This document shows positions 1 through 64,000 of a stretch of 64,000 bases of DNA, piece after piece. How positions within the stretch are numbered: the first letter of the stretch is position 1; each line of letters starts with the position of its first letter. The translations under genes and the position numbers were made by a program. The notes under the pieces were generated by a model. The model did no database searches. It was not told the origin of the DNA and saw nothing but the letters and a program-made list of their open reading frames with translations. This DNA is from Prorocentrum cordatum. Taxonomy: Eukaryota; Sar; Dinophyceae; Prorocentrales; Prorocentraceae. The DNA lies in the NCBI GenBank assembly GCA_963575745.1, contig CAUYUJ010015948.1:857681-921680 (forward strand), written 5' to 3'.

Positions 1-19
1 TACACGAGGCTCCAAGACC

Positions 20-500
20 CCCCCAAGACGGCCCCAAGTGATCACGGAGCCTCCCAAGGACGCCCCCGAGAGGCCAGAATCTGCCAATAACCTATGGAAA
101 ATCAATGTGTTGTCCCGTCTCGCCTGTTCGCTTTCAACGGGCTCAAGAGGCTTCAATATGGCCCACGAGAGCCCCAAGACAGGCCCAAGACGGGCCCAAG
201 AACACCCACGATCGCCCAAGAGCGCCCCAAGAGCGGCCCAAGATGGTCCCAAGAAGTAACGTTTCGGGTTCCGAAGGGGGTGACCGTAGTTGACGCCGCG
301 CTCCTTTCTGAGTCGTGACCTCCAACGTGGCCCGAAAAGACCTCCCAGACCCCACCAAAGAGCCCCAAGAGGGCCCTAAGACCCCCCAAAAGAGCTCCAC
401 GGGTGCCCCAAGAGGCACCACGGGGACCCCAAACGGGCTCAGAGACCTCCAATATATTCCCAAGAAGGCCCGTGGATAGCCCCAAGATGCCTCCAAGCGG
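20..500. repeat. Degenerate CCCCAAGA-type minisatellite
   Basis: The stretch is dominated by variants of the 7-10 bp unit GCCCCAAGA (cccaagac, cccaagagc, ccaagatgg). Short ORFs on both strands arise from the repeat and none resembles a protein domain. A related GGCCCCAGGA array lies near 56.1 kb. Confidence 0.75.
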
Positions 501-536
501 CTCTCAGAGAGAAAGACCCAGAGAAGGTATTCATGG

Positions 537-540
537 TTGA

Positions 541-600
<60 letters not shown>

Positions 601-855
601 TTCGTCGTCGGCTTCGTCGTGGTCGTCGTCGTCGTCGTCGTCGTCATCGTCGTCGTGGTCGCCGTTGTCGTCGTGGTCGTCGTTGTCGTTGTCGTCGTCG
701 ATGTCGTTGGTGTGGTCATCGCCGTCGTCGCCGCTATCTCCCTCTCGTCTCCCAGCGCCTTCTCTTCTTCCTCCTCCTCTTCTTCCGCCCCGTTCTCCTC
801 CCACTCCTCCCGCAAAGAAAAGCTAAAAGGAAGCGAGCAGGCGGTGTCGTCGTAG

Positions 856-901
<46 letters not shown>

Positions 902-902
902 G

Positions 903-939
<37 letters not shown>

Positions 940-975
940 ATGTCGTTGATGTGGTCATCGCCGTCGTCGTCGTCG
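537..975. repeat. (CGT)n trinucleotide microsatellite, two blocks
   Basis: Long runs of tcg/cgt occupy about 537-735 and 848-975, separated by roughly 110 bp of pyrimidine-rich sequence. The second block and its flank (ctatctccctctcg...cgcaaagaaaagctaaaagg) look like a diverged duplicate of the first. ORFs through it encode homopolymeric Ser, Arg, Val or Thr and are not genes. Confidence 0.9.
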
Positions 976-3560
976 CTATCTTCCTCTCTCCTCCCACCGC
1001 CCTATCTTATTCCTCCTCCTCCTCATTCGCCTCGTCCCCCACCTACTCCTCCCACACTGAAGAGCTAAAAGGGAGCAGGTGGGATGCAGGAGGAACGGCA
1101 GGGTATATGCGAGGGCAGGAGAAGGGACGCCCGAAAACAACGACAGCCAGGATGCTTCGCAAAAGTTGCTGTTTTGGGATGGGCTGGTGGGGATATGCGA
1201 AGCGTGAATAATTACACTGGAAGTGTGCTCCCGAGGCCAATATCCTTCACACATCGTTACAAGTGCGCGCCACCAGCCAGCTAGCAAACAATCCAAACTG
1301 GTTGCCAATCAGCCGAGCTGCCAGCAAGCCAACCGACAATGAAATCAACCAACCTATTAATCAAGCGTGACCACGCAATCAATCTGAAGGGGGGACCCCT
1401 TCAGATCAAATAAATTGTCACTCGGCTTTTTTGGGTTTCGTACGATCTCAATGGGGTCTTGACCCTTTTCGCCGTTTTCGGGCTGTCGGTGCCCTCCCTG
1501 TGGCCCAGGACCGTCAACATAATGACTCAGGACGACGGGCTGGATCTGGTTGACGGCTCCGGGGTCCTGGATATGTTTCCTTTATTCCAAGTCGGCAGGC
1601 CTGAGAATGACTGCATCGCGAAATCGGGCCAGATCGAAAACGGATCGGACCGCGCCAGAAGTGGACCGGGATCGGACAGGTCCGTGTCGCGGGATTCGGG
1701 CGCAGCCCCTGCGGGCCAGAGACGGGATAGGCCACACTCGAGCTACTACCATAAGGAACGATACGCAAGGAACGAGGCCCCTCTTTGGCCCCAACGAGCA
1801 CACGAGAAGCGCTGGAGGAACAACCACAGAAGGACCTGGGGAACAGCGAGCCCCTTCCGAACCCGAAGTGCTCCCCATGTCAGCGTCTCGACTGTAGTGT
1901 ACGCCGCCGGCCGCAGCATCGCGGCATCGAGTGCTGGGCCCCTCCGGCCTGCGGGCCGCAGTCCAGACCGGAAGGACGCCAAAACTGCGACGGCCGCTCC
2001 CGGCCGACTTCGCGCTGCCGTGGCGGCAAGCGCGCAAGGCCACGGCACGGTGATGTCGGAGCGGAGCGAGATCGGAATCGAAGCTCGGGGCTCGGATCGG
2101 ATCGAGTCAGGCCGCGGGCAGCCACGCGCGGGCGGCGCGGCCGGCCTTCCCTATGACGCTGCAGCCCTCGGTCTCCAGGACGTGCTGGAACCTGGAGGAG
2201 TGGAGGGCATGGGCGACGGGGGGGAAGGGCGATCGCGGGGACCTCCCTCCAGCCTCCCTCCTCTCCCCCTTCTACCCTCCCTCCTCATCCCTCTCTCTCC
2301 CTCCGTCCGTCCTCCCTCCCTCCCTCCCCCCCCTGCGCAGCCGCGTGTCTGGCCAGCCGGTGCGCTTTGCAAGTGGGAGCCAGCGTGCGCCCGGCGGGTT
2401 ATGGCCTCTGGAAGCGGCCCGCCGCGCGCAACTTTTTCGGCTGCCAGGTGGAGCGACCGCGGTCATCACCCTTGGAACGCGGTGCTCGATTTCGACGCCC
2501 TTCGCGGCGCGCCTGCAAGCAAATGCCTCGGGATGGATGGAACACCCCATCCCAGCCCACTGGAGGCCTAGGGCCTAGAGCGATCTCAAGCTTAGGCTGG
2601 GGGCCTCTCCAGACCATTCTTGCTTCCCCGATAGCTGGCGCCGATGACTTTGAACAATGCCAATTACAGCCTCTCGAGCGTCCGCTCAACGCGTTCAGGA
2701 AAGCCCCTACTCAGATATTGTGCCTCACAGCCCCCCCTTTCCGAGCCTGGGGGGTGGGGGACGCATTCACTCGCCCTTGAGGCTCGCGGCGCGCTCTTCG
2801 CGACGACTTGCCCATCTAGCCTTCGCAACGGCCTTGCGCTGGCGATGTATCAGGACCTCGCCCCCCCCCCCCCCCCCCCCCCTATTGAGGGCCCACCTGA
2901 AGGCCTCCTTCGGTCCTCAATCCTGACGCCGTCTCCCCTCTCCTCGAGTTCACCTCCCCCATCAATCGAAAATTATAGATGGGCCCGGGCATTACGCCGA
3001 AACGGGGGGGGGGGGGGGGGCAAACCCTGGGGCAGGGTGGACTCATAACTAAATAGGTTCAACTATGTCCAGTCACCTCCTTCTGACTCACCTACTGTCG
3101 CCCCCCCCCCCCCCCCCCCCCAAAGGGGCCTGGCCTGGTCTATGCAGCGGAAGAGGGCTCCGAACTCGTCTTCCCATTGGCTGCTCCTCCTCCGCCCCCC
3201 AATCGCCCCCTCGCCCTGGAACAGCTCCGCAAGATCCGCGACAATCGGTGGCGGGCGCGGCTTCTTCGACCGCGTCGCCTTGCCTCTCCTCTGCTCAAGG
3301 GAGTCTCTTCTTGTCGCACCTTTGATCGGCCCGCGGTCGCTTCGGTCCCTGACCCTTCTTCTCCCTCTCTCTGGGGCTTTCCAAACTGCCCGCCACCAGG
3401 GCCAAATAGGAGGCCTCCTTTCGGAGACGGCCACGGGTCGAGTGAAGGGGCCCTGGGACACAAACATACATACACACACATAACAGGATTCACCATATTT
3501 TCCAATATCTTCTAGGTTTTCGTCTTCCCCCCACTTCCCATAATTTCCTATATTTTCCTG
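976..3560. other. Intergenic, no recognisable gene
   Basis: No supported gene. It contains GATCGG-rich degenerate sequence (about 1620-2120), a CCT/CCCT-rich tract (about 2250-2335), and homopolymer runs: poly-C near 2863-2882, poly-G near 3005-3020 and poly-C near 3101-3121. Overlapping ORFs on both strands are compositional. Confidence 0.6.
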
Positions 3561-3569
3561 GGGATCGGC

Positions 3570-5086
3570 GGTTAATTGTGTCTGTGTGTCTTCTCCCTTC
3601 CTGATCGAGGCCGAGCCGAGCAGCAGCCGCGCGAGGCCCCTCCTCCTCGGCCCACGCTGCAGCCCACCCCCAAAATGGTCGCCCAGCGAGCTTCATCCTC
3701 TACTGACGTGAAGGCCGTGCCTAGGACCTCTCCTACATTCAAGTCTCTCCCCGAATTTCCTCGCCCCCGCCCAGAATGCATTTGCTCTATTTCTGTTCCG
3801 AAGCCAATCTCCCCACGACCTGGTGATTTCGACAACTCTCCGCCTGTTCCGGCTGGCGCGGGGGGTCCCCCGCCTTCCCCGCCGGGCGAGCGCAAGAGCG
3901 CCCCATGGGCCCGTCGTGCCCGGCAGCCTCTTGAGCCTTCTCACCCTCCACCTCAATTTCTTCCCGGGGCCCCACCTGCCGCGCGGGCTACAGGAGGGCA
4001 CCAGTTGGCGAGCGGCGCCCGGGTCAGGGCAGATGAGCGCTCGTCTGAGGGTCCGCGACGATGCCTCGCCATGGAATCGGGTGCGCCCCCAGCACCTCCC
4101 TAGAGACATCTCGCCTTCGTCGTCCAGTGCTCCAACGGGAAAAGATCCACCCATCGCCCCCGCGGAGAAGTCGGATGATCTTCCGTGCTCCTTCGTTGAA
4201 GGTATTTCTCCTTCTCCTGCAAAACACGGGGCGGCCGAGGCCGAGCCAGCCGAAAAGATTGCGAGGCCCTCTCGCGCGGACAAATTCCGCAAGAAGGCTG
4301 CAATCCGCATGCTCCGTAAATCTAAAACGACTCCCGAAGGGGGCAATTTCGGTTTTGCCCGTCTTGTTACCGCATGGCAGGTGCCGCGGCCATCATCGGA
4401 CCACAGCGCGTGCTGAAGGCCACTGGCGGGGGGCTTTCAGCAGGCCGAGGCCCCCTCAACCTCCAGTAGGTTCCTGGCAAATGCGCCAATCCATCCAGCA
4501 GTGCGGCTCCAGCTGCTGCTTCACATGTCCCGCTCAGCAGCGGGCCCGCATGTGTGGCCGCGGCCGATTTAAGGCCCGTTGAAAACCAAACTCACGCGTC
4601 CCCCCGTTTTGTCTTGCCTGTATTTTCGAAACGCCCAGCGGTGAGGATTGGCGGCGCGCGCCTCGCGGCCTCCTGCCCTGGCGATGAGTTCTATGTTTCC
4701 CTTCCCTTGCTCCTCAATGAGCTACCCCTTCCCTCAGCATCAAAGGAGATGGAGGCTTCGGGAGAGGTGAATCATCCGCCGCTGTGCCTCCTCGCGGCCC
4801 GGCAGATAGGCGCTCATGGCGCCTCTCCTAAATTCCCCCCCTTGCTCCTATGTCCGATCCTTCGTCGCGACGCGTCGTGGCCGTTTCTGCCCGAACTGTG
4901 GTGGCGAAAATATTGCAGGCCTTCCTGTGCCAACAGATCCGCCCCCGCCTGCCATGGGCTCCTCCGGTCCGCGCGCTGCCTCTCCTCAGCCTCTTCCGAC
5001 AGGCGGCTCCCAGGTTGGAGCGCCGGTGCAGGGTTGGCGTTACCGCCGCGGCGCGCGTGCCTACGTTGAGTGGTTTCCGACCAGCT
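3570..5086 (+). pseudogene. Plus-strand Gag-like/low-complexity coding remnant, 5' part
   Basis: Plus-strand translation gives Pro/Ala/Ser-rich sequence with charged patches, for example a Lys/Arg-rich segment near 4250-4330 (ADKFRKKAAIRMLRKSK), and a C-x2-C pair in FCPNCGGEN near 4878-4905. Near the right edge it reads GWRYRRGARAYVEWF. The segment ends exactly at the left target duplication of Element 2. A plus-strand frame continues at 25145 if Element 2 and one TSD copy are removed. Frame changes are needed, so this is a decayed piece of an older element rather than a working gene. The Gag assignment is inferred from composition and context only. Confidence 0.35.
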
Positions 5087-5091
5087 ATGTC
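5087..5091. repeat. Left target-site duplication of Element 2 (ATGTC)
   Basis: ATGTC immediately precedes the left terminal repeat and is repeated directly after the right one at 25140-25144. A 5-bp duplication is what copia-type integrases produce. Confidence 0.75.
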
Positions 5092-5354
5092 AGTCTTTTG
5101 CTTGGATATTCATGATCCATGCAAGATGTTCCGATGATTTATCATGGTCAGTGGGTTCCGGATATGACATGAGTAAGAAGGGATAGTGCCGTCAAACACA
5201 CCTTAAGGTAACACTGGAAGGAAGAGGCTGGCCCGCCGGCCGACGCACGCGCGCGCGCCGCAGGCTCGCTCCTTTTCCATTTCCCTAAAGCCAAAGTAGT
5301 ATGGCTGCGGGGGCAGAAGTAGTCAGTCAGCACAGCAGGCAGACAGCGCGCGCA

Positions 5355-5398
<44 letters not shown>

Positions 5399-5441
5399 AG
5401 GCAGGGCGAAATATTGGCGGCGCGGAAGGGGTGCATTGACT
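5092..5441 (-). repeat. Element 2 left (3') LTR
   Basis: It matches 24822-25139 over its whole length with scattered substitutions. The largest length difference is a (GA)n tract, about 44 bp here (5353-5397) and about 12 bp in the other copy. On the plus strand it starts AGTCTTTTGC and ends GCATTGACT, so its termini are the short inverted repeat AGTC/GACT rather than TG/CA. The shared block GCGAAATATTGG near the right end is well conserved between the copies. Confidence 0.8.
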
Positions 5442-5841
5442 CCCCCCGCGGCGGGGTCCGTAGAGCCGCCCCGACCCCCCAACCCACCTGGCCTGCATAT
5501 ATGCACAGCCACCGGAGCGAATCCCATAAGCATGTTACCGCTCAGCGGTGGTTGCCAAGGGGCGGAAGGCCGAAGCAACCCGACGTTCCCCGCCTGAGCT
5601 GATATTTCCAGCTCAGGCCACACTGCCCATGCACACCCGGTGCACCCGCTCCACGAAGTAGCGCGGACCAGCATGGACTTTGTCGTGCTGGTTCCATTGC
5701 GCTGCATCGCCTTCTCCAGCGACCTCTTCTCTCGGGAGAGTCGTCCCAGGGATCGCTGTTGCTCCGGCGCCACTGGTTCTGATTCCTGGGGGAGCTGTCC
5801 TCTCTTCTGCTCGAGCTCCAGCCACTTGGCTCACTCTTGCC

Positions 5842-7440
5842 CTAGCCCTCCTCTGGAGGTCTCGCCTTCGGCGCAGGCGGCGGTGGAGGCTCTGGCAAGG
5901 TACTTGGCATCCAAGAGTCACGCTGGAACTTGTCATTGTACTTGTCCAGACTAAACCATTGCCACGTTTTGCCGCGGCTGGTGACTTGCTGATGCCGGGA
6001 TGCATGTACATCGTATCCCTGAATTTCTCCATTCTCGTTCTTGTCTTCGCAGTCGACGGTCGCGTCGTAGATGCCGTCTGCGGCCAGCCCGGAGCCGCCG
6101 CCATCGCTCGCGTGGCCACCGGCCGGCTCTACAGCCAGTCTTTCAGGGATGGGCTCATCTGTCCAGGACTCGTCCGCCCGCGACTGGATTCTGTCATGAT
6201 CGATCCACCCAGCATTGTTGCCTGGCGCGGCTGGGCCGGCAGACGCAGGTGCGTAGGGGGCGGCCCGATAAGACTGCCTGCCCTGGTACCTCGGTCGCGA
6301 TGCTGGGCCAGAGTGCCGCTGAGTTCGCTGTCCCGGGGCGGCGGTGCCGCTCGGGGTGTTGCCTTCAACAACTGGGGTTGCAGCATCTGGTGGCGACTCG
6401 GCTGGGATTGTCTCGGTTGGAGAGTTGGCTGGGCCACTCTCCTCCTTTTTCTTCTGAAGGCAATTGACAATCCCAATGGCGTTATCAGTATTTAAGACCC
6501 CAGCTGTTGGCGTGGCAAATCTTGACACTAAATTGAGACTCCGTAGACGCGTGCATGAGAATCATTGCCTCTTGGATACCCGAGCAATTCCGTCGTGCGG
6601 TCTCCGAAACTTCATGTCCTAATCCGTTGATCCAATTATGAAGTAAGTCGAATGTCTCTACTGCAGATCGGATCCGACAATCCGAAGCATAAGCATCTTG
6701 CATGATTTGGGCGGATTGCGGCTTGCGCTGCACCTCGTAACCCATGGGCGCAACATGGTTTCCCGCGGACATGAACAAGAATCTGACTTCGCGTACAGCT
6801 AACAGAATCCACCCCCATCTTCCATGGGTGGGGATTCGATCAAACGGTCGGTTCCACATTATGTCCACAAGCTCGGATAATCCCGGCGGTGCGTCATGAA
6901 TGATGTTTGTGTCCAACGGGCTCGTATTTGGAACAGTCGATAAGTATTCAAGAACAAGTTGTGTTGCAACTTTGATAACTTCTGGCCTGTCGTATGTTTC
7001 ATTGCTGTAGTTTGAACCACACGCGCGGCCAGAAACATATACCAAATCAAACCAAAAGGCAGCGCTCTATTCGGAACAATCAGTGGATGTCGCTGGGCGA
7101 TATGTAAATTGCGTACGCCGTCCGACATCGCAGCCTTTTCTTCACGTTCCGAGATGACTTCATCATTGCGGCTTGGCCGATGATGAAGTCCAGCAACGAT
7201 TCGGACATCTATGCCTCCTACTTGGTTCGATGCAGACGCTCGGTTCGCTGCTTCCAAGTTCTCCGTCAACACTCGAACTGATGGAATGAGAAATCCTCTT
7301 CCTTCTATCTCTCGTTCCCACTGGTTCCAGCCCGTCTCCGGTCGAATTTGTTCTGCGCTAACACGTTCCCAATCGAAAGCTGCAAGCGCAGAGCATCTCA
7401 TAGGACGAGCATCTTGGTACAGATCTGGTGTCCAAATCAA
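5842..7440 (-). pseudogene. Element 2 decayed ORFs, 3'-most coding segment
   Basis: Three overlapping minus-strand frames (5842-6528, 6485-7045, 6859-7440) read on from one another and suggest one former coding sequence with frameshifts. The last part is Pro/Ala/Gly-rich with a Trp-containing segment (SRGKTWQWFSLDKYNDKFQRD) resembling linkers in dinoflagellate retroelement polyproteins. The part between 6485 and 7440 has ordinary globular composition but no family I can name. There is no sign of an LTR polypurine tract just before the left LTR. Confidence 0.4.
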
Positions 7441-7497
7441 TCGCCACCACAGGGCAGCTGTGGGGTGGGCGCGTCCCCATGCTTGTGCTCTAGCCAG

Positions 7498-8544
7498 TCA
7501 ATGAATCTGAGCTTGATGGGGTTCAAGATGCTGAAAGCATGGCTCGCGACGCGCCGGCGGCTGTGCCGAGGCGCTGTCAGGACGCCAGGAAGGAACGGTC
7601 CTTGGCTGCGAAATCATAAACGTACCACCAGCCAAAGCCATCTTGGAACGCATGTGTTCCTGATTAACCCATTTGCGCTGATGTTGTTCGGCCTTGCTCA
7701 AGTTGCCCAAAGCATCAGCAGAGCTCTTGCTCATTGCTCTTAGCCTGTTAGACATCATATTAGATCGGTTCTCTCCTCTCGGCGGGGCGTCGAGACGTGG
7801 TTTCAGTCCTAGTCTCGTCCATGCAGCAACCAGTCCTGTTTCTCCAGGCGGTTGTAAGTAATTCGCTCTGACGCGTGTTTTGTACCTGACAGGAGTGAGG
7901 CATTGTAAACAGCATTTGAAACCAGCCCTCGCGGCATGGTATCGAGCGCAAATGCACCTCCCATCGTCTGTCCACATTCTCCGCGTGATGAGGGCCTTTT
8001 CTTCTTCGGACACTGTACTTTGCCCTACATTGGCCACTTGTTCATCGGAGAAGATCCACGTTCTGATTGTAGACGCGAAGGCAACCTCCCACGCGGACCA
8101 CTCTTGTGAAAATATCAAGGTCCACAGCATCTGTGGTACGTTGTTGCTACCAACTTGTTCAACCACTTGCAGTTGCACAGTGCGAAACATATCGTTGAAA
8201 CGTGCTTGTCCTGTCGTCGCAATAGTTCCACCGCGACAGATGCGATACCTAGGAAGGGTCACTGCCCGTCCATTGAAGACAACAACATATTGCCAATTCT
8301 CATTTGGCGTCGAATCAGCATCCCAGAAAGACGGGGTGATTGCATGAGGCCAAATTCCCTGAGTGGGGGGTCCACCGCCGGCTGGGGCAGCGCCCTTAGC
8401 CTGGGATACCTTGACTGGTGGAGCCTCACCGTCCTTCCGCTGGCTGAGCCAGTGAGGGGCGTGTTCAGCATGCTCCGCGGGGAACTTGCGCCTCGTCGGT
8501 GTCAATTTGAAAACGCCCGTAGTCCGGTGCTTTGCACAATCCAC
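7498..8544 (-). pseudogene. Element 2 decayed ORF downstream of the Tpt1-like domain
   Basis: An open minus-strand frame of 348 codons overlaps the Tpt1-like ORF by about 80 bp in another frame, which points to a frameshift joining the two. It contains FSQEWSAWEVAFASTIRTW and a Cys-containing stretch (FKCCLQCLTPVRYKTRVR). I do not recognise a family. By position it would hold the C-terminal third of the Tpt1-like domain and what follows, but the fourth catalytic Arg motif is not evident. Confidence 0.4.
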
Positions 8545-9421
8545 TAAACTTGTTCGGGTACTTGCTAGCCCCTTCTCCCAGCATTGGCTCTTTTATGGTT
8601 ACTAGGGATGTAGCATGCAGAAGATGCCCGCGGCACCGCGCCATCCCAAACTCGCAAGGAGCATACGTGCGCTCTATGCTGTGAGCAGAATAAGAGTGCC
8701 CCTGACACGCACGAAAGAACACTGGCATGGGCTCGGCAGCCCGTTCAGCTCTATCAGTGGTGATGGCTAAGTCCCCATGTTCCTCATCGACGACTGTGTC
8801 GTGTGTGGCGTCTGGTTGCAGAAAAGACCGCCATTGCCCAATTATCTGTGTCTCTCTAAGAATCGCAATGTCGTCGGCTCTAATGCCTAGAAAATCAATT
8901 TCTCCTGGTGGCAGCGTTGTCAGGCCGTGCATTGCAAGAGCAGTAGTGGCGCGTGTGATAACATCATTCGTCATCTTCCGAATGAGGTCGCCGACGTACA
9001 CCCACCCGCCCGATGGTCGGGCGCGCTCGGCGCAATGTCTCGCCATGCGCGCCGCGCACTCACCTACAAACTGCGCTTGGGAGTGCGTTCGGTGGCTGCG
9101 CTTTCTCCAAAACTCTGAGCTTCCCAGTATGGCGGGCCTCCGGCCATGCTTCGACAGCTTTGCCTCCGCGTCCTCGGCTGCGACGGTAGCGTCACTCGGC
9201 AATGCTAGAGGGATGAGTGCAGTGAAGGCCTCCTGGGGAATGGAATCTGGTCTGTCATCCGGGTCAAACTCAACTCTGGTTTGAGAAATGTGTGTGATTG
9301 GTCTAAAACTTTGTACATCTAGCTCCCCCAGCAGCGCAAATATTGGGTCGTGTGCCATGCGTGCGTTCTCCTTGATCGTATGATTGGCACGCCCGCGAAC
9401 GGCTGCGATGTGCGGGGGCAC
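8465..9421 (-). pseudogene. Tpt1/KptA-like RNA 2'-phosphotransferase domain remnant (Element 2)
   Basis: The translation carries, in order, an A-R-H motif (CAARMARHCAERARP), GGWVYVGDLIRK, VFFRACQGHSYS and LLHATSLVTIKE followed by MLGEGAS. These parallel the Tpt1/KptA landmarks L-R-H, DG-V-VDDLL, YIRANQGHS and HGT...I...GLS, and line up in the same order with the intact domain in Element 1 (37550-38317). The first three catalytic positions (R, H, R) are kept. The motif with the fourth Arg falls where the frame breaks. Tpt1 enzymes remove an internal RNA 2'-phosphate using NAD+. The domain sits downstream of Pro-rich linkers, as in Element 1. The copy is unlikely to be active. Confidence 0.5.
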
Positions 9422-9532
9422 TGGGCCAGCCCTGTGGGCTTCAGTGACCTGCTTTCGGACTTCGTCACTCGTTCCATCCGTTGTGAATTTTGCACGACTG
9501 ACATTCCTAATTCGACCTGGAGGGCCTTGCTC

Positions 9533-11186
9533 CTAAGGACGGAGCTGTATATAATCAGGCGTCGGCGGAAGAGTCGCGCGCAATAATGCATTCGCGCCTC
9601 CTGGGCTGTCATCGGCATCCACGTCTTCCGCGACTAACACGTAAGACTTCTCCCCAGAATCGGGGATCCTCAGTCTATTGTCCTGCGGTTCTGCAGGTCG
9701 CGCGTCACTTTCCCCGTCCGTCTTCGCTGCGGCTGACCCTTCGTTGTCCCCGGTTGTACCGGTCAGCGTCGCAGGAACGTCGGTCATTCTAAGATCTGGA
9801 ACTTCTCCTGTAGGAATATAATCCGAATAGCGAACCCGGAGGAAGTTACGTATACATTAGGCCCAATTTTATAAGGCAGCGAGAACTCAGAGGGTTCGTT
9901 CCTCTTCTCATCTGCTTGTTTTAGATCGCGGAGTGCCCAGGTCATCATGTCATCCCTCAAAAAGGTCGCCTCTTCAGCAGTGAGCCCCCTAACGTTGTCA
10001 ATCTGGAGTCCGCCAGGGCGGGCTTGCCAGAACATTCTGTGTTCATTGCGAAGTGACATATGTGCTCGGCTCGATTGCGATCCAAAATGTATGACTAAGA
10101 GGTCTCGTACCAGCTTGGCAACTACTGGCGCGGAGTCAGTCTGGGAGGTCATCTGGAGGCAACATCAAATCGAAATTATACTTTTTCCCCTTCTCCGCCA
10201 CCCTGGCCAAGCCTATCTGGTTGGGGGGGCCGCGGGTCGCTCGCCGTCGCATCCGCAGGAGGCAGGTCTGGCAAGTCAAGCGCAAAAGGTCTAAGTCCCT
10301 CCGGGGCACTCACTGCGATAGTCTTCTGGCTAGCTCCGGCTTTGCCGGGCTGCTCACGTTGCGCCTCTGCTGGAGAGCCAGATGCCTTTTTGCCGTGCTT
10401 GAAATCGAGACGCGGGAGATCCTTTGGAGGTGGCGTTGGAAGTACAGTCAAATCCTTCGAACTGCCGACGCCGGGCGCATCCGCCGTTGCTGTAGACGGA
10501 TCGTCTCTCAAAGAAGGCTTTCATTGTGGCCGGATATCTGGTGGAGGCGCTTTCGCCTCTCTCTTTCGCATCTGATCGGGCTCGCTTGGCTTGGCCAGTG
10601 ACTTCGGGGCAGGTCCAGGAGGGGGCGGAAGCGGCTTCGACGCATTGTCTGACAATGGTTCCCAAGGATTCCTGTCCCCTGGCGGCGGTGCCGTAGGAGG
10701 CAGGCTCCCTTCCTGAGAGTCGTTATCCGACCCAACAGCTGTCATGTCCCCCTGGACTGTAGAAATCGGCGGCGCAGGAGGTCCGGCTATTTTGGGAGGC
10801 GGAGGCTTCGGTCTCTGAGGATCGCCAAAACGCGGAGGCGGCTTGGCTGCGCTAGAGGCGGACCCGCCCGCCGGCTGCGCCAGCGGCTTGGCCATGGCCT
10901 CTTCTTGGCCATGAGCCGTGCGCATTCTCCCCTCATTTGCTCCGTCCAAGAACGGGTGCTCGAAAGCGAATTTGCAACCTCTGCTCTCCAAGTAGTCCCA
11001 TACGTTCTCCATCGAAAGGTCATACTCAAGGTCTGGCGAAACATGTTCCTGCCAATCGATTGGTAAAAGATCGGGAACCCATTGGCAATGCTGATTCCTG
11101 ACTTTGTCTATCATGTCAGCTCTCTCTTTGCTCCTCAACCGTTCAACGCTGAAATCTTTGTCGACAACTTCGCCTTCTTCCAACAA
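9533..11186 (-). pseudogene. Element 2 decayed ORFs with Pro-rich linkers
   Basis: Minus-strand frames at 9533-9787, 9784-10152, 10176-10511 and 10521-11186 read in series. The 10521-11186 segment begins with a globular acidic part (DLLPIDWQEHVSPDLEYDLSM) and ends in Pro/Ala-rich linker (PPPPKIAGPPAPP). The 9784-10152 segment includes MFWQARPGGLQIDNVRGLTA and PYKIGPNVYVTSSGFAIRI. No family is recognised. These are probably one former polyprotein region upstream of the Tpt1-like domain. Confidence 0.4.
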
Positions 11187-11269
11187 GTGTCGCGGTATTG
11201 CCCCAGCGCCACCCCCGGGCGCGTGGTGCGCAGCGGGGTGCCAATGGTAAATGCGTATCTCAGTAATTA

Positions 11270-12433
11270 CTACCGGATCGGTATTGAAGGTGCATTACTG
11301 TGTTGGACCACCATCACCAGTATCGGATTTCGGACATCTCGAAAAATGATTTCCGCAGAGTTCCAATATCCATCGTTGAAGGTCTCTTTCGCCATCGCGT
11401 GCCGCAGGTGGGTTGAGGGGTTATCTTCTGGGTATGCAAATGAATATGTTCCGACGTTCGCCTTCTTCACACTACCCCCATACTCTGGGTCGGAGGGAAG
11501 GATCTGGTATCCTTCGAGGATTGGGTGGGGCGTCCCAACGGATGTTCCGTGGGACTGCCTTGTCCAATTTTGGCCCGGAGTCAACTCTGCCAATTCATCC
11601 TTATTTACTTGAAGAGGTAGCGCCAATTGGACACATTGCTCCTTTTCTGTATGCTCTACGATTGCTACCTTTTCCCACATGATGCGGTCAACAATCGCCC
11701 TTGGTTCCCCGGACACCGTGCGGTCACGTCGCGTAATGAAGAATTTTGCCCCATTCGGGATCACGTATTCCGCAGACCGAACCAGTCGCTCCGCACTGTC
11801 TTGAAGCAACTGATCCGCCAACCACGCGTTTCCGTTCGATGCAACGCACGACCAATCGAAAGTTTCGCTATGCACCTCATTGCTCCTTATCTTCCGCAAC
11901 AACTCGTCATAGTTTTCTCCTGGCCACAATTTAGTCTTGCTGTAGACGCGTTTCGCCAGCTGTCCACCATTCAAGGGCTTCTGGGAGATGACTCTTGCAG
12001 ATCCTCCACCAACTCCTTCAGTCGCTCCAATCGTCGACTGATGTGGCAATTTGACAAGCCATCTGCGAACACCATCGGGCCCAGCTGGAGGATATTTCCT
12101 CCTCTTCTTGCCCAGTGGTGTCGATTTGTTCTCAGGGCACCTTTCTTTAATTGCTTTCTCCCAATGCTCCGTGGGGGAAACGACGGTTAGTACTCTAACA
12201 GGTTCCACTGGGCGTGCCCGGTTTTTGATTGAACTCTTGGCTGTGCCAAGTCCAACCGGCCCCCCTGCGTCGCTCGGACTCTGCGCGGCTGTGCCGGCAG
12301 GGCTAGCAGTCGATGTCGCTCCAGCGGGGCTGACCTGCAATTGGTCATCTTGCCTCGTCGCGGGCTGTGCCCCCCAGGCTCGCGGGGGGGCCGAAAAATG
12401 GGTCGAGATGCTTCCAAGGCCTCTATCGTTCAT
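11270..12433 (-). pseudogene. Element 2 decayed ORF adjoining the satellite array
   Basis: A 387-codon open frame with ordinary globular composition after a low-complexity start (PAGATSTASPAGTAAQSP). It includes a basic patch (LGKKRRKYPPAGPDGVRRW) and a segment reading NAWLADQLLQDSAERLVRS then VIPNGAKFFITRRDRTVSGE. No domain is recognised. Its 5' side is cut by satellite DNA from about 12625, so the array separates it from the coding remnant at 16057-17866. Confidence 0.45.
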
Positions 12434-12624
12434 TGCATAAACTGATCAATGAGGATCTTCTCTTTGGTACGACGCATGTCTCTTCCCACCGGAGGCGTGT
12501 CAGGAATATAAAGCAAGCTCCTCTTAAGAAAGACATTCTCCTGCGACGTACCCAACCCTTTCTACGCATGTGGCAATTGCATTCAGGACCACTCAATACA
12601 GAAGGACATTTCGGCGCCATGGTA

Positions 12625-13972
12625 TAGTGGTGATCTGCGCAGGACGTACCTGCGGTGAGCCTCCCAGCAGCCCATGCGCGCCAGGTGAGCCAAGCGCGCC
12701 AGGCGCGACAGGTGCGCCAGGTGCGCCACGTGCGCCAGGTGCGCCAGGTGCGCCAGGCGCGCGAGGTGCGCCACGTGCGCCAGGTGCGCCAGGCGCGCCA
12801 GGGGCGCCAGGTGCGCCAGATGCGCCAGGTGCGCCAAGTGCGCGCCAGGTGTGCGCCAGGTGCGCGCCAGGTGTGCGCCCGGTGTGCCAGGTGCGCCAGG
12901 TGCGCCCAGCGCGCCAGGTGTGCCAGGTGCGACAGCTGCGCCAAGTACGCCATGTGCGCCAGGCGCGCCAGGCGCGCCAGGTGCGCCAGGTGCGCCAGTG
13001 GCGCCAGGCGCGCCAGGTGCGCCAGGCGCGCCAGGTGCGCCAGGCGCGCCAGGCGCGCCAGGTGCGCCAGGTGCGCCAGGCGCGCCGAGTGAGACAGGTG
13101 CGCCAGGTGTGCGCCAGGTGTGCGCCAGGTGCGCCTAGCGCGCCAGGTGCGCCAGGTGCGCCAGGTGCGCCAGGTGCGCCAGGTGCGCCAGATGCGCCAG
13201 GTGCGCCAGGTCCGCCAGGTGTGCGCCAGGTGCGCGCCAGGCGCGCCAGGTGCGCCATGCGCGCCAGGCGCGCCAGGTGCGCCAGGTGCGCCAGGTGTGC
13301 CAGGTGCGTCAGGTGCGCCCAGCGTGCCAGGTGCACCAGGTGCGCGCCAGGTGCTCCCAGCGCGCGAGGTGCGCCAGGTGCGCCCAGCGCGTCAGGTGCG
13401 TGCCAGGTGCGCGCCAGGTGCGCGCCACGCGCACGCCAGGTGCGCCAGTTGCGCCAGGTGTGCGCCACGTGCGCGCCAGGTGCGCGCCAGGTGCGCCAGG
13501 TGCGCCAGGTGTGCGCCAGGTGCGCGCCAGGCGCGCCAGGTGCGCCAGGCGCGCCAGTTGCGCCAGGCGCGGCAGTTGCGCCATGCGCGCCAGGCGCGCC
13601 AGGTGCGCCAGGTGCGCCAGGTGCGACAGGCGCGCCAGGTGCGCCAGGTGCGCAAGGTGTGCCAGGTGTGCGCCAGGTGCGCGCCAGGTGCGCCAGGTGC
13701 GCCAGGTGCGGCAGGTGCGTCGGGTGCGCCCAGCGCGCCAGGTGCGACAGGTGCGCGACAGGTGCGCGCCAGGTGCGCGCCAGGTGCGCCAGGTGCGCCC
13801 AGCGCGCCAAGTGTGCCAGGTGCGACAGGTGCGCCAGGTGCGCCAGGTGCGTCAGGTGCGCCAGGTGCGCGCCAGGTGAGCCCAGCGCGTCAGGTGCGTC
13901 AGGTGCGCCCAGCGAGCCAGGTGCGCTCCAGGTGCGCCAGGTGCGCGCCAGGTGCGCCAAGGGGATAGGGAG
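12625..13972. repeat. 9-bp minisatellite (GTGCGCCAG)n inside a satellite monomer
   Basis: The array opens with a recognisable fragment of the larger satellite monomer (gatctgcgcaggacgtacct at 12633), then about 1.3 kb of GTGCGCCAG/GCGCGCCAG units with 2-bp slippage variants. Both strands are open for hundreds of codons. The plus strand reads Gly-Ala-Pro repeats and the minus strand Trp-Arg-Thr repeats, purely because the unit is 9 bp without a stop. Confidence 0.9.
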
Positions 13973-16010
13973 GCATCAAAGTGGTCCGCGTAGGACGTAC
14001 CTCCGCTGGGCCCCCCAGGAGCCCGCGAAAGTGGCCACAGTTGCGCAGATCGCACCCCCCCAGGAAACAGGGAAGCCTCAAAGTGATCTGCGTAAGACGT
14101 ACCTCCGCTGGGCCTCCCAGGAACCCACTAAAGAGGCGACAGTTGCGCAGGTCGCCCCCCCCAGGAGACAGGGGGGCCTCAACGTGATCTGCGTAAGACG
14201 CACCTCCGCTGGGCCTCCCAGGAACCCACGCAAGTGGCGACAGTTGTGCAGATCGCACCCCCCCCCCGCAGGGGACAGTGATGCCTCAGAGTGATCTGCG
14301 TAGGACGTACCTCCGCTGGGCCTCCCAGAAACCCACGAAAGTGGCGACAGTTGCGCAGATCGCAGCCCCCCCCAAGGGACAGGGAGGCATCACAATGATC
14401 TGCGTAGGACGTACCTCCGCTGGGCCTCCCAGGAACCCACGAAAGTGGCGACAGTTGCGCAGATCGCAGCCCCCCCCCCAGGGGACAGGGAGGCCTCAAA
14501 GTGATTTGCGTAGGACGCACCTCCGCTGGGCCTCCCAGGAACCAACGAAAGTGGCGACGATTGCGCAGATCGCAGCCCCCCCAGGGGACAGGGGGGCCTC
14601 AAAGTGATCTGCGTAGGTCGCCCCTCCGCTGGGCCTCCCAAGGACCCACGAACGCGGCGAGAGTTGCGCAGATCGCAGCCCCGCCCCCCCCCCCCCCCCC
14701 CTCCCCCCAAGGGACAGAGCGGCTTCAAAGTGATCTGCGTAGGTCGCGCCTCCGCTGGGCCTCCCAGGGACCCACGAACGCGGCGAGAGTTGCGCAGATC
14801 GCAGCCCCCCCCCCCCCCCCCAAGGGGACAGGGCGGCCACAAAGTGATCTGCGTGGGACGTACCTCCGCTGGGCCTCCCAGGCACCCACGAAAGTGGCGA
14901 CAGTTGCGCAGATCGCAGCCCCCGCAAAGGACAGGGGGCCTCAAAGTGATCTGCGTAAGACGCACCTCCGCTGGGCCTCCCAGGAACCCACGAAAGTGGC
15001 GACCGTTGCGCTGATCGCAGCCCCCCCCCCCCCAGGGACAGGGAGGCCTCAAGTGATCTGCGTGGGACGTACCTCCGCTGGGCCTCCCAGGAACCAACGA
15101 AAGCGGCGACGGTTTGCGCAGATCGCAGCCCCCCCCCCCCCCCACCCAGGTGACAGGGGGGCCTCAAAGTGATCATAACGTCAAGTGATCTGCGTAGGAC
15201 GTGCCCTCCCAGGCTCACGAGGACGACGGTTGCGCAGATCGCAGCCCCCCAGGGGACAGATCGCAGCCCCCCCAGGGGACCCTCAAAGTGATCTGCGTAG
15301 GACGTACCTCTGCTGGGCTTCCAGGAACCCACGAAAGTGGCGACAGTTGCGCAGATCGCAGCCACCCCGGGGGACAGGGAGGCCTCAAAATGATCTGCGT
15401 AGGACGCGCCTCCGCTGGGCCCCCCATGAACCCACGAAAGTGGCGGCAGTTGCGCAGATCGCAGCCCCCCAGGGGACAGGGAGGCTGTCTCAAAGTGATC
15501 TGCGTGGGACGTACCTCCGCTGGGCCTCCCAGGAACCCACGAACGTGGCGACAGTTGCGCAGATCGCAGCCCCCCCCCAGGGGGCAAGGAAGCCTCAACG
15601 TGATCTGCGTAGGACATACCTCCGCTGCGCCTCCCAGGAACCCACGAAAGTGGCGACAGTTGCGCAGATCGCAGCCCCCCCGGGGGACAGGGAGGCCTCA
15701 AAATGATTTGCGTAGGACGCGCCTCCGCTGGGCCCCCCAGGAACCCACGAAAGTGGCGACAGTTGCGCAGATCGCAGTCCCCCCCCCCCCCAGGGGACAG
15801 GGAGGCCTCAAAGTGATCTGCGTAGGACGCACCTCCGCTGGGCCTCCCAGGAACCCACGAAAGTGGCGACAGATGCGCAGATCGCAGCCCCCCCAAGGGA
15901 CAGGGAGGCCGCAAAGTGATCTGCGTAAGATGTGCCTCCGCTGGGCCTCCCAGGAGCCCACGAAGTGGCGACAGTTGCGCAGATCGCAGCCCAGCAGGGC
16001 ACCGAGAACA
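13973..16010. repeat. About 100-125 bp satellite, roughly 19 monomers
   Basis: Monomers start with GATCTGCGTAGGACGTACC, run through CTGGGCCTCCCAGGAACCCA and GTGGCGACAGTTGCGCAGATC, and end in a variable poly-C tract followed by GGGGACAGGGAGGCCTCAAA. Length varies mainly in the poly-C tract, which expands to about 20 C in places. Each monomer holds the inverted pair GATCTGCG...CGCAGATC about 70 bp apart. Starts are visible near 13983, 14082, 14185, 14292, 14398, 14505, 14607, 14721, 14847, 14947, 15057, 15187, 15291, 15393, 15498, 15602, 15704, 15818 and 15918. Confidence 0.92.
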
Positions 16011-16056
16011 CAGGAGAGAAGAAGGAAGAGAGGGCGGGAGGTGGATACCACAGTGC

Positions 16057-17866
16057 TCAAAACGAGTACCCAACACAAGGAGGGTTGGGAATGAAACCCG
16101 CTCCAATGTAAATATTTCTCATTCCGTTCGAAATGACATCTCCCCACTCTTGTGAAAACAAAGAATGCCGCGATCCTTGTCCTGTCCCAGTCGCGTTGAC
16201 AGGGACTTTCGCAAGTGGGCCAGCGAATAGGGGCGTTCCCAATATCGAAGTCGGAGTACCGTTCTCAGTAGGGCACCAGTTGGTCCAATACGAGACATGT
16301 TCCTCATAGGTAGCTTCTGTCATCGCAAGCCCGTCTGCTCGCAGCTCATTTTCGCAGATCCACCCCTGGGCGGCTGAGCCGCGCTAGAGGGTTGACAGAA
16401 GCACCTTTCCGCAAGCTGCGCTGCTTTCATCATGTGGTCAGCCATTATTTCACCCCCGTGAACTTCGACCACTGTACCATTTCTGTTTAACGTGTCAGGT
16501 TTATGCTTATCAGCAAAATGGTACGCATCGCGCGGGGTGTGGCGCAATTTCCGATGCGAACCTGCGCCGTCCAGAGTCATTATCTTAGGCTGAATCCCCG
16601 CAGCCTTGCATCGTTCAATGCGCTGATGCATGCGTGCCCGCAGCAAAGTGGGGCAATGTCATCCCACATGGCGTTCATTTTGAATGTGCCACTTTCCGAT
16701 TGCCAGCGTCTATGATCTCCGCTAATGTAAAATATCTGTATGGCTCCCGTCCTGGAACGTTTTGCCGCCTCATCGATCATTCTCTCGGCTGTTTCAAAGA
16801 AGGGGCCGAGCAATGCTATCGGCATTTGGGGCTCAGCATTATTCTTCTTCGTTCTGGTCAGCCCCGTGATGTTGCAATTGTTTCCGTCAGAAGTACCGTT
16901 CATGGACAAAACTATGCATTGTATTGGTGTGTGTTGGCCCGGGATGAAGCTTCCCGTGTGATTGGAAACCCGATAATTCCACACATCTTGTTTCATCATG
17001 TACTGCAGAAACGTGGGTCCGCACGCGCCCCCCTTTACATTTGCGTCCGTTCCCTGAAGACTATCCCGCATGAAAAATTGTAGGCTCGCGGAACCACCGC
17101 GCCCCCTGTCTAGTGCGCCACTGATCTTGCACGTCGAATCAGAGACAGCATGAATGACAACGCTCCAAGATTTCAATGTTTTCCAAGAGGTTTGGGCCAA
17201 AGGCCGGAAGAGATCCCGCGGGGGTCTGCCGGTCCGCTCCACTGCGGCCAGGTCCTCACCACTGTAGGGAATCCACCCGTGGCCATGCACCTCTGCCAAT
17301 TGCGTAATGGCCTGACGTATCTTCTGTTTATTTAGCCATCCCAACGACATGTGAGGGGAAGGATCGACTGCGTCAGCGTACAGCGTGACTATCTCCTTAA
17401 TACAACGAGCCCATTCGTCTGGTACTTCGCTGTCATTCAGGGGCGCGGCTGTGCCGGCCCCTGTTTGCTCCCTGTGTTGTAGCGCATTCCAGATTCCACG
17501 CGCCAAATAAGGCGGACCGGACACACCACCGAATCCTTCCGAGCGAAGGGGGTTCAGGTGGGCCCGGACCAAGAGGTTGGTCGCCACCTCCACTCCCGTT
17601 CGGTGCATTAGGGTTCTGTCCGTTGTTTCCACCGCCGGATCCAAATCCAGACGACGTCCCCCGAACCCCCAGCTGCGCCGGCGGTGGGATAATAGGGGCA
17701 GCATTTCCGCTCGGAGCGCCATGTGCGGCACCAGAGCTCGAGGAACCGCCTCCCCGCGGTGCGTCAGCGGGCGCATCTGACATTGGAATGTCTGAAGGGA
17801 TCGCGCCCTCCTCAGCATGCATGGGCGCGTCAGTTTTGGCCAGCTTAACTGGCCTCGGTCGTTCAT
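16057..17866 (-). pseudogene. Element 2 decayed ORFs (unrecognised globular region)
   Basis: Three minus-strand frames (16580-17866, 16320-16646, 16057-16323) read as a series. The best preserved part includes EVPDEWARCIKEIVTLYADA, HMSLGWLNKQKIRQAITQLA and MIDEAAKRSRTGAIQIFYIS. It looks like a real former protein, but I cannot name the family. The next frame carries MTLDGAGSHRKLRHTPRDAY. The satellite array begins just downstream. Confidence 0.45.
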
Positions 17867-18848
17867 CGTCGCCCGTCCGCTTCAGCGGAGGGTTAGCCTC
17901 TTGAATCAAAACGCTGTCTTCCCTCGAGAGCGGCTCTCCTCGCTCGGGCGACTGCGCCGCCAAGCGGAGTTTGGCCCTCTTGGTTTGGGGTTCCTCCTGC
18001 AATTTGTTCCGAGCGTGGTGTCTACCCAGAACTTCCCCAGTTAGTGCTTGCGTGACCACATCTATCTTCGCGTTGGGTTCTCCTCTGACCACTGTAAATG
18101 CAAAATGGGTCACCATCTATCGACAGCTGGGCTGCGTCAAGGTCTATTTTTGGATGCCCCCCAAACGTTCATGCAGACATCTTGGTCGGTGCGTCTGTCA
18201 ATGGTTTTAATTGTGACAAGATATCCTGCCCCTGCCATGTAGGTACGCTGAGCGGTCCCAAAGACCGGTCCAATTATTTCTCCGTGATCGTAAAAACAAG
18301 CAGGTTTGCTCGTCGGGTCCCCTGGAGGCCTGGTGAAGTATCTACACCTCAGCGCGGTGCTCGGGCCAACGTGGGACTGGAAGTCCTGCCATCCCTTGAT
18401 CTGCGCCAGATCTAGAGGCGGACCATCAAAATTGCTTCTGACATTGCGTTGCGAATCCTGCGTGCATGTTACCCAGAAAACGATCCATGAATCAACGCAC
18501 ATTATCGTGCAATCGCTGAATCACTGATTCGTTGGATGCCGTCAATTCCTCATTGAATATAATCGCAACATTATCGGCCCGAGAATACTTGGAAACATTC
18601 AAGGTCATCACAACCTGCTGTATCCACCGTCCGTGAGGCATTTGCGGTACCTTTTCGCCACAAAGACACTCTTTGCCATCATCCTCTGGTTCTAATTGGT
18701 ACGTTTGTTTTAGTTCAACACTGGTCCACTCTTTGGTAATCACTATTGTCTTTGGAAGACTCGTCTCTTTCGGCTCACTATCTGAATGATCCGTGACAGT
18801 CACCTCTATAGCGTCCAAAATCTTCGGGTGCTGCTCCGGGGTGTACAT
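17433..18848 (-). pseudogene. Element 2 decayed ORFs with Gly/Pro/Asn-rich linker
   Basis: Minus-strand frames 18492-18848, 18137-18502 and 17433-18116 overlap and appear to continue one another by frameshift. The first contains KECLCGEKVPQMPHGRWIQQ, a possible metal-binding pair of Cys. The last is linker-like with a run rich in Gly, Asn and Pro. No family was recognised. Confidence 0.4.
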
Positions 18849-18857
18849 AGCTGGTGC

Positions 18858-19489
18858 TCAAAGCTTCCCTAGCGGCTTTGCCGTTCGGGGGCTCAAAACC
18901 CAAAATTTCTTGGCAACCCTTCCTGCCATTTTGGTCGGGTGGTTTGCAAGGAACTCGTGTGCGAGGCAACCGTCGTCGCGAGTAGAAATATCATCATCAT
19001 CGCTTCTGTCGTGGCTATCCCGACAAGCCTTGCAACAGTGATCTGGGAAATCTACATTCTCGCAGTATTCCATCGGCTGTGCCGTTGTCCGTTCCCCCGC
19101 CTGCTCGCCGGGAGGCTCCATGTCCTCCGCGGGGTTCACCTTGGACTGTGCCCAGGTAATCCCCGCGAGGTATCTGCACTTGTTTTGCACAGAGAGAACC
19201 ACCTTCCCTTCGTATTCATCTCGGGTGATAGCGCCGCCAAGAGACCAAGGGTCTGTCGTTTTGCAAACTCGTCTGTGTAAGCTTCCGCTAGCTTGCAAGC
19301 CATCCCGCGCGCCTCCACGCGTGCATGCGCGCCGTCGCGCCTCCGCTCCAGACCACTTGTAACAATGTTGGATGTGGAAGCAATGACCCACGGCTTCTTA
19401 ATCACATTCCCTTTTCTCTCTTTCAATCGATGCGCGCATCCGTGCGACGCAGTCATATGCAGCCCTATCTCTCTCACAAATGCTTTCAC
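18858..19489 (-). pseudogene. Element 2 retroelement polyprotein fragment
   Basis: Two overlapping frames. The upstream one (19136-19489) has the pattern KPWVIASTSNIVTS...AHARVEARGMACKLAEAYTDE, which I associate with a conserved segment of dinoflagellate retroelement polyproteins (recalled, not verified). The other frame carries PMEYCENVDFPDHCCKACRD, a Cys-rich patch. A frameshift near 19.2 kb would join them. Confidence 0.4.
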
Positions 19490-19542
19490 TTGAGGGCCCC
19501 TCCAATACTGACGCTGACTGGGCCACTCAATGCAAACTATAC

Positions 19543-19570
19543 CCCCCCCCCCCCCCCCCCCCCCCCCCCC
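19543..19570. repeat. Poly-C tract
   Basis: About 28 consecutive C residues interrupt the decayed coding region between the fragments at 18858-19489 and 19865-20329. Confidence 0.95.
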
Positions 19571-19864
19571 GCATCAACGACATCGCGGGCAATCTCTCTG
19601 ACATTCCTAAATAGACATCGGAAATCGGTTCGGATTCCTCGGAGCCTTCGAAGAGACCTATGATCAGCTTTGCGGAAATAATGAGCTTCGTTAACACATT
19701 GCCAGGGAGAACCCCCTGTGCACGGGATCGAACCCTAGAGCGAGAGCTGTTATCCCTTGAACTCTCCTATATCCGTGAGTGCTTTGTTTGTATGTTTCCT
19801 TCTTTGGTCCTCGTGTCCTCGCTCTCGGTATATCGCATTACCCTACATGAGTTATCAGCGAAGG

Positions 19865-20329
19865 TCATTGGATTACCCATTTTGTTTTTGATCCACAACA
19901 ATACTCACGTATTAGTTTCTCCCCGTTCCACTCATTTCTGTCCACTGCTGGTTCTTTCACAGGTTGGGCTATCAAAGGCATCAATCCATTATCGTCCGAC
20001 TTGGCTGCAGCCGCATCGGCAATTTCGTCGCAGTCATCTTCCTCGGGAGACTGTGCAGGTATATCTGAGGCGTTTGTTTCGCAGTCGGTTATCTCAAACA
20101 CAGCCATCATGTCATTATATCCTTTCAATCTTCGCTGATGATGGCTTTTCCTGGAACCACCGCTGTCGCTCTCGGAGGGTCTCTGGCCGTCAGCACTTCT
20201 CGCTGTGCCGGGCGCATCATTAGCTCCTTCTTTGATGGCTACCGCAGAATTCGGTGCCGGCAATGGGTGCGCATGGGCATGTACCTCACCGGGTGCGGCG
20301 TCTGTTAAGGTGGTTGTTAGTTCGGCCAT
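19865..20329 (-). pseudogene. ORF starting 4 nt after the RNase H reading frame (Element 2)
   Basis: ATG at 20329 opens a 154-codon acidic ORF (MAELTTTLTDAAPGEV...). On the minus strand the upstream frame ends TAA GAC ATG, so this ORF starts one codon after the stop that closes the sequence downstream of RNase H. Its composition is Ala/Asp/Glu/Ser-rich with no domain recognised. The position suggests the first of several ORFs placed 3' of pol, which is not the standard copia layout. It could equally be the 5' end of a second, nested element. Confidence 0.45.
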
Positions 20330-20539
20330 GTCTTATATAGGCGCGGCTGTCACTGGCTTTCCTTTGGTGGCCCTCTTCGTTTGATGTATCTTTTTGCTCT
20401 GCATCGCGCCCCCATGACGCACCGCAACCTTCAGGCCTATCCGTGGCTTGCGGATCACCCCGGGTTTCAGGAGAAGTCCAGTGAAATTTGATGCCAGATA
20501 GTCTTGATATCTGTTGACTCTCTAAAACTTAAGGGTAAC

Positions 20540-21096
20540 ATTGTTAACGTAGTAAAGAACCTTGACCCATGCAAGAAGACCAGCGAAACGTTTTGCACCG
20601 ATATAGTCGGCTTCGTTTTGAATACGTTCGTACTGTCAAGTAACTACTCCACGGGTAAACTGTTCAGAAATGGCGGCGGCATCCATACGGTGGGTTCTCG
20701 GAAGGTGCATCAATTTCACCGAACCTCCCGCCGTTATCACCTTGCACGCTGCTTGGTTATCTTCCATACATGTGCATTTGACCTCTCGTTGTATCAGAAT
20801 TTTCCCACGACGGCAGGGCAGGAAGTTAACTCAGTACGCGGGGCCAGATCTGCGGCGACAATGCATGCCTCAAGTGTGCCATGGGACACGCAAGTTTGCC
20901 GACGAGAACCCATGCTCTGATTAGCTCTCGTGCATGGTGCCCGAATTACCTGGTGGCTTGCACTCGCGCTGCGATGCGATCGTAAGTCACTGGCAAGGTC
21001 TGCGTCAGAATACTGTCGGATCGTGACATCCTCCGTTTTGTCGCCTACCCACGACGTCATGTTGTATAGGGTCGTGGACTTGATGTAACATATCAA
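20540..21096 (-). pseudogene. Copia-type RNase H fragment (Element 2)
   Basis: Minus-strand translation gives IRQYSDADLASDLRSHRSAS, then SMGSRRQTCVSHGTLEACIV. After a frameshift near 20800 it gives CMEDNQAACKVITAGGSVKL and HLPRTHRMDAAAISEQF. These are the D (SDAD), E (S-T-x-E-A) and E-D-N-Q-A / H-R-T-H landmarks of Ty1/copia RNase H. The reverse transcriptase that should precede it is not recognisable upstream of about 21.1 kb. The copy is non-functional because of the frameshift. Confidence 0.8.
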
Positions 21097-21168
21097 GCGA
21101 ACAAATCCATGTCCTGTTGTTCAGCAGGCCGCGCGTAATAGATCAAGCCGGGCCACCCTTGCACCATA

Positions 21169-22960
21169 TCAGATCTTCATGACATTGTTTGCAGCTGCCG
21201 GCTGAAGAACCCCCGACGGCGCCGGCGGTTCAGGGCCATCTGGGCCGGTGTCCGCGGCTAAGCCGGGAACCTCGACAGGCTTGCCTGGGAAAACTGTGTC
21301 AACTTGCATCCCGAGTGCAGCTGCTATGGCCTCCTCTGCTGGGAAGTGTTTTTCTCCTCTCGGACCTTCTTGTCCATCCTCAAAATCAATCAGCTCGGGG
21401 CCAAAGGGGGTACCGGCAGCAGGGTATGTAGCAGGGCCGGTATCGGTTAACTGTGCATAGAGTGTCACAATATTCAGAGAACTCAATCATATCGTACTCA
21501 ATGGCTCTGACAATTTTCGGCTGTCTAAATTTATATGGCTGAATCGGCTGCGCCGCTGAGTCACCCCCCCGATGCCTCGTCATCGCTCTCCGCTGGTTTA
21601 CCGGGGGTGGGCGTTTCCGCTCCGATGCCCCTGTCGCGCCCCCCCCCCCCCCCATCTCCCCCCCCCCTCTCCCCTCGGCGCCCAACTCCCTGCGCGCCGC
21701 CAACCTAACGACCCGCGCGCCATGCGGGCCCCGCAGACGGATGCAGCACATTCCCCTGCATATCCACGCCGCCCCCTCGGGCCTCCGACACCCGTTGCGA
21801 CGCGCGCGTCGCATCCCCCAGATCGCGGGCGCGCTGAAGCGCAGCCAAGTCCTCAATCCTTTCAGGGCCGAAACCTGTCACCGCTCGATCGGCGCCGCCG
21901 CCGCGCGAGGGCCCGGGCGGCTCCGCGCGCTTCGGGCGCGCCACCACCCCGGCTCGAACACGCGCGCCAGCGCCCGCAGCAGCGCCCCCCTCAACCGCGA
22001 CTGGCCAGGCGCAGGTCGGGCCGCCAGACGCGCAGATCTCCGCGGAGCCTCTGCCTCTGGCACGGGCTCCATCTTTCGCTTCCCCAGCGCGGGCGCCCGC
22101 AGCCCCCCCCCCCCCCGCGCCGCCCATCGGCTCGACCGCTGCCGCCTTCTCCCACCTGCGACACTCGCCCGCGCCCCAGCGCCGCCCAAGCGCCCGCCGC
22201 CCGCGCGCGCCCCTCCGGATCCTCGAGCATCTCGGACGCGCCCCGGCTTGGCGACGTCTTGCTCCGCGCCGACATCCCCGGCCCCAGCCGCGCCCGCCGC
22301 GCCGCCTGCCGCCCCTGCGCCAGAGCGAAGCGTCGCCGTCTTCCCCCGCGCGCGCCGCGCGGCGGAGGGCGGCGCGGCGCCGCCCGACAAGCCTGAGACC
22401 CCCCCCCCTGTCGGGGGCACTGCCTCCCCGCGGGCCCCGGCCGCCAGGTCGCGGCCAGTCTCGGCCGCGCCCGCCGCGCCAGTCATCGTCGCCAAAGCTG
22501 CTCGCCCAGCGGCGCCATCGCCATCGATGGCGCGCCCGCCCCCCGACGTCGAAGCAGCGCGCTTTCTCCGAGGGCGCCTGCTCGCGGAACGCGGCTCGGC
22601 GACGGCCGCCGACGCAACCCTTTCCCCGCGCCCTCCACGGCCCAGCCCTGCACCGACTCCGCCGCCATGCATCGGCTCGTTTCCCGCCCGGACAGGCGCT
22701 GAAGTCCCAGCCCGATCGCCAACGACGGCGCCGCCTGCAAGCCCCCTCCCTCCGGCCGCCCGCGCCCCCTGCCCCCCCTCGCACTCCGCCGCTCCGTCGG
22801 CGTCACCGCCGACAGCGGCGGCCCCGCCAGCTCCGCCGCCACCAGACGCACTCGCACCACCGCCCCCCGGCCCACCGCCGCCGCTGCCCCGCAGAACGTC
22901 GTTTCGTATCCGTTCATTTGCGCGCCCCTTCAGACGGCGCCAAGCATCGGCCATTTGTTA
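21169..22960 (-). pseudogene. Element 2 Pro/Ala/Arg-rich region
   Basis: Very GC-rich sequence with long overlapping open frames on both strands and C/G runs (for example near 21642-21664). A short minus-strand segment at 21169-21486 reads like acidic linker (PELIDFEDGQEGPRGEKHFP). The 21.5-22.95 kb part is Ala/Arg/Gly/Pro low complexity and probably a disordered region of the former Gag-Pol polyprotein. The plus-strand 436-codon ORF here is judged compositional. Confidence 0.4.
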
Positions 22961-23850
22961 TGGTCTTCTTCTCTGGTTGCCTGGGTCTTCTGTTCTCGTT
23001 CTCGAAGGGCTCGCCGGGCCTCAGATTTCACTCCCTCGGCCTCGAGTCTAGCAGCTTCAAGTAGATTGCGGAGCTGCTGATTTTCTCGCGCTGCTTGTTC
23101 TCGGGCTTCTTTCTCTCCCCCCCCCCCTCCTCGCAGCATCAGCCTTCTCTCGGTATCCAGCTTTCTCTCTTTCAGCCTCCTGCTGAGAGCCCGACGCCAG
23201 TTGTTCAGCTATGCTCTGGATTCTCAATCTTTCAATCTCCTCTTGAGCAAAGCGCCGGTGTGCTTCGTCTGTGACGCCTGCTACGTTGGCCTCAGCATCC
23301 TGTCTCAGTCTCTGCGCGTGTTCCACAGTGGTGGTTTCTCATGCTCCATCTTCTGTGCAATGGCTTGTCTTTCAGCCTCGGAAACTGCAAGCCGTCGTTG
23401 AGTCTCTTCGACGGCCTTCGTATTGTCCTGCGCCTCAGAGATGGTATGTTCTATATGCGCACTCGCAGCCCTCAGCTGTCCCCGATCCTGCCTGTTTCTT
23501 TCCGCCCACTCCTGAATCGCGGCACGATGGCAATTGTGCTCTTCCATCGCGACGCGCCCCTCACAGAGCCACGCCAGACTACATTTGGGGGGAACATTCG
23601 AACATTGAGAACGCGCTGGCCTTCGACATGATACCCCCTGTTTGTGCGCATTCGCCGGGCACCGATTCTCCGCCCGAGTGGGGCACGTTGGCCCAGCGTT
23701 CCAGCGGCCCTCCCGCGTCGAGAATCTGCTGGTGGCTCTATCCGATGACATTCGCGGCGAATCAAAAGCATTCGACCCTCTGGAACTGGAACGCCTGGCC
23801 CTGGGGGGCCTTGCTGGAGCGTCCCCTTTCACTGCTGGGAGTAGGCGTGT
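22930..23850 (-). pseudogene. Element 2 coiled-coil Gag-like segment with Cys-rich head
   Basis: Minus-strand frames 23305-23832, 23057-23326 and 22930-23139 join into a Glu/Gln/Arg/Ala-rich helical sequence (EEIERLRIQSIAEQLAS, KEAREQAARENQQLRNLLE) typical of a coiled coil. It is preceded by a Cys/His-rich segment (around 23520-23700; CPTRAENRCPANAHKQ then SQCSNVPPKCSLAWLC then MEEHNCHRAA) that resembles a B-box-like zinc module. This would be the structural Gag part of Element 2. Frameshifts make it a pseudogene. Confidence 0.45.
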
Positions 23851-24258
23851 GTTGTTCTCTCGTTATTGCGCCTCTCTTGATGGTGTCAACGTCAATGTTC
23901 CTTGCTAAGTCGTCTCTTTCGTCCTGCATTTCGAGCTCATCAAGTTCTCGTACCCCACCTCTGTTTGTCCTGGGCAACGAGAAGTCTGGTCTGTAAAAGC
24001 CCTGCAGTCAGGGCGAGATGTTCAAGTCATCGTCCTCACCCTTCGGTTTCTTCGTTAGCGGATGGGGGGATCATACCTTTAGTTTATCTCGTATTTCTCA
24101 CTGCGCGCACTGCGTCGGGGTAGCTCGACATCGGCTGTGCCGGCGAGCATCCACCTTGGTTTGGGCCCTCTCCGTCTTCGAGGTCATCGTCCGCATCAAG
24201 GGTGGCTTTCTGACTTGCCTCAATCGTTGCACGGCCTGGGGCGAGGCCGACGCGCCGG

Positions 24259-24534
24259 TCAGGGATCGAGATGGCGCGATGGACCAGGCGAGGTGTGGAA
24301 TCGGGTATTTTCTTTGTTCTTTTCTACCGAATGAGAGCCCACCGAATGGGAGCTATCCCCTTCAGATTCTAAATCGCTCGCGTCCCCGCTCTGTCCACGC
24401 AGCGCATACTGCACCGCGTTCTCTGCGCCTAGGCTTTCGGCGCCCGACGCTTCGATGGGGATGTGACCCAACAACTTTTCCATCTCGAGATCTATGTCGA
24501 TCGATGACTGAACGCCAAGGTGTACGGACACCAA
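24259..24534 (-). pseudogene. Element 2 5'-most ORF fragment
   Basis: A 91-codon acidic frame (SIDIDLEMEKLLGHIPIE... then GDASDLESEGDSSHS) lies about 290 bp inside the 5' LTR. No domain was recognised. It is probably the start of the Gag-like coding region. Confidence 0.35.
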
Positions 24535-24821
24535 CTCAGATGGTCCCTCGGCGGAAGTTTTGGCTGTGCCATACCTTGCACTCGAGTGTTGTTCTCAGAA
24601 CCTTGTCACTGAATCAACCGATTAATCCCCTTCTGTGAAGTCAAACACAGTCTCTGATGCTTTCTTTGTGGGAAGGTCGAGAGGATTTTGACGCCTCGTT
24701 GAGACGCCTATACTTTTGTTGCGCTCGGAAGGTATTCGATCTTCTGCTCGTCCGAGCGCTTCTTCTTGCGATCATATGCTGTGCGAAGCGAACGGCTTTG
24801 CCGTCGCTTCGGCTGATAACC

Positions 24822-25139
24822 CGTATTTTACCTGGATGTTCATAATCCCTGCAATGTGTTCCGGTTATATATCATGGTCAGTGGGCTCCGCAGATGACAT
24901 GAATAAGAAGGGATAGTGCCGTCAAACATACGCTAAGGTAACACTGAAGGGGGGAGGCCGGCACGCCGACCGACGCACGCGCGCGCGCCGCAGGCTCGCT
25001 CCTTTTCCGTTTCCCTAGAGCCAGAGTAGTATAGCCGCGAGGGCACAAGTAGTCAGTCAGTACAGCAGGCAGACAGCGCGATCAAGGAGAGAGAGCAGGC
25101 AGGGCGAAATATTGGTGGTGCGGAAGGGGTGCATTGACT
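24822..25139 (-). repeat. Element 2 right (5') LTR
   Basis: Partner of 5092-5441. Its inner edge is diverged (CGTATTTTACC against AGTCTTTTGCT in the other copy). The outer edge GCATTGACT is identical and abuts the ATGTC duplication. The minus-strand sequence just inside begins GGTTATCAGCCGAAG, which only loosely resembles a tRNA-type primer-binding site. Confidence 0.78.
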
Positions 25140-25144
25140 ATGTC
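25140..25144. repeat. Right target-site duplication of Element 2 (ATGTC)
   Basis: Identical to 5087-5091 and directly adjacent to the right LTR. Confidence 0.75.
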
Positions 25145-25379
25145 GCCACCTGGAGGCTACCCGAGGGCTCTCAACCCCTTCTGGCAACGAGACATGGACC
25201 TGGGAATGGATCCGCGTTCCTGGCCGAGCCACTCCGTCATCAGCGGCGGCGGCGCCTTTTTTCCGAGCCTCGGAAAGGATCGAGCGGGGAAGCGACGGAC
25301 GAGCCTGAGCCTACCTCCGAACGCTCCAAATCCCCAGAGCGAGTCTGCACACACAGAGGGAAGGTTGGCGGGGTTATAG
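25145..25379 (+). pseudogene. Plus-strand Gag-like remnant, 3' part
   Basis: With Element 2 and one ATGTC removed, the plus-strand frame that ends TTC CGA CCA GCT ATG TC continues here as PPGGYPRALNPFWQRDMDLG and RSWPSHSVISGGGAFFPSLG for about 80 codons. The residues across the join (FRPAMS|PPGGYPRALNPFW) look like one protein. This supports Element 2 having inserted into an existing coding sequence. The family is not recognised. Confidence 0.4.
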
Positions 25380-26825
25380 GATTGGGGCGGAGGGATTCCA
25401 GTCCGTAAGCTTCTCCATGGAAGTGCCGAGCTGGGAGGCCATACGTGCATTTGGTGGGAGGCGCGCGCCAGGTTGCAGGGCATGCCCGAAACCTCCTTCC
25501 TCGTATGTACGAGTTGCTTCCTTCCTGCCTCCTCCTCTGGAGTAGAGCTCGACGCTTGAGTCTGCATGTGTCGGTCGCGAAGCCTAACAGAGATAATGGG
25601 ACGGCTAGCGCGTGACAGTCTAATATATTGGTGCTGCGGCTCGCAAGCGTCCTTTTCTTGCCTCGTGTCGTGGCGTATCTGGGGTGGGGGCGGAGATGGG
25701 GGGTGAGTCTCGTGCACAAGCACCTCTTCAAAGAAACGCAAAGCCCGGTGGCTCTGGATTCGCCCCCCGCTCCCGATGCGTATGCCCAATCGCACCGCGA
25801 CTGGAGTCCTACATCCTCGCCTGTACGTCGATCCTTCCTCAGGCCTCCTCCTCCAGGTTCGAAACATGCGTCTATAGTATCTCTTAGTGCGGCGGTTCGC
25901 GCACTCTTTCCTTGGCAAGATGGCCCTTGCCTAGTCGCCTCCCAGCCTCCCTTAGGTCTGCATGGCTTGGGCAAGCTCACGCCTCCCCTGAGGAGGTCTC
26001 TGGGAGATTGTTCTGCCCCCTATGCATGGCTTCTGCACGGTCGCGCCTCTCCAGGCGTCCGTGCTCCATGTCTTTTGTGATGCCGCGCTTGACCCTGCCG
26101 TATGGCAGGGACAAATCTCGCACACTCTACTTTTAAAACTGCGTAGAGCCCGGTGGCTCCGCGCTAGCCTCTTTTGCCAGAGGCGCATGCACAGTCGTGC
26201 CGCGGCTGGATACCTCCATCCTTTCCTGTTCTTGAACTCCTCAGTTCCTCCACTTCCCTGGATGGAATACACCGGCTTTCGCAATCTCGCACCTCCTGTC
26301 GGATACCTCTGGGAGATTGCGGCGCCACCCAGACATGGCCTCTGCATGGGCCTGCCTCCCCAAGCCCCGCGCGCCATGTCTTATCTTGAACGCTGGCCCC
26401 AGCAGCTCTTTCACGAGTCAGCCGCCTGCCTAACTTGGAGATTGGGACGGCAGGCCATGATCCGAACGGAAGCGCGACAGTGCAGGCCGCCTCCCATTAC
26501 CCCCTCCTCCCTTTCAGATTTCGCTGTCCTCCTAGTTTCCTCGATTCTTGATGGCCATAGGGCCCGTTTCCTTGCTTCCTACTCAGGCATCTTTTGACGC
26601 ACTCTAGCTGCTTAGCGGGACAAAGTTTCACTGCACCAGTCATCCGCCAATTTGGTAGAGTATAAAGCCACTGTGGCATCTGATTCCGGGCGCGTGCACG
26701 TCTCAGCGTTAGCTGCCGCCTCTAGCTTTGGGCGATTGTCTTAAGATCGCCATGCCCCCTCTCCCTTTCCTCGTAATCACCTCTCCCCTCACCTGTCTCG
26801 CAGCCGCCACTGCTTGCTGGACGGT
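25380..26825. other. Spacer between Element 2 and Element 1
   Basis: No gene supported. The sequence contains loosely repeated blocks, for example CTCTGGGAGATTG at 26009 and 26308 and variants of GCATGGCTTCTGCACGG / CATGGCCTCTGCATGGG. These suggest an old degenerate tandem duplication of roughly 300 bp. Confidence 0.5.
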
Positions 26826-26830
26826 ATTCC
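26826..26830. repeat. Left target-site duplication of Element 1 (ATTCC)
   Basis: ATTCC directly precedes the left LTR and recurs at 43238-43242 directly after the right LTR. Confidence 0.9.
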
Positions 26831-27114
26831 AGTCGAAAACGCACTGGTAAGCCAAGATATATGTTCCGCCTTAGGCGCTCCCATATCCCAGGCTTTGGCT
26901 CATACCGCATGAGCAAGAGAGCAAGATGAAGCATGGGATCTGGAGTAAAGGATAGAAGGGGCATCTTCAATAGAAAGGTCTTTTCCGATCTCAGATGCGA
27001 GTAGTGCGCCTCGGTGAGGCAAAATCACATGTTCGGCCGGGCCCGGCTTGAGCCAGGCACGGCAGCGGTGCATGCTCGATTTACATCTCGCCTTTAACCC
27101 TCTCCGTTTAAAGT
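26831..27114 (-). repeat. Element 1 left (3') LTR
   Basis: 284 bp, identical to 42954-43237 except at two positions (ATGGGATC/ATGGAATC and GGCAAAAT/GGCACAAT). In element orientation it begins ACTTTAAACG and ends TTTTCGACT, so the usual TG...CA termini are absent. It retains the same ATG and open frame as the 5' copy. Confidence 0.97.
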
Positions 27115-27135
27115 TGGAGGGGGAGGGGGCGAGCA
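27115..27135 (-). other. Pyrimidine tract where a polypurine tract is expected
   Basis: Just upstream of the 3' LTR the minus (sense) strand reads GCCCCCTCCCCCTCCA. LTR retrotransposons normally have a purine tract on the sense strand at this place to prime plus-strand DNA. Here the purines are on the opposite strand. Confidence 0.6.
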
Positions 27136-27218
27136 AGCACCGCATTTCTACATTACGCGGAAAAACAGTGCTAGGCAACAGCGGCTGCCTACAAGGCAAG
27201 GGCGCGCGAGTAGCCTCG

Positions 27219-30200
27219 CTACCGGCGAGTTTCCTCGCTACTAAAGCGCACCTGCGCGCGGGTTTCCCCGCTAGCTCGGGAGGCAGGGCCGTCCTGAGAC
27301 GACCTGCCCGCCCTATACGGAGTATGTTTCTTCAGCTCGTGCTTGAAGGATTGCTGACCGGCCATTACCTGTAGGAGCAACGCGCGGTCAATACTACCTT
27401 TGGTATGACCATCGGCAGTCATATCCCGCGTGTCACACCATTGGACGCTTTCAACGATTCCGCGCTCCATCATCTGGCGGATCCAGCTGATGTGCCCAAG
27501 CAGAGTGCATTCTGTGGGCTTCTTCAGATCTTTGCTAGACAAAGACTTGAAGACAGACTCGGCATCAATAGTCAGAGTGACTTTGATACATAGACCACCC
27601 AGTTCCAATATGTTCTTCAACTGTGTGGGGGTCAATGGTCCCGAGTGTAGCTCGTGGAGCGTTACAATGGTCGGGTAGCAGTCTTCCAAGTTGTGGGCTG
27701 CTGCCAGTGTTTCCGCAGAGTAGCTCGAACGCACCTGCAGTCGATGAGACTTGCAGTATGCGTCCACCAGGTGCACGACGGGTTTCCCCGCTTGCGTGTG
27801 GCCACGCCTCAGCAGGTTAGCCCCGCGGATACCGTAGCCTTTGACTTCGTCGTCTTCATCTCCGTTGAGACGACGATAGCCAGAATCGCTATGCAGGTCG
27901 ACCTCTCCTGTTGGAGTCATAGCTTGATACACGATCTTCTTCGGACCTGCCTGCAATTTCCTGGTAACCGCGTTCAGTCGTCGTACCTGGATGTTTGTCG
28001 GTTCCTGGATACGTTGCAGTGAGACAACATAGACCATCAGCCATACCTGCGTGATCAACGCATAGGCTAGAGCGCCACGAAGACTGACGAACATATCAGA
28101 AATCGTCATTGTCGCTTTGCTCTCAGGATCAGCGCCTGTGAGCTCTGGATGTGTGATAGGACGAAGTTGTTTGATGTATTCGTCCTGATCAAGAGTGACG
28201 CTCCCATCATCGGTCTTGTTGTACCGAACGGCACAATTTGTATATGTGTGCTTGTTCAGTTTGCACTTTCCAAACGTATCTTCAACACATTTGACGTACT
28301 TATCAATGGAATCTTCCTTCCCAGTCATATTGATGTCATCAACGTGTTTGGCTGTCAAGAGGTTCGAACTCGTCTCGAACTCTTCATCGTATGAAGTAGG
28401 CTGTAGTCCAAAGCTCCTGGTGATGGACCTGAGCTTCAGCGAGAATGCCCTGGGAGCATCCTTCGTGCCAGTCCCCGGCTTCAGGCACCGAAGACAATGC
28501 TTTGATTCGTCGTATGACTCAAAGCCTGGCAATGTGCGAAGGACAGCTGCTGACCCAGGAGGTAGTGTGAAGCACACCACACGCTCTTTCTCGCCCGTTG
28601 CCGCGGCGAGCTCGCTATAGGTCAGTCCCTTCAAGAAAGCCATGTTGATATCCAGGGAAGCGATGATCCAAGCTTTGTTGCATGCAGCAGAACTTGCGAG
28701 CAGTCTCTGGTTTGACCTCCTTGCCGTGCCAGAGAAGGTTTCGACATCGAAGGCTTCAATGTCCATGAAGCCACGAAGTACCAAGCGTAACCTGATCGTC
28801 CGTTCCATTTCGCCCTTCTCGTTCTTGACAAACTTCCATTTGTATACATAACGTGAAGTCATGATGTTCGACGCTTTGCTCAAGTCAGTCATCTGGAAGC
28901 ATTTGTTGTCAAGCCAAGTCTTCAATTCTGTGTAAAGGGCTTTGGAAACTTTGACCGGATTCGCTTGAATGTCGGCCTTCGTGAGTAGGTCGTCTTCTTT
29001 GACGACCGCGGCACGTTTGGAGGCAGCACTAACATATACTCGCATAGTTGTGACGCTGCTGTCATCCAACAATCGGTGTTGCTGCTCAGACAGGACGACC
29101 TTGGACATGTCTGCTGTGAAGCAAAGCTCGATGTACTTCCCGTGCTCGTCGGAGTCCAGACCATAGTGGCTGTCCGGATCAGTGGAGCACAGAGGAACGT
29201 AGTAAGAAGTGTCCATGTCGTATCCTGGCGGGTGACCCCGCACCGGCAAGTGGCCTTGCACATCTCCACAGGTCGTAGAGACCAACACGCACTGTGAGTC
29301 TGTCATGTATGTAGAAACTGTGTGCATGACTTCTTCTGTGTCAGCTTCAAGGAGTGTTCTGTCATCCATCAGTTCAGCATACCATGACTCCAAGACAAAG
29401 ACATCCAGATCCTCTTCTGTTTCCTCTATGATGGTCGGGAGCCGACCATCATTCGCCGCAGGAGGCTGCTCAGGAGCAGCTGCTGGAGGTGGCTCGCTTG
29501 GTGGTGGACCATCAGCGAGTTCCTCGAACTTAGTGAGGTCTCGGTCGAATCCAGCAGGCGGCTTCTTGGATTTAAGACACTGGATGATGCGTGAATGTGT
29601 AGACCCTGTGATGTCGTAGATGTTCAAGGCAGTGCCATCAGCTTCATAATAATGAAAGCCAGGGGTCACATCGTTATCATAGTGCACTAGTGTACAGCTG
29701 TCTGCATAGGGTGCAGCAGGCAACTTAGTCAGGCTCTTAGCAAGTCGCACAGCAACCACGTTTTCAATGCGAAAATAGTTGCGAATGAGATATTGAAGAG
29801 CCAAGTGCACCTTAGGCGAGAGCCGGCTCGCAGCAGTCATCTGCAGTCGGCCCTGTTTCGCTGGTAGGTATCCGAAAGTCATAGCGGGTTTCCCCGCTGG
29901 CAGACCGGCAATAAAGGCCAATACTGTCCGAAGGGCCGTATTGTCCGATCCTATCTCGCGGACCATCAGTGCTTCGATGTACAGCGTATGTCGTGTGTCA
30001 GGATACTGTACTCGCACTTCGCGACTGCCGACCTTCACGATGACCTGGCCTCGGTCAGGTTCGTTGCGGATGACCGGGTATGGACCACTCCATCCACCCC
30101 AGTCGTCTTTCGTGGTGGTCGGGCGATGATAGTCCACGAGATCTCCCTCTTTGTAGTGAAATTCACCCGTAGCAGTAGTCTTCGTACGAAGAGCCCTGTT

Positions 30201-33200
30201 CGTCTTGGCAACCGCAGTGGCCTGCGTGATTGCCTCCAGACTAACCCTCCTGATTGTCTCTTCCCTTGAGTGATCTGATGATTCAGCGGACTGATCATGA
30301 TCCAGGACAGGGAAATCGGGAAGCATAGCTGGTTGTCTGCCATACAGCGCATTATACGGAGACACTTCGTTGTAGAAGGTAAATGCGTTGCTGGCAAACA
30401 AGGCTTCATGTAAGAGACGAGTGAAATTCAGAGGAATATTCAATCTATTCAGTTCTTCTCCCATCACGTGTATGAGGTGTCGCAGGATGCCGTTCCTAGC
30501 TTCGATAGTCGTGGCGTGCTGGCCACGCGCTCGGATACGAAGCTCTGTTCCCTTGGATTTAAGGATGGCCTTTGCTGTATCGTTATTCAGCGCTCCTTCC
30601 CCATCGGAGTATAGGATCTTAGCAGGGCCATGTTGCATCCAAGTTGTGTGATAGGCATCGAGAACAGCGTGCATAGTCTTATCAGGAATCTCTGTGCCAG
30701 CTGCCCAGCGAATACAACGGTCGATGATGTGAAAAACAATATGTTCCTGTTTGTAAAAGAAAAGATCACATGCGACTTCCTCGTTGAAACGCCCTGGCAG
30801 TGACACGGGAGGCATCACCGTGTTGCCTGGTTTCTCCCAGGCACGACATTCTCTACACGAGTCGCAAATGCCTTTGATCAGACTCAAACGGGTTTCACCC
30901 AGACCAACCTTAGCTAGAATCATCCGCATCTTTGGTTCCTTGGCATGAAACCATCTCAAGTGAAGCTTGTGGAGTTCTCGCTGCACTACAGCTGGGTCAA
31001 AGCTGCGCAGGTTTTGAAGGCTGAGCTGAACGTCGAAGCGAGTCCAATCAGGAAGCCTTGGCCTTGGCCTCGGCTCTGCATGAGGCTGCGGCGGCGGTGG
31101 GGGATCACCTCCCTCCATGCGTCCGCGCCTTGCTGATACTTGCGGCAGTCTGCGGTGATCGTCAGAGCTGCCAGCGCCAGTGGTGTCACCATGAGCCCCC
31201 TCGGCCTTGGTGATGTCATGGCTGCTGGCGCCTGCGGTTGGATCGCCCTCACCGGGCCGTGGCGGCCTAGGCGCGCGCATGCGCGCTTTCGCGGCCGGCG
31301 CCGCTTTTGCGGCTGGCGCCGCTTTTGCGGCTGGAGCCGCTTCCGCGGCTGGCGCCGCAGGAGCGGCTTGCCCCGCTGGGCGCGGCTGACCAAAGTTATC
31401 TGGCAGCTTCCATTTTTCGGCGGATCTGCATTGGCCAGATATCTTGGTATGGTGAGGATTGCTCTTCTGATATTCCTTCTTACAGCTTGGACAGTCCCAA
31501 TAGTATGGTTCAACCTCGTACCATCGACACATCTTCGGATTCCTGCTGTGCCTTGGTGATTGTTTGTAATTGTTGTCTACGCAGCCAGGGCACCCGAGAC
31601 CGCCAGGTGGTGGTCGCAGGATTTCCCCGTTTGAGTGTCTCTGGATTGTTGGGTCGTCCAAGTCGTAGCCAGCATTGCTTGTTACGAACGCGTGACTGCG
31701 TCCGCGATTCGCGAATGGATCGCGACCATAAGCAAACAGATCTTTGGCGATTTGCACCGCATCAACGATCAATGACTGCATTCTGTAGGTATATTGTGCT
31801 GCCCTTGCTAGTTCTTTGTTGCAAGCATTGGCGTGCACATGATTACCTGGACAACGCTTGCCTCTGAAAGGTGCCAACAACTCTTCTTTGTTTGCCAGCA
31901 TTTGTGTTGGCTTGCGAATGTATTGTCCAAACGAATCTTTGAGACCAGTCGTGCATTGATCAATAATCGTTTGGCAAGTGACCTTGCGTTGTGCCAGTTC
32001 CTTCCATGGTTGGATCTCATCTACCCACGTGCCCATAGGTTGTTCCCTGAGAAAGAAACGTCTTAAGTCGTCTTGTAATAGAGCGACTGTTCCGCAGAAC
32101 GTGATGTGAGGCAGGTCCTCTTTGTGGTGTTTAAGCCACGTATCATGATTGACCTGTGCATTGAAGTATGAAGGAAGTCCAGTAGTTCTGCAGTTTGGCT
32201 GCAAAATCGTGATCTTGACAAAGCAAGTCTTGAGGTAGTGAAGGACTGCTCTTTGTACTTCCGAGTTTCCAAGGTCAACCATAGATATCTTATCAAGGTT
32301 CCCGCCCGACGAGAGTCCCCTCTTGAAGGCTAATATGGATATACCACCCTTGCCCCCACATAATTCAAGCATGTCCACTTGATTGTTTCTGCCGTAGCAT
32401 AGTGACTGGACCACCGAGAAGACATCAGCATGTGAGTCAGCGGGTTGCCCCGCCGGTAGCATCATGAAGATGTCCTCTGATTCGCTGTCCGAGTCCGAGT
32501 CATCAAGAGGAACGTCGTTGAAATATGTGGAGCAGTCAAGCCCTTTGAGGTCCTCTCCACAATCGTCGTTACCGTCTTCCACTTTATTCGGGATTTTCTT
32601 CGGTTTGATGCCAGCCTCTCTGTCAGCTTTCTGCTTTACTTTCTGTTTTATCCTGGCATCAGTGGGCAGCGCGGTTTCCGCGGAGAGATCCGCTGCGGAA
32701 GGATCCGCTGTTAGGTCAGGAAATGGCGGAATTTCAGAAAAGTTGGTGGGTCGCGTTTGGCAACGCTCAATCGAAGGGGGAGGAGACCGATCGTCATCGA
32801 CGATCGTCACACGCTTTGGGCGTGGCCTTCGCGACTCACCGTCGCCGTGAAGGACTGGAGCCGGAGGCTCCCAGTACAACCGAGTACTGATGTTTGTAAC
32901 CCCATCAGGTAATGGAGCTACATAATTGTACCCAGTCGGCTGATCCTGGATTTTGATATCTTGAACGATCTTATTCGTGTCCAGGTCGGTCGTGACTCTA
33001 CGAACAACATGGTCCCATTGAGGGCCCTTTTGTGGACATTGAACGTAGTGTCTTACCTTTTTGTCAACGCGCGTACACACACTGAGGTGTACCGCACTCC
33101 GCTCATTCCTAATCATGTTGGCTTTATTGAGTTGATCAAGGAAGCGTGCAGTGATGATAGCCAAGGTTTTATGCCGAAACTCGGCACGTTGCCGAAACTC

Positions 33201-33835
33201 GGCACGTTTTATGCCGAAACTCGGCACCAATCCAAATCATGTTCTTTGTGTGAGCCACAAGTACATCTCCATAAGTTTAGCGGTATATGAGGACAAGCTG
33301 TAGCAACTTGTATATAGGAACCACTGGGATACTTACTGGAGCGATCAAACTTGATACCGAAATGACAAAGTCTCATTCGTATGATGCTCAGCTTCAAATC
33401 TTCGATAACATCTTTGATCGGACCCTGTTTCCAGAAATACCCGGGTGGCCCCAGGATGACAATCTGCATTCTCAGAGCACGCGCTTTGATCAGGAGATTT
33501 TGTATACGTTGATAGTGGGGTCCCGCCCTCTTTCCTGGAGTACGAACGTACCAATCAGAGGGTGTGGCCACCCACAACATATTATAGTCTCCTGCCAACA
33601 AGTTTCCCAAATACTGTGTTCCAGTTGAAGTCATTACCTCATTATGGGTAATCCGGTCACATATATAGCCACGGGTTCGGAGTTCAGCGCAAGCTGTGCG
33701 AATATCTTCGATAACGAGACATTTTGAATGATATTTTTCCTCTCGGGCCTCAGCGCGGCCAACGTATGTAGCGAGGAGGCCGGCATTCGGCTTCTCTTCG
33801 CAAGCGAGCGCCGCCGGCGCGCCCGCCTGCCCCCG
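27219..33835 (-). CDS. Element 1 Pol segment: methyltransferase-like, integrase, reverse transcriptase, RNase H (62-bp insertion frameshift)
   Basis: This is the third part of the giant polyprotein, about 2,184 codons once the 62-bp repeat at 33166-33227 is discounted. It follows an in-frame TGA at 33836-33838 and ends at 27219. In order it holds an N-terminal segment ending in a C-x-C-G...H motif (LWRCTCGSHKEHDLD), an acidic linker, a Rossmann methyltransferase-like domain, Ala/Lys linkers, integrase, reverse transcriptase and RNase H. The enzymes copy the element's RNA and integrate the cDNA. The open frame is otherwise intact for nearly 6 kb, consistent with recent activity. As it stands the frameshift and TGA would block translation unless bypassed. 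Confidence 0.93.
27480..27960 (-). other. RNase H domain (Element 1)
   Basis: Copia-type RNase H. DLHSDSGYR supplies the first Asp, SSYSAETLAAAHNLED the Glu, LTIDAESVFKSLSSKD the next acidic residue, and DTRDMTADGHTKGSID the last Asp. It degrades RNA in the RNA-DNA hybrid during reverse transcription. Confidence 0.88.
28060..28970 (-). other. Reverse transcriptase domain (Element 1)
   Basis: RVT_2-type polymerase. The landmarks are RYVYKWKFVKNEKGE, IIASLDINMAFLKG (first catalytic Asp) and TAKHVDDINMTG, whose DD at 28335-28340 is the active-site pair, with HVDD in place of the usual YVDD. It synthesises the element's cDNA. Confidence 0.95.
29990..30990 (-). other. Integrase with HHCC zinc head and D,D,E core (Element 1)
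   Basis: The zinc module is H-x3-H...C-x2-C (LHLRWFHAKEP ... ICDSCREC). Core acidic residues are seen in EVACDLFFYKQ, ILYSDGEGALNN and ATTIEARNGILRH. A GPYPVIRNEPD C-terminal GKGPY-like stretch follows. It integrates the cDNA and makes the 5-bp duplication. Its position upstream of RT defines the element as copia-type. Confidence 0.93.
31290..31360 (-). repeat. Four 18-bp-spaced GCGGC-NGGN-GCCGC hairpins
   Basis: Copies at 31291-31304, 31309-31322, 31327-31340 and 31345-31358 have perfectly paired 5-bp stems and loops CGGC, TGGC, TGGA and TGGC. They encode the linker AAPAAKAAPAAKAAPAA. The same palindrome type is dispersed through the element. Confidence 0.85.
31800..32410 (-). other. Rossmann methyltransferase-like domain (Element 1)
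   Basis: VDMLELCGGKGGISILAFKR resembles the SAM-binding motif I of class I methyltransferases, especially cytosine-5 enzymes (D-x-F-x-G-x-G-G). It is followed by an acidic beta-strand end (ISMVDLGNSEVQR), VKITILQPNCRTTG with a Cys where C5 enzymes have P-P-C, and RRFFLREQP in the place of the E-N-V motif. Similar domains are known to me from other dinoflagellate copia polyproteins (recalled, not checked). The match is partial and the catalytic role uncertain. It may have lost activity or bind rather than methylate. Confidence 0.55.
33166..33227 (-). repeat. 62-bp insertion of three palindromic units that breaks the Pol frame
   Basis: Three tandem units of 22, 18 and 22 bp each contain GCCGA-GTT-TCGGC, a 5-bp stem with 3-bp loop. 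Sixty-two bases is not a multiple of three. Excising exactly these units joins ...KEHDLD to CLAIITARFLDQLN in one frame, and makes the whole ATG-to-stop length divisible by three. Confidence 0.9.
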
Positions 33836-36800
33836 TCAGCGGCTGTCGTGAGACCAAGTTGCCGCTTGACTCGGAGGCGTGCTGTTCGCGGATGGCTCCG
33901 CAGGAGTCGCTGGCGTGGCCGCGCTCGCAGACAGACTCGGCGGATTGTTCTCAGAGATGTCAAAGTATTCCGTCCGATCCGTAGCGTGACCCACGATCTC
34001 CGCTCTCTCACCTCGCTGTGTGCATGACGACAGCAGGCGGGTTGGCCCCGCAGAGTCCGACGAACCTCCGCCCGTGTAGCTTGGTGGTGGTGGCGGTGAC
34101 GCGGGTGGCCCCGCTGGATCCTCAGGCGCCCATTTGCTCACCGCCTCCTGGACTGCCCAGAAGATCTTGGACTTCAGGGCGGCCTCTGCGTTCTCAGGAG
34201 GTGGGTGCCAAGTCCCTTCGGGACCCTGTCGGCCCTCCCACCAGCTGTTCAGCGTCCTGCTCACGATCAAACGGGTCGTGTCCTCCAGGAGCTGCTTGTC
34301 GATATACGGCTCGACGATGTACGTATCGGTCGTGAAGGTCGCGGACTGTCCCGTCGCGGGTGGCCCCGCTGTCGCGTCAGCGGGTGGCCCCGCACTGACG
34401 GGGTCCTCTTCGTTCTCCGTCTCGGTGTAGCCATCTCGACTGCTGCGGATCGTGAAGGTGTTCGTGACCGTGTGGCTCTTGGCCCCATCGTACAGCCCGC
34501 AGGGAATCGCAAGATGTCCCGAGGGAGTCTTCTTCGCCTTCAGGACCTTGGCGCCTCTTCCCAGCTTCAGGGTGTAGTCGCCGCTGGGGAAGATGACCTT
34601 CTGGTAGCCCGGCTTCAACACGATGATCGTATCACGTGCCTCCATGGCTCCTAGGCCCCAGATAGCCGGGAGATTGGCGCCCGAGCCTTCTGCGATGTTG
34701 GAGGCATACTCCTCAATGCGGGGGCTCGCCTCGTTGGCGTACTGTACCCCGATCTTGAAGTTGCCCATCTTCCGACATATCGCAGCGCCCTCCCCAACAC
34801 CATTGATGTAGAGGGTCTTGCTCAGGGTGCAGATGGCAGGTCGGTAGTTGAACCTGGCCATTATCTCCTGGAAGGTCCGCGCCGTGTTGGATCCAATGAT
34901 GTTCACATTAGAACCAATGTCCAGCATGAACGAGATACAGGGCATACCATCTTCATCAGGAAAGAATGTCCCATTGCGCGCTGCAAGAGCGACCTGTACG
35001 CCAGTGTGGTCGTTGGTGTGGTACGTGATCTGCGATCCGAGTGTACCCCTCAACAGGCGCTGTTCAAGAACCCATTGACTCATGGTCAGCTCGGTGCACC
35101 ACATCTGCTCGTACTGGCGGCGCTCCTCCACAGTAATCGGTTCCTGCTGGAGGACCCAATAGTTTGCAGATAGCGTGGACATCCATTCGCCTCCTGGTGG
35201 CAGCGTGTCAGTATCGTCACGCGCGTAGGTCAGCCCCTCTGTGTCGATCATGAATGTGGAATGGAACTGGGCTGCCTCTGCGCTCTCAGCGCTTGCCCGG
35301 CTTCTGGCGCTGACCGGGCTTGCCACTCGAGAGGTCCTGGTCGATCCAGTTGGCCTCCGAATCCCGCCTCCGCTCCTGCCACTCCGCCTGATGTTAGCCT
35401 CCATGTTCCTCAAGAAACCTGGGTTTGGAGGTCCGTTAGCGGGTGGCCCCGCTTGGGCGGCGGGAGCCGCTTCAGCGGGTGGCCCCGCAGCTGGGGGCTC
35501 TTGCGCTCGGAGCGTGGGCAAGATCGGCATCTGAATGCCTTGTTCTGGCGCTGGCCAGGGGTATGCCTGTGCAGCTGGGGCACGTGCGGATGGCTCCGCC
35601 GATCGTGCGGCTCGAGCCTCCAGTGCCTCCACTGCTTCGCGTAACCGACGCATTTCGCGGGCATCTGCAACGTACCTCTCCTGCTGGCGCGCTTGGTCCG
35701 ACTCAGCATCGCGCTGTCCAGCATACGGGAAGTGTGCTATCACTATGCCCGGTCCACGGCATACGGCACAGGGGGCCTCATTCGGCGCACCTGGCCGCTG
35801 ATTGCGGACATGCTGCTGTGCAACACGGTCCCAGCATATGTCGTGGAAGAAGTGCCCGCGCGCCAGTCTCCACACTGTAGTACCCATCTCGTAGTTGTCC
35901 ATGCAGATTGGGCACTGAGTGAAGTTGTAGTCTGAGATGACTGGAGCAGGCAGGTCAGGGCGAGTCCGAGCTTGGCGCTCGAACGTGGTTTCGCCCTCCC
36001 GATATGGCGTCGGTGGCGGCCGCCTTTCTGGCCGTTCAGCAGGTGGCCCCGCTTCCGCGGGTGTCCCCGCTTGGGCCTCGCGCTCAATCCTTCTCTGGAT
36101 CGCGCGTTGTTGGCGCAGCCTAGTGTTGTCACGAGCCTGCTGCCTGGATGCCAGTATCGCTTGCTGCGTGTTGTGCACGTCGCGGATGTAGTCTGGCATG
36201 CTGCCCATAGCGGCTGGCACCGCGAGACCAGCTGGCTGAACTATGGTCTCGGGGTCCGTCGGCGTGGGCATGTAGGCGTAGTGTGGCATAGACTGCGCAT
36301 CGACCGCTCGTGTAAACTGCAAACGAAACATCTCATTAGCTAAGTTCCGAGTGTATTCGTTCGCAGGTGGCCCCGCAATCATAGGAGTGTTATTCATCTG
36401 CGCGTAGTACTCAGGGTACATCGGCGCGTCCATGGCCGGCGCCTCTGCTGGACCGTGATTGTCCCATCCGTATATCGGGTGTGATGCTATTCCTGGAATA
36501 AACACCTGTCGATATGGATTCGTGGGATCAGCGTTTGGAGCATCTTCAGAAGTCCAACTCCAGAGAGGTCGGAAGTCGCCATGGCTTGTAACGTCTATGT
36601 TGCGGTTCCGCAACAGGCTGGGCACTCTTTCAGCTTGTTGTTGCAGAAAAGTGGCCTGTGCTCTTAAGTTAGCTGCCCGACGTTCGTAGTCTGAACCTTG
36701 CTGTCCGTCAGCGGGTGACCCCGCTTGAGCGGGTGGCTCCGCAGGCGTTCGCTCAGCGGGTGACCCCGCAGCCGCTCCTCCTTCACTACCCCTCGGAGTG

Positions 36801-39148
36801 CCAAAGGGAGTGGTTGCTTGGAGTGCTGCCGCGAGTGCTGGATTTCCGCGAATCGCCTGGAGTCTTTGCCACAAGCTGTTCTCGCTCGTTTCAGACGGCG
36901 GAGTCCGGAACGGCGAGCCACCATCGGAGCCGCCCATAGGGACAAACCTCGCACCTCCAGCCTGCTGCGGAGGGCGTTGTGGCTGTGGTCCTAGGGCGCC
37001 TGGTGGCCCCGCAGGAGTGCGCAGGTTCCTCTGCTGTGCGTCTTGGATACCTGCATGCACTGCCCACGGGTCAGCACGGTATAGCTGATCGGTCAGTCCA
37101 GAAACGTCGGCTGGTGACAGGTAGCTGTTGAGGGCCTGGACCCATGTCTGCTGGTCCGGCCTCCAAGGAGATGCTACTGCGGCTACTGGCGTGACCACTT
37201 GCTGCCATGAACCATCCGAGGTGTCTGCCGCGGGTGTCCCCGCTCCTGCGGGTGGCCCCGCCTCAGGCATGACCTCGTCTTCCTGGGCATTTATCATGAG
37301 GACTGTCTGTGTGAGGTACGGTCGTGGAGCAACGTCTTGCTCGGTCATGGTCAGGTTGAATGGGCGACCGCCCGTCTTAGTCCAGCCCTTTTGGTACATG
37401 GCGTGCTCGTCCATCACACCCAGAGTTCTGTCGCACATTTTAAGTGGCAAGTAGTCCTCGGAGCAAATCCTGTCCGCGGGTTGGCCCCGCTTCCGCGATT
37501 TGTCGTAAGCCAGCGGATTGCTCCAGGCTTCACCGACCCGATATTTTGCAATGCTCACAATCTGAAGGATATGATCGGGCGGTATGCGGCCATTGTGGCC
37601 CCGTGTCATGACGATGTCATTCGCTGGCCTCCATAAAGAGAAGCCGCTGGACAACATCTTGCTGATGCTGCAGAAGATGAGCACCCCAGAGTCAGGACGG
37701 ATGCCCGACTGAATCCTCGGGTCACCCGGGAGGTAGGGGCAGCCGTGAACGAACTGGCGCCCCCCCTGCCCCTTAGGGTTGTCCTGTGCGAGGCATGAAA
37801 GGCCATTCTCAAGGATGCCCTTAACGTGCTCCCACTGTGTCCCGTGGATAAAGTATACTGGGTCATCTGGTTCCTTCATCCATGTCGTGATGGGCTTATA
37901 GAGCGACTCTGGGCAGTGGATGCCTGGGCTGCTATGGCCGTTCGTGGCTCTGATGAAATATTGTGGCCTGCGTGCCGTTGGTCGGAATCTGGGAGGTAGC
38001 TTCATGCTATCCTCGACGCATTTCATCTGGAGCCTGCCCTTCTGCATGCCATGGTTGTCGATCATCTCGCAGCAGTTCAGCAACGCCCAATGCACGTATG
38101 AGCAGTGAGGGTTGCCCTTGATAAGCACATCGTGCATGTCCCGGTAGCCTTTCCACTGATTGTCACCAGTCCAATTTGTCAGCAAGTCGTCAACAACAAC
38201 CCAGCCATCGTATGGATCGAAAGTGTCAATCTTTTCGGAGTGTCGGCTGAATCCATCTTTCCAATACGGACTATGGCGTAGGGCTGTAGAGAACCATATT
38301 GACACCTTGGCCATTTGCCAATCGCGCGGCAGAGTCGGATCTGTGTTAAACCTCTTCATGACCTTCATGAGCTCTGCCTTGTGCTGCGCGACGCGCAATG
38401 GCGGCCTGTCCCGCAACATATTGCCCACGACTTGTTGTTCACGTTCCCATTCATTACGGCACTCGAAGTTACGACGATCGGGGCAATTGATGACCTCGTA
38501 TCGATCTGTATCATCTCGAGTGACTCGTGGGTTTATGGTGCGTTTCGGGCCTTTGTCTTCAATGCCTTGCCAATATTCAATGGCTCCCAGAGGGATGTTC
38601 TTGAGAACAGACGACGCTGGTTGCCGACGTGCGGGTGGCCCCGCTGCTGCAGCTGGCGCCGCTGCGGCTGCCGAGGCAGCTCCAGCGGATGACCCCGCAC
38701 CAGGGTGCGGGTGACCTTGGTCAGCCAGCGCATCGTCGGCTAGTTTCTGTCGGTTGTCAATTTCTTTGAGGGCTTTGCGGCGTTCTTCTTCTGAGGGAGT
38801 GCCTTCTGCGGGTGTCCCCGCTGCTGCAGCTGGCGCCGCTTTAGCGGGTGGCCCCGCAGAGCCCTTGTCCTCCTTACCTTTGGCGGCTGCCTCTGCCCGC
38901 GCCGACCTCAACCCAGCCTCGGGCTTCGGTTGTGCTTTCATTCGTGCCGAGCCTGGTCGTGGTGCAAGGCGCGGCTGATGCAGAGTTGGAGTCCAGTCAC
39001 CTCGGAAGGATGCCTTAGGCTGGTTGCGATCTTCGTCCTTGACGTCGCCTTGGGCAGCCGGTGGCATCGGGGCTGATGGTCCAGCAAAAGCCTTCCTCCT
39101 CTCCGTCACGGACGGGCCGGTAGGCTCTCCCGGCTCAGGGTCGTCCTT
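33836..39148 (-). CDS. Element 1 middle polyprotein segment: Tpt1/KptA-like, RING-like, aspartic protease
   Basis: An open frame of 1,770 codons lies between the in-frame TAG at 39149-39151 and the TGA at 33836-33838, in the same frame as Gag and as the start of the Pol segment. It begins KDDPEPGEPTGPS, so it has no start of its own and depends on readthrough or on an ancestral sense codon. In order it has Ala/Pro-rich linker, a Tpt1/KptA-like domain (37550-38317), a long Pro/Gln/Ala-rich region, a RING-like domain (35741-35925), linker, and an aspartic protease (34640-34960). Linkers are rich in AGPPA-type peptides encoded by the dispersed mini-hairpin. The stop could be a late mutation. Confidence 0.9.
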   Translation of the reverse strand, partial: KDDPEPGEPTGPSVTERRKAFAGPSAPMPPAAQGDVKDEDRNQPKASFRGDWTPTLHQPRLAPRPGSARMKAQPKPEAGLRSARAEAAAKGKEDKGSAGPPAKAAPAAAAGTPAEGTPSEEERRKALKEIDNRQKLADDALADQGHPHPGAGSSAGAASAAAAAPAAAAGPPARRQPASSVLKNIPLGAIEYWQGIEDKGPKRTINPRVTRDDTDRYEVINCPDRRNFECRNEWEREQQVVGNMLRDRPPLRVAQHKAELMKVMKRFNTDPTLPRDWQMAKVSIWFSTALRHSPYWKDGFSRHSEKIDTFDPYDGWVVVDDLLTNWTGDNQWKGYRDMHDVLIKGNPHCSYVHWALLNCCEMIDNHGMQKGRLQMKCVEDSMKLPPRFRPTARRPQYFIRATNGHSSPGIHCPESLYKPITTWMKEPDDPVYFIHGTQWEHVKGILENGLSCLAQDNPKGQGGRQFVHGCPYLPGDPRIQSGIRPDSGVLIFCSISKMLSSGFSLWRPANDIVMTRGHNGRIPPDHILQIVSIAKYRVGEAWSNPLAYDKSRKRGQPADRICSEDYLPLKMCDRTLGVMDEHAMYQKGWTKTGGRPFNLTMTEQDVAPRPYLTQTVLMINAQEDEVMPEAGPPAGAGTPAADTSDGSWQQVVTPVAAVASPWRPDQQTWVQALNSYLSPADVSGLTDQLYRADPWAVHAGIQDAQQRNLRTPAGPPGALGPQPQRPPQQAGGARFVPMGGSDGGSPFRTPPSETSENSLWQRLQAIRGNPALAAALQATTPFGTPRGSEGGAAAGSPAERTPAEPPAQAGSPADGQQGSDYERRAANLRAQATFLQQQAERVPSLLRNRNIDVTSHGDFRPLWSWTSEDAPNADPTNPYRQVFIPGIASHPIYGWDNHGPAEAPAMDAPMYPEYYAQMNNTPMIAGPPANEYTRNLANEMFRLQFTRAVDAQSMPHYAYMPTPTDPETIVQPAGLAVPAAMGSMPDYIRDVHNTQQAILASRQQARDNTRLRQQRAIQRRIEREAQAGTPAEAGPPAERPERRPPPTPYREGETTFERQARTRPDLPAPVISDYNFTQCPICMDNYEMGTTVWRLARGHFFHDICWDRVAQQHVRNQRPGAPNEAPCAVCRGPGIVIAHFPYAGQRDAESDQARQQERYVADAREMRRLREAVEALEARAARSAEPSARAPAAQAYPWPAPEQGIQMPILPTLRAQEPPAAGPPAEAAPAAQAGPPANGPPNPGFLRNMEANIRRSGRSGGGIRRPTGSTRTSRVASPVSARSRASAESAEAAQFHSTFMIDTEGLTYARDDTDTLPPGGEWMSTLSANYWVLQQEPITVEERRQYEQMWCTELTMSQWVLEQRLLRGTLGSQITYHTNDHTGVQVALAARNGTFFPDEDGMPCISFMLDIGSNVNIIGSNTARTFQEIMARFNYRPAICTLSKTLYINGVGEGAAICRKMGNFKIGVQYANEASPRIEEYASNIAEGSGANLPAIWGLGAMEARDTIIVLKPGYQKVIFPSGDYTLKLGRGAKVLKAKKTPSGHLAIPCGLYDGAKSHTVTNTFTIRSSRDGYTETENEEDPVSAGPPADATAGPPATGQSATFTTDTYIVEPYIDKQLLEDTTRLIVSRTLNSWWEGRQGPEGTWHPPPENAEAALKSKIFWAVQEAVSKWAPEDPAGPPASPPPPPSYTGGGSSDSAGPTRLLSSCTQRGERAEIVGHATDRTEYFDISENNPPSLSASAATPATPAEPSANSTPPSQAATWSHDSR
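34640..34960 (-). other. Retropepsin-like aspartic protease domain with DIG motif (Element 1)
   Basis: CISFMLDIGSNVNIIGSNTA has the hydrophobic-hydrophobic-D-x-G active-site loop of retroviral-type proteases, with Asp encoded at 34919-34921. ANLPAIWGLGAMEARDTIIV downstream fits the second hydrophobic-G strand of the fold. The residue after Asp is Ile, not the usual Ser/Thr. The domain would cut the polyprotein. Confidence 0.75.
35741..35925 (-). other. RING-H2-like domain lacking one zinc ligand (Element 1)
   Basis: CPICMDNYEMGTTVWRL then ARGHFFHDICWDRV then APCAVCRGPG reproduces the C-x2-C, H-x2-H-x2-C and C-x2-C spacing of a RING-H2 finger. The Cys expected before GH (L-x-C-G-H) is Arg. 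RING-H2 proteins are typically E3 ubiquitin ligases. Whether this variant still folds or recruits an E2 cannot be told. Confidence 0.7.
37550..38317 (-). other. Complete Tpt1/KptA-like RNA 2'-phosphotransferase domain (Element 1)
   Basis: Residues about 265-520, counting from the GTG at 39109, carry the Tpt1/KptA landmarks in order. These are ALRHSPYW (catalytic R and H), DGWVVVDDLL, YFIRATNGHSS (second R and the NGH signature), YFIHGTQWEHVKGILENGLS (HGT...GL), IQSGIRPDSGVLIF (fourth catalytic R) and NDIVMTRGHNGRIPP. Tpt1 removes the 2'-phosphate left at RNA ligation junctions by transferring it to NAD+, best known in fungal and plant tRNA splicing. The length, about 255 residues, is near the family norm. 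Nothing disrupts it. Its presence in a retrotransposon polyprotein is unusual. Confidence 0.85.
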
Positions 39149-42100
39149 CTAGGCGATCCCTCTGGCCTTCGCACGCCCCCGTGCACCTTCGGGGCTCTTG
39201 CAAGGATACCTCTTCGCAGGAGAAGGTGGAGGCGAGGAGTCGGCTTCAGGCCCTGGAGGTGGTTTGTTGCCTTCGTCTGGTTGTGGGCCAGGAGGGTCTT
39301 TAGGAGGGCCTTCTGGCTGGCCATGATCAAGGATGACCTGCCTCATCTGGTCGATGTTGGCAGTACCTTTTATGGCCAGCTTGTACTTGCCATTTTCGTG
39401 GCGGTAAAGTACCCTCGTGCAAAACCACTTCTGTGCCGAGGAGCTGTAGTACCAGCAGGCGCATCCATCAGGGAATGGATTCTCTGAGCCGTCTTCCGCC
39501 GCCCATTCTTCGTTCAGTTCGGTCTGGTCAGTACCGGCGGCGGACCCGGCAGCAGATGCAACAGCCATCCACTCTTCGTCCGCGGACCCAGCGGCTGGCG
39601 CCGCGTCTGCGGGTGACCCCGCACCTCCGCTGGAGTCTGCGGGTGACCCCGCCTCTTTATGGAATCGGCGGTTCCATTCTTTGAGGCGATGGTCTTTAGG
39701 AAGCTGTTCCCAATTTTCCCTGACAGTGTCAGCAACCTCCTCGGTCATAGGGACGCGATCGGCTTCGGTAATGCGCTTTCCTCCTCCAGGGACCTTCTTG
39801 TTAGGATCGTGGACGGTGCCAGCGTCATCTCCATGAGACCAGTTCCAGGGGGTCTCACCGTGATGAGGGCTCCTGGAGGGGCGGTCCATTGGACAGCCGC
39901 GCATGTGACCTTTGAAAGGCTCGCATTGACATACTTGTTTCCTGTATGTCTTGCGATCGTTGATGATCTCCTGTTTCTTAGCCCTTCGGTCCCAAGCCTC
40001 TGGCGTTTTAGTCTTGCCACCTTTGGTGCGTATTATGATGCCAGATTCGTCCCGTTTGCAGTGCTCCTTGGACCACCAGTGGCGGATCACGTCCATCGAG
40101 TAGCCGGGGTACCAATTGATGTACCACTCCGGCACGTACTGAGCGGATACACCTACGGAGTGCTCCGTGCTGTACGGGTAGCCAGATGCATCATGTGTAG
40201 GGCGTCGTGGAGCTGAACGGCTCCTCCTGCGGGTTGGCCCCGCTGACGCACTGCCACGTTCCATGGGCCTTTCATCTTCATGGCGGTGCTCTGGGTCTCG
40301 GGGTGGCGATGGTCGTCTGTTCTTCTTTGCATGGCGCCTGTCCTCCGAGTCCTCTGAGCTGTCCTGGACCATGAATGCGTGCTGATGCGGGCTTTGGAAG
40401 TACCCGATGTCGGTCAGCTGCTCCATAGTGAGGTCGTTGAGGTCCATCTGGTCGCAGCCCTGCATGAATTCGTCCATAGACCAAGCGGGTAGCCCCGCTG
40501 CTGCAGCTGGCGCCGCTTCGGCGGGTGGCCCCGCTAGAGCCTGGAGTGCAGTCAGCATCTGAGGTGCCGACATATCAGGATCCAGGTATGGACGCAGCCT
40601 TGCGGCCCCTGGGCGCGACAGCAGGTCGTTCATGGTCATCTGCTGATGTGCTGGCGCACTCAGGAGCTGGATCGCTTCTGCGACCTGCTCTTGGAGCCTG
40701 TCATCATAGTCCTCTTCGGCCTCTTCAGAGTCAGAATAAGCTGCGGGATGGCCCCGCATTTCGTCGTCAGCGTCTCCCGCTTCCGAGCCGGCTCGCGAAA
40801 GATCAGGCAGCAACGGCGTGCCGATCACCTGCGGTGCCAGCGCGGCGGCGAGCTCCTCCTCGGTCGCCGGGGCGGTCTCAGCTTCGGAGATCTCGTCGTC
40901 GGCGGGTGGCCCCGCTGGAAGACCGAACCAAGCGTTGAACACGCCCTCGTCGACTTCGTCCCAGCCGTGGAACTCGTCGAAGAGGGTCACCGCGTACTCT
41001 TCCAGGGCTACGGTCGCATCAGCGTAGCGGGCCATCACGTAGTACGTGGAGGAGCCTGCGGCGGGAGCCGCTTCTGGATTGACGTAAAACTCGTAGTCAA
41101 TGTAGTCTATGTCATCCATAAAAGAGTTTTGAGCCAAATGTACGGATCCCTTTCCTTTCCCCTTCGGGCAATGATCGCGCAAATGCTCTGTACTACCGCA
41201 TGTATGACACTTCATAGTGTTGCCAGAAGCGTCCCTAGGGTTACCCCTCCGCCCTTTTCCCTTACCAGAGGTCCGCCTGTGACCCCGACCTTTGCCTCCG
41301 ATAAGTACTTCTTCAAAAGCTATATCAGTTAAGGACGTGAGGAAAGCAGTGATACCCCTACCATGCATACGGCGTCTGCGACCCCCCTTGCCACGACCCT
41401 TTCCATAGCGTTTGAAATGTCGGCGTACTGCACGTCTCACTTTTCTGACCGGTTTCTTCATAAAGCGCCTCCAACGGCGTTTTGATTTGCGATAAGCCGT
41501 AAAAGCGGCTTCCGCTCTTTGTTGTTCAGAAAGGTGAGTGTCATCAGCTGGATAGTCATTGCCAGCAGAGACCATACCATTGTGATCACCGTCAGATGAG
41601 GTATCTGTGTCAGTGCCAGATTCAAACGGAGAAGGTGGCTGAAACCCTCGAGCGGATGACTCCGCTTGGCCCCAGAGGGTTGTGCCCGAGGGCGGGCTTG
41701 CAGTGTAGGCGGCGCCCGGCGTGTAGTTCGACCAGGCGTTCGCCTCCGCTGCCTCTGCCGATGCCTGGCCGGTCTGCCCTAAGAGGGCAGTGGCCTCGTT
41801 GGGCATATCGGCTGGATCAGCCCAGGGACTTGGCTCGCCAAGACCAGCGGGTGACCCCGCAGTCGTGGCGTAAACACCTGCATGTGCGTGGTGCCCTGTG
41901 AAGATACCCGCAATGTTGCCAGGAGAGCGCTCGGCAACATGCCCGTAGTTCCTCATCCTGGTTAGCAGCCTATCATAGTCTGCTTGCGTTCTGGGCATCT
42001 GATGATTAAAGGGCTCCAGCAGGTGTTGGGCTCGTGACGCGCCAACGCCAAACGCTCTGAAAAGGATCAGCGTTAGGATCTGAAAGTTGGGGATGACAAA

Positions 42101-43087
42101 TCCAACAGAGTTAGCCTCGTCACGGGCCATCTCGAATCGAGCTAACACTGAGTCGATTCGTTCGTCCCTTTCGACGCGAAAGTCGATAAGGGCAGTGCCA
42201 GAGTTGAGCTGGCGCTCATCTTCCAGATTTTCAAATTTGGTGCTCAATAGGTAAAGTATATAAGTAACTGCATCCGTTGGCTGTCCGTTGACAGTTACAC
42301 CATAGTTGATGATCTGGGATGGGACCTGCATGGCGATACGACGAGCAAGGCCTTGAAGACCACGTTGTAGTGCTGCAGCTTGCTGAGGTGGCGTCATATT
42401 GCCGCTCGTCACGTTGATCCATGCATGTACTTCGCGAACGTACTCGCGAAAGGGCGTAGTACCGGCTGGGTCCCAAGAAGGGCCGGTAGTACGCGCGTCG
42501 TCCATCCCCTGCCGCATGTAGCCCACAGCACATCCCATTATCACCCATAGAATGCCGAAGATAGTTATCTTGATCCAGTGCATGTGCATCTCGGCTTCGG
42601 TGATTGGTTTAGGCTGTGGTTTGTCAGGCTCGGGCGTAGCAGCCGTAAGGCGCCTGAACGGCACGGGATGCAGGTGGCCCCGCTGCGGGTAGCCCCGCAG
42701 AGTGACCACGTTCTCGATCGAGTTGCCGATTGGCATCTGGTGGAAGTCGGGAGTGAAGTAGCGCAGTGAAGTAGGAGAGAGCGTCTCGAGCTCGCGGGTC
42801 GCCCCGCTGGCCCGATCGCGGACTGGCTCCGCTCCACGCAGAGCCGGCGCAACATGGTATTCCACCGTAGTAGTAGTCCACCAAGTTGTGCCGTGGATTA
42901 TGGGTATTAGAGCGAGAGCCAGCCACACGAGAGTGTAGCCAGCTCCGCTACCAAGTCGAAAACGCACTGGTAAGCCAAGATATATGTTCCGCCTTAGGCG
43001 CTCCCATATCCCAGGCTTTGGCTCATACCGCATGAGCAAGAGAGCAAGATGAAGCATGGAATCTGGAGTAAAGGATAGAAGGGGCAT
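39149..43087 (-). CDS. Element 1 Gag with two hydrophobic segments and CCHC knuckle
   Basis: The start chosen is the first ATG of the frame (43087), which lies inside the 5' LTR and reads MPLLSFTPDSMLHLALLLMR. The frame continues through the primer-binding site without a stop. Two hydrophobic segments follow at about residues 50-66 (YTLVWLALALIPIIHG) and 167-190 (WIKITIFGILWVIMGCAVGY). They precede a helical capsid-like region (about 41.9-42.5 kb; REYVREVHAWINVTSG) and a zinc knuckle C-x2-C-x4-H-x4-C near residues 625-639 (CHTCGSTEHLRDHC). The rest is acidic and Ala/Pro linker. The frame ends at TAG 39149 after 1,312 codons. Gag packages the RNA, and the membrane segments hint at membrane association. 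Confidence 0.88.
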   Translation of the reverse strand: MPLLSFTPDSMLHLALLLMRYEPKPGIWERLRRNIYLGLPVRFRLGSGAGYTLVWLALALIPIIHGTTWWTTTTVEYHVAPALRGAEPVRDRASGATRELETLSPTSLRYFTPDFHQMPIGNSIENVVTLRGYPQRGHLHPVPFRRLTAATPEPDKPQPKPITEAEMHMHWIKITIFGILWVIMGCAVGYMRQGMDDARTTGPSWDPAGTTPFREYVREVHAWINVTSGNMTPPQQAAALQRGLQGLARRIAMQVPSQIINYGVTVNGQPTDAVTYILYLLSTKFENLEDERQLNSGTALIDFRVERDERIDSVLARFEMARDEANSVGFVIPNFQILTLILFRAFGVGASRAQHLLEPFNHQMPRTQADYDRLLTRMRNYGHVAERSPGNIAGIFTGHHAHAGVYATTAGSPAGLGEPSPWADPADMPNEATALLGQTGQASAEAAEANAWSNYTPGAAYTASPPSGTTLWGQAESSARGFQPPSPFESGTDTDTSSDGDHNGMVSAGNDYPADDTHLSEQQRAEAAFTAYRKSKRRWRRFMKKPVRKVRRAVRRHFKRYGKGRGKGGRRRRMHGRGITAFLTSLTDIAFEEVLIGGKGRGHRRTSGKGKGRRGNPRDASGNTMKCHTCGSTEHLRDHCPKGKGKGSVHLAQNSFMDDIDYIDYEFYVNPEAAPAAGSSTYYVMARYADATVALEEYAVTLFDEFHGWDEVDEGVFNAWFGLPAGPPADDEISEAETAPATEEELAAALAPQVIGTPLLPDLSRAGSEAGDADDEMRGHPAAYSDSEEAEEDYDDRLQEQVAEAIQLLSAPAHQQMTMNDLLSRPGAARLRPYLDPDMSAPQMLTALQALAGPPAEAAPAAAAGLPAWSMDEFMQGCDQMDLNDLTMEQLTDIGYFQSPHQHAFMVQDSSEDSEDRRHAKKNRRPSPPRDPEHRHEDERPMERGSASAGPTRRRSRSAPRRPTHDASGYPYSTEHSVGVSAQYVPEWYINWYPGYSMDVIRHWWSKEHCKRDESGIIIRTKGGKTKTPEAWDRRAKKQEIINDRKTYRKQVCQCEPFKGHMRGCPMDRPSRSPHHGETPWNWSHGDDAGTVHDPNKKVPGGGKRITEADRVPMTEEVADTVRENWEQLPKDHRLKEWNRRFHKEAGSPADSSGGAGSPADAAPAAGSADEEWMAVASAAGSAAGTDQTELNEEWAAEDGSENPFPDGCACWYYSSSAQKWFCTRVLYRHENGKYKLAIKGTANIDQMRQVILDHGQPEGPPKDPPGPQPDEGNKPPPGPEADSSPPPSPAKRYPCKSPEGARGRAKARGIA
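41170..41211 (-). other. CCHC zinc knuckle of Gag
   Basis: CHTCGSTEHLRDHC fits C-x2-C-x4-H-x4-C, flanked by basic Gly/Lys/Arg-rich sequence. It is the nucleic-acid-binding signature of retroelement nucleocapsid domains. Confidence 0.93.
42942..42953 (-). promoter_or_regulatory. Primer-binding site of Element 1
   Basis: Immediately inside the 5' LTR the sense strand reads TGGTAGCGGAGC. TGG followed by a tRNA acceptor complement is the standard minus-strand primer site, and TGGTAGC fits an initiator-Met-type tRNA 3' end (GCUACCA). The site lies inside the Gag reading frame (LGSGA). Confidence 0.88.
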
Positions 43088-43237
43088 CTTCAATAGAAAG
43101 GTCTTTTCCGATCTCAGATGCGAGTAGTGCGCCTCGGTGAGGCACAATCACATGTTCGGCCGGGCCCGGCTTGAGCCAGGCACGGCAGCGGTGCATGCTC
43201 GATTTACATCTCGCCTTTAACCCTCTCCGTTTAAAGT
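42954..43237 (-). repeat. Element 1 right (5') LTR
   Basis: 284 bp and 282/284 identical to the left copy. It contains the Gag ATG at 43085-43087, 151 bp from its outer end, so the promoter and transcript start should lie in the outer half. Confidence 0.97.
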
Positions 43238-43242
43238 ATTCC
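43238..43242. repeat. Right target-site duplication of Element 1 (ATTCC)
   Basis: Identical to 26826-26830. Confidence 0.9.
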
Positions 43243-43960
43243 GCATCGGTCTCCGCAAGCGAGGACGCTCGCGTGCAGCTTTGTTTCGGCAGCTAGAGGT
43301 GCGTGGCACATCTCCCCGCTGCCTTAGCGACATGACGGCATACGATCGTTACGATCGTTGTAACGACAGGCTGAGTCCCAAAAAGACACCCCCTCCCCCC
43401 TCCCCGACTTCCCCCCCGATCCAATCGCAATCTCGCGCGAACGCCTCGCGGGGGGGGGGGAGAGAGAAGGATGCGTGCGACTTGGAGGCGGGCGGTCTGC
43501 TGCCCCCGAGCCACCGGCGAAGCGCCGCCCCCACCCCCCACACACAGGAGGCCCAAACTGAAGAACTACGCTGGGATTGAGAGGCCACATCGTCGCATGT
43601 CTGGGGCGAGGGGAGCGCGCCGTTCAGCCACATACGCGCAACCGTGACCCTGGGAGCCAATGACCTCCGGCGCGCAGCTTACGGGGCTGCGGAAGGGGGG
43701 GAGAGGAGGGGGGGGGGTGGCAAAGCCAGGCGCGCAAGCCGCTGTTGTTGCGTCGCGTTCGGCGACGGGGGGGGCCCAAATGGCCCGCAGCAGGACACTC
43801 TGGCGGAGGGTCGCTCATTCGTGTAGCCGACCTGTGGCCAGAGCGGAGGACGCCGCGCTGGGCCTCTCACACCCCGCGGAGCCGCTGCCCTCCTGCACAG
43901 ATGGGCTCTCCGCGGGTCGCCCGTACAGCAGAGCGAGCGGCTCGGCGGCGAGCGGCGGCG
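43243..43960. other. Spacer with GC-rich runs
   Basis: No gene supported. It has poly-G runs near 43450-43460 and 43695-43720 and mixed GC-rich sequence. ORFs on both strands are compositional. Confidence 0.5.
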
Positions 43961-44165
43961 GCGAGCGACGAGGACGAACGACGACGAGGGCGGGGGACGA
44001 CGGCGGACGACGGCGACAGCAGCGGACAGCAACGACGGACGACGGATGACGACGACGAACGACGGTGGACGACGACAGCCAGATGACAACCGAATGACGG
44101 ACGACGGACAACGACGGCGGACGATGACGACGGACGACGACGAGAGGCGTCCCCGCTGGCGTCGC
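43961..44165. repeat. (GACGAC)n/(ACGACGG)n degenerate microsatellite
   Basis: Dense GACGACGAACGACGG-type repeats run for about 200 bp. Translations are low complexity in every frame. Confidence 0.85.
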
Positions 44166-44254
44166 CGGGCGGAGGCGCATCTGGATGGCCTCGCCGTCCT
44201 GGCGGCCCCGCGTCTTTCGTCCTCATGCTCGTCATCGTCCTCCTCTTCGACGTC

Positions 44255-45115
44255 ATCGCCCTCCCCCTCCTCCTCCTCCTCCTCCTCCTCCTCCTCCTCC
44301 TCCTCCTCCTCCTCCTCCTCCTTCCTCCTCCTCCCCCTCCTTCTCCTCCTTCTCCTCCTCTTCTCCTCCTTCTCCTCCTTCTCCTCCTTCTTCTCCTCCG
44401 CCCCTTCCCCCCCCATGCGTCCTCCCGCTCCTTCTCCTCCTCCTCCTCCTCCTCGTCCACCTGCTCTTCCTCTTCCCTCCTTGCATTTCTTCCTCCCTCC
44501 TCCTGCTCTCATCCCCTGCGCCCCCCCCCCCCCCTCTCAGTCCAACTCGACGCCTCCTCACACCTTCTTCTCCTCCGCATCCTCTTCGTTCATCTCCTCC
44601 TCCTCCTCCTCCTCCTCCTCCGCCTCACCCTCGCTTTGATGTTTCTGCCCCTCCTGCCTTCTGTGCGCCCTCGACTTAGTCCCCTTTCTCTTCCTCCTCA
44701 GCTCCCCTTTCTCTTCCTCCTCCTCCTCCTCCTCCTCCTCCATGGCCCTCCTACCGCGCAAAAGGAGAGGCCATATGGGAGCAGGCCCCTGGGGGTCCTT
44801 CTCGGAGCTCTAACTGTCCCGCCAACGCATTCTCGCGGCAAGGACCCCCCCCGCCCTAGACCGACGGTGCCGGGGCCGCCTCGCCGGGGGGGCGACGCAG
44901 TCCTTGAACTTCGGCGCAGAGGGCAGGGAGCTGGCGAAGGAGGCCATCTTGTCGGCGGGGACCTGAGAAGCTGGCAGCTCCTCCTCCTCCTTCTCCTCCT
45001 CCTCCTTCTCTCCTTCCATCCCTTTTCCCCTCCTCCTTTCTCCTCCGCCGCCCCTCTTCTTCTGCTCCCCCCCCTGCCCCCGTCCGTCACGCCCCCCCTC
45101 CTTCCTCCCTTGGCC
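44255..45115. repeat. (CCT)n pyrimidine-rich region, interrupted
   Basis: Long cctcctcct runs occupy about 44262-44455 and 44595-44760, with further CTCCTCCTTC blocks near 44980-45110. A poly-C run lies near 44521-44534. Long open frames (Pro/Leu/Ser or Glu/Gly/Arg) on both strands are artefacts of the triplet repeat. Confidence 0.85.
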
Positions 45116-45209
45116 GCCGCGCGCGCGCGGAGCGCCAGGGCGGCGACGTCGTCCACGCCCGCGCAGACCTGCCGGGCGCGCAGAGAATTCCTCCGGTTCC
45201 GTGGACGAA

Positions 45210-45282
45210 CAGAACATTCCTCTGGCTCTTTGGACGAGCTCGGCCGTCGAGGTGCCTCCTGGAGGCATGCTGGAGGCCACCT
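45210..45282 (+). repeat. Dispersed repeat, copy 1 (inverted partner at 46300-46372)
   Basis: ATTCCTCTGGCTCTTTGG...GAGCTCGGCCGTCG...TGGAGGCCAC matches the reverse complement of 46300-46372 at most positions over about 70 bp. Confidence 0.7.
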
Positions 45283-45294
45283 AGATGAGGCCGG

Positions 45295-45491
45295 AGTAGA
45301 TGGGGTCGGAGGATCGCGACGCATCGCCGATGCATCGGCGATATATCGGCGATGCATCGACGATGTGTCGGCGACGTCGACGATGCATCGGCGACGCCGG
45401 CGCTGAGAAAATCGGGTTCCCCATCCACGCGCATCGCCGATGCATCGGCGATGCATCGGTGATGCGGCGCGATCCTCCGACCTCATCTACT
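45295..45491. repeat. 197-bp foldback element built on GATGCATCGGC
   Basis: The outer 48 bp of each end are inverted repeats with about four mismatches (AGTAGATG-GGTCGGAGGATC... at the left). The interior is itself made of short palindromes such as GCCGATGCATCGGC. No coding potential. It resembles a small non-autonomous foldback transposon. Confidence 0.75.
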
Positions 45492-45562
45492 CGGACCCCA
45501 TCTGGGAGGCCTAGACCCTCGGAGTTGAAGAAGAAGCACCCCTGCATGAAGCGTAAGGTCGT

Positions 45563-45675
45563 CGCTGTGATTGCTTGGGTCGACCCTGGGCCCCCCTGGC
45601 GGTGCCGTCGCCCCCGGGCGCGCTCCGCGCGCCAGGGAGGAGGGTCCAACGCGGATCTGAGAAATCTGCGCGGAC
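45563..45675. repeat. Foldback family F1, diverged copy
   Basis: The right end ACGCGGATCTGAGAAATCTGCG and internal CCCCTGGCGG...GCGCGCTCCGC match the copies at 52334-52450 and 54861-54969. The left arm (TGATTGCTTGGGTCGAC) is more decayed. Confidence 0.55.
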
Positions 45676-45739
45676 CTCCGACAGCTTATGCGTATGCCAC
45701 TTGTTTGATCATCGACTCATACCGCTCGTTCGTTGGCGC

Positions 45740-45985
45740 AACACTCCCGGCATGGTGCGGCAAAGCGGTATGGCATGGCATTCCATGGCGTGGCCATAAT
45801 ACGAAACCGCACGGCATGGTGCAGCACATCATTCCGTTGTGCTGTACAACTGCGCATGAATTTGAGTATGACGGCCTGGCATGTCGTAGCATGACATATC
45901 ATATCCTTACAAGGCATAGCAGGGCAACGCATAACAATGCACACCATAGCATCGCACAACATTGCATATCGTAATACCACGTAGC
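45740..45985. repeat. Degenerate GCATGGCAT-type repeat
   Basis: Irregular repeats of GGCATGG, GCATAGC and CATAGCATCGCA over about 240 bp. No gene supported. Confidence 0.55.
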
Positions 45986-46039
45986 AGAGCGTAGTACGTC
46001 ATGGTACTAATGAGTCATAATCTCAAATTCCACCAGACC

Positions 46040-46160
46040 CCTGTGCGTAGGTGGTTTAGCGGACTAACTTTTCCATCTCCGTTCATCTCCTTGAGGGAAG
46101 GGTTCACCTTTCCCGGGAGTCTGAACGGAGGTTGCGCAAGGAGTTAGATCTTCGAATCTA
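46040..46160 (+). other. tRNA-like or SINE-like remnant (weak)
   Basis: GGTGGTTTAGCGGACTAAC resembles a tRNA D-arm and A box, and GTTAGATCTTCGAATCTAG some 100 bp on resembles a T-arm, with an extended stem (CTCCGTTCA/TGAACGGAG) between them. The acceptor stem does not close, so it is not called a tRNA gene. Confidence 0.2.
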
Positions 46161-46299
46161 GCCCCACATGGCTCCAAGGTGGCCCCTGGCATCCCAAAAT
46201 CGCCTGCACAGGAGAACAACAAGCTGTATGAACAGAGCATTTCGAATGTCCGCGTAGAACTCTAGGATCTGCCAAGAGGGCCCCCACGATGGACCAACG

Positions 46300-46372
46300 T
46301 GGCCTCCAACGTGCATCCAAGAGACACCCCGACGGCCGAGCTGGCCCAAAGAGCCGGAGGAACTTTCACTGG
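46300..46372 (-). repeat. Dispersed repeat, copy 2 (inverted relative to 45210-45282)
   Basis: The reverse complement reads GTTCCTCCGGCTCTTTGGGC...GGCCGTCGGGGTGTC...TTGGAGGCCAC, matching copy 1 closely. Confidence 0.7.
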
Positions 46373-46459
46373 CGCCTGCCTTCTCGCCCTTTTCGCATCC
46401 GAAAGGCCTCCGAGGCCTCGGGCCTGGACGTACAAGAGCATCCCAACCTGAGCTGCCCT

Positions 46460-46630
46460 GATACGTACCACGCAACCCGTGGCGTGTTGACACGGAGCTC
46501 GAGCTCAACACGTAGACTGAACACGTAGGTCTGGCGCGATACGTTCGCCAGAACGTGGACCAACACGTGCCGAACCAACACGCAGCGTGTTAACACGGCC
46601 GTCTTGAACACGGTACGTGCTGCGTCTCGA
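46460..46630. repeat. AACACG-rich degenerate repeat
   Basis: Many copies of AACACG and CACGT with partial inverted symmetry (GCGTGTTGACACGG / GCGTGTTAACACGG are direct relatives). No gene. Confidence 0.5.
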
Positions 46631-46778
46631 GACGGGCGTAACAGGGCAGCTAAGATCCCCACCCCAACTTGGGAGACCCTGGCCGACCTGCCCACGGTTC
46701 TAGGTGGGCAAGGGTCCTTCGCTTGGCACCACCGACGACCACCTACACGCTGCGAGAGCCACCTTACCCCTTACCCTG

Positions 46779-46958
46779 CCTTGGCGGCGCGCACAGGGGC
46801 TCGTGGGGGAGTGGGGAAGGCTCGTTAGAATGAGGCTGCTTCTCAGAAGGCTCGGGCCCCACATCTATAGGTGGATGGCCCGCGCCTTCTCTGAGAAGCA
46901 GGGGTGCTGCTGAGACGCCTTCCCCCCTCCCCCGACCCCTTTGTGCGGACCGCCAAGG
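46779..46958. repeat. 180-bp foldback element with about 75-bp arms
   Basis: The left arm starts CCTTGGCGGCGCGCACAGGG and ends CTTCTCAGAAGGC. The right arm is its diverged reverse complement, ending GTGCGGACCGCCAAGG. The spacer is about 30 bp. A DNA or RNA strand could form a long hairpin. Confidence 0.75.
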
Positions 46959-46959
46959 G

Positions 46960-47410
46960 AGCTAAAACTCACCCTGCCCCAGTCGGGGTCGGGATGATCC
47001 TGCCGACGACGAACAAGATGGCCCGGCGCATCTGGCCGGGCGCTCGACGCCACCCGGCTCGGCGCGGCCCCCTCCAGCGGGTGGCCGCGAGGGGCCGAGG
47101 GCGGAGAGGACGAGCGGCGTGCAGGGCCCGCTGTAAGGGGAGAGCGGCGACGTCTGCGCCGCTCAAGGGCTCCGCCTCGCTGATGCTTCAAATTCTAGCG
47201 CCGCCCCGGCCCCCTCTCTACGGCGGGGGCCGCGGCGCTCTCTGAGCGGGAATCCCCAGACTTCCGACGATGCTGAGTTTGTTCGACCGATGCGTTCATT
47301 TAGAACTTCGGCATCTGGGGGGCCGCCCTCGGGCCCGGGGGCCATCAGGTCGGGACCTCTTGGGGCCGCGGGTCGGCAACAACTCGCACCGTTGGGCGTC
47401 TGGGCTGGCG
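46960..47410. other. 3' flank of the acyl-CoA synthetase-type gene
   Basis: GC-rich sequence with no supported gene. Overlapping frames on both strands show no family. No polyadenylation signal is recognisable, as is common in dinoflagellates. Confidence 0.5.
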
Positions 47411-47554
47411 TCAGCCCAGCACCACCTTGCCCGCGGCCCAGCTCCCGAGCAACGCCCGCGCGTGCAGCTGGAAACTCTCGTACTCCTCCCCAGACATGGC
47501 CCGGAGCGCCGCCAGCAGCGCCTCGCGCCCGCCCGTCGCCAGTGCCGACGCTGC
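47411..47554 (-). other. Exon 3 of the acyl-CoA synthetase-type gene
   Basis: Translates AASALATGGREALLAALRAM... to KVVLG followed by TGA at 47411-47413. The acceptor region is ...GTTCCCCCGCAGAG|GCAGCG. Confidence 0.75.
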
Positions 47555-49817
47555 CTCTGCGGGGGAACGATCGGGGGGACCAGCTCAAGGTCGGAAGCTT
47601 CGCCCTGGAATCGGCACTACATCGCCGGTGGATCGGCGACAGTTCCCCGGTAGTCACTCCGCACGTTCCTGGGCGGGTTGGGCCATGGGCCATCGAGCCC
47701 TGAACCGTCGATGAATGGGCGATTGGGGGTCGATGCATCCCCCCCCTGCGCCCATCCCCCCTGACGTCTCCCATGACGCCTCCCCGAAGGTGGAGGACAT
47801 CTTGTCCCGGCAGAGCCGCCCGGAGCTGGCCTCGCAGAGCTCCGCAGCCAGGGCCTCGCGCTCGCTGGCGTCCCCGCGCTCGTCCCAGGCGCCGGACGCC
47901 GCGCGCGCGCCCGCCGCGGCCAGCTCGGCGGCGAGCTGCGCGCGCCGGAAGGCGTCCGCGCGCAGAACCTTGGCGTCGATCTTGCCGCCAGTGGTGGGGA
48001 GCGCCTCTCGATGATCCTCAGGACGCGTGTTAGCGTGAACGTGCGCTGGTCCAACGAAGCCCTTCGATACGACGCAGGCGGTGCAACGAGGGCCGAAGCA
48101 GCCAGAGTGGTATCGGCGAAGCGGAACGGAGTAAGCACACACTCAGGGCTAGCACACGTCCTGAGGATCACCGAGCCTTGCGGGACACGTGGATGGCGTC
48201 GGGCATCTGCCAGGAGGACAGGCCCGACTCGCGGAAGTGCCCGCGCAGCTCGTCCGCGCTCAGCACGGCCCCAGCCTTCGCCCGCGCCCACGCCACCACC
48301 GCCTCGCCCGCGCCCGACGGGTGCCACACGCCGACCACGGACGCTTGTCCGACGCTCGGGTGCGAGTAGAGCACCTCCTCCAGGTCGCGGGGCGCCACGT
48401 TGAAACCCCTGTATGCTGGAATGATGTCCTTCATGCGGCCGACAATATAGAGGAAACCGTCCTCGTCGATCCTTCCGATGTCGCCCGTCCGGACGAACTT
48501 GCCGTCGGGCATGGCCTCTGCCGTCTTCTCCGGATTCCCGTAGTACCCCATCATCGTCACGGTGGACCGGGCGCATATCTGGCCAACGCCATTCTTCTCC
48601 ACGGCGGGTGCCAAGCCCGATCCCGGCCGCTCGAGGTCCTCGATGAAGACGCTTCCAGGAATCACGATCCTGCCCGCACTGGTCATCCGCAGCACGTCGA
48701 GCACAGATGCGTCGTGCGCGCGTCTGTGGAACTCAGAGCCCAGCATGCTGATGGGGTGCACCTCGGTCATCCCATAGATTTGACCAAAGCACGCGTTTGG
48801 AAACTGGTCCATGCTGCGCTGGATGAGCGTTGGGGCGAAGCACGAGCCCCCGTAGGTGATGGTTCGGACGGACTCGAACGTGCGAGTCGGGAGCTCCTGC
48901 AGCGTCTGGTTCATCGCCGCCCCAAACAAGATGTGCGAGTTGATGGCGTGCTTGTCGATCAACTCGCTCCAGAGGCAAGGCCCGCTGGGGTACGCGTCCA
49001 CCATGACAGTGAGGGCCCCCTGCAGCAGGTGCTTCAGCACCATCACTGTGGCGCAGACGCCCCGCATCGACACCCACATGAGGTGCTTCGTGCGTGCCTG
49101 CTTCGCATCCATGATAGCCTCGCCCCAGGCGGCTAGGCCGGCCAGGTCGGCATGGGAGTACATGACACCTTTGGGGAGTGCCGTGGAGCCCGATGTGCTG
49201 AAGATAATGGCGGGTACGCTGGCGGGCACTTCTGGCGCGGGGAGCGGCTCACCGCTGCCCTCGGCCATCATTTCCTTCAGCTGGTTCCCCTGCCCCTCGA
49301 ACGGCGGTAGCAAGAGTGTGAGGTACTCGCCCCCGCCCGTGCGCTCGATGGCCGCGAATTGAGGCTGGTCGGAGATGACGAGCGACGGCTCGTAGCGCGC
49401 CACCATGTTCTTGCAGTCCTGGGGGCGCAGGTCTGTGGCCAGCGGCACGAACGTGATGCCTAACTTGAGGCAGCTCAGGAGCAACACCACCATCTCGGGG
49501 CGGTTCTCAGCAATGGTGACCACCCGGTCCCCCATGCCGATGCCCATGCGGGCCAGGCTCCATGCCAGACGGTTCGCGTTCGTCTCCAGCTCCTCGAATG
49601 TGAAACAGTGCTCGACACCAACGCCGTCGAAGACCAGGGCGTTCAGATCGGCGAATCGTTTGGCTGCCCGGGCCCACTCGACAGCGTAGCAGCCCGCGGG
49701 TTCAACCACCGTGGGCGCAGTGCCCTTGGAGGTCTCCGTCGCGTAGGACTGGCGGTTTCCCAGCAGCGTAGGGCCAGCGGGCGCGGCCGCCACGAGGTCC
49801 ATGGCCAGGGCAGACAT
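47411..49817 (-). CDS. Acyl-CoA synthetase / AMP-dependent ligase, three exons, 669 aa
   Basis: Exons 49817-48177, 48004-47780 and 47554-47411 join in phase to 547+75+47 codons. ANL-superfamily ligases activate a carboxylic acid with ATP and transfer it to CoA. Motifs seen are IIFSTSGSTALPKGVMYSH (A3 phosphate loop, about residues 204-222), YGMTEVH (A5, 348-354), RTGDIGRIDEDGFLYIVGRM (A7/A8, 443-462) and, only after splicing, ALPTTGGKIDAKVLRADAF (A10) with the catalytic Lys at about residue 555. The start is the ATG of MSALAMDLVAAAPAG. The N-terminus (LVAAAPAGPTLLGNRQSYA) could be a short targeting sequence. The acyl substrate cannot be told. The gene looks intact. Confidence 0.85.
47555..47779 (-). 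other. Intron 2 (225 bp), GC-AG type
   Basis: Exon 2 ends GGGGAG and the intron starts GCGTCATGGG. It ends CCCCCGCAGAG before exon 3 GCAGCG. Both junctions read AG|GC and phase 0 is kept. The ends share some inverted similarity around GGGGGGA, weaker than in intron 1. Confidence 0.7.
47780..48004 (-). other. Exon 2 of the acyl-CoA synthetase-type gene
   Basis: 225 bp, 75 codons, starting ALPTTGGKIDAKVLRADAF, the A10 motif missing from exon 1. Confidence 0.8.
48005..48176 (-). mobile_element. Intron 1 (172 bp), introner-like with terminal inverted repeats
   Basis: It lies between CGCAAG and GCGCTC with AG|GC at both junctions. Inverted repeats 48007-48034 and 48148-48175 (28 bp, three mismatches, core TGATCCTCAGGACG) sit 1-2 nt inside the splice sites. 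The flanks share a short AGGC direct repeat. These are the marks of an intron created by insertion of a DNA-transposon-like introner. Confidence 0.8.
48177..49817 (-). other. Exon 1 of the acyl-CoA synthetase-type gene
   Basis: 1,641 bp, 547 codons from ATG 49817, ending MPDAIHVSRK. Reading past the junction gives only AR and a stop, so splicing is needed to complete the ligase. Confidence 0.85.
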
Positions 49818-51505
49818 ATGAGCTGAGTGCAGCGCAGACCTGGGGAAGACTGCTCGGTAACAAGGACGGGTCTTGGTAATCTGGTCGACAAATTTTCGGG
49901 AGTCGAGACGATTACGGAGGATATGATGATGGTGGTGACGATGAGGATGCAGGTTGAATTGGATCGAGCGCAACTCCACTAAACGGCTCGACATAATTTT
50001 CACCGCAAGAGAGACATTCTGCCTTCCACGACGCGCGTGCCAACCTCTGCAAGTCCACCGCTGTCCCGCTTCAGGCCGCGGTGCGGTCCCTTCAGTGGGC
50101 CCTCCGCACCTGCATCCAGCCTCGCTCAACAACGAGCGCCGCACCGGGAGGGCCTTCCAGCTTCCCTCCACCAGGCCGTCCTGCGCAACGCTGTCCGCAA
50201 GCAGCACCGCAAGGCTACTCTCCGGCGCCGCCCGAGGCGCCGATCGCTGCGCCGCCAGAGTCATCGGCAACGCTTTCTACCTCTGGGAGGCCGCCACCTC
50301 TTGCCGCGCGGGTGGCCCGCTGGCCGTCCCTCGATGATGTCAAAGGCCGCCATGGTCGGCTTGAGCCCCCGCTTGAGCCGCAGCGTTTGCGAATCGCTCG
50401 CACCATTCGCCTGCGCACAAGAGTGGCCTCGGGCACGAGTGACCTCTGGTGCGCAGCTTTCGGGCGCCGCGGGGGGGGGAGCTCAGATCCAGGCGCGCAC
50501 GCCAGTGCTGGCGGCACCGCTTCGGGCCCGCACCAGCGGTCCCTCCGGCGAAGGCTCACCCTTACGTGCACCGGATGAGGTGGACCCTGAAGCCGCACCC
50601 CTACGAGACAAAACTTGGCTCCCGTGGAACCCCTGGCCGACCACCTCCCGGCCATCCGCCCAGTCCTCGGCGCAGATCCTCGCGCTCCCCTCTCTCCTTG
50701 CCGAGACTTCCCGCAAGGCGCCTCTGGAAGCCATCGCCGCACCTCGCGCCGCACGACGCCACGAAGGCCGCCCGCCGTGCCGACGGCTTCTCGGTGCGGG
50801 GCGGCTGCGTCCTCTCGTCGCGGCCTCCTCGGCCACACCAAACCTGGGCGCGCTACCGTTCGCTGGCCCGCCCGGTCCCCGCAGCCGCCGCGGCAGGCCG
50901 CAGGACCGCTGCCTTGCGTGTGCCCCGAGGATGCATCCCTCCTCTCGGCCTTCTCGGCGCGCTCCTGCTCCTGGCTGGCATGAGGTGGGCCCCACCTCCA
51001 ACGGAATTCCCCGCAAGCGTCGCGGACGGGCAGCACGACCGCCTCCTCGCGCTCCTACCCCTTCACCGTGGCCCTCTTCAGCCTCCTGGGCCTCGGACTC
51101 CACCTCTGCGGTGGTGGCACCCCGCTCGGAGTACCCCCTCGGCCTCGTCTCTCATCGACGCCTTCGCCTGCCAAACCTGCGCCCACGCTTCCAGTCCCAG
51201 ACATCCGGCGCTCCGACCTGTTCGATGCGTGGACCCTGGTGCTGGGCTTTCGTCCCGAGCCGTTCTATTGAAAGCCCAATGGCCCGAAATCAGCCCCGAA
51301 TAGAAGAATCCGCTGGCCCCCTTGCGGGGCCACCAGGCTGTAGGCCGGGAATGTGCTGCTCCCTGTACCAGTTGCAGCTTCTAGTTTCCACTGTTACAGT
51401 TCTGCTTCTTGCTGCTTATTATTCCTTGTTGATGAACGCGCGAGGGGGGGAGCCCAAACCAGCAGAACTACTACGCCCTGGGAGGGTTCTCAGAATTTCT
51501 GGGGG
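49818..51505. other. 5' flank, GC-rich, no recognised gene
   Basis: Overlapping long ORFs exist on both strands (for example a 514-codon plus-strand frame) but have the same Arg/Pro/Ser/Ala bias in all frames and no domain. A minus-strand ATG near 50333 reads MAAFDIIEGRPAGH, which could be a small upstream exon, but nothing confirms it. Confidence 0.5.
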
Positions 51506-51507
51506 GG

Positions 51508-52190
51508 TGAAAATTCACACCCCTCACGCGGATCCGCAGGGGTCAGGGTCCAAAAACATATGGGATTTGCTACATTTTTGAACTTCAGTGGCACCCCTCA
51601 CACAGATCGGCGGGGTCAGGGTAAAAAAACATATAGGATTTGCCACATTTCTGAAATTCAGTGGCACCCCTCACGCAGATCGGCGGGGCCAGGGTCCAAA
51701 AACACAAAGGATTTGCCACATTTCTCAAATTCGGCGGCACCCCTCATGCAAATTGGCGGGGTCAGGGTCCAAAAACACAGGGGATGTGCCACATGTCTGA
51801 AATTCGGCGGCACCCCTCACGCAGATCGGCGGGGTCAGGGTCCAAAAACATATGGGATTTGCCGCATTCCTCAAATTCGGCGGCACCCCTCACGCAGATC
51901 GGCGGGTCCAAGAACATATGGGATTTGCCACGTTCCTGAAATTCGGTGGCACCCCTCACGCAGATCGGCGGGGCCAGGGTCCAAAAACACAGGGGACGTG
52001 CCACATTCCTGACATTCAGTGGCACCCCTCATGCAAATCGGCGGGGTCAGGGCCCAAAAACATCGAGGATTTGTAACATTTGTGAAATTCGGTGGCACCC
52101 CTCATGCAAATCGGCGGGGCCAGGGTCCAAAAATAGAAGGGATTTGCCACATTTCTGAAATTCGGCGGGGGTCAGGGTCGAAAAACAAAC
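51508..52190. repeat. 73-bp satellite, about nine monomers
   Basis: The unit reads GGCACCCCTCACGCAGATCG, GCGGGGTCAGGGTCCAAAAA, then CATATGGGATTTGCCACATT and CTGAAATTCGG. Spacing is 73 bp between most copies, with minor truncations near 51900 and 52165. Six-frame ORFs repeat the unit and are not genes. Confidence 0.93.
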
Positions 52191-52333
52191 AGGTCCCGAC
52201 ACTGCTTCACGGCGGCGCCCAGACCTTATGATTTAGCTTTTGCATCTCCCATTATCCGAGACAGGGGGCCGGCGGCATGGGGCGAAACCCTTACTGATAA
52301 CAACAACACACACATAAACCTTCAGAGGCCGAA

Positions 52334-52450
52334 GCGGATTTCTCGGATCGGCATTTGCCCCAAACTCGCCAGAGGCACCGCCAGGGGGTCACTCCAGGGG
52401 CGGCGCAAGAGGCGTCGCCAGGGGGTCCAGCACCGATCCGAGAAATCCGC
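52334..52450. repeat. Foldback family F1, best-preserved copy
   Basis: Perfect 18-bp inverted repeats at 52334-52351 (GCGGATTTCTCGGATCGG) and 52433-52450, with an interior rich in CGCCAGGGGGTC. Related copies lie at 54861-54969 and 45563-45675. Confidence 0.85.
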
Positions 52451-52459
52451 GCGAACCGC

Positions 52460-54855
52460 AGAGCATTCATGCGTGTGCCGGTTTTTCTTCTTCGGCCGAA
52501 GGGGCAAGAGTCGGGACAGGCCAGCCGCCCCTCAGGGCCCCGTAAGCGGAGACTCCTTGGTAAACCAAGACGTTGGCGTGCCAGAGACAAGTGCAGCCGA
52601 GGGTCGAGGCGCTCTCCAGTCTCCTCTTTCTTCAGCTGGAATGTTCAAAGTCTCGGTCTGCAATGCCCTGGTTTCAGAGGCCCTGAGTCCTGGCTTTTGT
52701 GGAGGCGCTCCGCCGCGGCGCGCCGTGGGCGGGCACGCCTGGTCCCCGCCACGGCGCGCAACGTGCGCTTGGCGGTGCGCCGTGCGCTCTCGGCCTCAAG
52801 GCACCGCCGTGCGCGCGCGGGGCCTCGCCTGGCACCCGAGGACCCAGCTGCTGTCTTCGCTCGCCCGCCTCGGTGTGGCCGTCGTGGAGCGCGGGCTCGT
52901 TGTCATCGCGAAGGGTTGTTCGATGGTGCGATGGTCTTGCAGTCGACGACAGATGCAAATACTGCGACTGTGAGGAAGCGGGCGTGAAATACATTGTCCT
53001 CGGCAAACCGCCCGCCCTGACCCGTTCGATCGCATTCCGCCAACCTCCCAGGCCGCGGCCCCTCCCCCCCGCCCTCCCTGGCAGACACGGCGGGGGACAC
53101 ATCAGGCCGAAATATGCGAAGGCCGGACGGTCCGCCGGCGACTCGGTGAGCCTCGTGGCCTGCCGCAGGCAGGCTGGAGGGGGTTATCGCCGGGCCCACG
53201 GCAGGGGCGCACACCACTGCCAAGCAATTGCCCTGGGCCAGCCCCTCCTCCTCGTACGACGGCTTCGTTTCGCGGCGACCAAGGCGTTGGCTTCTGACGC
53301 CGTGTGCACCGCTCATCCTTCGACGATCGCGGCTCTCCGACACCACAGATCCTTCGATGTCGGCAAGTTCGGGGCTCCTAGAAACATTCAACCTTGAACG
53401 CCCGCACAAGAGTCGCCGCGGCGCGAGCTTTCTGCAAGCGTCCCTGCTGGGCCGCGTGCGCATCGTGTGCGCCGCCGTTGCACTCCACATCGCCCCGCCC
53501 GCGACATCAGAGAGATGGTGGTGGCAAGATCAGTCAGCACCGAATCGGCAAATCGGATCGGATCGGAACGTGCGTCGGATCGGGCTGCATCCCCACGGAA
53601 TCTGAATCCAGCCGTGTCAAAATGTGCAACAACGCCGTGCAAACACCAGGCCGCATCGAATCGTCGGAATATCGTTCAATCGAATCGAAGATCGGGCCAG
53701 CCGAGCAATGGGGGGCGGGAGGCGGAGGAGGGGAAAGGGGGGGCGACATAACGACGAGGGAAGGCTCGGATCCTGAAGAGCGGCCCGCGCTGGGGCGAGA
53801 TCGCAATTTTGATCGACGAAGCAAGTCGCCGATACTGGAATGACGTCATCGCTGCAGCGGGAACGCACTTTTGTCAAACACAGAAACGCTCCGATCGAAA
53901 GCAAACCATATGGCCTATAACCTTTTTGAATTCTTACCGAAAAAAATTGCATGCGTTATAAAAGAGCTCCCGCTCGGACATAATCCGCCTGCTGGACTCA
54001 GTGGCCCTGGCAAGGCCGCTTTACGCCCTCTCGGCAACCGAAGCTCGACGAGATTCGAAACCGGCCGTGCGTAACCGCCTCATTGGCATCTGCAGGTCGG
54101 GTCATGGCCAGAGAACCGATCAAACTAGTCAGTCTAAGATTCGCTCCGTGATGGCGAAGGACCCACAGCGGGTGGAGGGGGAAAAGGAGTGACACGCTCA
54201 ATGAAAGCTCTGACGCGAACGCTGGAGAACTCCTGCACAAATACGGCCGTGTGCGCGAGCGTGGAACAACTGCCTTGGCGAACCATCTTGGCACATGCAG
54301 AAGAAACGATTATCCAACTTCGCGCGTCGCGCCCTGCGATGCGCGGTCGTCTTCGCGCTCTCGCGCCGCCGCCCTGGAGAAGGGCGCCTCTCTGGCCAGA
54401 GCCGCTACGCGCGAGGCGCGGTTCTCTTCCCGACCGTGGGGGTGAGCTAGTGTTCCGTGCGGACGGAGGGCCCACGTGCAAATGCAGGCGCGTGTGTGGG
54501 CAGTAGGCCAGCTGGCCAGGACGACATCTCTTGAAATGTGCGAGAGAGGCGCTGGCCGTGAGAGCGCGGTGAGGCTCGCGAATGATCGGCAAACCTGGTC
54601 CAACTCGATTCGCCAAGCCACACTGGACCGGAAACGGATCGCGTCGCACACGAGTCAGAGCAGAATCGGAACCCGGGATCGGACAGTTCGGGATCGCGGG
54701 CAGTGCTCGGCCGTTGCAGCCCGGAGGGTGGACTGGCTCTCGTCGGATCGGACCGAGATCGAAATCGCAATTTAGGGATCGGATTGGAGCGAATCGGACC
54801 GCGAGCAACCGTGGTTCGGAGGAACACAAGACGACAAAAACATATACTTTCGAAG
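52460..54855. other. Intergenic, no recognised gene
   Basis: Mixed GC-rich sequence with GATCGG-type motifs (about 53540-53600 and 54590-54790). ORFs on both strands overlap and show no domain. The segment at 53700-53750 is purine-rich (GGGGCGGGAGGCGGAGGAGG). Confidence 0.45.
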
Positions 54856-54860
54856 TCCGC

Positions 54861-54969
54861 GTGGATTTCTGGGATCGGCGCTAGGCACCCCTGGCGGCGT
54901 CTCTGGCGCCACCAATGGCGCGCTCCGCTCGACAAGGAGGGTGGTCCAGCCCCGATCCAAGAAATCCGT
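54861..54969. repeat. Foldback family F1, second copy
   Basis: Arms 54861-54878 (GTGGATTTCTGGGATCGG) and 54952-54969 are near-perfect inverted repeats. The interior has CACCCCTGGCGGCGTC and GGCGCCACCAATGGCGCGC. Confidence 0.8.
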
Positions 54970-55284
54970 GAGGACATCCGAACTTTTGCGTCCATGCCGT
55001 CATCTCTGCTTCGGACTAACGCAAAAGGGCATGTAATGTCTTGTCCCTCCGCCTCCGTGGTGGGAAGGGGCGTCGCACACTGGCGGCCTCTTCGAACAGC
55101 TGCTGCTCTGTCTTTTTTTCTGCGTCCATGTAGTCCTGGGCGTCCCCCCGCCAAGCTGCCGAAAACACAAGCACACACAGAAAAAAGGCGTACGCACAAT
55201 CATATACACGCACACAAAGCCATATACGCACGCACGCACGCACATGCGGCCAGCGCTCATAAATACCGAGGCATGTATACACCT

Positions 55285-55695
55285 GATGTATATTCATACG
55301 TGTGCATGTAAGTATGTATGTATGTACGTATGTATGTGTGGATGCCCGCATGTATGCATGCATGCATGCATGTATGCATATATGCGTGTTTGTATATATG
55401 TGTTTGTATGCATGCAGGCATACATGTAGGTATGCATGTATAGACGTATGTATGCAAATATGTACGTATGTATGTGTGTGTGTTTACATAGATATGTGTA
55501 TGTATGTATGTATGTATGTATGTATGTATGTAGGTAGGTAGGTATGTATGTATGTATGTATGTATGTATGTATGTATATATGTATGTATGTAAGTATGTA
55601 TGTATGTATGTATGTATGTATGTATGTATGTATGTATGTGTGTATGTATATGTGTAGGTATGTATGTACGTGTATGTATGTATGTATATACAAGT
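55285..55695. repeat. (TATG)n tetranucleotide microsatellite
   Basis: About 400 bp of TATGTATG with interspersed TGCATGCA and TAGGTAGG variants. The His/Tyr/Ile/Thr open frame on the minus strand is a repeat artefact. Confidence 0.95.
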
Positions 55696-55814
55696 GGCAC
55701 GTGCGTGCCCAGGCTCATACAAAAAAAACTGAAGGGGCGTTTGAAGCAGTAGTGAAATGCAACATCGAAGTCGCACTCGAGCGCAAGTGGGGTTGCCACA
55801 CCTTGCGATGTGTG

Positions 55815-56245
55815 TACCAGGGCCCCCAGGAAGCCTCAGGAGGCCCGACTTGGATACCAGAAGAGGCTCCAGGAGGCCCCAGGATTGTGAGTGTTGTGCG
55901 TGTGTGTGTGTGATGTATCCTTTGTGTGGTGCGTGCTTTCTGTGTGTTGTAGGTGTTGTGTGTGTGTGTTATGTTTGTCTAGCGTGTGATGTGTTGGGCG
56001 TGATTTGTGTCTCTGTGCGCATGTAGTTCTGAAGCCCCAGGAGGCCCCAGGAGGCCCCAGGCGGCCTCAGGAGGCCCCAGGAGACCCCAGGAGGCTTCAG
56101 GAGGCCCCAAGAGGCTCCAGGAGGCCGCAGGAGGCCCCAGGAGGTTTCAGGACACCCCCAAGAGGCTCCGAGGCGGGGTCGTGGGTGCCAGAAGGTTCAG
56201 AACGCCCCAGGAGGCCCCAGGAGGTTCCAGGAGGCCCCCATGAGG
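55815..56245. repeat. GGCCCCAGGA minisatellite interrupted by a TGTG-rich tract
   Basis: AGGCCCCAGGAGGCCCCAGG units run at about 55820-55885 and 56030-56245. They are separated by GTGTGTGT-rich sequence (55885-56025). Confidence 0.88.
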
Positions 56246-56334
56246 CTCGATTTCGGAAGGATTTTTCAAGCGAAACCGCCATTCCCTGAGAATCGGGGTC
56301 ACAATTATTGAAATTACCATGTGTTTTTGAAGGT

Positions 56335-56425
56335 TTTAGGTTAAACTGTTGAAATTCCCATGTGTTTTTGGACCCTGACGTCACGATCTGCGTGAGGGGT
56401 GCCACCGGTTTCCAGAATTTCGAGG
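56335..56425 (-). repeat. Single inverted copy of the 73-bp satellite unit
   Basis: The reverse complement reads GGCACCCCTCACGCAGATCG then TGACGTCAGGGTCCAAAAAC and ACATGGGAATTTC, matching the 51508-52190 monomer apart from a few changes (TGACGT in place of GCGGGG). Confidence 0.8.
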
Positions 56426-56782
56426 ATGTCCCGGGCGAAACGCCCAGAAAAATAGCGGACGCGTGCGCACTAATCGCCTCTGAGCTCTACTCCCTCGGAG
56501 AGGTGCGTATGATAATATATATATATATATGTATGTTTGCCCCCCCTGTGATCTACGTTGCCTGTGCTTTCCTGCAGGCGATCAGCATTATTGCAGCGCT
56601 TCAGTATCGAGCAGCACATTGCCGTTGCAAACTGCAAGCGGCGTCGAGAATATTGCGAAGGCAGAAGCAATCGGAGTGCAAATGGCCAAATTGCCAAGAC
56701 ACCAATAATGCAATGCAGCGAATTTCCGTTATCGCGCACTATGCAGAGCATTCCAAAAACCACCAAAAGCGGGCTCTCGGGC

Positions 56783-57805
56783 TCAATAAAGCGTCTTCAG
56801 CATGTCGCCACTGCGCGACCACAACTCCTGCCCTCTATTCCAGAAGGTCCACTGCGCCGGCCGAATGCGGCGCCTGGTTGCGCGCGTGCCGGCCCTGCAC
56901 ATGCGAGACTGGAGGTGCTTCCGCACATGAGCCCAGAAGCGATCAATAATCTGCATTCCAGACTTGGTGCGCAGCGTAGCACCGCCCGACAGTTCGTGAT
57001 CCACCACCTCGGATAATTTCAGCTCGAGCCAGAGCGTTTTCCCCTGCCGCACAACTTTCTTCTTCACGTGGACGACGTTGTCGCGCAGGACGCCCGGTAT
57101 CTTCGTCTTGCAAGCGCGCGCCCCGTCAGTGTGCAGCGTCGCATGTCGTCTGGCGAGGTGCCGCTGAGCAATGGGTTTCCAATCGCGCGCGCGAAGTGGA
57201 CCAGGTCCAGGCGCGCGCCTTTGAATCTTGCATGGGTCGAGACGGGTTAGCACCGAAGTCTCTGGCCTCCCACGTCCGGCCAGTCCTCCCCATTGCTCCC
57301 ACCTCGCTGGCCTGTCGTTGTCAGAAACTACCACGTCGTCTTCTTTGCCCAAATCCACCTCGTCCGCCTCCACGTCTGGCCACTCGTCGACGGCGCCGAG
57401 CTTAATCTTCTTCTCCATCTGCTGGGCGTATCGCATCCTGACGCCGTCGGGGCGGGTGTGCGTGGACTCTATGAACTTGTGGCTGTTCCCCGTGATATGG
57501 TGGCATTTGGTTTGTGCAACATCCCAAGTCGCGCAGATGCAAGTCGCCACTTCATCAGCGAGCGAGGAAGTACGCTGCCCCCACCCCGCCGAGAACACGA
57601 GGTGGTTGTGGTGAGGAGTCATAAACTTCAGGCACTTCTTGCCGCGGAAACGATAGACTGGGCCTCTGCGTGCAACGTTTTCCAATGGGCCCACGTGCCC
57701 GCCCGCGCATCGTGGGAAGACCGTGCCGCGCCAATCTTGAAGATGCCCAATGGCGGTGAGCTTCTTCGCGAGCTGCATGGGGGAGGCCGTGTGCGCGGCC
57801 TTCAT
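56783..57805 (-). CDS. IS1595/Merlin-like DDE transposase, about 340 aa
   Basis: Start chosen at ATG 57805 (MKAAHTASPMQLAKKLTAIG). The N-terminus has a degenerate zinc module (GTVFPRCAGG... then YRFRGKKCLKF) in which one Cys is Phe. WPDVEADEVDLGKEDD matches the V-E-x-D-E first-Asp motif of ISXO2-like transposases. ATLHTDGARACKTKIPG carries the second Asp, and GMQIIDRFWAHVRKHLQSR resembles the terminal I-(E/D)-x-x-W segment. Such enzymes cut and paste DNA. The frame is open throughout. No terminal inverted repeats were found around it. It may also be a domesticated member of an expanded family. Confidence 0.7.
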   Translation of the reverse strand: MKAAHTASPMQLAKKLTAIGHLQDWRGTVFPRCAGGHVGPLENVARRGPVYRFRGKKCLKFMTPHHNHLVFSAGWGQRTSSLADEVATCICATWDVAQTKCHHITGNSHKFIESTHTRPDGVRMRYAQQMEKKIKLGAVDEWPDVEADEVDLGKEDDVVVSDNDRPARWEQWGGLAGRGRPETSVLTRLDPCKIQRRAPGPGPLRARDWKPIAQRHLARRHATLHTDGARACKTKIPGVLRDNVVHVKKKVVRQGKTLWLELKLSEVVDHELSGGATLRTKSGMQIIDRFWAHVRKHLQSRMCRAGTRATRRRIRPAQWTFWNRGQELWSRSGDMLKTLY

Positions 57806-58319
57806 GGTGCATTGGATAGCGAAGCTGTCACCTCGAGACTTGTGGATATTTGTGACCGTGTCGCAAGTAGGGCCCGTGCGGTGTTTTCTTATTAGCGGCT
57901 GGCTTTTGTTTCGCAACCTTCCCGGCCGCGCGTGCCTTCCCGCGTTTGGGCATGCAAGGCTGAAAGGCAGCGAGCTTCTTCGCCCGCGGCCGAGAGGAGC
58001 CAACAATCAAATCCAAGGCGTCTGCCTCGACATTGCCGTCGCCAGCCCCGTCTTTGGTAACTTGCAGCAGGCGAGCGCGGCGTCGGCCCTCGCCCCAGTG
58101 GGCAACCAAGTCGAACAAGGCCTCGTCGCCAATTTGCATCATCACGTCCTGGCGCGAACGTAAACGATCATCCGCTGCGAATCCCCGCGGACGCGGAGAC
58201 CAACTAACTGCGTGTCCACGGGTTCCAAGCATTCCAATGTGCAACAGGAAGCAGTGCGCGGAGTCGGCGTAGATCATGTCGCTCAGCTGCACCTTGGAAA
58301 CCAGAGGACGATGAATCTT

Positions 58320-59708
58320 CTACCATTGTCGATGAGAGCATGGACCGCGGGCGAACTCTGACTGGCTCGGCTCCCCGGAAACCAGATCCACATTGGCGAG
58401 AGCGCTCGCTGCGCGCATACTTTCCCCGGGGGCAACTTGGAGCTTCTGCTGGGACATCTCGCAAGCTGCCGCCAGGAGTGAGGAGGCGTCGTCGCGGTGC
58501 GGCGGCGACGGGGGGGTGGGGGGGGCACCGCCTGCACTTCGGGCCTCCTCTCCTTGCTCGGGAGCGGGGGTCCTCCAGGGTATCTCCGCGCCGCTGGGAT
58601 CTTTTAGCTGCAAAGATGCGCCGTGCTCGTTTTCGACTACAGGCGCAAGTCCGATGGGGCCCTCGTCGTGCACGTCGAGACCCGTTGGCCTCCAATAAGT
58701 GCCAGCGGAGACAAGAGAAATTTGCGCTGCTCCCGCTTCTTCTAACTCCTGCTTCAAACTCATTAAAATCCGACGCTCCAGCTCGCCCAAGAAGATGTGA
58801 AGCGAGCTGCATTCAGGCCGCGCTCTCGCGACATCCTGATACAACGTGTCGTGCTCGAGGAGAAATCGAGCGGCCTTGGTTACTTCCGTTTCTCAGCCCG
58901 TCCAAATGCGGAAGCCAGTCAGGCCGCTCCTCAGGATCTGGCGAATGCCGACCGTTGGGGCTGGTCGCCCAGATGGGCAGCTTCCTGGCGACGTCCACCC
59001 CGACGTCGACATACCCAGAGACGAAACTCTTCCACCCGCCCCAGTTGCTGACGACGTCGCACAGAAGTGGGGGCTCTGACTCGACGCATATCCTCTCGTG
59101 CCGCTTCAAGGCCACAACCGGCAAACTGAATAATGCAACCTTGATGTCGAGTTCCAGAGCGTCTCTTAGAATTCCAGCCACAGCAGCGCGCCGAGCCTCC
59201 TTGCTAATCTTCTGCAGGGATGGGCTTGCTGTGAAAAGCCTCCCATAACCCTGCTTTGCGTATTTGCGAGGAAGGCTCCGCAGGGGGCACTGCTTGCCGT
59301 CTCCAGCGGCTTCCACGGACGCGGTCCCTCGTTTTTCAAATAAACGAGCATAGCTTTGAATCGGGGCGCGTCGCCTGTCGGCCACCGAATCGACGCGGGC
59401 AGCAAAGGCGACGATGTCCACGACGTCCGCCACCGAGCAGACAACGGAGCAGCAGATGGGGCGAAGTTCTTACTCGTCGTCAGAGAAAAATAATAGTCGC
59501 CCCTAAGCCGACCTCCCATGGCCCATCTCTCGCTAGGGGGCGCCGCCGGGGATGGAATGCTGCAATCTCGGGACAGCTTCGCCATCGCGTCAGCCACCGC
59601 TGGAAATCGCAGCGCGTAGCGCTGCTGCTTGCCGAAGAAGTTCACGTCGGTGTTTTCCTGGGCCACGTAATCGGCCAAAGGCCCGCGGCTTTTTGCGAGC
59701 GACACCAA
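58320..59708 (-). pseudogene. Hypothetical protein upstream of the transposase, frameshifted
   Basis: Three overlapping minus-strand frames (59166-59708, 58813-59433, 58320-58844) read in series. Preserved segments include EPPLLCDVVSNWGGWKSFVS, GYVDVGVDVARKLPIW, ARPECSSLHIFLGELERRIL and TYWRPTGLDVHDEGPIGLAP. The composition is that of a real protein, but I cannot name the family. Frame changes near 59.43 and 58.83 kb may be introns or mutations. Its same-strand position next to the transposase suggests the two could belong to one element. Confidence 0.5.
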
Positions 59709-59709
59709 T

Positions 59710-60530
59710 TTCGTAAACGCGGAATCTCTGGGAACGTCGAGTTTATTGCGTCACTGTTCCCGCAGCCTTCCAGTTCCCCACTTGTCTTCCTGTGCCTCTT
59801 GGTAGCTTGCGCTCCTCCCCGTGTTTCTGTTTGGTTTTTCCTCCCACAACTTTCTCAAGCAGTTTGCTAATGTTTCCCAGTCGGGGTCGTTGCCGCCAGA
59901 CCGCCCGCGTGCGGCGCCAGATGATAAATCCATGACGCATGTGGGCCTGGGCTCGCATTGCTGATTGGGCAGGCGGCGGATGCACTAGCGCGTCGACACC
60001 TTCATGTGGTCATCGAGATTATCTGGTTCGAGCGTGCTCACATTGACTTCCAATGTCCTGGCCAACTGCCGCGCGGTTGCTCCGTCGAGCGCCGAGCTTG
60101 CGCCGCGCCGCGTCCGGCGGCAGGGCTGCGCCGGGGCGAACGTCATCAACGAACGCCCGCTCGAACCGGAAAATAAAAAAAAAATGGCACAGCTTGCAGC
60201 AATGAAGCGCCCGATCGGGCAGGGTGCTTGAGCCGATAGAAGATGCGCAAGGCCTACCTAGTCTCTCCAGCGCAACGAAAATCGTTACATTTGACAGCCC
60301 TGTGGGTATCATCAGTATCACCACCACCACCACCATCAACGCCGTCACCGTCCCCACCTGTGGGGGGGAACTCGACGAGCACGTGGTTAGTTCAATATTT
60401 ATATTATTATCATCGTCATCAATATTATTGACATTATTATACGTACTACCTCTTACAATCCGCCGACCCTGTCGGCGTGTGGAAGAGGCTTTGTTGTTTG
60501 CCCCATCTTCCTCGTCGTTCCTCTTTCCCG
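59710..60530. other. Intergenic, no recognised gene
   Basis: No supported gene. It includes an A-rich run near 60171-60184 and CACCACCACC/ATTATTATC microsatellite patches around 60315-60440. Confidence 0.45.
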
Positions 60531-60534
60531 TTTC

Positions 60535-61075
60535 CCTGCGGCGTCGTCGCTTCTGTCCCTTCCCTACAGCCTTCTCCTCCACTGCGCCCGTCGCTTTCTC
60601 TCCGGTCCTAAGACCTTTTCCTGGAACGCGTCGGTGCAAACCGAAACGGAACGACGTCGCCTCTGAGTCAAAGGGGAACCCCTTCCCTTTCTTCCCTTCC
60701 CCGCCAGGGGGGGGGGGGGGGCGGGGGGGGGCCTGGGTCAGATGCGCCGCCCTCCCGGCGTCGCTTCTGCCCCTTCCCTACAGCCTTCTCCTCCACTGCG
60801 CCCGTCGCTTTCTCTCCTGTCCTAAAACCTTTTCCTGGGGCCTGAAGCGTGTCGGCACAGGCCGAAACGGAACAACGTCGCCTCTGAGTCAAAGGGAAGT
60901 CTTTCCCTTTCTTCCCTTCCCCGCCAGGGGGGGGGGGGGCCGGGGGGGGTAGCGGGGGGGGGCATGGGTCAGATACGCCGCCCTCCCGGCGTCGCTTCTG
61001 CCCCATCCCTGCGGCCTTCTCCTCCACTGCGCCCGTCGCTTTCTCTCCTGTCCTAAAACCTTTTCCTGCGGCGTC
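60535..61075. repeat. Three tandem copies of an about 220-bp unit with long G runs
   Basis: GCGTCGCTTCTGCCCCTTCC, then CCTTCTCCTCCACTGCGCCC and GTCGCTTTCTCTCC recur near 60542, 60759 and 60988. The first two copies end CCCCGCCAGGGGGGGGGGG with G runs at 60708-60731 and 60927-60961. The third copy is truncated. Confidence 0.88.
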
Positions 61076-61089
61076 TGATGCCGTCTCAA

Positions 61090-61300
61090 ACCCCTCTCAG
61101 ACATCTGTCCCTGCTCCTCCTCCATCGTTTTCGTCGTCCACGCCTGCTCCATCCTCTTCCTCCTCCTCCCCCTTCTCTCCCTTTTCCATTTCTCCTTCTC
61201 CTCCTCTTCCTCCTCCTCTTGCTCCTCCTCCCCCTTTTCCTCCTCCTTCTCCTCCTCCTCCTCTTCCTCCTGCCCCCTCCCCCCCCCTTTTGCCGTCGAG
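61090..61300. repeat. (CCT/CTT)n pyrimidine tract
   Basis: CTCCTCCTCTTCC-type repeats of about 200 bp. The Glu/Lys/Arg frame on the other strand is compositional. Confidence 0.85.
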
Positions 61301-61447
61301 AGTCGATGCCTCCTGGGTCGGCGGCGCAGGCCGCAAGGCCCGCGCAACAACATGTGCTACTTCGAGCAATGCCAACAGCGATGGTGGACATCGATCTATT
61401 GGTCGTATTTCTCAGGGGCCCACTACACTGATCCCCCCCAGAAAGCG

Positions 61448-61496
61448 CGCCCCCCCCCCCCCCCCCCCTCCTGGGGCGACCACGTGCGTGTGTATA

Positions 61497-61536
<40 letters not shown>

Positions 61537-61570
61537 TATATATAGCTCGCCCCCCCCCCCCCCCCCCCCC
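61448..61570. repeat. Poly-C / (AT)n / poly-C composite
   Basis: A C run at 61450-61468, an AT repeat at about 61494-61544 and a second C run at 61551-61571. Confidence 0.95.
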
Positions 61571-61667
61571 CAAGATCTGCACTTTCGTGCCCTGTTCATG
61601 TCTTCAACTCATCTCTTCCTCATCCTCTTCTTTGCCCCCCATTGCCCCCCGCTCCCAGGTGGCGAAT

Positions 61668-62070
61668 TGTTCCAGTCAGATACGGGGCGACACGATTCAA
61701 GGGGCGACGTGCTCCAGATCGCGCAGGGGCGAGCTGCTCCATCCAGAGACGGGGCGATTGGCTCCAAGGGGCGAGATGCTCCAGATACGTAGGGGCGAAT
61801 TGCCCCATCCAGAGACGGTGCGAAATGCTCCACCCAGAGACGGGGCGAACGGCTCCAAGGGGCGAAACGCTCCAGATACATAAGGGCGAACTGCTCCATC
61901 CAGAGACGGGGCAAAATGCTCCATCCAGAGACGGGGCGACAGGCTCCAAGGGGCGAAACGCTCCACATACATAGGGGCGAACGGCTCCATCCACAGACGG
62001 GGCGAAATGCTCCATCCAGAGACGGGGCGAAAGTCTCCAAGGGGCGAAGCGCTCCAGATCACACAGGAGC
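61668..62070. repeat. Minisatellite of GGGGCGAAATGCTCCATCCAG type, about 13 units
   Basis: Two alternating variants, GGGGCGAA-TGCTCCATCCAG AGAC and GGGGCGAAACGCTCCAGATAC, repeat every 26-32 bp. Open frames on both strands come from the repeat. Confidence 0.9.
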
Positions 62071-62164
62071 GAAATTCCCTAGTTCTGTGTTGCATTGCGT
62101 TGGATTGCATTTGCATTGTTGCAATAGAATGCATTCCAGTACAATGCGTGCATTCTCGACCCTC

Positions 62165-62560
62165 CCTTCCTCATCAATCGCCTCCTCCTCCTCCTCCTTC
62201 TCCTCCTCCTCCTTCCTCCTCCTCCTCGCCCCCCCCTCCCCCTCCCCGTCCTCCTCCGCTTATTTTTCCTCCTCCTCCTCTCCCTCCTCCTCCCCCTCCT
62301 CCTCCTTCTCCTCCTCCTCCTCATCCCCCTCCCCCCTCCGTCTCCTCCTCGTCGTCGTCCTCCTCCTGTACTTCCTCCTCCATCCCATCCTCCTCCTCAT
62401 TCTCCTCTTCCTGCTCCCCCTCCTCTTCCCTCCTCCTCCTCGTCCTCCCCCTCCTCCTCCTCCTTCCCCTCCCCCCCTCCTCCTGCCCCTCCTGTTCCTC
62501 CTCCGTCTTCCCGTCTTCCCCCCCGCGCTTCTTCTCCCTCGCCCTCACTCGCTTTCGACG
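62165..62560. repeat. (CCT)n pyrimidine-rich tract upstream of the PP2C exons
   Basis: Nearly continuous TCC/CCT repeats for about 370 bp, ending in CTTTCGACGCAACTTTTTCTT next to a TTGCAG acceptor. It may be the 3' part of an intron. Confidence 0.85.
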
Positions 62561-62582
62561 CAACTTTTTCTTCATGTTGCAG

Positions 62583-63553
62583 CGCGTTCTGGCCCGAGCC
62601 TGCTTCGACGCAGAACTCGCGACGCAGCTTCCACGAACCCTCGCGGCAGCAATGCCGATGATGCTCCGCCTCGCCTCCTGGCGCGCCGCCAAGGCGCAGC
62701 GCCCGCTCCTCAACGAGCCCAGCGCCGACATGACGGCGGCGGCGGCTAATTGGGGCGTCGCGCGCGACGGGGTAAGCGGAGTCGCGCCCCGCTTCAACCC
62801 TGAGGACCTCTCGTGGGACCTCCGGAACTGCCTCCGCTTCTTACTCCGCCAGCGGTTCCACTGGGCGGGCGACAAGCAAGAGTTCGACGCCCAGGTGGTC
62901 CGCGAGATCGGCGGCGACGCGCGGGGCATGGCCACGGACGCTCCTGCGGCGTGGGCGGCGAGGCCCGAGCAAACAGGAACAATAACATATGCACACACCA
63001 AACGACAAACAAAACAGTTACGTAAACCACAGCAACATAAACCACGAGGCTCTTGCAGCTCGCCATCCAGACCACCACGTTGCACGGCTCCACCACGGTC
63101 GTTTTTTTCTCTGTGTCTGGCGCCAAGATGGCCTACTGCCACATCGGGGACGTATCCATCCAGGTATGGCGCAAGTCGGCTCTGACGGGGTGCGACACGC
63201 GGCTATTTATCACCAGGGACCACCACGTCCGCATCGCCACGGCTTCAGGCGAGGTGATCGGTCCGAAGCAGGTCGCGTTTTTGCCTGGCGTGGCCAGGGT
63301 TGGCGTTGATCTGGAGCGTGCCGTGGCACAGGCCAAGTACGGCACCGTCAATTTGAACCCGAGAGACATCATCCTCTGTTGCTCCGACGGCATCGTTGAT
63401 AACGTGCCTTACGAGAGCTTCAAGGTCATACTCACAGGCGCCGATGATGACGTTCACGCCGCGGCCGACCATATGGTCAAGTGCGCGCAGCTGCACGGCG
63501 CGCCCAAGCCCGACGACATCTCGATCGTGATCGGCGTCGCCGGGTGCGCGTGA
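62583..63553 (+). CDS. PTC7-like PP2C protein phosphatase, last two exons (5' part missing)
   Basis: Exons 62583-62962 and 63049-63553 join in phase (AG|G) to 294 codons. PP2C enzymes remove phosphate from Ser/Thr using two metal ions. Metal-site motifs seen are NWGVARDGVSGVAP (equivalent to GVADGVGGW), AYCHIGDVSIQVW (GDS-like), ILCCSDGIVDNVP (TDG-like with the D-N pair) and KPDDISIVIGVAG (DDITVVV-like), ending at TGA 63551-63553. The first strands of the fold are not encoded here. A TTGCAG acceptor directly precedes the first exon, so upstream exons should lie elsewhere. An ATG at 62574 is an alternative start, but it lies in the acceptor region. Confidence 0.7.
62963..63048 (+). other. PP2C intron (86 bp), GC-AG type
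   Basis: It runs from AG|GCCCGAGCAAAC to AACCACGAG|GCTCTTGC. Joining gives GCG GCG AGG CTC TTG CAG in frame. An alternative acceptor after TTGCAG at 63058 would need a different donor. Confidence 0.6.
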
Positions 63554-63589
63554 GGCCTCGGATTTTCTCGACGAGCGCATTTGGACCAC

Positions 63590-64000
63590 CAAACACTGCC
63601 ATGTTCCAAGATTTCTAAGATTTCCGCAACCATCCCAAGGCCCTGCGGAGCAGCCGCGCGCACACAGCAACCCAGAATGGTCGCCAAACGCTGCTATTTT
63701 CTAAGGTTCCTGAGGCAACCGAAGGAAGGTGGCCACCAAACACTGCTATTTTCTAAGATTTCTAAGATTTCTAAGATTTTCGCAACCTTTCAAGCCAGCC
63801 TGGGGATGGCTGCGGAAATCTTAGAAATCTTAGACAATAGCAAGGTGTTTGGTGGCCACCTTCCTTCGGTCGCCTTAGGAATCTTTGAACATAGCAGCGT
63901 TTGGTGGCCATTCAGGGTTGCTGTGTGCGCGTGGCTGCTCTGCAAGGCCTTGGGATGGTTGCGGAAATCTTAAAAATCTTAGAAAATAGCAAGGTGTTTG
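63590..64000. repeat. About 411-bp near-perfect palindrome, cut by the window edge
   Basis: The right half (about 63796-64000) is the reverse complement of the left half (63590-63795) with about 10 percent differences. Matching blocks include CCGCAACCATCCCAAGGCC with GGCCTTGGGATGGTTGCGG. Each arm also holds two direct copies of CCAAACRCTGCTATTTTCTAAG. It starts 37 bp after the PP2C stop codon. Confidence 0.9.

Follow-up and report, generated by a model that had tools for sequence, protein, structure and literature searches.

A Tpt1/KptA domain with an intact catalytic tetrad inside an LTR retrotransposon of the dinoflagellate Prorocentrum cordatum

Does an LTR retrotransposon of Prorocentrum cordatum carry a genuine RNA 2'-phosphotransferase, and what might it do with one? 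Tpt1 uses two steps to transfer an RNA 2'-phosphate to NAD+ (PMC6333775), and it occurs in organisms without a known 2'-phosphate substrate (PMC6333775, PMC6582358). A sequence-only reading of the window (the whole 64,000-nucleotide stretch of DNA that was analysed) had placed a Tpt1/KptA domain in an uninterrupted ORF, and this placement was borne out: both profile and structure comparisons of the segment prefer Tpt1. The Pfam profile PF01885 (PTS_2-RNA) scores 60.3 bits on the segment (E=3.2e-16, cut-off 26) and is also found in the whole of ORF2 (E=7.4e-14), human TRPT1 matches the domain by sequence (E=8.3e-12), and the predicted structure, when aligned against the chains ranked by Foldseek, matches the two-lobe Tpt1 fold, with a winged-helix RNA lobe and an ADP-ribosyltransferase NAD lobe. 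A profile comparison against two fungal Tpt1s gave 95% probability, chiefly over the C-terminal lobe, which is likewise what the PDB sequence matches mostly cover. Of the 177 profile positions, the best Pfam stretch covers 67-177; support for the N-terminal lobe and its Arg-His pair therefore comes from the fold match, an LRH motif and the relatives described below. A chance match of a low-complexity ORF was ruled out by the Pfam score and the fold match, and a bacterial contaminant gene by the eukaryotic type of the domain and its location inside LTRs.

Features of the element and its surroundings in the window, with their coordinates
Feature	Position	Strand	Remarks
5' LTR	42954..43237	-	284 bp; GGAAT at 43238-43242
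Putative primer-binding site	42942..42953	-	TGGTAGCGGAGC, by sequence; immediately 3' of 5' LTR
ORF1, Gag-like	39149..43147	-	CCHC knuckle CHTCGSTEHLRDHC at 41168-41209; stop TAG 39149-39151
ORF2	33836..39148	-	1770 codons; Tpt1 domain, RING-like motif, protease-like motif; stop TGA 33836-33838
Tpt1/KptA domain	37550..38317	-	ORF2 residues 278-533; Pfam, sequence alignment, fold match
R291	38276-38278	-	tetrad
H292	38273-38275	-	tetrad
R372	38033-38035	-	tetrad
HGT	37838-37846	-	motif; ORF2 residues 435-437
R464	37757-37759	-	tetrad
RING-like motif	35756..35917	-	ORF2 residues 1078-1131; below Pfam cut-offs
Protease-like DIGS motif	34910..34921	-	ORF2 residue 1410 on; motif alone
Open stretch in ORF2 frame past its TGA	33209..33835	-	before frame change to pol
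pol ORF	27219..33236	-	2005 codons; Ty1/copia reverse transcriptase preceded by integrase-like HHCC/DDE motifs
3' LTR	26831..27114	-	284 bp; GGAAT at 26826-26830
Palindromes	42699, 40758, 40499, 39623, 36725, 35453, 29898 (29898-42699)		within element
Tandem arrays	12678-15992 and 51518-52165		long arrays

The domain belongs to an LTR retrotransposon on the minus strand. A sequence comparison of its two LTRs revealed 2 mismatches, in agreement with the earlier description of the element as young, and the pair is flanked by a target-site duplication of 5 bp, GGAAT, or of 7 bp, GGAATAC, should the AC belong to the target. The sequence following the 5' LTR presumably resembles the complement of the 3' end of an initiator-Met tRNA, while no polypurine tract is visible before the 3' LTR, where positions 27115-27130 are pyrimidine-rich on the sense strand. 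Three long ORFs follow one another, namely the Gag-like ORF1, ORF2 and pol. In a Pfam scan of four ORFs, only the Tpt1 domain and the Ty1/copia reverse transcriptase PF07727 (RVT_2; positions 28125-28907, 41.9 bits, cut-off 31.6) exceeded the curated cut-offs, and the scan detected neither an RNA ligase nor another repair enzyme. The integrase-like motifs preceding the reverse transcriptase were read by eye, and the corresponding piece gave no credible Pfam or PDB match; the RNase H and Gag pieces gave no credible Pfam match, RNase H being assigned by motif and the zinc knuckle of ORF1 scoring under the Pfam cut-off. Rfam at gathering scores yielded no match between positions 26000 and 44500, nor did a tRNA scan find any tRNA across the window.

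ORF1 and ORF2 share one frame and are separated by a single TAG. The sequence-only reading had described the Tpt1 domain as in frame with Gag and protease, which holds from the TAG onwards, through the Tpt1 domain and the RING-like and protease-like motifs, but extends to Gag only across that stop codon. The frame of pol differs from that of ORF1 and ORF2. Given the two stop codons (TAG behind Gag, TGA behind ORF2) and the frame change before pol, this copy either depends on recoding or on separate translation of its ORFs, or is partly decayed. Exactly at the frame change toward pol, at positions 33166-33227, the hairpin TGCCGAGTTTCGGCA occurs three times in near-tandem, and these repeats may either signal recoding or reflect an expansion that disrupted the frame. 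Other repeats were observed. Seven palindromes of the form (A/T)GCGGG-4 or 5 bases-CCCGC(T/A) lie in the ORFs of the element and often encode AGxPA; the matching outer pair of bases is no separate evidence, since the scan required perfect stems. The element has 13 perfect GC-rich hairpins, whereas 50 triplet shuffles averaged 2.8 and never exceeded 7. This density is not special to the element, as the remaining 47,589 bases of the window hold 40 and are equally dense. Elsewhere in the window, the tandem arrays comprise a 9-bp unit, GCGCCAGGT, repeated about 137 times, an adjacent array whose units measure 103-213 bp, and nine copies of a 73-bp unit.

The residues of the active site were assigned by comparison with characterized enzymes. 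In the Cth Tpt1, the tetrad consists of Arg18, His19, Arg68 and Arg121, with Lys66, equivalent to yeast Lys69, two residues before Arg68, and with an HGT motif (101-103) that contacts the NAD ribose (PMC6333775). Yeast positions 69 and 71 align with K370 and R372 of the element (QKGRLQ), and the human TRPT1 Arg located 20 residues after the His of HGT, a spacing identical to that of Cth H101-R121, aligns with R464 (GGRQFV). Yeast R138, which we take to be the tetrad Arg, also aligns with R464, whereas the R291-H292 pair was placed by the LRH motif, aligned with a fungal LLRH. These yeast and human alignments, together with the H101-R121 spacing and the LRH motif, indicate that the tetrad of the element is R291, H292, R372 and R464. 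Consequently, the earlier assignment was correct in that all four residues are present and that the Arg-His pair is the one in ALRHSP, but it had named as the remaining members R400 (in YFIRATNGHSS) and R485 (in SGIRPDSG), which are conserved (41/44 and 30/34 aligned rows) non-tetrad residues. In the predicted structure, R464 (model residue 240) borders a loop whose pLDDT is <50, which leaves the modelled geometry of the active site tentative. Taken together, these data support the assignment to Tpt1/KptA and place in an LTR retrotransposon a domain whose sequence keeps the whole tetrad.

The domain shares with the eukaryotic TRPT1/Tpt1 proteins (human 7yw3, mouse 7yw2 and yeast 7yw4) the two-lobe fold, the Arg-His-Arg-Arg tetrad and the HGT motif, and it also has the LPGDP-I-SG-R segment of the animal type. 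Unlike these proteins, it is found in a retrotransposon ORF, has longer loops (core of about 256 residues) and carries extra flanks on both sides. These flanks are common to P0003, an ENA protein of 1627 residues with precomputed PF01885 and RING domains, which was one of the five proteins recovered with ORF2 residues 225-640 (416 residues) as the query and is 40% identical across 94% of it. The other four are P. cordatum gene models holding pieces only, 69-87% identical. The domain alone retrieved 10 proteins, and alignment A2 retrieved 73, which by their labels are 59 from Pyramimonas sp. (EukProt), seven from ENA, five from P. cordatum and two fungal. These matches by themselves point to Prorocentrum or a close relative as the most likely source of the window. 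The Pyramimonas label needs care: the matches that bear it are short ORFs, two of them (P0015 and P0077) contain strings resembling translated sequencing adapters, and they could derive from another organism in that culture. Two of the Pyramimonas-labelled sequences, P0019 and P0025, pass from Tpt1 into an AGxPA linker, as ORF2 does, and P0025 also has SDGSW. The linker motif itself reads AGQPA or AGNPA in P0003 and mostly AGPPA here, as if the repeat were homogenised within each element. In the P. cordatum models P0004, P0007 and P0014, a Tpt1 piece is directly joined to a piece of the protease region; P0073 has a protease-region-like piece and a Tpt1 piece in reversed order, suggesting that it is rearranged or misassembled. 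Confinement of the domain to a single copy was thus ruled out by P0003 and others. No related DNA locus was found in viral contigs searched with P0003, A2, ORF2 and pol or in genome contigs searched with A2, and tblastn gave no match in phage records.

How well the domain is kept was evaluated in two ways. When ORF2 was globally aligned to P0003 and divided into regions whose borders were set by hand, the Tpt1 region proved the best conserved of the six scored, with 123/242 identical residues (51%), compared with 34/71 for the RING-like part, 66/166 for the protease region and 17/61, 133/347 and 26/98 for the three linkers; the protease region is not poorly conserved throughout, as one 50-residue bin after DIGS reaches 27/50. 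Conservation counts over 79 partial aligned rows from 76 proteins, with self and fungal rows excluded, showed R291, H292, R372 and R464 kept in 24/24, 21/25, 44/46 and 31/35 rows, respectively, and, for HGT, His in 29/39, Gly in 38/39 and Thr in 31/39. Just two relatives span the complete set of tetrad positions: P0003 has all four residues, so that a loss of the tetrad from every related element was not seen, and P0008 has Ile in place of R464. Some of the rows with broken motifs are probably decayed copies. The neighbours of the domain are shared with P0003 as well. The protease-like motif reads LDIGSNVNIIG here and MDIGSNVNIVG in P0003; this motif is what points to the protease named by the sequence-only reading, and searches of that piece with Pfam profiles and against the PDB gave no credible match. 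The RING zinc-ligand set is incomplete, with LARGHFFHDIC here against LQCGHTFHKDC in P0003. From the RING pattern, the Cys of LQCGH is presumably a zinc ligand, and the Arg that replaces it suggests that the RING of this copy may be broken while its Tpt1 is intact.

What the enzyme could do for the element was considered from these features. The presence of the domain, its fold, the tetrad and HGT motif, the conserved RING-like and DIGS neighbours in a distant element and the many database entries suggest that a Ty1/copia element captured a eukaryotic TRPT1 gene between Gag and pol and keeps it under selection, most likely for RNA repair or clean-up, a proposal to which we assign an even chance. 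A Tpt1-RING-protease polyprotein would be made, partly via readthrough of the TAG after Gag, and the Tpt1 protein would be released from it or packaged with the element RNA, where it would use NAD+ to process RNA phosphates. Host metal-independent RNases may cut the element RNA or tRNAs, and religation would leave 2'-phosphates; the likeliest step is that these phosphates, internal or terminal, would be removed, making the RNA translatable and copyable. The repair partner would be host-derived, as none of the four ORFs gave a Pfam match to an RNA ligase or another repair enzyme. For viral KptA, a role in the repair of RNA cut by metal-independent RNases has been argued (PMC9503650). The initial notion that 2'-phosphates stall the reverse transcriptase is weakened by the report that, in tpt1-deleted yeast, a primer extension product runs past the 2'-phosphorylated HAC1 junction (PMC6456296), from which we infer that a 2'-phosphate is no absolute block. 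The broader proposal, that dinoflagellates, and perhaps a green alga, host a family of LTR retrotransposons whose particles contain an NAD+-dependent enzyme of their own for RNA repair or capping, falls slightly short of an even chance. This would be a kind of RNA maintenance by retrotransposons that was not encountered in the literature searched.

RNA repair is considered the most likely role, and capping the second. In the latter case, the domain would not remove 2'-phosphates, but would use the same active site to cap the 5'-phosphate ends of the element RNA or cDNA with ADP-ribose against exonucleases or sensors. ADP-ribosylation of 5'-phosphorylated RNA in vitro is known for human TRPT1 and Streptomyces KptA, and the human protein, the type to which the element enzyme belongs, needs the same tetrad for it (PMC6582358). 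Sequence does not distinguish the two reactions; the 2'-phosphotransferase reaction is the one reported as conserved across homologues (PMC6582358). Capping is judged to be roughly half as probable as repair.

The remaining explanations are all improbable, to different degrees. The domain adjoins Gag, a tetrad residue is lost in some relatives and the HGT His is replaced in 10/39 rows, as would fit a non-enzymatic role, either in RNA binding or in the structure of Gag or the particle; however, the window copy and P0003 keep both tetrad and HGT at 51% Tpt1 identity, making this role unlikely. A little less likely still is the ADP-ribosylation of a host protein or RNA to blunt defence, in the manner of fast-evolving viral ADP-ribosyltransferases. 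Many viral ADP-ribosyltransferases evolve fast, which hints at a role in conflict (PMC9503650), and the adjoining RING-like motif could add interference with the ubiquitin pathway. Nevertheless, a domain that is the best kept of the six scored ORF2 regions does not resemble a typical conflict effector, and its RNA-binding tetrad is retained. Finally, a recent and functionless capture of a host TRPT1 exon by one element would be consistent with the relatives other than P0003, which are either fragments or chimeric models and in some cases have broken motifs. This is very improbable, because the position and neighbours are the same in P0003, and P0019 and P0025 enter the same AGxPA linker; the association of Tpt1 with the element therefore looks old and kept.

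Several known systems resemble this arrangement in part. Beihai picorna-like virus and Botrylloides leachii nidovirus, both positive-strand RNA viruses, are described as having KptA domains inside their polyproteins, and KptA is also reported in sawfly baculoviruses, Bodo saltans mimivirus and phages (PMC9503650). By that description, the two RNA viruses likewise have a Tpt1-family domain in the polyprotein of an RNA-replicating element, although the carrier here is an LTR retrotransposon, and so the idea is less isolated than it seemed at first. The sawfly baculovirus KptA is also of the eukaryotic type, but it is a separate gene of a DNA virus (PMC3230848). Some retroviruses, such as Walleye dermal sarcoma virus, are reverse-transcribing elements that possess a 2H phosphoesterase domain of the same RNA-end/ADP-ribose network, although this enzyme has another fold and another reaction and is not Tpt1 (PMC9503650). 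In Symbiodinium, LINE and DIRS retrotransposons have captured DNA methyltransferases with the active site kept, which differ in the enzyme, in their DNA substrate and in the class of retrotransposon (PMC5890265). Enzyme capture by dinoflagellate retrotransposons is therefore already known, and a Tpt1 cargo in an LTR element appears new: in agreement with the earlier statement that no such element had been described, none with Tpt1/KptA was found in the literature searched, which lay largely outside subscription journals and outside bioRxiv.

This finding widens the list of enzymes captured by retrotransposons. That the element carries Tpt1, and conserves it better than the protease region, suggests a real part for phosphate-marked or phosphate-ended RNA in these cells, be it as an obstacle or as a tool. 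With one enzyme, one RNA and one life cycle, the element makes a compact test system. If it does carry its own repair or capping enzyme, retrotransposition would be tied to NAD+, and the element RNA would be routinely cut or end-modified by the host.
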